A stretch of DNA of 37,195 nucleotides from Actinotalea ferrariae (GTDB lineage: Bacteria; Actinomycetota; Actinomycetes; Actinomycetales; Cellulomonadaceae). The notes beneath the pieces are model-generated. The model was not told the origin of the DNA and searched no databases. It saw only the letters and a list, made by a program, of their open reading frames with translations. Positions within the stretch are counted from its first letter, which is position 1. Each line of letters opens with the position of its first letter. The stretch spans positions 1-37,195 of the forward strand of contig NZ_JACVQL010000052.1 of the NCBI RefSeq assembly GCF_019733465.1, read 5' to 3'. This document shows positions 1 through 37,195 of this stretch, in pieces. The translations under genes were made by a program, and so were the position numbers.

Positions 1-327
1 GACGTGCACCGGCGCGCGGGTCGCCTCGGCTCGGCGCTGACCGCGACGACGCGGGCGCACGAGCTGGCGCGGCGGATCGGCGTGCGCACGCCGGCGCTCC
101 TCGCGGCCGTCCACCCGCTGCCCCTGACCGCGCGCGAGCGCGAGATCGTCACGCTCGCGGCGCGCGGGCTCAGCAACCGGGAGATCGCGGAGCGGCTCAC
201 CGTGTCCGTGCGCACCGCCGAGGGACACCTCTACCGGGCCGGCCAGAAGCTCGGGGTCTCGGACCGGGCCCAGCTCGCCGGTGTGCTCGCGGAGCCGGGG
301 GAGTCCCGGGCGCCCGAACCCGAGTAG
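1..327 (+). CDS. LuxR-family transcriptional regulator, C-terminal part (5' end outside window)
   Basis: The reading frame is open from base 1, so this is the C-terminal part of a longer regulator. Residues around LTAREREIVTLAARGLSNRE and the following IAERLTVSVRTAEGHLYRA form a typical LuxR/GerE helix-turn-helix: the TxRE start, the GLSNREIA turn and the SVRTAEGHL recognition helix. The protein ends in a short acidic and proline-rich tail. The missing N-terminus is probably an ATP-binding or TPR module, as in large LuxR (LAL) regulators, but that cannot be seen. The target is unknown. The next gene, a cupin, lies 68 bp downstream with its own strong ribosome site, so co-transcription is possible but not shown. 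Confidence 0.85.
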   Translation, partial: DVHRRAGRLGSALTATTRAHELARRIGVRTPALLAAVHPLPLTAREREIVTLAARGLSNREIAERLTVSVRTAEGHLYRAGQKLGVSDRAQLAGVLAEPGESRAPEPE

Positions 328-395
328 CCGGCTACTCGCGTCGGCGGGCGGCGGGCGGCGCAGGCTCGGCTCACCGACGACCCGAGGAGGACCTC

Positions 396-842
396 ATGAC
401 CGCCACGTACGTGCGTCCCGACGACGGCACGCACCACCGCATGATCGACGGCGACCACGTCGCCAAGGCGACCGTCGAGGCGGCCGACCCCGGCTTCGAG
501 GTCTTCGTCGTCCACGCGTCCGCGACGCCGCCCGCGCCGCAGCACGTCTCGCCCTGGAGCGGCGTGCTCTACGTGCTGTCCGGGACGGTGACCGTGCAGT
601 CGGACGGGTTCACGGGCGACGTCGGCCCGGGCGGGGCCGTGGTGCTGCCGGCGGGGACCTCGTGCACGTTCCACGTCGCCGAGGGCACGGCGGACTTCCT
701 CGCCGTGACCTCCGGTACCGGTGCGGGCCGCTTCTTCGCGGAGATGGCGTCGACCGTGCCCGCGGACCGGCTCGACGAGGAGGCGTTCGGCGCGATGGCG
801 GCCGTGGCCGCGCGGCACGGCGTCGAGCTCGCCGGCGTGTGA
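396..842 (+). CDS. cupin domain protein, function unknown
   Basis: This 148-residue protein has one cupin barrel, about residues 35-110. The glycine-rich turns around VLYVLSGTVTVQSDGF and DVGPGGAVVLPAGTSCTFHV mark cupin motifs 1 and 2. The usual HxH metal pair of motif 1 is not evident: only one His precedes PWSGVLYVLSG. The protein may therefore bind a ligand without metal, or bind metal poorly. The start is the ATG at 396, preceded by the strong ribosome site GAGGAGG. Such single-cupin proteins are often small-molecule sensors or isomerases, and nothing here fixes the substrate. Three 11-bp direct repeats overlap its 3' end (837-869). Confidence 0.8.
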   Translation: MTATYVRPDDGTHHRMIDGDHVAKATVEAADPGFEVFVVHASATPPAPQHVSPWSGVLYVLSGTVTVQSDGFTGDVGPGGAVVLPAGTSCTFHVAEGTADFLAVTSGTGAGRFFAEMASTVPADRLDEEAFGAMAAVAARHGVELAGV

Positions 843-869
843 GACGGGTGTGAGACCGGTGTGACCGCC
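837..869 (+). repeat. three tandem 11-bp direct repeats at the end of the cupin gene
   Basis: The units GTGTGAGACGG, GTGTGAGACCG and GTGTGACCGCC follow one another with an exact 11-bp period. The first begins in the last codons of the cupin gene. Direct repeats at one helical turn are the usual binding layout of OmpR/PhoB-type regulators, and the reverse strand has a loose GTCACACC/TCTCACACC look. They lie 112-144 bp upstream of the following oxidoreductase start, so they could control it. A chance repeat in GC-rich sequence cannot be excluded. Confidence 0.35.
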
Positions 870-980
870 GTGCCCGGCGGCGGCTCGGCCCTACGCTTCG
901 ACGCGAGCGCCCCGTCCGGGCGCACACCCGGAGCCCGCGCAGCGCGGCGGAGGGTCGGCGCGTCGTCGGTCGGAGGGCAC

Positions 981-1937
981 GTGAGGGCTGTCGTCTACGA
1001 GCGGTACGGGGGCCCGGAGGTGCTCCGGATCGCCGACGTGCCCACGCCGAGTCCCGCTCCCGGGCAGGCCCTGGTGAGGGTCGAGGCGACGTCGATCAAC
1101 CTCAGCGACTGGGAGGGGCTCCGCGGCTCGCCCTTCTACGCGCGGCTCGGTGGCCTGCGCGCGCCGCGGCGGCACACGCTGGGCTCGGACATCGCCGGAA
1201 CGGTCGAGGCCGTGGGCGACGGGGTCACGCGGTTCGCGCTGGGCGACGAGGTCTACGGCGACAACCTCACGCTCATGGGCGGCTTCGCCGAGTACGCCGT
1301 GGTCGGCGAGGCGGCGCTGGCCGTCAAGCCCGCGGGGCTGACCTTCGCCCAGGCGTCGACCATCCCGCAGGCGGGCGCGATCGCGCTGCAGGGGACCGCC
1401 GGCGCCGCGGCGGGCCGTCGGGTCCTCGTCAACGGCGCCGGTGGCGGGACCGGCTCCTTCGCGATCCAGCTGGCCAAGCGCCTCGGCGCGCACGTCACCG
1501 GCGTCGACAACGCGCACAAGCTCGACTTCATGCGGGCGCTCGGCGCCGACGACGTGATCGACTACCGCCAGGCGGACTTCACCCGCGCGCGGGAGCCGTT
1601 CGACTCCGTCCTCGACCTCGTCGCGCACCGGTCCGTCTTCGCCTACCGGCGGGCGCTCGCACCGGGCGGCAGCTATCGGGTCGTCGGCGGGTCCACCCGG
1701 ACGCTCCTGCGGGTCGCCACACTGGGGGCAGCCGCGGGCCGGCTCACCGGCCGCTCCCTCGGCGTGCTGCTCGTCAAGCCGGGCCCCGCGCACTTCCAGC
1801 CGCTCGCCGAGCGCTGCGCCGCGGGCGAGATCACGATCCACATCGACCGCACCGTCGGGCTCGACGAGGTCCCCGAGGCGCTCGCGCACGTCGGTGCGGG
1901 ACGCGCCCTCGGCAAGGTGGTCGTCACGCCGCGCTGA
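981..1937 (+). CDS. NAD(P)-dependent zinc-free MDR oxidoreductase (quinone reductase-like)
   Basis: A medium-chain dehydrogenase/reductase of 318 residues. The N-terminal GroES-like domain (RAVVYERYGGPEVL, LGSDIAGTVEAVGDGV) is followed by a Rossmann domain with the nucleotide loop VNGAGGGTGSFAIQLAKRLG. The catalytic and structural zinc cysteines of alcohol dehydrogenases are absent, which places it with the NADPH:quinone reductase / zeta-crystallin group. Such enzymes reduce quinones or activated alkenes. The frame is open from 861, but the GTG at 981 is chosen because GGAGGG lies just upstream and the conserved domain begins there. The natural substrate cannot be read from the sequence. Confidence 0.85.
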   Translation: MRAVVYERYGGPEVLRIADVPTPSPAPGQALVRVEATSINLSDWEGLRGSPFYARLGGLRAPRRHTLGSDIAGTVEAVGDGVTRFALGDEVYGDNLTLMGGFAEYAVVGEAALAVKPAGLTFAQASTIPQAGAIALQGTAGAAAGRRVLVNGAGGGTGSFAIQLAKRLGAHVTGVDNAHKLDFMRALGADDVIDYRQADFTRAREPFDSVLDLVAHRSVFAYRRALAPGGSYRVVGGSTRTLLRVATLGAAAGRLTGRSLGVLLVKPGPAHFQPLAERCAAGEITIHIDRTVGLDEVPEALAHVGAGRALGKVVVTPR

Positions 1938-1970
1938 GGCCGGCCGGGGCGGCCGCGAGAACCGGCGCGC

Positions 1971-2438
1971 TCACTCGTCGGACGTGAACCGCTCGCGGAC
2001 GAGGTGGACGAGCCGACCGGTGTTGACGGTCCACCCGACGCCGATCGCGCGCGGACCGACGAGCCGACCCTCCGGGTCCCAGTTCGCCGCCCGGAGGCGC
2101 GCCATCGTCGGCCGACGGAAGTCGTAGGGCACGACGCCGGCCACGACGCCGTGCCAGGTGCGCTGGTCCGCGGGCAGGCGCAGCTCCCGGACGACGGCGA
2201 TGACGGCGAGAGCGAGCGTGACGAGCCGGACGACGCCCTGCACGCCGCGCTTCTTGCGGCGCGCCTCGTCGCCGTGCTTCTTGCGGCGCGCCTCGTCGCC
2301 GGGCTTCTTCGGCTCGACGGCGATGCTGGCGGCCGCCGCGTCCGCCCGCGCCTTCCGACGTCGCCGCATCAGGACGGTGGACACGATCTTCGCGCCGACG
2401 ACGGCGCCTGCGAGCGAGTACTGCACCTGGCGGCTCAT
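1971..2438 (-). CDS. small membrane protein with DUF5808-like C-terminus
   Basis: A 155-residue protein. It has a short hydrophobic N-terminal stretch (about residues 8-24), then a very basic segment with a repeated GDEARRKK(H/R) unit, then a hydrophobic helix (VVRLVTLALAVIAVVREL). The C-terminal region contains LVGPRAIGVGWTVNTGRL, which resembles the GWTxN signature of DUF5808 proteins. The start is the ATG at 2438. It is convergent with the upstream oxidoreductase and lies 119 bp from the NERD gene on the same strand. No function is known. Confidence 0.65.
   Translation of the reverse strand: MSRQVQYSLAGAVVGAKIVSTVLMRRRRKARADAAAASIAVEPKKPGDEARRKKHGDEARRKKRGVQGVVRLVTLALAVIAVVRELRLPADQRTWHGVVAGVVPYDFRRPTMARLRAANWDPEGRLVGPRAIGVGWTVNTGRLVHLVRERFTSDE
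2248..2310. repeat. 27-bp tandem repeat (2.3 copies) inside a coding region
   Basis: Two almost identical 27-bp units (2248-2274 and 2275-2301, differing only at the first base) are followed by a 9-bp partial unit. They encode the repeated nine-residue basic segment (G/K)DEARRKK(H/R) of the DUF5808-like protein. The unit length is a multiple of three, so copy-number changes would keep the frame. Confidence 0.85.
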
Positions 2439-2557
2439 GGTGAGCACCTGCCTCCCGGGCGGAACTGGGGTCCGCCCCGATTCTCCGCGCGGAACCCTCA
2501 GCCGCCAAGGGCGAACGCCGTTCGACCTGGCGGACGCCCTCGGCGGCCGCTCGCAGC

Positions 2558-3469
2558 TCAGGCGGCCGGGAAGGCGCGGGCGAGCGCCCGGTGGACCGCG
2601 TCGACGTCGTGCTCGGTCAGGGCTCCGGGTGCGACGAGACGTTCGCCCAGCTTCTTGGGCCACAGCACGGCGACCCCGTCGATGACGAACGAGCCGCCGA
2701 AGAGCGGCCAGTCCGCCTCGACGAAGCACAGGGCACCGTGCACCGGGACGTCGGCGTACCCGGCGCCGTCGAGAGCCGCCCGCACGAGGCCGGTCTGCTT
2801 GTGCATGCCCTCGACCAGGCGTGTGCATTCGCGCGATCCGACGACGAGCTTCTCGACGCGCGGCCGGAAGAGCCCGCCCTCCACGCGCAACGACGGGCGG
2901 CCCTTGTAGCGCTTGGCGTCGATGACGTGGACGCCGCTCGAGGCGACGGCGACGTGGTCGATGTTGGCCCGGGTGCGGGGGATGCGGCGGTCGTGGAGGA
3001 GGTGGACGCCTCTTCCCGCCAGGCGGTCGAGGCCGGCGGCGAGAAGTTCTTCGCCACGCGCGCCGCGCGCCCACGCGGTCGTGCTCTGCGGCTCGTCGGT
3101 GATCGCGAGGATGAGCCCACCGAGCCGCGGGTGCTTCTCGCGGATCCGCGCCTCGCGCTTGGCGGACCGCCGCTCGTACTCGCGTCGAGCCGACGAGCCG
3201 GCCGTGCCCGCCTCGACGACTTCCGGCTCCGAGGCGGGCACGGGCTCAGCGATGGTCTCGAGTGGCTCGACGGGCGCCGTCGAGGGCGCCGCCTCCGCAG
3301 GTGCGGCGGCGTCCCCGGGGCACTGGAGGCAGCGCACCGTCTTGCTCACCCTGATGTACGTCGCCCGGGTCCCCGCGTCGATCGCCGCTCCGCATGCCTC
3401 GCACGTGCCCGCGTAGCGCAGGCGCATGACCTTGGAGAGCGCGGCCGCTTCGTCGGGCGTCGTCGTCAT
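2558..3469 (-). CDS. NERD (nuclease-related) domain protein with N-terminal zinc-finger motif
   Basis: A 303-residue protein. Residues about 22-53 contain CEACGAAI and a second pair in VRCLQCPG, a CxxC-CxxC zinc-ribbon-like module. An acidic, Pro/Ala-rich linker and a basic coil (RREYERRSAKREARIREKHP) follow. The NERD domain spans about residues 133-250: GARGEELLAAGLDRL, HDRRIPRTRANIDHVAV and VHVIDAKRYKGR match the E, D and xAK core of PD-(D/E)XK-like folds. NERD proteins are thought to act on nucleic acid, but few are characterised. The ATG start lies only 16 bp after the hpaI stop on the same strand, so read-through from the catabolic operon is possible although no shared function is apparent. 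Confidence 0.85.
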   Translation of the reverse strand: MTTTPDEAAALSKVMRLRYAGTCEACGAAIDAGTRATYIRVSKTVRCLQCPGDAAAPAEAAPSTAPVEPLETIAEPVPASEPEVVEAGTAGSSARREYERRSAKREARIREKHPRLGGLILAITDEPQSTTAWARGARGEELLAAGLDRLAGRGVHLLHDRRIPRTRANIDHVAVASSGVHVIDAKRYKGRPSLRVEGGLFRPRVEKLVVGSRECTRLVEGMHKQTGLVRAALDGAGYADVPVHGALCFVEADWPLFGGSFVIDGVAVLWPKKLGERLVAPGALTEHDVDAVHRALARAFPAA

Positions 3470-3485
3470 GACACCCCATCGGCCG

Positions 3486-4292
3486 TCAGGCTCCTGTGCT
3501 GGAGGTCTCGGTCGGAGGAAGTGCTCGGGCAGCCAGCGCCTCGGAGCCCTGGGCGAGGACGGTCACATCGGCGCCCACGAGGATGAACGATGCGCCGGCG
3601 TCGACGTACTCGCGGGCCGCCGCAGGGTCGAAGGCGTTGACGCCGACGGGCGTGCCCGCCGCCCGGACCGCCTCGAACGTGCGGTGGACGGCGGCGATGA
3701 CGTCCGGGTGACGCTGCTGCCCGAGCAGTCCCATCGACGCCGAGAGGTCGGACGGGCCGACGAAGACGCCGTCCACCCCGTCGACCGCCGCGATCTCGCC
3801 CGCCGCCTCGACGCCGTCGGCCGTCTCGACCTGGACGAGGAGCGAGACGTGCTCGTCGGCGTCGGCCAGGTAGTTCTCGACCCGGTTCCAGCGTGCCGAG
3901 CGCGACAGCGCCGAGCCGACGCCGCGGCGGCCGCGCGGCGGGTAGCGCGCAGCCTCGACGGCGGCACGCGCCTCGGCGGCCGACGAGACCATCGGCACGA
4001 GCACGTTCTGCGCACCCAGGTCGAGGACCTGCTTGAGCATCACCGGGTCGTTCGACGGCACGCGCACGACCGGCGTGATCGGGTACGCGGCGACCGCCTG
4101 GAGCTGCGCGAGCACCGACTCGAGCCCGTTGGGCGAGTGCTCCATGTCGACGAGCAGCCAGTCCAGGCCGGACCCGGCGCAGATCTCGGCCACCACCGGG
4201 CTGCCCGAGCACACCCACATCCCCACGAGCGGACGCCCTTCCGGCCGCGCGGCCAGCGCGTCGCGGAACGTCGGGCTCAGATGAAGCGGCAT
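3486..4292 (-). CDS. hpaI: 4-hydroxy-2-oxoheptane-1,7-dioate aldolase (HpaI family)
   Basis: A class II, metal-dependent pyruvate aldolase of 268 residues. It would cleave 4-hydroxy-2-oxoheptanedioate to pyruvate and succinate semialdehyde, the last step of homoprotocatechuate meta-cleavage. The HpcH/HpaI barrel is complete: VDMEHSP (His52), VVRVPSND (Arg77), the metal ligand Glu156 in VQVETADGVEA, and Asp182 in VFVGPSDLSASMG. The frame continues 19 codons upstream, but the ATG at 4292 opens the conserved domain and overlaps the hpaH stop by 16 bp, which fits translational coupling. The assignment rests on family plus context with hpaD, hpaE and hpaH. Related aldolases such as GarL are less likely here. 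Confidence 0.9.
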   Translation of the reverse strand: MPLHLSPTFRDALAARPEGRPLVGMWVCSGSPVVAEICAGSGLDWLLVDMEHSPNGLESVLAQLQAVAAYPITPVVRVPSNDPVMLKQVLDLGAQNVLVPMVSSAAEARAAVEAARYPPRGRRGVGSALSRSARWNRVENYLADADEHVSLLVQVETADGVEAAGEIAAVDGVDGVFVGPSDLSASMGLLGQQRHPDVIAAVHRTFEAVRAAGTPVGVNAFDPAAAREYVDAGASFILVGADVTVLAQGSEALAARALPPTETSSTGA

Positions 4293-5086
4293 GAGACCGT
4301 CCCCAGCTCTCGGAAGTCGGCGCACACGAGGTCGCCCGGGTGCACCCACATCGGACGCGTGAACGAGCCGGCCAGCACGAGCTCCCCGGCCTCGAGCCGC
4401 TCGCCGTGCTGCGCGAGCTTGGTCGCGAGCCAGGCGACGCCCAGCGCCGGGTGGCCGAGGACGGCGGCCGCGACGCCCGACTCCTCGACGTCCTCGCCCC
4501 GGTGCAGCAGCGCCGCGACCCAGCGCAGGTCGACGTCGTGCGGGTCCGCCCAGGTGTCGCCGACGACCATGCCGCCCATCGCCGCGTTGTCGCTGATGGT
4601 GTCGACGATCGTGCGGCCGGCGAGCTCGATGCGCGAGGAGAGGATCTCCATCGCCGGGACCACGTACTCGGTCGCACGCAGCACGTCGTCGACGGTCGCG
4701 CCGGCCTCGACCGGCGCTGCCAGGCGGAACGCGAGCTCGACCTCAACCCGGACGTTCGAGTACCGCGCGTGCTCGATCTCGGTACCGCTGGCGAAGACCA
4801 TGTCCTCGAAGATCGCCCCGTAGTCCGGCTCGTCGATGCCCGTCGCGGCCTGCATGACCTTCGAGGTCAGGCCGATCTTGTGGCCCACGAGCCGCCGGCC
4901 GGCCGCGACGCCGCGCCGGCGCCACTCGGCCTGCACGGCGTAGGCGTCCTCGACCGTCATGCCCGGGTGGCGCGCCGTGAGCAGCGGCACGGTCGTCCGG
5001 TCGCGCTCGGCGGCCGCGAGCTCGTCGGCGATCGCCGCGACGGCGTGGGCCCCCAGCGTGCCGCGCCCCGGCGCCGGCCCGCTCAC
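4277..5086 (-). CDS. hpaH: 2-oxo-hept-4-ene-1,7-dioate hydratase (HpaH family)
   Basis: A 269-residue member of the FAH-fold hydratase/decarboxylase family (HpaH, MhpD, DmpE). It would add water to 2-oxohept-4-enedioate ahead of the HpaI aldolase. Visible family marks are AYAVQAEWRRR near residue 50, VGHKIGLTSKVMQAATGI, the metal-ligand pair in VRVEVELAFRL, and VPAMEILSSRI with a further acidic residue. The GTG at 5086 is chosen because it overlaps the hpaD stop as GTGA. The frame upstream of it runs out of phase through hpaD and is not coding. The gene's end overlaps hpaI by 16 bp. Confidence 0.9.
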   Translation of the reverse strand: MSGPAPGRGTLGAHAVAAIADELAAAERDRTTVPLLTARHPGMTVEDAYAVQAEWRRRGVAAGRRLVGHKIGLTSKVMQAATGIDEPDYGAIFEDMVFASGTEIEHARYSNVRVEVELAFRLAAPVEAGATVDDVLRATEYVVPAMEILSSRIELAGRTIVDTISDNAAMGGMVVGDTWADPHDVDLRWVAALLHRGEDVEESGVAAAVLGHPALGVAWLATKLAQHGERLEAGELVLAGSFTRPMWVHPGDLVCADFRELGTVSCRFI

Positions 5087-6195
5087 AGCTGGTGGCCCAG
5101 CTTGTACTCGCCCTGCTTCCAGCTGGGCAGCGCCTCGGCCTCGTCCTCCGGGCGCGTGTAGGAGAACCCGTCGGCGCCGATCGTCACCGCCATCTCGCTC
5201 GTGTCCGTGCGCGCGGCGACGGGCTGGGGGTTGCCGTCGAGGTCGAGCACCAGGGACGCCTCGGTGTACCAGGACGGGACCACGGCGTTGCCCCACCAGT
5301 CGCGCCGCTGGTTGTCGTGCACGTCCCACGTGACCACCGGGTTGTCCGGGTCGCCCGTGTAGTAGTCCTGCGTGTAGATCTCGACGCGGTGACCGTCCGG
5401 GTCGCGCAGGTACAGGTAGAACGCGTTCGAGACGCCGTGCCGCCCCGGCCCGCGCTCGATCCGGTCCGAGAGCCGCAGCGCCCCGAGCTTGTCGCAGATC
5501 GCGATGATGTTGTGCTTCTCGTGGGTCGCGAACGCGACGTGGTGCATGCGCGGCCCGTCGCCGCCGGTCATCGCCGTGTCGTGCACCGTGGGCTTGCGCC
5601 GCATCCACGCCGCGTACTGCGTGCCCTCGGCGTCCTGGATGTCCTCGGTGACGCGGAAGCCGAGGCCCTCCATGAAGGCGACGGCGCGCGGGACGTCGGG
5701 CGTGACCTGGTTGAAGTGGTCGAGCCGCACGAGCGCACCGGGGGTGTGCAGGTCGTAGCGCCAGGCAAGCCGCTCGACGTGCTGCACGTCGTGGAAGAAC
5801 TCGTACGGGAAGCCGAGCGGGTCCTCGACGCGCACCGAGTCCCCGACGCCGCGCACGAAGCCCTCCGTGCGGCGCTCCACCCGGCACCCGAGCTCGGCGT
5901 AGAACGCGACCGCCCGGTCGAGGTCCTCGGGCGCCCGCACGCGGTAGGAGAACGCGGCCGCGGCAGCGACCGGCCCCTGGCGCAGCACGAGGTTGTGGTG
6001 GATGAACTCCTCGAGCGTGCGCAGGTAGACGGTGCTCTCGTCCTCCTCGGTGACCACGAGCCCGAGCACGTCGACGTAGAACGCGCGCGACGCCGCGAGG
6101 TCGGTCACGACGAGCTCCATCGAGGCGCACCGCAGGATGTCCGGTGGCGGCGCGACCGGCGTCGGGATGCGGCCCGTGGGGGAGGGGGTGCTCAC
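5083..6195 (-). CDS. hpaD: 3,4-dihydroxyphenylacetate 2,3-dioxygenase (extradiol, VOC superfamily)
   Basis: A type I extradiol dioxygenase of 370 residues that opens the ring of homoprotocatechuate to 5-carboxymethyl-2-hydroxymuconate semialdehyde. The metal triad is His160, His219 and Glu272. All of these sit at a constant +5 offset from His155/His214/Glu267 of Brevibacterium fuscum HPCD as I recall it. Second-sphere residues also align at +5: Asn162, Trp197, His205 (acid/base His200 of HPCD), Arg248, His253, Tyr262 and Arg298. This full match makes the substrate assignment unusually firm for a sequence-only call. The metal may be Fe(II) or Mn(II), because the relative MndD uses manganese. 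The start is a GTG with GAGAGGA upstream, 13 bp after the hpaE stop. Confidence 0.95.
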   Translation of the reverse strand: MSTPSPTGRIPTPVAPPPDILRCASMELVVTDLAASRAFYVDVLGLVVTEEDESTVYLRTLEEFIHHNLVLRQGPVAAAAAFSYRVRAPEDLDRAVAFYAELGCRVERRTEGFVRGVGDSVRVEDPLGFPYEFFHDVQHVERLAWRYDLHTPGALVRLDHFNQVTPDVPRAVAFMEGLGFRVTEDIQDAEGTQYAAWMRRKPTVHDTAMTGGDGPRMHHVAFATHEKHNIIAICDKLGALRLSDRIERGPGRHGVSNAFYLYLRDPDGHRVEIYTQDYYTGDPDNPVVTWDVHDNQRRDWWGNAVVPSWYTEASLVLDLDGNPQPVAARTDTSEMAVTIGADGFSYTRPEDEAEALPSWKQGEYKLGHQL

Positions 6196-6208
6196 GTCGG
6201 CGTTCCTC

Positions 6209-7753
6209 TCACTCGTCCGCGACCGCGGCGACGTCGTCGGGCGTGGCCCGCGGTGCCTTCCCGAAGGTCGGGTTGTGCGCCTCGCCGAGCGTCACGTGGA
6301 CGGCCTGCTGGTGGGTGTAGAAGTCGATCGACCGGTACCCGCCCTCGTGCCCGAGGCCGGACGCCTTGACCCCGCCGAACGGCGTGCGCAGGTCGCGCAC
6401 GTTGTTGCTGTTGAGCCACACCATCCCGGCGTCGACCGCCTGGGAGAACGTGTGCGCGCGCCGCAGGTCGTTGGTCCAGACGTAGGCGGCCAGGCCGTAC
6501 CGCACGCCGTTGGCCAGGGCGAGCGCCTCCTCGTCGGTGTCGAACGGCGTGATCGCGACGACGGGCCCGAAGATCTCCTCCTGGAAGATGCGCGCCTCGC
6601 GCGGGACGTCGGCGAAGACGGTCGGCGCCACGTAGTTGCCGGTCGGGAGGCCCTCGGGCCGCCCACCGCCCGCGACGAGCCGGCCCTCGGTCTTCCCGAT
6701 CTCGACGTAGCGCATGACCTTGTCGTAGTGCTCCGGGTGCACGAGTGCGCCGACCTCGGTGGCCGGCTCGTGCGGCGGGCCGACGACGACGCGCGCGGCC
6801 TGGGCTGCGTAGCGCTCGACGAACTCGTCGTACACCTCACGCTGAACGAGGATGCGGCTGCCCGCGGTGCAGCGCTCCCCGTTGAGCGAGAACACCCCGA
6901 AGATCGTCGCGTCGATCGCCGCGTCGAGGTCGGCGTCGGCGAAGACGACGGCAGGCGACTTGCCGCCGAGCTCCATCGACAGGCCCTTGAGGTGCGGGGC
7001 GGCGTTGGCGAAGATCACCTGCCCCGTGCGGCTCTCGCCGGTGAAGGAGATGAGCGGCACGTCCGGGTGCCTGACCAGCGCGTCGCCGGCCTCCTCGCCC
7101 AGGCCGTGGACGAGGTTGAACACGCCGCGCGGCAGCCCGGCCTCCTCGAAGATGCCCGCCCACAGCGACGCCGAGAGCGGCGTGAACTCGGCCGGCTTGA
7201 GCACGACCGTGTTGCCCGTGGCGAGCGCCGGGCCGAGCTTCCAGGACTCGAGCATGAACGGCGTGTTCCACGGCGTGATGAGCCCCGCGACGCCGATCGG
7301 CTTGCGGTTGACGTAGTTGATCTGGCGGCCTGGCACCTTGAAGGCGTCGTCGGCCTGCGCCACGACGAGGTCGGCGAAGAAGCGGAAGTTCTCCGCCGCG
7401 CGCCGGGCCTGCCCGAGCGCCTGCGTGATGGGCAGGCCCGAGTCGAAGCTCTCGAGCTCGGCGAGCCGGGCGTCGCGGGACTCGACGATGTCCGCGACCC
7501 GGTGCAGCACGCGCGAGCGCTCGCGCGGCAGCATCCGCGGCCACGGCCCTTCCTCGAACGCTCGCCGTGCCGCCGCGACCGCGCGGTCGACGTCGGCCTG
7601 CTTGCCTGCCGCGGCGTGCAGGTAGGTCTCGTTCGTCGTCGGGTCGAGCACCTCGAACGTCGCGCCGTCGGTGGAGTCGACGTGCTCGCCCTCGACGTAG
7701 TGCCGGACGCGGTCCGGCAGGTCGGCCGGCACGTGCGGTGGCCTGTCGCTCAT
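6209..7753 (-). CDS. hpaE: 5-carboxymethyl-2-hydroxymuconate semialdehyde dehydrogenase
   Basis: A 514-residue NAD-dependent aldehyde dehydrogenase that would oxidise the HpaD ring-cleavage product to the tricarboxylate. The ALDH catalytic residues are in place: Asn163 (TPWNTPF), Lys186 (VVLKPAEFTP), Glu261 (SMELGGKSP) and Cys295 (NGERCTAGSR). The HpaE subgroup is supported by INYVNRKPIGVAGLITPWN and by its position directly before hpaD. The ATG at 7753 overlaps the stop of the GntR regulator gene as ATGA. The C-terminal extension after THQQAVHVTLG is about 30 residues and unremarkable. Confidence 0.92.
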   Translation of the reverse strand: MSDRPPHVPADLPDRVRHYVEGEHVDSTDGATFEVLDPTTNETYLHAAAGKQADVDRAVAAARRAFEEGPWPRMLPRERSRVLHRVADIVESRDARLAELESFDSGLPITQALGQARRAAENFRFFADLVVAQADDAFKVPGRQINYVNRKPIGVAGLITPWNTPFMLESWKLGPALATGNTVVLKPAEFTPLSASLWAGIFEEAGLPRGVFNLVHGLGEEAGDALVRHPDVPLISFTGESRTGQVIFANAAPHLKGLSMELGGKSPAVVFADADLDAAIDATIFGVFSLNGERCTAGSRILVQREVYDEFVERYAAQAARVVVGPPHEPATEVGALVHPEHYDKVMRYVEIGKTEGRLVAGGGRPEGLPTGNYVAPTVFADVPREARIFQEEIFGPVVAITPFDTDEEALALANGVRYGLAAYVWTNDLRRAHTFSQAVDAGMVWLNSNNVRDLRTPFGGVKASGLGHEGGYRSIDFYTHQQAVHVTLGEAHNPTFGKAPRATPDDVAAVADE

Positions 7754-8436
7754 GCGTGCGCTCCCGGGTGCTCGTGGTTCAGGTAGGCGGCGAGGGTCGC
7801 CGAGCGGTGCGCGCGGGCGGCGCGCTCGACGTCGGCCGGCGGGGCGCCGGCCTCGATGAGGCGGACGATCTCCTCGTGCTCGCGCACCGACTCCTGCGCG
7901 CGGCCGGGCACGAACGTGAAGGTCGAGTCCCGCAGGCGGCCGAGCCGGGCCCACTCCGTCGTCACGAGCTCGAGCAGGCGCGGGTTCGGGCACGGGGCGA
8001 ACAGGACCGCGTGGAACTCCTGGTTGAGCGCCGTGAACGCGTGTGGGTCGAAGTCGTCGAGGCCCGCGACGAGGCGGCGGTTGACCTCGCGCGCGCGGCG
8101 CAGGTCGGCCTCGGTCAGGTGTGGCGCGGCGAGGGCGGTGGCGGCGCCCTCGAGCAGGGCGAGCGTCCCCATGCTGTGCCGGTACTGCGAGTCGTCGATC
8201 ATCGCGACGTGCGCCCCGACGTTGCGCTCGAACGTCACGAGCCCCTGCGCCTCGAGCCGGCGGATCGCCTCGCGCACCGGGACCACGCTCATGTCGAGCT
8301 CCGCCGCGATCGCGGCGAGCACGAGGCGGTAGCCCGGCGTGTACTCGCGCGTGACGATGCGCTCGTGCAGCCACGCGTAGGCGCGCTGCGACTTGCTCGT
8401 CGCCACGGCGGTCTGGGCCTCGGTCGACGTCGTCAT
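7750..8436 (-). CDS. GntR-family (FCD-type) transcriptional regulator inside the hpa operon
   Basis: A 228-residue protein. The N-terminal winged helix (about residues 18-80: YAWLHERIVTREYTPGYRL, MSVVPVREAIRRLEAQGLV) is the GntR DNA-binding domain. The rest is an all-helical FCD ligand domain with ALNQEFHAVLF and a later EHEEIVRLIEAG as likely metal/ligand positions. It is embedded in the operon it probably controls, overlapping the FAH-RraA gene upstream and hpaE downstream by 4 bp each. A repressor responding to a ring substrate or pathway intermediate is the expected role. A candidate operator lies at 11622-11635 in the divergent promoter. Confidence 0.88.
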   Translation of the reverse strand: MTTSTEAQTAVATSKSQRAYAWLHERIVTREYTPGYRLVLAAIAAELDMSVVPVREAIRRLEAQGLVTFERNVGAHVAMIDDSQYRHSMGTLALLEGAATALAAPHLTEADLRRAREVNRRLVAGLDDFDPHAFTALNQEFHAVLFAPCPNPRLLELVTTEWARLGRLRDSTFTFVPGRAQESVREHEEIVRLIEAGAPPADVERAARAHRSATLAAYLNHEHPGAHA

Positions 8437-9920
8437 CGGCTCGCGCGCCACGCGTCGTACCTCGCCCTCCACGTGGCGTCCATCGGGAACAGGCCCTCGA
8501 CCGCGTGGCCCGCCGCGACCTGCTCGGCGATCCACGCGTCCTCCTCCTCCTGGGCGAGCGCCGCGTCCGCGACCTCCTCGACCAGCGCGGGCGGGATGAC
8601 GACGACGCCGTCGCGGTCGCCGACGACGACGTCGCCCGGCTGCACCGTCGCGCCCCCGCAGGCCACGGTGACGTCGGCGTCCCAGGGCACGTGCCGCCGG
8701 CCGAGGACGGCGGGGTGGGCACCACGGCAGTACACGGGGAGGCCGACGGCGGCGACGGCGTCGTGGTCCCGCACGCCGCCGTCGGTGACGATCCCGGCGG
8801 CGCCGCGCGCGTCGGCGCGCAGGGCCAGGATGTCGCCGAGCGTGCCGGAGCCCGTCTCGCCCCGCGCCTCGATGACGAGCACCTCGCCCTCGCCCACCGT
8901 GTCGAACGCGCGCTTCTGCGCGTTGTAGCCGCCGCCGTGGCTCGCGAACAGGTCCTCGCGGAAGGGCACGAAGCGCAGGGTCCGCGCGGTGCCGACCAGC
9001 TTCGCGCCCGGGTGCATCGGGTGCACGCCGTCGATGCTCACCGCGTCGAGGCCGCGTCGGCGCAGCTGCGCGCTCAGCGCGGCGACCGGGGCGCGGACCA
9101 GCTTCTCGCGCAGCTCGGGGGTGAGACGGAACTGCTCGTCCGCGGGCGCGGGCTCCGGGTCGAGCCCGGCCGCGGCGCGCGATCCCCACGCCTCGGCACG
9201 CTGGACGTCGTCGGCCGCGGGCAGCGAGCCGAGGTCGGCGTCGAAGGCGTTCTCGCCCTGGACGACGGTGGTGACGAGCCGGCCGGTGCTCGGCGCGCCC
9301 GGGGCGTCCGGTGCGTCGACCTCGACCTCGACGACGTCGCCCGGCACGAGGACCGACGACCCGGCCGGGGTGCCCGTGAGGACGACGTCGCCCGGCTCGA
9401 GCGTGAGGTGCTGCGAGAGGTCGGCGACCAGCTGGGCGAGCGGGAAGAGCAGCCCGGAGGTGGCGCCCTCCTGGCGCAGCTCGCCGTTGACCCACGTGCG
9501 CACGCGCAGCGCGCCGGGGTCGACCCCGCGCGCGTCGATCAGGCCGGGGCCGATCGGCGTGAACCCGTCGCCGCCCTTGGACCGCACGTTGGAGCCCTTG
9601 TCGTTCGCGCGCAGGTCGTAGAGGCCCAGGTCGTTCGCGGCCGTGACCCAGCCGACGTGGTCCCACGCCCGGTCCAGCGGCACGCGCCGCGCCGCGGTGC
9701 CGATGACGAGCGCGATCTCGCCCTCGAACGCGAGCAGCTCGGTGCCGGCCGGCCGCTCGACGGTCCCGCCCGACGCGGCGACCGAGCTCGACGGCTTGAG
9801 GAAGTACGAGGGGTGGGCGGGCCGGCGGCCGCGCTGGTCCGCGCGGGAGGCGTAGCTGAGGTGGACGGCGATGACCTTGCCAGGGCGCTGGGGGAGGGCC
9901 CCGAACCGCGCGTCGCTCAT
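8433..9920 (-). CDS. fusion of FAH-family (HpaG-like) decarboxylase/isomerase and RraA-type aldolase/decarboxylase
   Basis: A 495-residue two-domain protein. Residues 1-230 are a fumarylacetoacetate-hydrolase fold: LLAFEGEIALVIG holds the Glu66/Glu68 metal pair, ANDLGLYDLR adds Asp97, and LEPGDVVLTGTPAG is the C-terminal family mark. Residues about 265-490 are RraA/HMG-aldolase-like. Asp363, exactly 20 residues, then Arg384-Asp385 reproduce the D-X20-R-D motif of metal-dependent RraA aldolases and oxaloacetate decarboxylases. In E. coli, HpaG is two FAH units that decarboxylate 5-oxopent-3-ene-1,2,5-tricarboxylate and isomerise the product. Here the second unit is replaced by RraA, so the domains may split those steps. 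The ATG at 9920 overlaps the upstream stop by 4 bp. Confidence 0.88.
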   Translation of the reverse strand: MSDARFGALPQRPGKVIAVHLSYASRADQRGRRPAHPSYFLKPSSSVAASGGTVERPAGTELLAFEGEIALVIGTAARRVPLDRAWDHVGWVTAANDLGLYDLRANDKGSNVRSKGGDGFTPIGPGLIDARGVDPGALRVRTWVNGELRQEGATSGLLFPLAQLVADLSQHLTLEPGDVVLTGTPAGSSVLVPGDVVEVEVDAPDAPGAPSTGRLVTTVVQGENAFDADLGSLPAADDVQRAEAWGSRAAAGLDPEPAPADEQFRLTPELREKLVRAPVAALSAQLRRRGLDAVSIDGVHPMHPGAKLVGTARTLRFVPFREDLFASHGGGYNAQKRAFDTVGEGEVLVIEARGETGSGTLGDILALRADARGAAGIVTDGGVRDHDAVAAVGLPVYCRGAHPAVLGRRHVPWDADVTVACGGATVQPGDVVVGDRDGVVVIPPALVEEVADAALAQEEEDAWIAEQVAAGHAVEGLFPMDATWRARYDAWRASR

Positions 9921-11569
9921 GAGCTCACGCTCGCGATCTCCTCGTAGAACGGGGCGACGACGTCGCCGGAGATCCGCAGGTCGAGCAGCAGGAACGGCCG
10001 CTCGTCCACCGGGCGGGCGGACCACGCGGCGAGCGCGTCGAGGTCCTCGACCGCGCGCACCGCGACGCCCTCCGCGCCCATCGCCGTCGCCAGCCCGGCG
10101 AAGTCGACGTCGGGGATGAGCATCGGCTCGCGCGCCAGGCCCTTGCGGCCGTAGTGGTGCACCTCGGCGCCGTACGCGCCGTCGTTCCACACGACGGCGA
10201 TCCCGCGGCCGCCCGCGACGCGCACGGCGGACTCGAGGTCGGACAGCGCCATGAGGCCGCCGCCGTCGCCGGTCGTGAGCACCACGGTCGCCTCGGGCCG
10301 CGCGAGCGCCGCCCCGACCACGCTCGGGAAGCCGAGGCCGATCGCCTGGAACGCGGTGCCGACCATGGCCATGCGGTCGGGCGAGGCGACCGGCCAGTAC
10401 ATGTTCGACCAGCCGAGGAAGTGCCCGCCGTCGGAGACGACGACGCGGTCCTCGGGCAGCAGCTCGGCGAGGCGTGCGGCGGCCGACCGCGGGTCCAGCC
10501 GCCCGTCCGGGGCCGTCCCGTCGCCCGGGTGGTGCCGGCGTGCGGTTGCGACGTCGACCGACTCGCGCCAGCCGCTGGGCGCCGCGCCGAGCGCGAGCAG
10601 CTCGGCGTGCACGGCCTCGGCGACGACCGCGACGTCCCCACGCACGTACCCGCCGACGTGCGGGTGCGTGGCGGCGGGTGCGACGTCCACCTGGAAGATG
10701 CGCGTGCCCGGCGCGAACAGCCGGCCGAACCGCATCGTGAACTGGTTGAGCGACGCACCCAGCACGACGGCGACGTCGGCCTCGCCCACGAGCGCCATCG
10801 CGCCGTCCGCGCCGAACCCGCCCGCGACGCCCAGGTCGAACTCGGGCCGGGGGAAGACGCCCCGCCCGAGCGCCGACGTCGTCGTGAGCGCCCCCGTCGC
10901 GTCGGCCAGCGCGCCGAGCACCTTGCCCGCGTCGGCGACCCACGCGCCGCGCCCCGCGAGCAGGAGCGGCCGCTGCGCGGACGCGAGCGCCGCGGCGATC
11001 TCGCGGACGACGCCGTGGCTGAAGGGTCCGCGCGGCTCGAGCGGCGCGGGCAGGTGCGGCGCGAGCGTCTCGGGGACCGGTCCGGCGTCGAGCGTGGCGA
11101 CGTCGTAGGGGATCGCCAGCACGGTGGGGACGCGGTAGGTGAGCGCCTGCTCGACGGCGATGACCGTGGTCGCGGCGGCGTCGGCGCGGCCGACGGTGTA
11201 GGTGCGGGCGCCGACGGCCGACGCCATCGCGATCTGGTCGACGTCCCACGGGCGCGGGCCCGACGTCGGCTCGTCCCCGACCACGAGCACGAGCGGCACG
11301 TGCGCCTGCACGGCCTCGGCGAGTGCGGTGAGCGTGTTGGTGAAGCCCGCGCCGTACGTCGTCGTCGCCGCGGCGAGCCGCCCGCACGTGCGGTGGAAGG
11401 TGTCGGCGGCCACGACGGCCCCGGCCTCGTGCCGCACCGCGGTGAAGCGGGCGCCGGTCTGACGCCCGAGGGCGTCGAGGAAGTACGCGTTGCCGTTGCC
11501 CATGACGCCGAAGACGTGGTCGACGTGCAGGGCGAGCGTGACGGCGACGTGCGCGGAGACCGTCGGCAT
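9917..11569 (-). CDS. thiamine-diphosphate-dependent enzyme (acetolactate synthase/benzoylformate decarboxylase-like)
   Basis: A 550-residue protein with the three-domain ThDP layout. The N-terminal Pyr domain has the catalytic Glu48 in VRHEAGAVVAAD. The central domain has LLLAGRGAW. The C-terminal PP domain has GDGGGLMALS at 434-443 and the metal-binding Asn462 (WNDGAYG), giving the GDG-X25-N motif. It heads the operon, so it likely acts on a compound feeding the homoprotocatechuate route, for example by decarboxylating an aromatic 2-oxo acid to an aldehyde. Acetolactate synthase itself is unlikely because no small subunit or ilv gene is present. The ATG at 11569 is the first base of the operon's coding sequence. 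Confidence 0.85.
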   Translation of the reverse strand: MPTVSAHVAVTLALHVDHVFGVMGNGNAYFLDALGRQTGARFTAVRHEAGAVVAADTFHRTCGRLAAATTTYGAGFTNTLTALAEAVQAHVPLVLVVGDEPTSGPRPWDVDQIAMASAVGARTYTVGRADAAATTVIAVEQALTYRVPTVLAIPYDVATLDAGPVPETLAPHLPAPLEPRGPFSHGVVREIAAALASAQRPLLLAGRGAWVADAGKVLGALADATGALTTTSALGRGVFPRPEFDLGVAGGFGADGAMALVGEADVAVVLGASLNQFTMRFGRLFAPGTRIFQVDVAPAATHPHVGGYVRGDVAVVAEAVHAELLALGAAPSGWRESVDVATARRHHPGDGTAPDGRLDPRSAAARLAELLPEDRVVVSDGGHFLGWSNMYWPVASPDRMAMVGTAFQAIGLGFPSVVGAALARPEATVVLTTGDGGGLMALSDLESAVRVAGGRGIAVVWNDGAYGAEVHHYGRKGLAREPMLIPDVDFAGLATAMGAEGVAVRAVEDLDALAAWSARPVDERPFLLLDLRISGDVVAPFYEEIASVSS

Positions 11570-11621
11570 GTGCGACTCCAGGGACCGGTGACCGCAGGGC
11601 GTCGTTGCCGCTGCGCAGCGT

Positions 11622-11635
11622 GATCATATACGATC
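11622..11635. promoter_or_regulatory. candidate GntR operator in the divergent promoter of the hpa cluster
   Basis: GATCATATACGATC is a 14-bp inverted repeat with six of seven base pairs matching, and it is strikingly AT-rich for this sequence. It lies between the divergent starts at 11569 and 11671, where both the catabolic operon and the monooxygenase could be controlled. FCD-type GntR regulators commonly bind short palindromes with a central TATA-like or GTATAC core. Assignment to the operon's own GntR protein is inferred. Confidence 0.5.
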
Positions 11636-11670
11636 CGAGCGCCTCGACACCGGCGTCAGGGGAGCCCGTC

Positions 11671-13587
11671 ATGCAGTTCCACCACCACGGCTACGTCTCG
11701 GGCGACCCGCGCGTGCAGCCGGCAGCCGGCGTCGGGCTCGACCGGCCGGAGGAGCTTCCCGACGAGGTCGACGTGCTCATCGTGGGTGCCGGTCCGGCCG
11801 GGATGATCGCGGCCGCACAGCTCTCGCAGTTCCCGCACCTCGTCACGCGCATCGTCGACCGCCGCGACGGACGCCTGCGGGTCGGCCAGGCCGACGGCAT
11901 CCAGGCCCGCAGCGTCGAGACCTTCCAGGCGTTCGGGTTCGCCGGGCGGATCGCCGAGGAGGCGTACCGCATCACGGAGATGTGCTTCTGGCGCCCGGAC
12001 CCGCGCGACCCCTCGCGGATCGTGCGCGGCGAGCGCCCGCCCGACGACCCCACGGGCATCAGCGAGTTCCCGCACCTCATCGTCAACCAGGCCCGCGTGC
12101 TCGACTACTTCGCCGAGTACATGGCGCACTCCCCGAGCCGCATGGCGCCCGACTTCGGCTACGAGTTCGTCGGCCTCGAGCGCACCGACGAGGGCGACCA
12201 CCCCGTGACCGTCACGCTGCTGCGCACCGCCGGGGAGCGCGCGGGCGAGGAGACGGTGGTCCGGGCCAGGTACGTGCTGGGGGCGGACGGCGCTCGCAGC
12301 CGGGTCCGCGCGTCCATCGGCTGCAGCATGCGCGGGGACCAGGCGTTCCACGCGTGGGGCGTCATGGACGTCCTGGCCGTCACGGACTTCCCCGACATCC
12401 GGCTCAAGTGTGCGATCCAGTCCGGCGAGGGCGGGAACATCCTGCTCATCCCGCGCGAGGGCGGGCACCTGTTCCGCATGTACGTGGACCTGGGCGAGGT
12501 CGGCCCGGACGACCACCACGCCGTGCGGGCCACCACGATCGACCAGATCATCGCGAGGGCGAACGAGATCCTGCACCCCTACACGCTCGACGTGCGCGAC
12601 GTCGCCTGGCACAGCGTCTACGAGGTCGCGCACCGCGTGACCGACCGGTTCGACGACGTGCCGGCGGACAAGGTCGGCACGCGGACCCCGCGGGTCTTCA
12701 TCGCCGGCGACGCCTGCCACACGCACAGCGCCAAGGCGGGCCAGGGCATGAACGTCTCGATGCAGGACGGCTTCAACCTCGCCTGGAAGCTCGGCTACGT
12801 GCTCTCGGGCCGGAGCCCGGAGAGCCTGCTCGGGACCTACTCGGCCGAGCGGCAGGTGGTCGCCCAGGCGCTGATCGACTTCGACAAGGAGTGGTCGACG
12901 CTCATGGCGAAGAAGCCGGGTGAGCTCGACGACCCGGCCGAGGTCGCGGCGTTCTACGTGCGCACCACCGAGTTCCTGTTCGGGTTCATGACGCAGTACG
13001 CGCCGTCGATGGTCGTCGCCGAGCCGACCCACCAGGCGCTCGCGAGCGGGTTCCCGATCGGCAAGCGGTTCCGGTCCGTCCCGGTGGTGCGGGTGGCCGA
13101 CGGCAACCCGCTGCACCTGGGGCACCAGCACCGGGCCGACGGACGGTGGCGCGTGTACGCGTTCGCCGACGTGGACGCCCCGGCGCCGGGATCGGCGCTC
13201 GCGCGCTGGGCGGCGTGGATGGACGAGGCTGCGGACTCCCCGGTGCAGGCACACACGCCCGCCGGCGCCGAACGGGACAGCGTGCTCGACGTCAGGCTCG
13301 TGCTCCAGCAGCCGCACGTCGACGTCGACGTCACGCAGGTGCCGCGGCTGTTCCTGCCCCGGACCGGTCCGTTCGAGCTGATCGACTACGAGAAGGTGTT
13401 CGCCGCGGACCCCGCCGAGGACATCTTCGACGTGCGCGGCGTCGACCGGGGCGGCTGCGTCGTCGTCGTGCGACCGGACCAGTACGTCGCCGCCGTCCTG
13501 CCGCTCGCGGCGACCGAGGAGCTCGCCGCGTTCTTCCGGCAGCACCTCCTCGTGCTCGACGTTCAGACGAGCAGGTCCTCGGCCTGA
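11671..13587 (+). CDS. FAD-dependent aromatic hydroxylase (phenol/3-hydroxybenzoate hydroxylase type)
   Basis: A class A flavoprotein monooxygenase of 638 residues. It shows the FAD-binding GxGxxG in VLIVGAGPAGMIAAAQL (about residues 32-50), a DG motif in YVLGADGARSRVRASIG, and the GD motif in RVFIAGDACHTHSAKAGQGM. A C-terminal thioredoxin-like domain follows, as in phenol 2-monooxygenase and 3-hydroxybenzoate 4-hydroxylase (MobA). It faces away from the homoprotocatechuate operon across 101 bp, so it probably hydroxylates 3- or 4-hydroxyphenylacetate. This would replace the usual two-component HpaB/HpaC, which are absent from the window. The ATG at 11671 follows CAGGGGAG. The 3' end overlaps the convergent cyclase gene by 25 bp. 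Confidence 0.88.
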   Translation: MQFHHHGYVSGDPRVQPAAGVGLDRPEELPDEVDVLIVGAGPAGMIAAAQLSQFPHLVTRIVDRRDGRLRVGQADGIQARSVETFQAFGFAGRIAEEAYRITEMCFWRPDPRDPSRIVRGERPPDDPTGISEFPHLIVNQARVLDYFAEYMAHSPSRMAPDFGYEFVGLERTDEGDHPVTVTLLRTAGERAGEETVVRARYVLGADGARSRVRASIGCSMRGDQAFHAWGVMDVLAVTDFPDIRLKCAIQSGEGGNILLIPREGGHLFRMYVDLGEVGPDDHHAVRATTIDQIIARANEILHPYTLDVRDVAWHSVYEVAHRVTDRFDDVPADKVGTRTPRVFIAGDACHTHSAKAGQGMNVSMQDGFNLAWKLGYVLSGRSPESLLGTYSAERQVVAQALIDFDKEWSTLMAKKPGELDDPAEVAAFYVRTTEFLFGFMTQYAPSMVVAEPTHQALASGFPIGKRFRSVPVVRVADGNPLHLGHQHRADGRWRVYAFADVDAPAPGSALARWAAWMDEAADSPVQAHTPAGAERDSVLDVRLVLQQPHVDVDVTQVPRLFLPRTGPFELIDYEKVFAADPAEDIFDVRGVDRGGCVVVVRPDQYVAAVLPLAATEELAAFFRQHLLVLDVQTSRSSA

Positions 13588-14648
13588 TCGGCGTCGCCGA
13601 GGACCACGCGGTCCCGCCCGGCCACCTTGGCCTCGTAGAGCGCGGCGTCGGCCACGGCGTAGAGGCGGTCGAGGCCGTCGGCCTCGACCATGTGCGCGAT
13701 ACCGATGCTCACCGTCACCGGAATGCCCCCGGCCGGCCCGGGGAGCGGGTTCTCGCGGACGACGGCGTGCACGGCTCGCGCGCGCTCGGCCACGCCGGCC
13801 CGGTGGCCGGGCAGCAGGATCGCCAGCTCGTCCCCGCCGATGCGCGCGACCGTGTCGCTGCTGCGCACGACGGACCGGACGAGCCGGGCGACGTGCACGA
13901 GGGCGGCGTCGCCGACGGGGTGGCCGTAGGTGTCGTTGAGCTGCTTGAAGCAGTCGACGTCGACGAGGACGAGTCCGATGCCCTCGGTGGGCGCGGAGGA
14001 GCGCCGCTTGGCCGCTGTGCCTGCCTCGACACGCAGGAGCTCCGCCGACTGCTCCAGGACACGCCGGGTCGCCAGACCCGTCAACGCGTCGCTCGACGCC
14101 GCCTCGTTGAGCCGGTGGACGAGTCGGTCCTGGTGGCGGCCGGCTGTCAGCAGCGCCGTGGTGGTCATCACGACGACCGCCGCCATGGACACCATGTCGG
14201 CGGCCGCCGGCTCGGGTGGCTGGGTCGAGAGGATCACGGTCGACGACCCGGCGAGCGTGAGCGCTGCGATGCTCCACGCGACGCCGCGGCGCAGGTGCGC
14301 GGCCGCGAAGATCACCGGGAACATGAACCAGGCGAGACCGCCGAAGGAGAAGTTCGCGGCCAACGTCGACGTCGTCGTGTTGACCACGAGCGCGACGAGG
14401 CACAGCGCCGTGTACGCCGGCCCGGGCACGAGGTTCGGGCGGCGGTGCAGGAGCAGCGCCAGCCCGAGCATGACCAGCGTGCCGAACGCCGTCCACGCGA
14501 CGCTCGCCGGTGAGCCCTGGTCCGAGCCGAGAAGCCGAGGAAGGATCTCGAGCATGACGGTGGCCACGCCGCCGACCAGACACATGACCGAGGCCGTCCG
14601 GCTCGCGGCGGCGGCATCGCGGGGGCCGAACAGCTCACGGAGGTGCAC
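13563..14648 (-). CDS. membrane diguanylate cyclase (GGDEF domain)
   Basis: A 361-residue protein. About six hydrophobic segments (residues 18-170) form a MASE-like membrane sensor, followed by a GGDEF domain (about 183-350). The active site reads GGDEL (271-275), with Leu in place of the last Phe. This change lies outside the catalytic acids and is tolerated in some cyclases. An RSSD I-site (262-265) sits five residues before it, so product feedback by c-di-GMP is expected. Asp230/Asp232 in LVLVDVDCFKQLND are the metal-binding region. The start is a GTG at 14648, with the alternative ATGs lying further inside. No EAL domain is present. Confidence 0.9.
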   Translation of the reverse strand: MHLRELFGPRDAAAASRTASVMCLVGGVATVMLEILPRLLGSDQGSPASVAWTAFGTLVMLGLALLLHRRPNLVPGPAYTALCLVALVVNTTTSTLAANFSFGGLAWFMFPVIFAAAHLRRGVAWSIAALTLAGSSTVILSTQPPEPAAADMVSMAAVVVMTTTALLTAGRHQDRLVHRLNEAASSDALTGLATRRVLEQSAELLRVEAGTAAKRRSSAPTEGIGLVLVDVDCFKQLNDTYGHPVGDAALVHVARLVRSVVRSSDTVARIGGDELAILLPGHRAGVAERARAVHAVVRENPLPGPAGGIPVTVSIGIAHMVEADGLDRLYAVADAALYEAKVAGRDRVVLGDADQAEDLLV

Positions 14649-14795
14649 GTCCGTCTATCGGCACCGCGGGGCGTGGCTGCAGAGTTCGGCGCCACGTGAC
14701 CTGTGGGAGGAAGCCGCTTTCGTCGCCACGCCGGCCCGCTCCGTAGGCTGAGGCGGCCGCTCGGGCGCCTGGCTCGGCACCTCGGAAGGGACCTC

Positions 14796-15374
14796 ATGCG
14801 CAAGCTGGTGTACTACGTGGCAACCACCCTCGACGGCTACATCGCCGGGCCGGAGGGCGGAGATCCCAGCAACGCCGAGTTCTTCCCGATCACGCCGGAC
14901 GTGGTCCAGTTCATCGTCGAGCACTACCCCGAGACCCTTCCCGGACCTGCGCGCCAAGCGATGGGCATCGACGGGCCCGGGCGAGCGTTCGACACGGTCC
15001 TCGAGGGTCGCGCCTCCTACGAGGTGGGGCTCGCGGCAGGACTCACGGACGCCTACCCCCACCTGCGCCACCTGGTCTTCTCCACGACGTCGGACATCAG
15101 TGACGCCGCGATCGAGGTGGTACGTGGCGACGCTCTGCCCCGCGTGCGAGCGCTCAAGGAGGAGGACGGCAAGGACCTGTGGCTCGTGGGCGGAGGCAAG
15201 CTCGCGCACTCGTTGCTGCCCGAGATCGACCGGCTCGTGCTCAAGCAGAACCCGTCGATCATCGGATCCGGCGTCCCGCTCTTCCACGGTCCCTTCGGTG
15301 CCCATCTGTTCCAGCCCGTCGACGAGGTGAGGCTCTCGGGGGGCGTACGGGTCGTGACCTACGACCGCGTCTGA
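14796..15374 (+). CDS. dihydrofolate reductase-family protein (RibD C-terminal-like)
   Basis: A 192-residue protein of the YwjB/YyaP-like DHFR family. Family marks are YYVATTLDGYIAGPEGG at the start, VLEGRASYEVG, and DLWLVGGGKLAHSLLPEIDR with the NADPH-binding glycines. Members reduce a pterin-like or other small substrate with NADPH, but the natural substrate is mostly unknown. The ATG at 14796 has GGAAGGG upstream. The frame is open further 5', but that part lacks domain similarity. It diverges from the cyclase gene across about 150 bp. Confidence 0.88.
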   Translation: MRKLVYYVATTLDGYIAGPEGGDPSNAEFFPITPDVVQFIVEHYPETLPGPARQAMGIDGPGRAFDTVLEGRASYEVGLAAGLTDAYPHLRHLVFSTTSDISDAAIEVVRGDALPRVRALKEEDGKDLWLVGGGKLAHSLLPEIDRLVLKQNPSIIGSGVPLFHGPFGAHLFQPVDEVRLSGGVRVVTYDRV

Positions 15375-15407
15375 GCCGGCGCACGACGTCGCGCGGCGGA
15401 TGCGGCG

Positions 15408-16235
15408 TCAACCCGTGGTGACCTCCCACATCACGAGGTCGGAGCCCTCCACGGTGTGCACCGACCGCGGTCCGTCTCCTGCGCGCGACCGTCCGACGAC
15501 GTCGGCGACGCGCACCTCGAACGTCGTGCCGTCGGCCTCGTACCTCGTCACCGGGCCCGCCTCGACGTCGGGCGGGAGCGAGCTCGAGCCGCCGTCGGGC
15601 GTGCGGACGCACAGCCCGCCATCGATCCCGGCGTACACCTCGGCGCCACCGGGCAGCGAGGTCACGGCGCCCGACGGCCGGGCGTCGCAGGCCCAGACGA
15701 CGGGGTCGTCGGACGGGGTCGTCAGCGTCGAGCCGACCGCCCAGACGACGAGGCCCGCCGCGAGGGCACCCGGCACGAGCCGTCGCAGCGGCGGCCGTTC
15801 GGGCCGCTCGAGCAGCGCGAGGACCGCCCCCGTCACGCCGAGCCCGATGAGGCCGCCGACGGTGTTGAGCAGCAGGTCGTTCACGTCGAACGCCCGCCAG
15901 GCCCGACCGAGCGCGAGCGAGCCGAGCAGCTGTCCCGTCTCGATGACGAGCGGCACGGCCGCGCACGTCAGCACCAGGAGCTCGTACCGCCGGCGGACGA
16001 CGAGCGGCAGCAACAGCCCGAGCGGGATCGTCATGAGGACGTTGCGCTCGGCCTCCCAGGACCCCAGGAGGTCCGGCCGGCTCAGCACGAGGTTGATGCC
16101 GATCTCGCCGCCGCTCCCGGCGCCCGACCCCGTGCCGCGCAGGGGCAGGAACGCGGCAGCGGCGAGGGCGACGAGGTAGACGGCGAACGCCGCCGTCGCC
16201 ACGCGCCGTGCTGCCGGGGTCCGTAGGGAGCTCAC
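15408..16235 (-). CDS. VanZ-like membrane protein
   Basis: A 275-residue protein. Its VanZ-type core covers about residues 15-150: a first membrane helix, RNVLMTIPLGLLLPLVVRRR, an ETGQLLGSLALGRAWRAFDV loop and NDLLLNTVGGLIGLGVTGAV. A further membrane helix follows. A periplasmic-type C-terminal domain of about 100 residues then follows, with no family recognised. VanZ relatives raise teicoplanin tolerance or are of unknown function. The GTG at 16235 is preferred because GGGAGG lies 9 bp upstream. The frame stays open to 16352, but that extension has arginine-rich, non-conserved content. Confidence 0.82.
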   Translation of the reverse strand: MSSLRTPAARRVATAAFAVYLVALAAAAFLPLRGTGSGAGSGGEIGINLVLSRPDLLGSWEAERNVLMTIPLGLLLPLVVRRRYELLVLTCAAVPLVIETGQLLGSLALGRAWRAFDVNDLLLNTVGGLIGLGVTGAVLALLERPERPPLRRLVPGALAAGLVVWAVGSTLTTPSDDPVVWACDARPSGAVTSLPGGAEVYAGIDGGLCVRTPDGGSSSLPPDVEAGPVTRYEADGTTFEVRVADVVGRSRAGDGPRSVHTVEGSDLVMWEVTTG

Positions 16236-16538
16236 CGTGGGAACCTCCCACCCCGCTCGTGGCCGGCGCATCGGACCACGGGCGCGACCGCCCTCCCACC
16301 GCAGGTGGACCCGGCCCGACCGCGTGGCGGAAAGTTCGGAGACGCCAAGCACTGGTCCGATCGGGTGACACGTGTCACGATCAGGTGACGCGTGTCACCC
16401 GAACGGCCTAGCGCCGCCGGCAACACGCGTCACGCGACGACGTCGTCCGGCCCGGACCCGTCGTCGAGGCGCGCAGAGACGCGCGCCGCCCGCGCGCAGA
16501 GCGGCGTGCGGGAACCGTCGGGGGCGAAGGGAAGCACC
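16236..16538. other. divergent intergenic region between the VanZ-like and glucanase genes
   Basis: About 300 bp without a convincing gene, separating two divergent start codons. It contains the two palindromes at 16365-16399. A further half-site-like segment (ACACGCGTCACGCG, about 16423-16436) lies closer to the glucanase. No clear -10/-35 pair stands out. Confidence 0.6.
16365..16399. promoter_or_regulatory. pair of tandem palindromic operators
   Basis: GTGACACGTGTCAC (16365-16378) is a perfect 14-bp palindrome. GGTGACGCGTGTCACC (16384-16399) matches in seven of eight pairs. Their centres are 20 bp apart, close to two helical turns, so two dimers would sit on the same face of the DNA. The layout is typical for TetR- or LacI-like repressors. 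Either the VanZ-like gene or the glucanase, or both, may be the target. The regulator is not identified in this window. Confidence 0.65.
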
Positions 16539-18137
16539 ATGAGACAGCTACGGGCGTGGCTCACCGCGCTGGTCGTCGGAGCGCTGTGCGTCACGGGGGT
16601 CGCCGTGCCGGCGACGGCGGTAGGACCGGACCGGTTGCCCATCACGATCGCGAACAGCTCGGGTCGGGGCGAGCAGGTCTTCGTCCACGTGCTCGGCACC
16701 AACCTGGCGACCGGACGGCTCGGCTGGGTCGACGGGGGCGGCACGTTCCACGCGTGGCCGGCGGGGTCGCTCCCGCCGTCGCCCGCTCCGGACAGCGCCA
16801 TCGCGGGGCCGGGCAACGGCGGCTCGGTCACCGTGCAGATCCCGCGCGGCTTCTCGGGCCGCATCTACTTCTCGTTCGGGCAGAAGGTGCCGTTCTCGCT
16901 CACGCCGGACGGCCTCGTGCAGCCCGCGCCGTGGGCGGCGGGCGACCCGACCCGCGACATCCTGTTCGACTGGAGCGAGCTCACCTACAACGACGACGGC
17001 CTGTGGCTGAACAGCTCGCAGGTCGACATGTTCGCCGTGCCGCACTCGGTGAGCGTCACCGGCGCCTCGGGCGCCACGCGCACCACCGGCACCCTCGTGG
17101 CGAACGGCCGCCAGCAGGTCATCGACGCGATGCGCGCCAGCCCCGACTGGGCTCGCACGGTCGTCACGCGCGGCGACGGCACCGTGCTGCGCGTGCTCTC
17201 GCCCGGCAAGGCCGCGAGCGCCGGCCTGCTGAGCGCGGGCTACCTGGACGGCTACATCGCCTCGGCGTGGAACGCCTACACGACGCGCACGCTGACGGTG
17301 CAGCCGTTCGGCGACCGCCCGGAGATCCGCTACACCGGCCGCACGAGCGGCACCACGATGAGGTTCACGGACACGTCGGGGCGCGAGGTCGCGGCGTTCG
17401 AGCGGCCGTCGTCGGCCGACGTGTGGGGCTGCGACGGCCGCCTGCACGCGCCGAACGACCAGGTGGTCGGGCCGATCGCACGCACGCTCTGCGCCGCGCT
17501 GTTCCGCGGGACGCTCGGCACCAGCAGCGTGGAGCCCGTGCTCGACGCCTCGCAGTTCTACCGCAGCAGCCCGCCCAACGTGTACGGGCGCGTCATCCAC
17601 GCGGCCATGACGGACGGCCGTGCCTACGCCTTCGCGTTCGACGACGTCGGCGCGTTCGAGTCGCTCGTGCACGACGGCGACCCGCGCAGCGCGCGCGTCG
17701 ACCTCACGCCGTTCACGGGCGGCGGCGGCGGTGGCGGTGGCGCGACGGGGACCGGGGCCGTGCGCTCCGGCGTGTCCGGCAAGTGCCTCGACGTCTCCGG
17801 TGGCAACAGCGCCAACGGCACCGCGGTGCAGCTCTGGGACTGCAACGGGACCGCCGCCCAGCGCTGGACGTTCGGCAACGACGGCACGCTGCGCGCCCTG
17901 GGCAAGTGCCTGGACGTCGCCGAGTGGGGCACCGCCAACGGCTCCAAGCTCCACATCTGGGACTGCAACCCCGGCCAGTCGAACCAGACCTGGGTGCGGC
18001 AGGGCAGCTCCTACCGCAACCCCGCGTCCGGCCGGTGCCTGGACAACCCCAGCAACCAGGCCGTGAACGGCAACCGCATCCAGCTCTGGGACTGCTTCGG
18101 CAACAGCGCCCAGTGGTGGTCGGTCCCGGGCGCGTGA
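16539..18137 (+). CDS. secreted GH64 beta-1,3-glucanase with C-terminal ricin-type CBM13
   Basis: A 532-residue secreted enzyme. A signal peptide ends near residue 27 (VAVPATA-VG). The GH64 catalytic domain (about 30-390) has Glu147 and Asp163 in FDWSELTYNDDG and SSQVDMFAVPHSV. Their 16-residue spacing equals the Glu154/Asp170 pair of the Streptomyces matensis laminaripentaose-producing glucanase as I recall it. A glycine-rich linker (about 393-402) leads to a ricin B lectin domain with three repeats, each ending in a WDC-X-QxW/QWW pattern, for binding glucan. The same arrangement is known in yeast-lysing Oerskovia/Cellulosimicrobium glucanases. It would degrade fungal cell-wall laminarin. 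The ATG at 16539 follows GAAGGGA. Confidence 0.93.
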   Translation: MRQLRAWLTALVVGALCVTGVAVPATAVGPDRLPITIANSSGRGEQVFVHVLGTNLATGRLGWVDGGGTFHAWPAGSLPPSPAPDSAIAGPGNGGSVTVQIPRGFSGRIYFSFGQKVPFSLTPDGLVQPAPWAAGDPTRDILFDWSELTYNDDGLWLNSSQVDMFAVPHSVSVTGASGATRTTGTLVANGRQQVIDAMRASPDWARTVVTRGDGTVLRVLSPGKAASAGLLSAGYLDGYIASAWNAYTTRTLTVQPFGDRPEIRYTGRTSGTTMRFTDTSGREVAAFERPSSADVWGCDGRLHAPNDQVVGPIARTLCAALFRGTLGTSSVEPVLDASQFYRSSPPNVYGRVIHAAMTDGRAYAFAFDDVGAFESLVHDGDPRSARVDLTPFTGGGGGGGGATGTGAVRSGVSGKCLDVSGGNSANGTAVQLWDCNGTAAQRWTFGNDGTLRALGKCLDVAEWGTANGSKLHIWDCNPGQSNQTWVRQGSSYRNPASGRCLDNPSNQAVNGNRIQLWDCFGNSAQWWSVPGA

Positions 18138-18159
18138 CCTGACCGGCTCGGCCCGGCTC

Positions 18160-18200
18160 GCCGGCCGCACCGGGGTCCTGGGGGACCCGGTGCGGCCGGC
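18160..18200. terminator. strong hairpin, probably a bidirectional terminator
   Basis: An 18-bp stem (GCCGGCCGCACCGGG-GTCC paired with GGACCCGGTGCGGCCGGC, one bulged G) with a 4-nt TGGG loop. It lies between the convergent glucanase (stop 18137) and methyltransferase (stop 18206). There is no T-tract, as is usual for actinobacterial terminators. Confidence 0.85.
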
Positions 18201-18205
18201 GGCCG

Positions 18206-19333
18206 TCAGCGGCGCGCGACGAAGTACGCGTTGAACGGGTCGGCGTCGACCTGCTTCTGCTCGACCTCGGCGAAGCCGGCGTCCGCGAGCATCGACGCCG
18301 CGAGCTCGACGCCCCACACGGTGCCCAGGCCGGCGCCGCCCAGCCCGAGCGACACGTTCATGCAGTGGTACGTCGAGATGGCGTACAGGTACGTCGCCCA
18401 CGGCAGGTCGACGTTCTGCTCGACCCGGCTCGACGCCTTGATGTCGACCATGAGGAACGTCCCGCCCGGACGGAGCGCACGCCGCACGTTGGCGAGCACC
18501 GCGGCCGGCTCGGCCTGGTCGTGGACGGCGTCGAACGCCGTGACGAGGTCGAAGCGGGCCTCGTCGCGGAGCTGCGCGACGTCGACGACCTCGAACGTCG
18601 CGTTGTCCAGGCCCATCTCGAGCGCCTCGCGGCGGGCCGCCTCGATCGCGGTCGCCGAGAAGTCGAGTCCCGTGAACCGGCTGGCCGGGAAGGCCCGGGC
18701 CATGAGGTTGACGGCGTGACCGCGGCCGCAGCCGACGTCGGCCACGTCGATCCCCTCGCGCAGCAGGTCCGCGAGGCCGGGCACGAGCGGCAGGATCCCC
18801 TCGAGCAGCGCGGCGTCGTGCACCGCGGCGCTCGTCTCCGCCATGTTGCGGTGGAAGTGCGGGTAGTCCGCGTACGAGAGCCCGCCGCCGTCGCGGAAGC
18901 GCGCGACCGTCTCGTGCTCGACGTCACCCATCATCGCGACGTGCTGCATGAGGATCGCCATGTTGTTCGGCCCCGCCGCCGACGTCAGGACGGCGGCGTG
19001 CTCGGCCGGGAGCCGGTACGTCCCCGTCGTCGGGTCGTACCGGACGACCCGGGCGGCCGTCATGCCGCCGAGCCACTCGCGGACGTAGCGCTCCTCGAGG
19101 TCAGCGGCGTCGGCGATCTGCTCGCTGGTCGCCGCCGGCAGCGATGCCATGGTCTCGAACAGACCGGTCTGGTGACCGGTGCTCGTCAGGATGGCGAGTG
19201 CCGCGTCGTTGAGCACGCCGAGCATCCGCCCGGCGAAGGCCTCGGCGGCCGCCTGGTCGAGCGCGGGCGCCTCGGCCACCTGTGCGGTCACGTCGTCCCC
19301 GGTGTGCAGGCGACTCGTCGTCATCGCGGTCAT
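18206..19333 (-). CDS. class I SAM-dependent methyltransferase with winged-helix N-terminus (Rv2258c-like)
   Basis: A 375-residue protein. Residues about 30-125 are a winged-helix-like dimerisation domain (GLFETMASLPAATSEQIADA, ERYVREWLGGMTAARVV). The Rossmann methyltransferase domain follows, with motif I VADVGCGRGHAVNLMA starting at residue 197, GLDFSATAIEAAR, and the post-motif LRPGGTFLMVDIKAS. This resembles mycobacterial Rv2258c and small-molecule O-methyltransferases; the substrate is unknown. The ATG at 19333 has GGAGGACC upstream. The frame is open to 19444, but that stretch overlaps the preceding SemiSWEET-like gene. Confidence 0.88.
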   Translation of the reverse strand: MTAMTTSRLHTGDDVTAQVAEAPALDQAAAEAFAGRMLGVLNDAALAILTSTGHQTGLFETMASLPAATSEQIADAADLEERYVREWLGGMTAARVVRYDPTTGTYRLPAEHAAVLTSAAGPNNMAILMQHVAMMGDVEHETVARFRDGGGLSYADYPHFHRNMAETSAAVHDAALLEGILPLVPGLADLLREGIDVADVGCGRGHAVNLMARAFPASRFTGLDFSATAIEAARREALEMGLDNATFEVVDVAQLRDEARFDLVTAFDAVHDQAEPAAVLANVRRALRPGGTFLMVDIKASSRVEQNVDLPWATYLYAISTYHCMNVSLGLGGAGLGTVWGVELAASMLADAGFAEVEQKQVDADPFNAYFVARR

Positions 19334-19733
19334 GGGTGTGGTCCTCCGGTTCTGCCGGGCCCCTGTGGCCGGCTCCCGTCGACCGTAGGAACGCGGGTGC
19401 GCGCCCCGCGTCGGGCGAATCGTGCGTCCTGCGCGAGCGCGCATGGGGCGTACGGCGCATGCCCTCGCGGCGGGGGCGGTGGCGCAGGTACATGCCCAGC
19501 ATGAGCGCCGTCGTCACCACGTAGAACGCGTGCAGGGCCCAGATCGGGCCGGCCGGCAGGCTGAGGACGTAGACCGCGTGCACCGCGTTGCCCAGGTTGC
19601 TCATCAGGAGGCTCGACAGGCTGTACGACGTGAGGTCCTTGGTGCGCAGCGCCTTGGCGATCATGGGCAGGGTGCTGCCGGCGAAGATCAGGGTCGAGAC
19701 GCTGCCGGCGGCGAGCGCGGGGTCGAACGACAT
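19101..19733 (-). CDS. SemiSWEET/PQ-loop-like membrane protein with an overlapping, possibly frameshifted 3' end
   Basis: The first 90 residues form a three-helix SemiSWEET-like unit: VSTLIFAGSTLPMIAKALRT, KDLTSYSLSSLLMSNLGNAV and ALHAFYVVTTALMLGMYLRH. The canonical Pro-Gln is replaced by Pro-Met. Such proteins dimerise to transport sugars. The remaining 120 residues are Arg/Pro/Gly-rich, lack any family look, and overlap the methyltransferase gene by 233 bp. A natural protein of this family would end near residue 95, about 19445. A frameshift there is possible: the other frame stops in an ATGA overlap at the methyltransferase start. GGAAGGAG precedes the ATG at 19733. Confidence 0.6.
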   Translation of the reverse strand: MSFDPALAAGSVSTLIFAGSTLPMIAKALRTKDLTSYSLSSLLMSNLGNAVHAVYVLSLPAGPIWALHAFYVVTTALMLGMYLRHRPRREGMRRTPHARSRRTHDSPDAGRAPAFLRSTGAGHRGPAEPEDHTHDRDDDESPAHRGRRDRTGGRGARARPGGRRGLRRADARRAQRRGTRHPDEHRSPDRSVRDHGIAAGGDQRADRRRR

Positions 19734-19881
19734 GGCCGCGCTCCTTCCGTCGTCGGCGGTCCGGGTGCTCCGACGGTAGGGGTGCGCGACCCGGCGCCGC
19801 GTCGGGATTTCGGTGCAGACGGACGCGGGCCCGATGGGTGAGGTGGTGCAGGCACGGCACGTGGCTCGGCCACGGCACGCG

Positions 19882-21510
19882 TCAGCCGCGGCGCGGCAGC
19901 CCGTGCTCGTGCGCCCACGCCGCGGCTGCGGTGCGCGACGTCACGCCGATCTTGGCGAAGATGTTGGCGAGGTGACGGCTGACCGTCTTCTCGCTGATCA
20001 CGAGCGTCTCGGCCACCGCCCGGTTGGTCATCCCGGTGGCCACGCACGAGAGGACCTCGCCCTCGCGCTCGGTGAGCCCGGCGGGAAGCCGGGACGCGTC
20101 GAGGCGCCGGACGTCGGGCAGGGCGCCGAGCTCCCGGTAGATCGCGAGCGCCGTCGCGCGGTCGCCGGCGGCGACCTCGTGGCGCCCCGCCCCGAGGTGC
20201 GCCTGGGCGAGGAGCTCGTAGACCTTCGCCGTCTCGTACCGGCAGCGCAGGCCGCGGTACTCGCGCGCCGCGGCCTCGAGGGACGCGACGGCGTCGGCGT
20301 ACCGCGACTGCGCTACCTGCATCGCGCCGCGGGCGTGCGCCGCCCAGGCGCGCAGGCCCGGGGTGTCGTACTGCTGGCGGGTCTCCTCCAGCCGGGCGCA
20401 CCAGCGGGCGGCCTCGTCGGCCAGGCCGAGCCCGAGCGCCACCTCCACCCCTGACGCCAGGAGCCGTGCGCACGCGAGACCGTCCCGGCCGGCCACGGCT
20501 CCGGACAGGCCCGACCACGCCGCCTCGCCGTCGCCGAGGGCATGACGCAGCAGCGACTCGCCCGGCTGCGGCTCGACGCCGAGCGTCCGCGCCCGGGCGA
20601 ACGCGGCGAGCGCACCGTCGTGGTCGCCGCGCCGCCGCCGGATCTCCCCGAGCTCGTAGAAGGCCTCGCCCGCCACCCAGTTGTTGCGGCCTTCGAGCTC
20701 GAGGCCGCTGCGTTCGATGCCCTCCTCGGCGTCGGCCCACCCACCCTCGGTGCACCTCAGCTGGAGGCGGTGCACCCGGCAGATCCCCGAGAAGACGACC
20801 TCGCCGCGGAACCGCTCGCACCACTGCTCGGTCGCGCGGGTCCACGCCCGCATGCGCTCGAGGTCGCCGAGCTCGTGGCACGCGTGGATGACGGTGCAGT
20901 ACACCTCGCCGGCCCACTCGGGCGGCATGCCGCCGGCCAGCACGGGGAGCATCGCCTCGTCCAGCCGCCCGAACCCCGCCGAGGTCCGCCCGCGCCGCAG
21001 GTCGGCGAGGCCCGCGAGCACGAGGTGGAGCGACCGCAGGGCCGGCGCGCGCGTGCCCTGCGCGATGCGGGCGACGTCGTCGGCGGCGCGGTCCAGCGCG
21101 GGCAGGTCCCACCGGGCGAGCGCCAGGGACCCGTCCAGGTACGCGAGGTACCCGTGCGCCGTCCCCTCCGCCCGGTCGGTCAGCAGGCGACGGGCGCGGT
21201 GGAGCCAGCCCGACGTCACCGCGACGTCGCCGCGCGTGAACCACAGGAGCGCGAGGTCGAGCGCCCGCATCGCGGCGCCCTCGGCGTCGCCGTCGTCCTC
21301 GAGGACCTGGAACGCGAGCTCGGTGACCTCGAGCGACTCCTGGACCTCCCCGACCCACCACGCCGCGCCGCCGAGGAGCGCGAGGTCGGCCGCTCCCAGC
21401 TCCCCGGCCGACCGCGCCTGCGACAGCGAGCGGTAGGCGGTGCCCCAGTCACCCTCGCCGTACGCGGCACGCGCGGCGGTGAGCACGTCGGTGTGGTCCA
21501 TGGTGTCCAC
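19882..21510 (-). CDS. LuxR-family regulator with TPR-like repeats
   Basis: A 542-residue protein. Most of it (1-470) is made of helical, Ala-rich repeats of the tetratricopeptide type (LSQARSAGELGAADLALLGG, FYELGEIRRRRGDHDGALAA, YELLAQAHLGAGRHEVAAGD). The C-terminal LuxR/GerE helix-turn-helix is clear: LTEREGEVLSCVATGMTNRA, then AETLVISEKTVSRHLANIFA. No receiver or ATPase domain is seen. The first start is a GTG at 21510; the ATG at 21501, three codons later, is equally plausible, and neither has a strong ribosome site. Ligand and targets are unknown. The divergent neighbourhood does not show an obvious regulon. Confidence 0.88.
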   Translation of the reverse strand: MDTMDHTDVLTAARAAYGEGDWGTAYRSLSQARSAGELGAADLALLGGAAWWVGEVQESLEVTELAFQVLEDDGDAEGAAMRALDLALLWFTRGDVAVTSGWLHRARRLLTDRAEGTAHGYLAYLDGSLALARWDLPALDRAADDVARIAQGTRAPALRSLHLVLAGLADLRRGRTSAGFGRLDEAMLPVLAGGMPPEWAGEVYCTVIHACHELGDLERMRAWTRATEQWCERFRGEVVFSGICRVHRLQLRCTEGGWADAEEGIERSGLELEGRNNWVAGEAFYELGEIRRRRGDHDGALAAFARARTLGVEPQPGESLLRHALGDGEAAWSGLSGAVAGRDGLACARLLASGVEVALGLGLADEAARWCARLEETRQQYDTPGLRAWAAHARGAMQVAQSRYADAVASLEAAAREYRGLRCRYETAKVYELLAQAHLGAGRHEVAAGDRATALAIYRELGALPDVRRLDASRLPAGLTEREGEVLSCVATGMTNRAVAETLVISEKTVSRHLANIFAKIGVTSRTAAAAWAHEHGLPRRG

Positions 21511-21586
21511 AGACGCTAGACCTCGTGACGCCCCGCGCGGGAGCCCCGGCGGGCCTGTGACCGCGCCGACGGCGGCGGTGCGGCTG

Positions 21587-22618
21587 TCAGTCGGGCGGGG
21601 TGATCGATCGCGCGCGCTGCCGGGCGCCGGCGACGCCGTAGGGGTAGTCGTCGACGCGCGGCGTGCTGGCCTCGCTGAGCCGCGCGACCTCCTCGGGGGT
21701 CAGCACGAGGTCGGCGGCGCCCAGGTTGTCCGCGAGCTGCTCGACGGTCCGGGCGCCGAGGATCACCGAGGTGACGGCGGGCTGCGCCGCGAGCCACGCG
21801 AGCGCGACCTGGGACATCGTCGCCCCGCGGCCGTCGGCCACCTCGCGGACGGCGTCGACCACCTGCCACGTGCGCTCGTCGGCGTTGCGCGCGGCCCACG
21901 CCTCCATGCCCCGCGCCGGGTTCTCGCCCAGCCGGGTGGCGCCCGTGGGGTCGACGTCGCGCTGGTACTTGCCGGTCAACCAGCCGCCCGCGAGCGGGGA
22001 CCACGGCAGCAGCCCGACGCCGGCGTCGAGCGCCGCCGGCACGACCTCGTGCTCGATGTCGCGGACCAGGAGGTTGTACTGCGGCTGGAGCGTCACGGGC
22101 GCTGCCCAGCCGTGCGCCCGCGCGACGTGGACCGCCTTGGTGAGCTGCCAGCCGAGGTAGTTCGAGAAGCCGTAGTACGAGATCTTGCCGGCGGTGACGG
22201 CGTCGTCGAGGAAGCGCAGCGTCTCCTCGACCGGGGTGTGCGCGTCCCAGGCGTGCATCTGGTAGAGGTCGACGTGGTCGACGCCGAGGCGCCGGAGCGA
22301 CGCGTCGAGGGCGTCCCGCAGGTGGCGCCGGGAGAGCCCGAGGTCGTTGAGGCCGTCGCCCATCGCGAACCGGCCCTTGGTCGCGATGACGAGCTGGCCG
22401 GCGTCGGTCGGGTGCGCCGCCAGCCAGCGGCCGATGATCTCCTCCGAGACGCCACGGCTGTAGACGTCCGCGGTGTCGAGGAACGTGCCGCCGGCCTCGA
22501 CGAACGCCGTCATGATCCGGCCCGACGTCTCCTCGTCCGCCTCGGCGCCGAACGTCATGGTGCCGAGCGTGTGCGTGGAGACGACGGTCCCGCTGCACCC
22601 CAGCGTGCGGTACTGCAT
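21587..22618 (-). CDS. aldo/keto reductase
   Basis: A 343-residue NADPH-dependent aldo/keto reductase. The catalytic tetrad is visible: Asp and Tyr in FLDTADVYSRG, Lys in LVIATKGRF and His in VDLYQMHAWD. The C-terminal cofactor-binding segment TSVILGARTVEQLADNL is also present. The length and the LGCSGTVVSTHTLGTMTFGA start resemble AKR11/YajO-type proteins that reduce aldehydes. The ATG at 22618 follows GGAGGAACC, so the open frame up to 22654 is not used. It may be a stand-alone housekeeping reductase. Confidence 0.9.
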   Translation of the reverse strand: MQYRTLGCSGTVVSTHTLGTMTFGAEADEETSGRIMTAFVEAGGTFLDTADVYSRGVSEEIIGRWLAAHPTDAGQLVIATKGRFAMGDGLNDLGLSRRHLRDALDASLRRLGVDHVDLYQMHAWDAHTPVEETLRFLDDAVTAGKISYYGFSNYLGWQLTKAVHVARAHGWAAPVTLQPQYNLLVRDIEHEVVPAALDAGVGLLPWSPLAGGWLTGKYQRDVDPTGATRLGENPARGMEAWAARNADERTWQVVDAVREVADGRGATMSQVALAWLAAQPAVTSVILGARTVEQLADNLGAADLVLTPEEVARLSEASTPRVDDYPYGVAGARQRARSITPPD

Positions 22619-22702
22619 GGTTCCTCCTGCGGATCGTGACGGCTGCTCGGCCATGGTGCGTCGTCGTGCGTCGGGCCGCGCGCTGACCCTGCACGGGTCA
22701 GG

Positions 22703-23932
22703 TCAGCGTGGCGTCGCCTCGTAGGTGTGGCCCGCCGCGCGGAGACGATCGACCAGCACGTCGCCGATGCCGGCGGCGGGTGTGAGCGACCCGGCGCGCC
22801 CGGGCAGCCGGTCCTCGTCGAGGGCGAGCGCGAGCGACGCCTCGCCGAGCATCACGGCGGTGGCGGCGTAGCCCGGGTCGCCCGGACCGGAGGCGACCGC
22901 GCGGTACTGGCGGCCCGACGTCGCGGTCGCGCGGACGTCCATCCGGAACCACCCGGTCCGACGGGTCTCCTCGTCCGGGCCGGTGCCGGGCTCGGGCAGG
23001 ACCCGGTCGAGCAGGTCACGCGTCGGCGGGAGGGCGAACGCGGCCGCACCGACCGCGAGCCCCGCGGTCAGGCCGTACGCGCGCGCGGCACCGCGGGCTC
23101 CGCGGCCGGTGCCGGCGACCTCGCCGTAGCGCAGGTCGCGGCCGTAGGCCCAGCCCTGCAGCGCGTTGGACCGGCGGACGATGCGCGAGTTCACGGACGC
23201 CATCGGGAAAGGCGCCACCCAGCGGCCGTCGCTCAGCCGCCGGGGACCGGTGGAGTCGGGCGGCTGCGGCGCCTCCGGCTCCGCCGCGCGGTCCGGACTC
23301 AGCGCGAACGGGTCGGCGAGCAGCCGCCGGACCGAGCCGTCGCTCGCGGCGAGCTCGACGATGCCGCGCATCGAGGCGACGGTCCCGCCGCTCACGCCAC
23401 CCCGCGCCCGGGCGACGGTCAGGACGTGGCCGAGCGGTCCGGCGCCGTCGGCCGCGACGCGTCGGTGCAGCGTGAGGACGGCGAGGTCGGACGGGACCGA
23501 GTCGTAGCCGCAGCCGTGCACGAGCCGCGCCCCGGACGCGCGCGCGACGTCGTCGTACCGGTCGATCGCCTGCCGGACGAACGGCACCTCGCCGGTCAGG
23601 TCGGCGTAGTGGGTGCCGGCGCGTGCGCACGCCTCCACGACCGGCAGGCCGTGACGCAGGTAGGGCCCGACCGTGCTCACGACGACGCGCGCCGAGCCCG
23701 CCATCGCGGCGAGCGAGGTCGGGTCCGAGACGTCCGCGACCAGGACGGGCCAGTCCCGCGCGCGGCCGGGCAGCTCGTCGCGCACCTGCTCGACCTTGTC
23801 GCGCGACCGCCCCGCGAGCGCGATCCGGGTGCCCTCGGGTGCGTGCCGGGCGAGGTGCTCGGCGACGAGCCGCCCGACGAAGCCGCTCGCGCCGAAGACG
23901 ACGACGTCGTGGTCCAGCGTGCCGAGGCTCAT
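22703..23932 (-). CDS. saccharopine dehydrogenase-like oxidoreductase (trans-acting enoyl reductase family)
   Basis: A 409-residue protein. The N-terminal Rossmann fold is marked by [20 protein letters not shown] (about residues 9-28), [14 protein letters not shown] and [21 protein letters not shown] central [16 protein letters not shown] motif is typical of the mycobacterial Rv2449c/Rv2953 group, where the relative acts as an enoyl reductase in phthiocerol-type lipid synthesis. True saccharopine dehydrogenase activity is unlikely. No polyketide or lipid gene is nearby, so the substrate here is unknown. The start is the ATG at 23932, 57 bp from a divergent alcohol dehydrogenase gene. Confidence 0.85.
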
Positions 23933-23975
23933 CGGGCGATGCTCGCCGCGAGGCGCGCGCCCCGCAACCGCCGCC

Positions 23976-23981
23976 TACCCT
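23976..23981 (+). promoter_or_regulatory. possible -10 element for leaderless transcription of the alcohol dehydrogenase gene
   Basis: TACCCT fits the actinobacterial TAnnnT pattern and ends 8 bp before the ATG at 23990. No Shine-Dalgarno sequence is visible upstream of that ATG. A transcript starting at or next to the ATG would explain this. The evidence is positional only. Confidence 0.35.
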
Positions 23982-23989
23982 TGGGCACC

Positions 23990-25036
23990 ATGCCCACCAC
24001 CGTGAACGCGTACGCCGCGACCGCCCCCGACCAGCCGCTGACGCGCACCACCATCGAGCGCCGGGACGTCGGGCCGCACGACGTGCGGATCGAGATCGCG
24101 TTCGCCGGCGTGTGCCACTCCGACATCCACACCGCGCGGGCCGAGTGGGGACCCGTGCCCTACCCGCTCGTCGTCGGCCACGAGATCGCCGGGACCGTCG
24201 CCGAGGTCGGCTCCGAGGTGACGAAGGTCGCCGTCGGCGACCGCGTGGGCGTCGGCTGCATGGTCGACTCGTGCCGCGAGTGCGAGCAGTGCGTCGCGGG
24301 CCGCGAGCAGTACTGCCTCGAGGGCAACATCCCGACGTACGCCGGCACCGACCGTGACGGCTCCGTCACGCACGGCGGCTACTCGCAGCAGGTCGTGGTG
24401 ACCGAGGGCTTCGTCGTGCGGATCCCCGACGGCCTCGACCTGGACGTCGCCGCACCGCTCCTGTGCGCGGGCATCACCACGTACTCGCCGCTGCGTCACT
24501 GGGGCGCCGGTCCCGGCACGAAGGTCGCCGTCGTCGGCATGGGCGGGCTCGGGCACATGGGCGTCAAGCTCGCCCACGCGATGGGCGCCGAGGTCACGGT
24601 GCTCTCGCAGTCGCTCAAGAAGCAGGAGGACGGCCTGCGCCTGGGCGCCGACGCCTACTACGCGACGAGCGACCCCGAGACGTTCACCGAGCTCGCGAAC
24701 CGCTTCGACCTCATCATCAACACGGTCAGCGCGGAGATCGACGTGAACGCCTACCTGTCGCTGCTCGCCGTCGACGGCACCATGGTCAACGTGGGCGCGC
24801 CGCCCCAGCCGCTGCCGGTGAAGGCGTTCTCGCTCATCCCGTTCCGGCGCAGCTTCGCCGGCTCGACGATCGGCTCGATCGCGGAGACGCAGGAGATGCT
24901 CGACTTCTGCGCCGAGCACGGCCTCGGCGCCGAGATCGAGGTGATCCCGGCGGACCAGGTCAACGAGGCGTGGGAGCGGGTCATCGCGTCCGACGTGCGC
25001 TACCGGTTCGTCATCGACACGTCCACGCTGGCCTGA
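23990..25036 (+). CDS. zinc-dependent NAD(P)-dependent alcohol dehydrogenase (cinnamyl-alcohol type)
   Basis: A 348-residue zinc MDR enzyme. Catalytic zinc ligands are Cys42 (GVCHSDIH) and His64-Glu65 (VVGHEIAG), with a third Cys in [12 protein letters not shown]. Structural zinc cysteines are at 95, 98, 101 and 109. The cofactor loop is [20 protein letters not shown]. These marks match the YahK/AdhC/CAD group, which reduces a broad range of aldehydes with NADPH. The ATG at 23990 opens the conserved domain. The frame is open far upstream, but only as an antisense shadow of the neighbouring gene. Confidence 0.92.
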
Positions 25037-25061
25037 CGGCCGCTCCCGGGGAGGTGCGCGC

Positions 25062-25208
25062 GTGCTGACGAGGCTCCGGTGCCGGGTCTTCGGGCACCGT
25101 CCGAGGAAGGTGCCGCGCGACGACGAGGGCGGCGGGTACGCCTACGAGTGCACGCGGTGCGGCGCCCAGGGCGTGCGTCCCCCGCCGCCGCCTCCGCGTC
25201 GGCGCTGA
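25062..25208 (+). CDS. 48-residue zinc-ribbon-like hypothetical protein
   Basis: A short frame starting at GTG 25062, with GGGGAGG about 9 bp upstream and a stop at 25206-25208. The protein begins LTRLRCRVFGHRP and continues through a YAYECTRCGAQG segment. A lone Cys near the start plus a CxxC pair and a His suggest a small zinc ribbon, as in DUF1660-like proteins. It ends in six prolines and three arginines. It follows the alcohol dehydrogenase by 25 bp and may share its transcript. No function is known. Confidence 0.6.
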   Translation: MLTRLRCRVFGHRPRKVPRDDEGGGYAYECTRCGAQGVRPPPPPPRRR

Positions 25209-25238
25209 GAGACGTGCCCGCCGCGACGCGGAGTTGAG

Positions 25239-25739
25239 TCAGCCGAGCAGCGCCTCCACGGTGACGACGTCGCGCCAGGCTCCGTCGAGCCTGGCGTGCC
25301 GGACGTGGGTGCCGACGACGCGGAAGCCGAGCCGTTCGGCGAGGGCGAGGCTCGCGGTGTTCTCCGGGAACACGCGGCTGGTGACCTTGTGCAGACCCGA
25401 GGCGCGGGCACGGTCCAGCAGCGTCGCGAGCAGGGCACGGCCGATGCCGCAACCCTGGGCGGACGGGTCGACGTACACGGAGTACTCCGCGACGCCGTCG
25501 TAGGCGGGGCGCGCGGAGTACGGGAACGTGGCGGCCCAGCCGACGACCGCGCCGTCGACCTCGGCGACGAGGAAGGCGTGGCGCTCGGCGGTCGCGGCGA
25601 TGCGGTCCCGCATGTCGTCCGCGGTGCGGTGCTGCGTCTCGAAGGTCGCCTGACGCGAGTCGATGCCGGCGTTGTAGATGGCCGTCACGGCGGGGGCGTC
25701 GGCCGCCGTCGCGTCGCGCACCGCGACCGGGGAGCTCAC
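25239..25739 (-). CDS. arsN1: GNAT N-acetyltransferase, ArsN1-like (arsinothricin/phosphinothricin type)
   Basis: A 166-residue acetyltransferase of the PAT/BAR-like subgroup. It has VRDATAADAPAVTAIYNAGI at the start, then RIAATAERHAFLVAE, VEYSVYVDPSAQGCGIGRAL (acetyl-CoA-binding QxxGxG/A loop) and RVFPENTASLALAERLGFR. Related enzymes acetylate phosphinothricin or the arsenic antibiotic arsinothricin. Location in an arsenic island favours the ArsN1 reading, which is context-based. The GTG at 25739 overlaps the flavoprotein stop as GTGA, so the two genes are translationally coupled. The 26-codon upstream extension of the frame is not used. Confidence 0.8.
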   Translation of the reverse strand: MSSPVAVRDATAADAPAVTAIYNAGIDSRQATFETQHRTADDMRDRIAATAERHAFLVAEVDGAVVGWAATFPYSARPAYDGVAEYSVYVDPSAQGCGIGRALLATLLDRARASGLHKVTSRVFPENTASLALAERLGFRVVGTHVRHARLDGAWRDVVTVEALLG

Positions 25740-27109
25740 CGCCCCGTGACGTCGGTGAGGAGGAGCGTGCCTCGTCCGGCGACGGCCGGGACAGGTTCCG
25801 TCGTGGTGCCGCAGCACCCGCCGGACGCGGCCGTGTCCCTGCCCTGGGCGTCGACGGAGCAGACGCCCGTCTCGGGGAGGACCAGCCGGACGTCGTCGGC
25901 CGCGGCCGTGTCACCCGCGAGGGCCGCGACGACCGAGCGCACCTGCTCGTTGCCGGTCGTGATGAGGAACGTCGGTGCGCGGCCGTAGGACTTCATCCCG
26001 ACGACGAACAGGCCGGGGTCGGGCTGCGCGAGGTGGCGGTGCCCGTGCGGCGGGACGGTCCCGCACGAGTGGACCTGGGGGTCGATCAGCGGCGCGAGCC
26101 GGGCGGGCGCCTCCAGGGCGGGGTCCAGGTCGAGCTGCACCTCGGAGAGGATGCTCAGGTCCGGTCGGAACCCGGTGGCGGCGGCGATGCTGTGGACGCC
26201 CTCGACGCGTAGCTCGCCCTCGCCGGTGGTACCGACCACGGTGACAGCGTCGGTGCCTGGCTCGAGTGCGGTGACCGAGAAGCCGGTGATCAGCCGGACG
26301 GCACCGGACCGGATGAGCGAGCGCAGGTCGCTGCCCAGCGCGCCCCGGGCGGGGAGCTGGTCGACCTCCGCACCGCCGTAGACCTTCGCCGGCGAGGCGC
26401 CGCGGATCGCCCACACGACCTCGGTGCCGGGCTCCTCGGCAGCGAGCCGAGCCAGGTTCAGCAGGGTGTTGGCCGCGGAGTGTCCCGCCCCGACCACCAG
26501 GGTGCGGCGACCGGCGAACCTCGCCCGGTCGCGGCCGAGCACGTCCGGCAGCGGACCCACGAGGAACGTGCCGGCCTCCCGCTCGCCGCGTGCCGGTAGG
26601 CCGGACCCGCCGAGCGGGTTGCGCCCGGACCAGGTGCCGGACGCGTCGATCACCGCGCGGGCCGCGACGTCGTCGACGCCGGCGGCGCTCTGCACCCGCA
26701 CGAGGAACGGGCGCTCGGCGCGCCCGATGGTGTGGGTCTTGTCCATACCGGCGCGGGTCACGGCGAGCACCCGGTGGCCGAGGCGCAGGCGCTCGGAGAG
26801 CAGCCCGGCGAGCGGGCGCAGGTAGTGCTCGACGAGCTCGGCACCCGTCGGCGGGATCGGACCCTCCGGGCGTGCCCAGCCTGTGGGCGACAGCAGGGTC
26901 TCCGCGGTCGGGTCGACGATGAACTCCCACGGCGTGAACGTGCGGATGTGGCCCCACTCGCTGACCGCCGACCCGACCTGCTCGCCGGCCTCGAGGACCA
27001 GGAACGGCAGACCTCTGGCCTGGAGGTGCGCGGCGGCCGCCAGACCGATCGGTCCGGCGCCGATCACGACGACCGGCAGGTCCGTGTGGTCTCCTGAGGC
27101 GGTCCTCAT
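25736..27109 (-). CDS. FAD/NAD(P)-binding flavoprotein of the arsenic island, cysteine-rich C-terminus
   Basis: A 457-residue flavin monooxygenase-like protein. The FAD GxGxxG is in VVVIGAGPIGLAAAAHL (residues 13-29). A second nucleotide site is in TLVVGAGHSAANTLLNLARL. IAAATGFRPDLSIL is the ATG/D segment common to FMO-like enzymes. The C-terminus carries Cys417, Cys432 and Cys433 (GVC, SGGCCG), a plausible soft-metal trap. It resembles flavoproteins often found beside arsR in actinobacteria, and ArsO is a looser relative. Oxidation of a trivalent arsenical is possible but unproven. The ATG at 27109 has AAGGAG upstream. It is divergent from arsR. Confidence 0.78.
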   Translation of the reverse strand: MRTASGDHTDLPVVVIGAGPIGLAAAAHLQARGLPFLVLEAGEQVGSAVSEWGHIRTFTPWEFIVDPTAETLLSPTGWARPEGPIPPTGAELVEHYLRPLAGLLSERLRLGHRVLAVTRAGMDKTHTIGRAERPFLVRVQSAAGVDDVAARAVIDASGTWSGRNPLGGSGLPARGEREAGTFLVGPLPDVLGRDRARFAGRRTLVVGAGHSAANTLLNLARLAAEEPGTEVVWAIRGASPAKVYGGAEVDQLPARGALGSDLRSLIRSGAVRLITGFSVTALEPGTDAVTVVGTTGEGELRVEGVHSIAAATGFRPDLSILSEVQLDLDPALEAPARLAPLIDPQVHSCGTVPPHGHRHLAQPDPGLFVVGMKSYGRAPTFLITTGNEQVRSVVAALAGDTAAADDVRLVLPETGVCSVDAQGRDTAASGGCCGTTTEPVPAVAGRGTLLLTDVTGR

Positions 27110-27138
27110 CGTGCGCTCCTTCTCGTTCACCTCGAGTT

Positions 27139-27156
27139 CATCGACGTGCGTCGATG
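27139..27156. promoter_or_regulatory. candidate ArsR operator
   Basis: CATCGACG-TG-CGTCGATG is a perfect inverted repeat with 8-bp arms, lying between the divergent flavoprotein and arsR starts. A direct copy of the half-site CATCGAC recurs at 27179-27185, closer to arsR. Short palindromes of this kind in the promoter are the usual ArsR binding target. No regulator-specific consensus was checked. Confidence 0.55.
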
Positions 27157-27209
27157 CGTGTGTCACCATGGACCCGTCCATCGACTGCTGTCAATACAAG
27201 GAGGGCATC

Positions 27210-27584
27210 GTGGCCGTCGCCACCTCGAGCCCCACGGTCGTCCCGACGTCGCCCGCGCAGGTCGACGCGTGCTGCCCGGCACCGCTGCAGGACACGGCCC
27301 TCGGTGAGGCCGAGGCGGTCGACCTCGCGCGGCGGTTCGCGGCGCTCTCGGACCCTGTCCGGCTGCGGCTGCTCAGCCTGCTCGCCACCGCCGCAGACGG
27401 TGCGATCTGCGTCTGCGACCTCGTCGAGCCGGTCGGCAAGAGCCAGCCGACGGTCAGCCACCACCTCAAGGTCCTGCGCGAGGCGGGGCTGGTCACGAGC
27501 GAGAAGCGGGGGACCAACGTCTGGTACGCCGCGGTCCCCGCCGCGCTCGAGGCGCTGCGCGACGTCCTTGCCCCCCGACGCTGA
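27210..27584 (+). CDS. arsR: ArsR-family arsenic-responsive repressor
   Basis: A 124-residue winged-helix repressor. The N-terminal Cys21-Cys22 pair (DACCPAPL) and Cys67/Cys69 in AICVCDLVEPVG give the arrangement described for Corynebacterium glutamicum ArsR, where Cys15/Cys16 of one subunit and Cys55 of the other bind As(III). The recognition helix is KSQPTVSHHLKVLREAGLV, followed by a wing (SEKRGTNVWYA). It should release its operator on arsenite or antimonite. The GTG at 27210 follows AAGGAGG, and the longer open frame upstream is promoter sequence. arsC follows by 29 bp in the same direction. Confidence 0.93.
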   Translation: MAVATSSPTVVPTSPAQVDACCPAPLQDTALGEAEAVDLARRFAALSDPVRLRLLSLLATAADGAICVCDLVEPVGKSQPTVSHHLKVLREAGLVTSEKRGTNVWYAAVPAALEALRDVLAPRR

Positions 27585-27613
27585 ACCACCCACCACCCCG
27601 AGGAGCCACCTGC

Positions 27614-28036
27614 ATGACCGAGAACGCCGCCCGTCCGTCCGTCCTCTTCGTCTGCGTGCACAACGCCGGGCGCTCGCAGATGGCCGCGGGCTTCCTCGCC
27701 CACCTGTCCGGGGGCGCCGTGGAGGTGCGCTCCGCCGGCTCGATGCCCGCGGACCAGATCAACCCGACCGCGGTCGAGGCCATGCTCGAGGTGGGCGTCG
27801 ACATCCGCGACCAGCAGCCCAAGGTCCTCACCACCGACGCGGTCCAGGCGTCCGACGTCGTCATCACCATGGGCTGCGGCGACGTCTGCCCGATCTTCCC
27901 GGGCAAGCGCTACGAGGACTGGTCGCTCGACGACCCCGCCGGCCAGGGCCTCGACCCCGTCCGCGTGATCCGCGACGAGATCCGCGGTCGGATCACCGAG
28001 CTGCTGGAGCAGCTCGGCGTCCCGGCGACCCCCTAG
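27614..28036 (+). CDS. arsC: arsenate reductase, low-molecular-weight phosphatase type
   Basis: A 140-residue protein. The P-loop CVHNAGRSQ (Cys14-X5-Arg20) is the anion-binding nucleophile site, and the DDPAG segment supplies the general acid. Two more cysteines (Cys88, Cys92 in TMGCGDVCPIFPGKRYEDW) lie closer together than Cys82/Cys89 of Staphylococcus ArsC. The MGCGDxCP wording is typical of actinobacterial enzymes that use mycothiol or thioredoxin. It reduces arsenate to arsenite. No efflux pump or ArsA/ArsD is present downstream: the next gene is a convergent SorC regulator 21 bp away. GAGGAG precedes the ATG. Confidence 0.92.
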   Translation: MTENAARPSVLFVCVHNAGRSQMAAGFLAHLSGGAVEVRSAGSMPADQINPTAVEAMLEVGVDIRDQQPKVLTTDAVQASDVVITMGCGDVCPIFPGKRYEDWSLDDPAGQGLDPVRVIRDEIRGRITELLEQLGVPATP

Positions 28037-28057
28037 GTCCTCGCCGGGGGGAGTCGC

Positions 28058-29095
28058 TCAGGCGTCGACCGGCCGGGGGCGCTCCGGGAGGTGGGCGAGC
28101 GCCTGGGCCGCCGTGATGTCGACGACCAGCGCGTCGACGTAGCCGTTGCGCAGGGCCGCCGCGATCGCCTCGGCCTTCTGCGCCCCCGCCGCGACGGCCA
28201 CGACCATGGGGATGCGGTGCAGAGCGGAGAGCTCGAGGCCGATGACCCGCCGGTCGAGCGTCGTCGGGACCGTCCGGCCCGAGGCGTCGACGAACCGCCC
28301 CAGGATGTGGCCGACGGCGCCGAGGCGGTGCAGCGTCCGCACGGTCTCGGACGTGACGAGGCCGCCGAAGACGCTGGCCGGGTACCGGAAGCCCGCGCCG
28401 ATGCCGATGATCGCGACGTCCACCTCGGCGCCGTGCGCGAGGGTCCGCGCCACCGCGGGCGAGCGCCGCAGGTCGTCGGCCGCGCGCTCGGACGGCGCGA
28501 GCAACGGCGCAGTCAGCACCTCGGCGGTGCCGCCGTACAGACGCGCGAGGCGTCTGCAGAGCTCGGCCGTGTCGAGCAGGCGCGTGGGTCCCTCGAGCCC
28601 ACCGACGAGCTGCACGACCCCGACGTCGAAGTCGCGCCTCGGGTGCACGTGGTCGAGCAGCGCCGTGTGGATGCGCCCGTTGGAGATGCCGAGCCGGGCG
28701 CCCGGTTCGACCACGATCTCGAGCAGGCCGGCGCACGCCTGGGCGACCTCGTCGATGCCGTCGCGCTGCGGCGACGTCGGCGCGACCCGCACGTGCCCGA
28801 CGCCGAAGCGGTTGCGGATCGTCGTCTCGAGCTCGATGACGCGCTCGAGCGGGTGCGTGATCTGGATCCGCACGATGCCCTGCACCTTCGCCTCCGCCAG
28901 CAACCGGCCTACTGTCGGTCGTGAGTAGCCGGTGGCCTGGGCGATGGCGGCCTGGCTCATGCCGAACTCGTGGTACCGGCGGGCGATGTCCAGCAGGAGC
29001 ATCGAGCGCTCCCGTTCTGGGTCCTGGTCCCAGGACCTGAGCCGTGAGCGGATGCTCGACCTGGCACTCGTCGAACCGGCGTCGTCGCTGGTCAT
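28058..29095 (-). CDS. SorC-family sugar-binding transcriptional regulator
   Basis: A 345-residue SorC/DeoR-type regulator. The N-terminal helix-turn-helix (about residues 36-75) has LLLDIARRYHEFGMSQAAIA and TGYSRPTVGRLLAEAKVQGI. The C-terminal sugar-binding domain shows the NagB-like signatures LGISNGRIHTALL, VDVAIIGIGAGFRYPASVFG and MVVAVAAGAQKAEAIAAALR. Such regulators sense a phosphorylated sugar made by the pathway they control. It is divergent from the MFS-to-UlaE operon, with a candidate operator in between, so it is most likely that operon's regulator. The ATG at 29095 is used. Confidence 0.9.
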   Translation of the reverse strand: MTSDDAGSTSARSSIRSRLRSWDQDPERERSMLLLDIARRYHEFGMSQAAIAQATGYSRPTVGRLLAEAKVQGIVRIQITHPLERVIELETTIRNRFGVGHVRVAPTSPQRDGIDEVAQACAGLLEIVVEPGARLGISNGRIHTALLDHVHPRRDFDVGVVQLVGGLEGPTRLLDTAELCRRLARLYGGTAEVLTAPLLAPSERAADDLRRSPAVARTLAHGAEVDVAIIGIGAGFRYPASVFGGLVTSETVRTLHRLGAVGHILGRFVDASGRTVPTTLDRRVIGLELSALHRIPMVVAVAAGAQKAEAIAAALRNGYVDALVVDITAAQALAHLPERPRPVDA

Positions 29096-29128
29096 CGCAC
29101 AAGGGTAGGCCGACCCCGCCCCGCCGGG

Positions 29129-29144
29129 GTGAGCATCGGCTCAC
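29129..29144. promoter_or_regulatory. candidate SorC operator in the divergent promoter
   Basis: GTGAGC-ATCG-GCTCAC is a perfect inverted repeat with 6-bp arms, 33 bp upstream of the regulator's start codon. A second, GC-rich repeat (GCACGC-GGCGCA-GCGTGC, 29196-29213) lies nearer the transporter gene. Short arms in GC-rich sequence make chance a real alternative. Confidence 0.4.
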
Positions 29145-29263
29145 GGCAGGTTCGTCGCGCGGAGGAGGCGCTGCCTAACGTCCGGACCGGTGGCAGCACG
29201 CGGCGCAGCGTGCGGCCCGAGCCACTTGTCCAGGCGTGCAACACCACACATCGAGGAGCAAAG

Positions 29264-30679
29264 GTGCACCACGAGCCCGGCACGACCGCCACGATCCCCG
29301 CGATCGAGCAGACCCCGCTGACCCGCCGTCAGCGCATGCTCGTCGGCGCGGCCGTCGTCAGCAACACGGTCGAGTTCTTCGACTTCTTCATCGTCGGCTT
29401 CATCCTCTCGATCGTCGCCGGTCCGTGGGGTCTGACCTTCGGCGAGAGCGCGGTGATCCTCCTCGCGGGCGGCCTGGGCACGACGCTCGGCGCGCTGTTC
29501 TGGGGCCGGGTCGCCGACCGCATCGGCCGCCGCCCCGCGTTCCTCTGGACCGTCGTCGTGTTCTCGGTCGCGACGGGGCTGTGCGCCGCGGTGCCGGACG
29601 GCGCCTGGCTCCTCTTCGCCTTCCTGCGTGTCGTCGTCGGCTTCGGCGTCGGCGGCCTGCCCGTCGTGGACATCCCGCTCATCTCCGAGTTCGTCCCCAC
29701 CAAGCACCGGGCCCGCCTCGCCGGCCTCACCGTGGTGTTCATCCCCGTCGGCCTGTTCCTCGGCGCGCAGGCGTCGGCCGCGTGGGGCGACGACATCGGC
29801 TGGCGCGGCCTGCTGCTCCTGGGCCTGATCCCGGTGCTGCTCGTCTTCCCGATCCGCATGATCGTGCGCGAGTCGCCGCGCTGGCTCATCCAGCAGGGCC
29901 GCGACGAGGAGGCACGCGTCAACGTCGCCTGGTACCGCGAGATGGACCCGGCCGACGTCGTGCTCCCCACCCGCGACGCCCTCGACGTGCCGCGCACCGG
30001 GTACCGCGAGGTCTGGGCCAAGCACCGCCGGGTGCTCGTCATCGCGACCGTCGGCTCGTTCTGCTTCATCACCGCCTCGGCGAGCGTCCAGGCCTGGGGC
30101 CCGACGCTGCTCACGCAGCTGCTCGAGATCACGCCCGCCCAGGCCGCCCAGATGTTCGTGCTCGTCAGCGCAGCCTCGCTCGTCGGTCGCCTCATCAGCT
30201 CGCGCCTCGCCGACCGCGTCGGCCGCCGCGCGATCATGATGGTCTGCGGCCTGGTCGGCGCGGCCTTCGTGACGACGTCGGCGCTCGCGGGCGACGTCCT
30301 CGTCGCCGGCGTCTCGCTCTTCTACCTCGGTGTCGTCGGCGCGTTCCTCTTCGGCGACGGCTCGTTCGGCGTGATCAACACCTACTCGGCCGAGATGTTC
30401 CCCTCGAACGTCCGGGCCACCGGCCTCGGGCTCGCCTACGGCCTCGGCGCCCTGGGCAAGGTCTTCGGCCCGGCGCTCCTCGCACTCGTGTCCGGCAGCA
30501 GCAACCTCATCACGCCCCAGGCGACGCAGGACGCGGTCAAGCCGGCCTTCCTCATCATGGCCGGCCTCCTCGTGGTCGGCGCCCTCGTCTACAGCCGGGC
30601 GCCCGAGACCAAGGGCAAGACGTTCGAGCAGCTCGACGCGGGGAACAGCACCCCTGCCCGCGAGCCGGTCCCGGCATGA
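29264..30679 (+). CDS. MFS sugar/sugar-acid transporter
   Basis: A 471-residue permease with about 12 membrane helices. Sugar-porter signatures are present: FWGRVADRIGRRPAFLW between helices 2 and 3, RESPRWLIQQGRDEEA before the central loop, SRLADRVGRRAIMM in the second half, and APETKGKTFEQL at the end. It would import a free, unphosphorylated substrate by proton symport, in contrast to the PTS import of the E. coli ula system. The GTG at 29264 follows GAGGAG, and the longer open frame upstream is promoter. It is the first gene of an eight-gene operon under the divergent SorC regulator. Confidence 0.88.
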   Translation: MHHEPGTTATIPAIEQTPLTRRQRMLVGAAVVSNTVEFFDFFIVGFILSIVAGPWGLTFGESAVILLAGGLGTTLGALFWGRVADRIGRRPAFLWTVVVFSVATGLCAAVPDGAWLLFAFLRVVVGFGVGGLPVVDIPLISEFVPTKHRARLAGLTVVFIPVGLFLGAQASAAWGDDIGWRGLLLLGLIPVLLVFPIRMIVRESPRWLIQQGRDEEARVNVAWYREMDPADVVLPTRDALDVPRTGYREVWAKHRRVLVIATVGSFCFITASASVQAWGPTLLTQLLEITPAQAAQMFVLVSAASLVGRLISSRLADRVGRRAIMMVCGLVGAAFVTTSALAGDVLVAGVSLFYLGVVGAFLFGDGSFGVINTYSAEMFPSNVRATGLGLAYGLGALGKVFGPALLALVSGSSNLITPQATQDAVKPAFLIMAGLLVVGALVYSRAPETKGKTFEQLDAGNSTPAREPVPA

Positions 30680-30762
30680 GCACGCCGGACGCGAGCACCT
30701 CCCGGGCGGCGCAGCGCCCCACCCCAGACCACCGCACAGCACCACCGATGGAAGGAACTCCC

Positions 30763-31698
30763 ATGGCAACGGTCCGCACGGTCCTCGGCGACATCGACAC
30801 GGCCGAGATGGGCTACACGATGCCCCACGAGCACATCCTCACGAACCCGCAGGGTCACGGGAGCAAGAACGAGGAGGACCACCTCCTCAACAGCTACGAC
30901 AAGGCCGTCCAGATGCTCACCGAGTACCGCGAGATCGGTGGCGGCACGATCATCGAGGCCACGCCGAAGACGTGGGGCCGCAACGCGGCCGGCATGTACA
31001 AGGCGGCGATGGAGACGGGCGTCCACGTCATCGCGTGCACCGGCTACATCTGCCAGGAGCACGGCATGGAGCCGAACATCACCGAGCGCGGCGTCGAGGA
31101 CATCGCGCGCGAGATGGTCGAGGACCTCACGGTCGGCATGGACGGCACCGACGCCAAGGCCGGCTGGATCAAGGTCGGCACCGCCTACATGCACGTCACA
31201 CCGGGCGAGGACATGGTGATCCGCGCCGCCGTGCACGCCGCCAACGCGACCGGTGCGCCGATCAGCACGCACACCACCGGCGGCACGATGGGCATCGAGC
31301 AGCTCGAGATCGCGGCCTCGGAAGGCTTCGACCTCACGCGCATGACGATCGCGCACGTCGACCGCAACCCGGACCTCTGGTACCACCGCAAGATGCTCGA
31401 GACCGGCGCGTCGATCATCTACGACGGCCCTGGCAAGGCGAAGTACTACCCGGACAGCATCCGCATCGACCTGCTCCGCCAGCTCGTCGCCGACGGCTTC
31501 GGCGACCAGCTCATGATCTGCAACGACATGGGCCGCCGCTCCCACCACACGGTCTACGGGTTCGGGCCGGGCTGGCAGTGGATCAAGGAGCGCTTCATCC
31601 CGCGCCTCCTCGAGGAGGGCTTCAGCGAGGAGCAGGTCCACAAGTTCATGTACGAGAACCCCGCCCGGTCGTTCGCGTTCGCCGCACCGGTGGCGTGA
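30763..31698 (+). CDS. phosphotriesterase-family metal-dependent lactonase
   Basis: A 311-residue amidohydrolase-fold enzyme. The binuclear metal site is complete: His22 and His24 (MPHEHI), Lys137 to be carboxylated (WIKVGTAY), His170 (STHTTGG), His198 (IAHVDRN) and Asp255 (ICNDMG). The spacing follows phosphotriesterase closely. Several bacterial members of this family hydrolyse sugar lactones or lactone phosphates, not organophosphates. In this operon it would open a sugar lactone to the acid, a job done by the unrelated UlaG in E. coli. The ATG at 30763 follows GAAGGA, 83 bp after the transporter. Confidence 0.88.
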   Translation: MATVRTVLGDIDTAEMGYTMPHEHILTNPQGHGSKNEEDHLLNSYDKAVQMLTEYREIGGGTIIEATPKTWGRNAAGMYKAAMETGVHVIACTGYICQEHGMEPNITERGVEDIAREMVEDLTVGMDGTDAKAGWIKVGTAYMHVTPGEDMVIRAAVHAANATGAPISTHTTGGTMGIEQLEIAASEGFDLTRMTIAHVDRNPDLWYHRKMLETGASIIYDGPGKAKYYPDSIRIDLLRQLVADGFGDQLMICNDMGRRSHHTVYGFGPGWQWIKERFIPRLLEEGFSEEQVHKFMYENPARSFAFAAPVA

Positions 31699-31703
31699 CG
31701 ACC

Positions 31704-32357
31704 ATGCCCGCCATCCAGCTCGCGCTCGACACGCGCGACACGCAGACCGCCGTGGCCGCGGCGCACGCGACGCGCGACGTGGTCGACGTCATCGAGGCCG
31801 GTACGGTCCTGGTCCTCCACGAAGGGCTCGGGGCGGTGCGCGTCCTGCGCGCCGCGTTCCCCGACCACCCGCTCGTGGCGGACATCCGGATCGCCCGTGC
31901 GGGGGCGAAGTTCGCGGCCCTCGCCTTCGACGCCGGCGCCGACCGCGTCACCGTCGTCGGCGAGGCCGGGATGCACGTCGTCGAGGGCGCGCTGTCCGCG
32001 GCCCGGAGCGCCGGCGGCGAGGTCGAGGTCGAGCTGGGTGCGGGCTGGACGCTCGACGACGTCGGGCGGTGGGTCGACGCCGGCGTCCGGCACGTCATCG
32101 CGCACCGGTCCGGCAACGGCTTGCTGCGGGACGACGACGAGATCGCCCGGACGCTGGAGCAGCTGGCGTCGATCGATCTCGGGCCGGCGCAGGTCACGCT
32201 CGCCGGCGGCATCGACGCCGGTGACCTGGCGGAGACCCGGCTCCCCTTCGACACGGTGGCGATCGGCTCCGCCATCGTGGGGGCGGCGGACCCGCGCGCC
32301 GCGGCGTCCGCGTTCCGGGCCGAGCTCGCACGAGCGAGAGAGGTGAGGGTGGCATGA
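31704..32357 (+). CDS. UlaD-like (3-keto-L-gulonate-6-phosphate decarboxylase family) protein with altered active site
   Basis: A 217-residue barrel of the orotidine-5-phosphate decarboxylase suprafamily. It aligns almost gap-free with E. coli UlaD as I recall that sequence. Conserved are Asp9, Glu31 (VIEAGT), Asp60, Glu110 (EVELGAG) and His134 (IAHRS). Changed are the catalytic Lys64 and Asp67 of UlaD (Arg62 and Arg65 here), Arg139 (Gly137) and the phosphate-binding Arg192 (Ser189). An unphosphorylated or otherwise different substrate is therefore likely. Decarboxylation remains an inference. The gene begins 5 bp after the lactonase stop and overlaps the kinase by 4 bp (ATGA). Confidence 0.8.
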   Translation: MPAIQLALDTRDTQTAVAAAHATRDVVDVIEAGTVLVLHEGLGAVRVLRAAFPDHPLVADIRIARAGAKFAALAFDAGADRVTVVGEAGMHVVEGALSAARSAGGEVEVELGAGWTLDDVGRWVDAGVRHVIAHRSGNGLLRDDDEIARTLEQLASIDLGPAQVTLAGGIDAGDLAETRLPFDTVAIGSAIVGAADPRAAASAFRAELARAREVRVA

Positions 32358-33313
32358 CCAGGTACGACATCACCGCGATCGGCGAGGGAGGGCTCCGGCT
32401 CTCCGTGCCGAGCGGCACCCGGCTCGAGCGCACCCCGACGCTGGACGTGAACGTCGCGGGCACCGAGGCGAACGTGCTCTCGGGCCTCGCATCGCTGGGC
32501 TGGCGCGCCGGCTGGGTGAGTGCCCTGCCGAAGACCCCGATGGCGCGCCGCGTCGAGTTCGAGCTGCGCTCGCACGGGGTCGACCTCGCCGGGGTCGTCC
32601 GCACGGACACCGGGCGGCTGGGCACCTACTACGTCGAGTACGGCGCCGCGCCGCGCCCGACGCACGTGTACTTCGACCGCGCCGACACGGCGTTCACGCA
32701 GATGACCACGGCCGACGTCGACTGGGACCTCCTGCTCGACACCCGCGTCATCCACCTCACCGGCATCACGGCAGCGCTGTCGCCGAACGTGCTCGAGATC
32801 CTCACCGAGGTGCTCGACCGGGCCGAGGCAGCGGGCGTGCCGGTCTCGTTCGACGTCAACTACCGCGCGAACCTCTGGCCGGCCGACGTCGCGGCCGAGG
32901 TCCTGCGCCCGTTCGTCGAGCGCGCCGAGATCCTCTTCGTCCGCGCCGACGACCTCGCGCAGCTCTACGACCTCGGTCCCGAGCCCGAGCAGGCGCTCGA
33001 CCAGGTCTGCGCCATGACGCGGGCCCGGCACGTGGCCCTCACGTGCGGCGACCTCGGGGTGCTCGCCTCGATCGACGGCGCGCGGGTCAAGGCCTCGGCC
33101 CGGCCGGTGGACATCGTCGACCGCCTCGGTGCGGGCGACGGCTTCGCCGCCGGCTTCCTGCACGCCTGGCTCGACGGCGACGTCGACGAGGCCGCCGAGC
33201 ACGGCGTCGTCATGGCCGCCCTCGCGCTCGCCCAGGTCGGCGAGCAGGTCGTCACCACGCGCGAGGAGCTCGCGGCGACGCTGCTGGACTCCGCCTCCCG
33301 CCTGCGCCGCTGA
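32354..33313 (+). CDS. PfkB-family carbohydrate kinase (2-keto-3-deoxygluconate kinase-like)
   Basis: A 319-residue ribokinase-fold kinase. The N-terminal sugar-binding motif is VAGTEANVLSGLASLGWRAG. SFDVNYRANLWP is typical of the KdgK subgroup. The C-terminal PfkB signature is VDRLGAGDGFAAGF, with the anion hole GAGDG at 259-263 and Asp262 as catalytic base. It uses ATP to phosphorylate a keto sugar or keto acid. In this operon, L-xylulose or a 3-keto acid are candidates. The ATG overlaps the UlaD-like gene's stop, which suggests the two proteins are needed in step. Confidence 0.87.
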   Translation: MTRYDITAIGEGGLRLSVPSGTRLERTPTLDVNVAGTEANVLSGLASLGWRAGWVSALPKTPMARRVEFELRSHGVDLAGVVRTDTGRLGTYYVEYGAAPRPTHVYFDRADTAFTQMTTADVDWDLLLDTRVIHLTGITAALSPNVLEILTEVLDRAEAAGVPVSFDVNYRANLWPADVAAEVLRPFVERAEILFVRADDLAQLYDLGPEPEQALDQVCAMTRARHVALTCGDLGVLASIDGARVKASARPVDIVDRLGAGDGFAAGFLHAWLDGDVDEAAEHGVVMAALALAQVGEQVVTTREELAATLLDSASRLRR

Positions 33314-33402
33314 ACCACCACGACCGCACCGCGCCGGCGCACGTCGCCGACGCGCAGGGCCGGCGCGCCCACGCACCTGCGATCCCTCACCAAGGAGACC
33401 TG

Positions 33403-34344
33403 ATGACCACGACAGACATCGCGAGGACCCGGACCGACTGGGTCGGCGAGGCGAACGACGTCGCCCGTCGCATCCGAGCACGCGTGCTCGAGCTGACCAT
33501 CCTCAAGGACGGCTGCTACCTCAGCCAGGCGCTCTCGTCCGCGGACCTGCTGGCCGCGCTGTACACGCGGGTCCTCCGGCTGCAGCCCCTCGCCGAGCCG
33601 CTCGGCTCGGCACCCTTCTCGGGCGTCCCCGGCAGCGCGGACCCGTCGCCGTCGGGCGGCCGGTTCCACGGCGAGCGGACGCCCGACGGCGACCGCTTCC
33701 TCATCTCGCCCGCCCACTACGCCGTCGCGATCTACGCGGCGCTCGAGTCGGTCGGGCGGCTCGCCCCGGGTGCCCTCGAGAGCTTCAACACCGACGGCAG
33801 CACGCTCGAGATGATCGGCGCCGAGCACTCGCCCGGCTTCGAGCTCACGACGGGCTCGTTCGGCCAGGCGCTCAGCCAGTCCGCCGGCATCGCGTTCGCC
33901 CGGCGGCTGCGCGGCGAGACGGGGCGCACGGCGGTGTTCGTCTCCGACGGCGAGCTCGAGGAGGGGCAGACCTGGGAGGGCGTCCAGGCAGCCGCCTTCT
34001 ACGGGCTCGACAGCCTCATGCTCTTCGTCGACGTCAACGGGCAGCAGGTCGACGGGCTCACCAAGGACGTGATGAACGTCGAGCCGATCGACGCGCGGTT
34101 CGCGGCTTTCGGCTGGGACGTCCGCGTGCTCGACGGGCACGACGTCGAGGCCATCGCCGCTGCCGTCGAGAGCAAGGTCACCGACGGCCGGCCGCTCGTG
34201 GTCCTCGCCTACACCGACACCGCCCGCGGCGTGCCCTACCTGAACGCCCGCAAGCCGCACCTGCACTACGTCCGAGCCAAGAGCGACGCCGACCGCGAGG
34301 CCTTCGACAAGGCGCTCGCCGAGCTGAAGGGGGAACTCGCGTGA
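33403..34344 (+). CDS. transketolase, N-terminal (ThDP pyrophosphate-domain) subunit
   Basis: A 313-residue split transketolase subunit. It carries the pyrophosphate-binding half: ISPAHYAVAIYAALESVG, TGSFGQALSQSAGIAFARRL, and the GDG-like metal segment VSDGELEEGQTWEG followed by the distal Asn in VDVNGQQVDG. It must pair with the next gene product to be active. Split forms are used in specialised sugar pathways; one, in apiose catabolism, acts on apulose-4-phosphate. Here the expected job is feeding D-xylulose-5-phosphate into the pentose phosphate pathway. A strong AAGGAG precedes the ATG, 89 bp after the kinase gene. Confidence 0.92.
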   Translation: MTTTDIARTRTDWVGEANDVARRIRARVLELTILKDGCYLSQALSSADLLAALYTRVLRLQPLAEPLGSAPFSGVPGSADPSPSGGRFHGERTPDGDRFLISPAHYAVAIYAALESVGRLAPGALESFNTDGSTLEMIGAEHSPGFELTTGSFGQALSQSAGIAFARRLRGETGRTAVFVSDGELEEGQTWEGVQAAAFYGLDSLMLFVDVNGQQVDGLTKDVMNVEPIDARFAAFGWDVRVLDGHDVEAIAAAVESKVTDGRPLVVLAYTDTARGVPYLNARKPHLHYVRAKSDADREAFDKALAELKGELA

Positions 34345-35336
34345 TCGAGACCCAGGTCCACTCCCGCAACATCGTCGACTGGGCGGCCGACAAGCCGGAG
34401 GCGGTCGTGCTGTCGGGCGACCTCACCGGCTCGACCGAGATCGCCGCCTTCAAGGCCGCGTACCCCGAGCGCTTCTTCAGCCTCGGCATGGCCGAGCAGA
34501 ACATGCTCAGCTGGGCGGGCGGCATGGCGCGCGAGGGCTTCGTGCCCTACCTGCACACCTTCTCGGTGTTCCTCGTGCGACGGCCGTACGACCAGCTCGC
34601 GATGTCCGTCGCCTACCCGAACCTGCCCGTCAAGCTCGTCGGCTTCCTGCCGGGCATCATGACGCCGGGCGGCGTGTCCCACCAGGCCATCGAGGACATC
34701 TCGCTCATGCGGGGCCTGCCGAACATGACTGTGCTCGAGGTCGGCGACGCGGCGGACGTGGAGTCCGTGCTCGACGTCGCGCACGCGGTCGACGGGCCGG
34801 TCTACATCCGGATGCTGCGCGGCGCCCTGCCGCGGCTCTTCGACACCCCGATGGAGCTCGACCGCGTGCGTCACCTCGCCGACGGCGAGGACGTCACGCT
34901 GTTCTCGGCGGGCATCACGACCGAGGAGGCCATCCGCGCGCGGCACGTGCTCGAGGCGGCGGGCATCAGCGTCACCCACCGGCACGTCACGACGCACAAG
35001 CCCTTCGACGACCCCGCGATCGCCGACGCGATCCGGGCCGCCGGGTCGCTCGTCGTGACCGTGGAGAACCACTCCGTCATCGGCGGGCTCGGGTCCGAGG
35101 TGGCCGAGCGGATGGCCGAGATCGGTGCCGGCACGCGCCTCGTGCGCATCGGCATCCCGGACACGTTCGCGCAGGGTGCCTCGGCGCCCTACCTCATGGA
35201 CAAGTTCGGCCTGACGGCGCCGCGGATCGTCGAGCGCATCGGCGCCGAGCTCGGCCGCCACATCCCCGTCCCGGACGACCTCGGGTCGCACGACGTCACC
35301 ATCGACGTCGGCGCCGAGCAGCTCGAAGCGCTCTGA
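34341..35336 (+). CDS. transketolase, C-terminal (pyrimidine-domain) subunit
   Basis: A 331-residue partner of the preceding subunit. The Pyr domain contains the cofactor-activating glutamate in FFSLGMAEQNMLSWAGGMAR, and YLHTFSVFLVRRPYDQLAMS and THGGVSHQ-like GGVSHQAIEDISLMR follow. A transketolase C-terminal domain ends the protein (VTVENHSVIGGLGSEVAERM). The GTG start overlaps the previous stop as GTGA, ensuring matched amounts of both subunits. The gene is 10 bp ahead of the epimerase gene, so it belongs to the same operon. Confidence 0.92.
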   Translation: MIETQVHSRNIVDWAADKPEAVVLSGDLTGSTEIAAFKAAYPERFFSLGMAEQNMLSWAGGMAREGFVPYLHTFSVFLVRRPYDQLAMSVAYPNLPVKLVGFLPGIMTPGGVSHQAIEDISLMRGLPNMTVLEVGDAADVESVLDVAHAVDGPVYIRMLRGALPRLFDTPMELDRVRHLADGEDVTLFSAGITTEEAIRARHVLEAAGISVTHRHVTTHKPFDDPAIADAIRAAGSLVVTVENHSVIGGLGSEVAERMAEIGAGTRLVRIGIPDTFAQGASAPYLMDKFGLTAPRIVERIGAELGRHIPVPDDLGSHDVTIDVGAEQLEAL

Positions 35337-35346
35337 GGGGGTCGGA

Positions 35347-36009
35347 ATGCTGGAACAGCTCAAGGCCGAGGTCTGCCAGGCCAACCGGGACCTGCTCGCG
35401 CACGGCCTCGTGGTCGGCACGTCGGGGAACGTCAGCCAGCGCGACGGGCACAGCGGGCTCGTCGTCATCAAGCCCTCGGGGGTCGCGTTCGACGCGCTGC
35501 GTCCCGAGGACATGAGCGTCGTCGACCTCCAGGGGAACGTCGTCGAGGGGCCGTACAAGCCCTCGGTCGACACGGCGTCGCACGTCTACGTGTACCGCGC
35601 GCGGCCCGACGTCCACGGCGTGGTGCACACGCACTCGCCGTACGCGACCACGTTCGCGATCCGCGGCGAGCCGATCCCCGTGCTCACGACGACGCACGCG
35701 TCGCTCTTCGGCGGGCCGATCCCCATCTCGGGGTACGCCGTCATCGGCGAGGAGGAGGTGGGCCGCGAGATCGTCGCGCACGTGGGCGACGGCACCTCGG
35801 TGCTCCTGCGCTCGCACGGCGTCTTCACCATCGGCACGGACGCCCAGCGTGCGCTGCGCGCCGCGCTCTACACCGAGGAGTGCGCCGAGGCCGCGCACCT
35901 CGCGATGCTGCGCGGGTACGTCGAGCCCATGGCCCCCGACGTCGTCCGCGCGTCCCGGGAGTGGTACCTCTACGGCTACGGGCAGCAGCCGGTGGGAGCG
36001 GGCTCGTGA
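35347..36009 (+). CDS. class II aldolase/adducin-family protein, UlaF/AraD-like 4-epimerase
   Basis: A 220-residue protein aligning with L-ribulose-5-phosphate 4-epimerases (AraD, UlaF). SGNVSQRDG and VIKPSGVAFDALRPEDM bind phosphate. Zinc ligands are His94 and His96 (VVHTHSPYAT) and His157 (LRSHGVF). The PSVDTASH segment carries the catalytic Asp75. It would convert L-ribulose-5-phosphate to D-xylulose-5-phosphate, the link to transketolase. Fuculose-type aldolases share the fold, but context and the PSxDTASH wording favour the epimerase. The ATG at 35347 follows GAGGGGGTCGG. It overlaps the next gene by 4 bp. Confidence 0.85.
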   Translation: MLEQLKAEVCQANRDLLAHGLVVGTSGNVSQRDGHSGLVVIKPSGVAFDALRPEDMSVVDLQGNVVEGPYKPSVDTASHVYVYRARPDVHGVVHTHSPYATTFAIRGEPIPVLTTTHASLFGGPIPISGYAVIGEEEVGREIVAHVGDGTSVLLRSHGVFTIGTDAQRALRAALYTEECAEAAHLAMLRGYVEPMAPDVVRASREWYLYGYGQQPVGAGS

Positions 36010-36881
36010 TCCGCCGGCACGGGGTCGCCAACCTCGTCGGCGTCTACGAGAAGGCGCTCCTCCCCGGGACGCCCGGCGAGCTGGCCGTGGCGGCGGCGGA
36101 GGCCGGGTACGACTTCCTCGAGCTCGCCGTCGACGAGACCCCGGAGCGGATGACCAGGCTCGGCTGGAGCACGAGCGAGCGGGGCGCCGTCCGACGCCGG
36201 GTCACGGCGGCAGGGGTGCCGATCGGGACGGTCGTGCTCAGCGCGCACCGGCGCTCGCCGTGGGGGAGCGCGGACCGCGCGGTCCGGTCCGAGGCCGCAC
36301 GCCTCGCACGGCAGAGCATCGATCTCGCGGCCGACGTCGGCGCGGGCTGCGTCCAGGTGGCCGGCTACTTCACGTACTACGAGCCCACCGGCCCGTCGTC
36401 GCGCGGCTGGTTCCTCGACGGCCTGGCCACGGCCGCAGCGCACGCGGCCGAGCGCGGCGTCGTCCTCGCGCTCGAGAACATGGACGGCACCGACGTGCGC
36501 AGCGTCGAGGAGGCGCTCGCCGTCGTGCGGGAGGTTCCCGGGGTCCGGCTCTACGTCGACGTCGGCAACCTGGCGGGGAACGGGCTGGACGTCGTCGGCC
36601 AGCTCGCGGCGGCCCTGCCGCACACGCACGCCGTCCAGCTCAAGGACGCCCGGCCGGGGCTCTTCCGGCGGGTGCCGTTCGGTGAGGGGACGGTGCCGTT
36701 CGGGGACGTCCTCGCGCTGCTCGACGCGGTCGGCTACACGCGTCCGCTCTCGGTCGAGATGTGGAACGACGACGGCGACCCGGCGCTGGCGGCCGACGCA
36801 CGGCGGTGGCTGCAGGCCGCGGCCGACGAGGCGCTCGCCGCCGCCGACCACGGTCACGACTGCAGCTGCCAGGCGGGGTAG
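36006..36881 (+). CDS. UlaE-like L-xylulose-5-phosphate 3-epimerase, metal ligand changed
   Basis: A 291-residue TIM-barrel (AP endonuclease 2 family) protein. It shares long segments with E. coli UlaE/SgbU: AEAGYDFLELAVDE, VQVAGYFTYYE, KDARPGLFRRVPFGEGTV and LSVEMWNDDG. Expected metal ligands are Glu157, Asp185 and Glu251. The fourth, His211 in UlaE, is Gln211 here (AVQLKD). The tail DHGHDCSC is rich in His and Cys. It would turn L-xylulose-5-phosphate into L-ribulose-5-phosphate. The GTG start overlaps the preceding stop (GTGA). This is the last gene of the operon. Confidence 0.85.
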   Translation: MIRRHGVANLVGVYEKALLPGTPGELAVAAAEAGYDFLELAVDETPERMTRLGWSTSERGAVRRRVTAAGVPIGTVVLSAHRRSPWGSADRAVRSEAARLARQSIDLAADVGAGCVQVAGYFTYYEPTGPSSRGWFLDGLATAAAHAAERGVVLALENMDGTDVRSVEEALAVVREVPGVRLYVDVGNLAGNGLDVVGQLAAALPHTHAVQLKDARPGLFRRVPFGEGTVPFGDVLALLDAVGYTRPLSVEMWNDDGDPALAADARRWLQAAADEALAAADHGHDCSCQAG

Positions 36882-36908
36882 GTCTTCCCGAGCGGTCCGC
36901 CGCCGAGG

Positions 36909-37195
36909 TCAGCGGCCCGGAGCGGCGGCCGCTCGGGCGAAGCGCTCCGAGAGCCGGCCGAACGCGGCGGCGAGCTCGGGCGGTCCGACGACGTCGACGT
37001 CGGCGTCGAACCGCGCGAGCGCCGACGCGAGCCCGACCCAGGACCACGCGCCCAGCACGACGCGGCACCGGTCGGGCGCGACCTCCTCCACGACGCCGTC
37101 GTAGGCGAACGGGGCGACGTCGGCGGCCGGCGCGTGCACCACCACCTCGCCGCGGCACGGCCAGCCGCCGTCCGTGCCCCCGCCCCGCCACCGGC
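36909..37195 (-). CDS. WYL-domain transcriptional regulator, C-terminal part (5' end outside window)
   Basis: The frame is open to the right edge of the window, so only the C-terminal 95 residues or so are present. VVVHAPAADVAPFAYDGVVE, DRCRVVLGAWSWVGLASALA and RFDADVDVVGPPELAAAFGR, with the final RLSERFARAA helix, match the C-terminal WCX extension of helix-turn-helix/WYL regulators of the PafC/DriD type. These bind a ligand or nucleic acid through WYL, which is not visible here. The gene converges on the sugar-acid operon with 27 bp between the stop codons. No shared role is indicated. Confidence 0.75.
   Translation of the reverse strand, partial: RWRGGGTDGGWPCRGEVVVHAPAADVAPFAYDGVVEEVAPDRCRVVLGAWSWVGLASALARFDADVDVVGPPELAAAFGRLSERFARAAAAPGR

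Follow-up and report, generated by a model that had tools for sequence, protein, structure and literature searches.

An eight-gene operon of Actinotalea ferrariae, contained in a 37,195-nucleotide stretch of DNA (the window), is with a probability of roughly 0.65 a diverged version of a PTS-free ula module that would follow the route set out below. In sister operons, gene content and homology place a PTE-family lactonase in the position of UlaG and a PfkB kinase in that of the PTS, and the module as a whole is quite probably a kinase-based ula pathway. That the window copy uses L-ascorbate itself is a more tentative proposition, a little short of even odds, the doubt arising from changes at its catalytic sites; the compound it degrades may be ascorbate or one of its stereoisomers.

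From sequence we infer every reaction, the order of the steps, and the substrate. The MFS porter would import L-ascorbate, or a closely similar 2,3-enediol lactone, in free form, PfkB would phosphorylate the 6-hydroxyl of the imported lactone with ATP, and the PTE-family enzyme would open the phosphorylated lactone to 3-keto-gulonate 6-phosphate. UlaD would decarboxylate this to a pentulose 5-phosphate (L-xylulose 5-phosphate if the substrate is ascorbate), UlaE and UlaF would epimerise the pentulose 5-phosphate to D-xylulose 5-phosphate, and the split transketolase may channel that product into the pentose phosphate pathway, with SorC predicted to respond to a pathway metabolite.

Operon architecture and gene families

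Eight genes on the plus strand fill positions 29,264 to 36,881, and divergent from them on the minus strand (28,058 to 29,095) lies the gene for a SorC/DeoR-type sugar-binding protein (Pfam PF04198, 197.8 bits), likely the local regulator, a relative of which adjoins most sister operons. The first four products are an MFS porter (29,264 to 30,679; PF07690/PF00083), proposed to import the free lactone or acid; a PTE-family (COG1735) lactonase of the Lmo2620-like branch (30,763 to 31,698; PF02126, 220 bits); a UlaD-like 3-keto-sugar-acid 6-phosphate decarboxylase (31,704 to 32,357), assigned from its tree, residues, and predicted fold and carrying DxRxxR in place of DxKxxD; and a PfkB kinase (32,354 to 33,313; PF00294) that groups with the sister-operon kinases and is the proposed ATP-dependent 6-kinase in place of the PTS. 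Downstream are the N-terminal (33,403 to 34,344; PF00456, with a ThDP-motif-like DGELEEGQ...N) and C-terminal (34,341 to 35,336; PF02779/PF02780) subunits of a transketolase, a UlaF/AraD-like class II aldolase-family 4-epimerase (35,347 to 36,009), and a UlaE-like L-xylulose/L-ribulose 5-phosphate 3-epimerase (36,006 to 36,881). Each operon protein exceeded the Pfam cut-off for its named family, and the gene set named in a preliminary description of this DNA is real: all genes are open frames, of the families given there, opposite SorC. The gaps between the eight genes measure 83, 5, −4, 89, −4, 10, and −4 bases, and third-position GC is 0.95–0.98 across all of them.

The 168-base divergent region (29,096 to 29,263) is the probable operator/promoter and holds an inverted repeat with overlapping, 75% complementary 16-nt arms (29,170 to 29,197). 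A promoter scan found no sigma-70 consensus in this gap; a terminator scan found none downstream of the operon, and neither the Rfam nor the tRNA scan had any match in the window. Homology searches of the window detected no homologue of E. coli UlaA, UlaB, UlaC, UlaG, YiaK, the YiaMNO transporter, or LyxK, and a UlaA query had no match in the whole genome, in a search run without a positive control genome. The absence of a dehydrogenase from the operon, part of the preliminary description, was borne out.

Among the operon products, only the two epimerases passed curated NCBIfam cut-offs, the UlaF/AraD-like protein with 269 bits (NF005123, cut-off 251) and the UlaE-like protein with 213 bits (NF009689, cut-off 200); the sole solved relative of the latter at 1e-8 is E. 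coli UlaE (3cqh). For the MFS porter the nearest model, aromatic acid/H+ symport, scored 196 bits against a cut-off of 419, and sugar-porter models scored lower still (133 against 238); the porter is 45% identical to that of a Cutibacterium avidum operon.

Sister loci and the replacement of UlaG and the PTS

Two sequence patterns recovered 100 related loci, the best 80 of which were compared. Gene content was counted by tblastn, the ORF caller having missed genes at some loci, in the 58 that had at least 6.5 kb on each side (22 with short flanks were set aside); loci within one phylum are non-independent. Every one of the 58 carries a single kind of lactonase, PTE in 46 and UlaG in 12, with none carrying both or neither, and the lactonase type switches at least four times on the UlaD tree (73 labelled rows). 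UlaG at the sister loci is 62–76% identical to E. coli UlaG over 351–354 residues (17 of 17 rows, two of which are one gene). At L041 and L089, from one organism, the UlaG gene lies ~8 kb away on the opposite strand. PfkB is present at 56 of the 58 loci and missing only from the two that carry UlaA; these encode the ascorbate PTS components UlaA, UlaB, and UlaC, and since they are the only PTS loci with the sister UlaD type and come from closely related MAGs, the replacement rests on one event. Taken together, the lactonase counts, the absence of PfkB only where UlaABC occurs, and the lactonase-type switches indicate that PfkB most likely takes over the 6-kinase role of the PTS and works ahead of the lactonase and decarboxylase steps. 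The PTS-free ula-like pathway of the preliminary description is thereby upheld, with PTE occupying the UlaG slot and PfkB present where the PTS is missing.

The grouping of these genes exceeds chance. Some UlaD match occurs in 44 of 297 genomes of the order, and the 14 best matches besides the window (E at most 1e-31) all have partner genes around them; seven of these 14 loci are also among the 80. Two more distant HPS-like homologues, used as controls (regions L053 and L054, 19.5 kb), had none of the partner genes around them by tblastn at 1e-6. UlaE relatives (E ≤ 1e-20) were found in 14 other genomes of the 297, 13 of them among the 14 with a UlaD cluster. The window PfkB scored 187–215 bits with 13 other genomes of 248 (next match 144 bits), and in 12 of these 13 the kinase lies in a UlaD cluster. 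At a single locus the window itself combines SorC, one lactonase, UlaD, UlaE/UlaF, PfkB, and a non-PTS porter. Two cases elsewhere weigh against the preferred reading. Bifidobacterium indicum has the PTE-UlaD-PfkB-MFS set, but a search of its genome gave no UlaE homologue, and in a Levilactobacillus brevis plasmid operon whose UlaD carries DxKxxD, a PTS component occurs together with an FGGY kinase.

Genome searches for relatives recovered these sister modules and no close orthologue of the exact operon (best identity 44–47%). Within the genus, the operon occurs in 1 of 19 genomes, its own; any match appeared in only one of the 18 others, at 34% and HPS-like by residues. A search of 394 genomes of the class gave no other match above 42% among the matches listed, and 83 plasmid records all fell below 60% (≤40% among the 20 matches listed). 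None of the relatives recovered shares the window-specific changes described below, so their conservation cannot be shown.

The preliminary description had also counted the split transketolase as part of the pathway genes, of which its presence in the window stands and its membership of the module does not. At 1e-10 the window transketolase queries matched none of the 80 related loci; at 1e-6 (tblastn), the N half found two weak matches (L080 and L125, 28–31% over 163–174 residues) and the C half none. With no such pair in the 80 loci, transketolase was ruled out as a module part, and the window pair, alone among the compared loci, is an add-on outside the module. The C-terminal subunit is one of seven Transket_pyr loci in the genome. 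At L102, an ORF blast labelled one frame as transketolase N-half-like, which tblastn did not reproduce.

Altered positions in the window copy and competing readings

In the tree the window UlaD lies with KGPDC and is separated from HPS with support 100/99, and its predicted model (mean pLDDT 90.5) best matches the fold of E. coli KGPDC (Z 31.0, rmsd 1.6, 210 aligned), although it scores 152 against the UlaD NCBIfam cut-off of 250 and lacks the E. coli-type DxKxxD of the family. This placement rules out hexulose-phosphate synthase as its identity, which is further disfavoured by the HPS-like homologues examined, which keep DxKxxD and have D at KGPDC E112, and by the lack of partner genes in the two HPS-type control regions. 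Sister operons have DxRxxE, a conservation that across the 80 loci is partly by construction, since one of the two patterns used to find them contained R and E; the 14 order genomes, found without a pattern, likewise show DxRxxE. In the window R64 is kept and E67 has become R, giving DxRxxR, and R139 has changed to G and R192 to S; E67 and R192 are conserved in 93 of 93 rows from other loci and R139 in 92 (seven loci entered twice). The window UlaD deviates at 7 of 31 invariant positions, the most of all rows.

The other enzymes depart at fewer positions. UlaE H211 is Q in the window and H in all other rows except one doubtful (L085), and UlaF D120 is S, where nearly all relatives have D and two have E; we take both to be catalytic positions. 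UlaF keeps D76 and both His of HTH and conforms at 33 of 34 invariant positions. PfkB deviates at 1 of 30, position 13, which is G in the window and Q in 73 of 73 other rows.

The lactonase has 3pnz (Lmo2620) as its best solved relative, a COG1735 phospho-lactonase like 3msr (M. synoviae MS53_0025). At what we assume to be the phosphate-site residues of 3msr (K217, K244, Y245, R275, Y278), 54 of 55 operon PTEs have R, K, Y, K, Y, and the window enzyme has R, K, Y, R, H, thus keeping K, Y, and R plus R for K at four of the five positions. A place within the sister-operon PTE branch was ruled out for it, since three homologues from elsewhere (G051, G205, and G014; 173–213 bits) are closer to it than the operon PTEs (147–162 bits). 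G051 and G205 belong to other operons, each with a sugar ABC transporter and an FGGY kinase nearby; the G205 neighbourhood also holds a creatininase and, by eye, a KDPG-aldolase-like frame. G014 comes from a short contig that also encodes a SorC-type regulator.

These changes invite a reading in which the same module is retuned, so that the window copy degrades a stereoisomer or analogue, e.g., D-isoascorbate to a D-pentulose 5-phosphate; the kinase-lactonase-decarboxylase core would be retained, whereas the epimerases would have changed. It would account for catalytic-site changes in UlaD, UlaE, and UlaF and at PfkB position 13 within intact frames and codon use, for a lactonase of another branch, and for the added transketolase pair. 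UlaD positions 139, 169, and 192 resemble HPS-like homologues, a family that we take to handle D-ribulose 5-phosphate, and, by their entry titles, KGPDC E112D/R139V/T169A mutants were crystallised with that compound. Against this, UlaE and UlaF are retained though needless for a D-ribulose product, PfkB is otherwise ordinary, and no relative sharing the window's changes was found. We consider this reading rather unlikely; it overlaps with the preferred one, where the exact lactone stays undecided. A more specific form is unlikely: a module built on an undescribed enzyme, an ATP-dependent PfkB ascorbate 6-kinase, whose window copy would be retuned to a stereoisomer (e.g., D-isoascorbate), with a decarboxylase that uses DxRxxR where KGPDC and HPS have DxKxxD, repurposed epimerases, and its own transketolase.

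The order of steps in the preliminary description, decarboxylation and then phosphorylation, was not supported. In its ascorbate form, the lactone would be opened free, the 3-keto acid decarboxylated free, and the pentulose then phosphorylated by PfkB, and the alterations at UlaD R192 and lactonase Y278, presumably near the phosphate in characterised relatives, fit this; however, HPS-like proteins, of a sugar-phosphate-binding family, equally lack R192. KGPDC, UlaE, and UlaF act on phosphorylated substrates, and the ascorbate PTS delivers its lactone already phosphorylated. Relatives of the operon lactonases and of UlaD work in PTS operons (relatives of the operon PTEs adjoin the ascorbate PTS at L070 and L119), the pairing of UlaG homologues with PfkB suggests that the lactone is phosphorylated, and most of the phospho-lactonase phosphate-site residues are retained in the window PTE, making the free-substrate order very unlikely.

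Decay of a formerly functional ascorbate operon under relaxed selection would explain altered catalytic positions in three enzymes and an operon confined to a single genome of the genus, but all eight frames are intact and tightly packed with uniformly high third-position GC, and PfkB (29 of 30) and UlaF conform at nearly all invariant positions; we regard it as highly improbable. In apulose 4-phosphate pathways, a kinase and a TIM-barrel isomerase-like protein accompany a split transketolase, and the window likewise has all three, but apiose/apionate-type catabolism as with AptAB is the most improbable reading, given a TIM-barrel protein that passes the UlaE-type model with UlaE as its only solved relative, and a UlaD homologue and sister operons that indicate 3-keto-gulonate chemistry.

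Relation to known systems and implications

The preferred reading, a divergent kinase-based ula operon, resembles the E. coli ula regulon in its lactonase, UlaD, UlaE, and UlaF slots (UlaD/E/F 39–45% identical over aligned parts). It differs in having PfkB and MFS with no PTS found, PTE rather than UlaG, SorC rather than UlaR, and an extra split transketolase. The E. coli yiaK-S operon, with a YiaK reductase route from 2,3-diketogulonate, and its Pantoea version with an MFS porter are also PTS-free, with an FGGY kinase and UlaD/UlaE/UlaF homologues, whereas the window has a PfkB kinase, a PTE lactonase, and no reductase. With the COG1735 phospho-lactonases the window enzyme shares the PTE family, the metal HxH, and most phosphate-site residues, differing by H at the Y278 position. 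Stack et al. 2020 reportedly described ascorbate use by Ralstonia eutropha outside the usual ula genes. Typical ascorbate genes were not found in the R. eutropha genome (PMC7873064). That pathway is a separate route with other genes. Within the literature searched, no description of a kinase-based ula module was found, and the view that this gene set is undescribed as a pathway holds to that extent.

If the kinase-based reading is right, it would predict a new enzyme activity, a PfkB ascorbate 6-kinase, assign a role to a group of orphan PTE-family lactonases, and add an active-site variant (Lys to Arg) to a well-studied decarboxylase family. Several phyla would then own a kinase-based vitamin C route needing no ascorbate PTS, with hosts including Bifidobacterium, Cutibacterium, Actinomyces, Corynebacterium, and Chloroflexi species. 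The module itself, which probably degrades vitamin C or a closely related compound, is found in many Bifidobacterium, Cutibacterium, and Actinomyces species.

Gene content of the operon

The eight-gene operon lies at 29264-36881 on the forward strand, and a SorC-family regulator gene runs divergently from it on the reverse strand (28058-29095; gene calls). By Pfam, its products are an MFS porter, a phosphotriesterase (PTE)-family protein, an OMPDC/HUMPS (UlaD-like) protein, a PfkB kinase, N- and C-terminal transketolase halves, a class II aldolase/AraD (UlaF-like) protein, and a UlaE-type TIM barrel, so that every gene family named in the preliminary description was matched. NCBIfam agrees, with only the UlaF/AraD and UlaE proteins passing a curated cut-off. 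UlaD scores 152 bits against a cut-off of 250, and the MFS porter resembles an aromatic acid symport model more closely than it does the sugar porters. Of the seven gene junctions, five are 4-base overlaps or gaps of no more than 10 bases, and GC at third codon positions stays at 0.95-0.98 across the whole operon. Among the seven Transket_pyr loci of the host genome, the one in the window gave the weakest match. An E. coli UlaA query found no match in the host genome in a search run without a positive control; the same protein detects 43-44% relatives (tblastn) in two Chloroflexi loci, L070 and L119.

Elsewhere in the window, positions 25736-28036, adjoining the operon, encode an ArsR-type regulator, a low-molecular-weight phosphatase-like (ArsC type) protein, and a flavoprotein, and resemble an arsenic locus, while 9917-13587 carries a three-domain thiamine pyrophosphate enzyme divergent from a phenol-hydroxylase-type FAD monooxygenase.

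A recurrent module with exchangeable genes

Some match to the window UlaD was found in 44 of 297 genomes of the order, with E ≤ 1e-31 in 14 besides the window. Loci from all 14 were compared, with two more distant homologues as controls: PfkB and SorC were present in 14/14 and PTE in 13, with UlaG in the remaining one (L041), and neither control locus (L024, L025; UlaD-like motif DxKxxD) held any partner gene. When the window PfkB was searched against 248 genomes of the order, 13 others scored 187-215 bits and the next 144; in 12 of these 13 it sits inside the UlaD cluster, and the thirteenth (L226, genome G052) has operon-type PfkB and MFS with AraD and SorC, without PTE, UlaD, or UlaE.

A wider scan with an 11-sequence UlaD alignment, at one genome per species, yielded 80 named loci (the best 80 of 100) in Bifidobacteriaceae, Actinomycetaceae, Propionibacteriaceae, Corynebacterium, Mycobacterium, Ornithinimicrobium, Chloroflexi, Trueperaceae, Spirochaetes, Acidobacteriaceae, Pleomorphomonas, and others. 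There are three main layouts, each opposite SorC: PTE-UlaD-UlaE-(AraD)-PfkB-MFS; UlaG-ABC transporter-UlaD-UlaE-(AraD)-PfkB; and PTE-UlaA-UlaB-UlaC-UlaD-UlaE-UlaA-AraD without PfkB. The third is seen in L070 and L119, operons from Chloroflexi MAGs with PTE, a second UlaA-like gene, and no PfkB. Pleomorphomonas has UlaD-PfkB-MFS-UlaG adjoining an UlaR relative. The search for the same gene order proposed in the preliminary description, made as UlaD searches of the order, genus, class, and plasmid records, returned nothing closely orthologous to the window operon, and none of the 80 loci has the transketolase pair.

Bifidobacterium indicum (L046, in genome G237, which matches L097 in sequence and position) has PTE-UlaD-PfkB-MFS, with UlaE and AraD absent at the locus; two UlaE queries found no homologue in the single-contig genome G237, and its near relative G068 has UlaE on a separate contig. 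This result, like the lack of a close orthologue, counts against the ula-type reading given below, and leaves three explanations for B. indicum: a broken pathway, a substitute epimerase, or a product other than L-xylulose 5-phosphate.

Exchanges were counted in the 58 of 80 loci with at least 6.5 kb either side of UlaD, scoring the lactonase within 9 kb. Every locus has exactly one lactonase kind (PTE in 46, UlaG in 12), UlaE occurs in 54, and AraD in 43. PfkB is carried by 56 of the 58, and the two without it are the two with the PTS. Across 73 labelled rows of the UlaD tree, lactonase type switches at least four times, phosphorylation type at least once, and porter at least twice. The UlaG sequences are 62-76% identical lengthwise to E. 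coli UlaG (17 rows; L041 and L089 are one gene).

On the simplest reading, PTE and UlaG perform the same step and PfkB takes the role of the PTS, adding the 6-phosphate. The best solved relatives of the window PfkB bear the names 2-keto-3-deoxygluconate kinase or PfkB-family kinase, and KDG kinases are known to add phosphate to a sugar acid at its 6-hydroxyl. The preliminary description had placed decarboxylation before phosphorylation; since the lactone that UlaG opens is ascorbate 6-phosphate, and PTEs of the operon type are found beside a PTS as well, phosphorylation most likely precedes even lactone opening. UlaG is placed in regulons with the PTS in PMC3219644. Kinase and PTS genes are not mutually exclusive in general, since one plasmid operon of Levilactobacillus brevis combines UlaG and UlaD with both a PTS component and an FGGY kinase. 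A cluster from the same order (L275, genome G212) combines SorC, an ABC transporter, an FGGY kinase, a more distant UlaD, UlaE, and AraD, and is possibly a yia-like version; it is a further result against the reading, since its kinase indicates that an enzyme of the yiaK-S type can take this place too.

Divergence of the window enzymes

The window UlaD keeps D11, E33, D62, E112, H136, G171, and G191 of E. coli KGPDC and differs at K64 (R), D67 (R), R139 (G), T169 (A), and R192 (S); titles of solved KGPDC mutant structures reflect a presumed importance of K64, E112, H136, R139, and T169. R64 and E67 occur together in 93/93 rows from other loci (7 loci counted twice), a conservation that is partly by construction in the 80 loci and with which the 14 order genomes, found without the pattern, agree. 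Since K64 and D67 are instead present in E. coli, Lactobacillus-type, Pantoea, and Vibrio UlaD and in all HPS-like homologues examined, a K64R/D67E subfamily accompanies the module, with the window departing further through R67. Six loci from 1.2-1.6 Mb genomes of family f44 (L140-L142, L144-L146) encode HPS-like proteins with DxKxxD in small-genome class members.

In the tree, the window UlaD falls on the KGPDC side at the tip of a branch so long (2.86) that its exact position is unsure. AlphaFold (12-row alignment; mean pLDDT 90.5) models it as a complete barrel in which the loop at 139-142 is uncertain. The folds closest to this model are E. coli KGPDC entries (Z 31.0, rmsd 1.6, 210 residues aligned); HPS matches at Z 28.8 (rmsd 2.1, 208 aligned). 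HPS-like letters at 139, 169, and 192 weakly hint that the product might be a D-pentulose.

The window PTE is closer to PTEs of other operons and to solved 3pnz than to the sister-operon PTE (that of the module elsewhere). For the latter, represented by the Cutibacterium avidum protein, the nearest solved relative is 3msr. Five positions of 3msr that we take to be its phosphate site read K, K, Y, R, Y; they are R, K, Y, K, Y in 54/55 sister PTEs and R, K, Y, R, H in the window. L225 (genome G014), a short contig that also has a SorC-type regulator, encodes a PTE more similar to that of the window than are the operon PTEs.

H211 of UlaE and D120 of AraD are positions to which we presume functional roles. 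The window UlaE has Q at the former, which is H in all other rows except L085, which looks broken; the window UlaF has S at the latter, which is D in nearly all others, E in L070 and L119 (E-N in place of D-E), and a gap in L082, and which also differs between solved AraD entries 1jdi and 1k0w. By leave-one-out comparison, broken invariant positions number 7/31 in the window UlaD (highest of 34 rows), 4/30 in UlaE (second to L085), and 1/34 in AraD; in PfkB they number 1/30 (Q to G at 13).

A probable kinase-based form of the ula pathway

The deviations in UlaD, UlaE, UlaF, and the lactonase are compatible with either fine-tuning or a new substrate. No description of the module was found in the open-licence papers searched. 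The module is widespread and most likely a PTS-free version of the ula pathway that relies on a kinase; the window copy is a divergent member with ascorbate or a relative as its predicted substrate.
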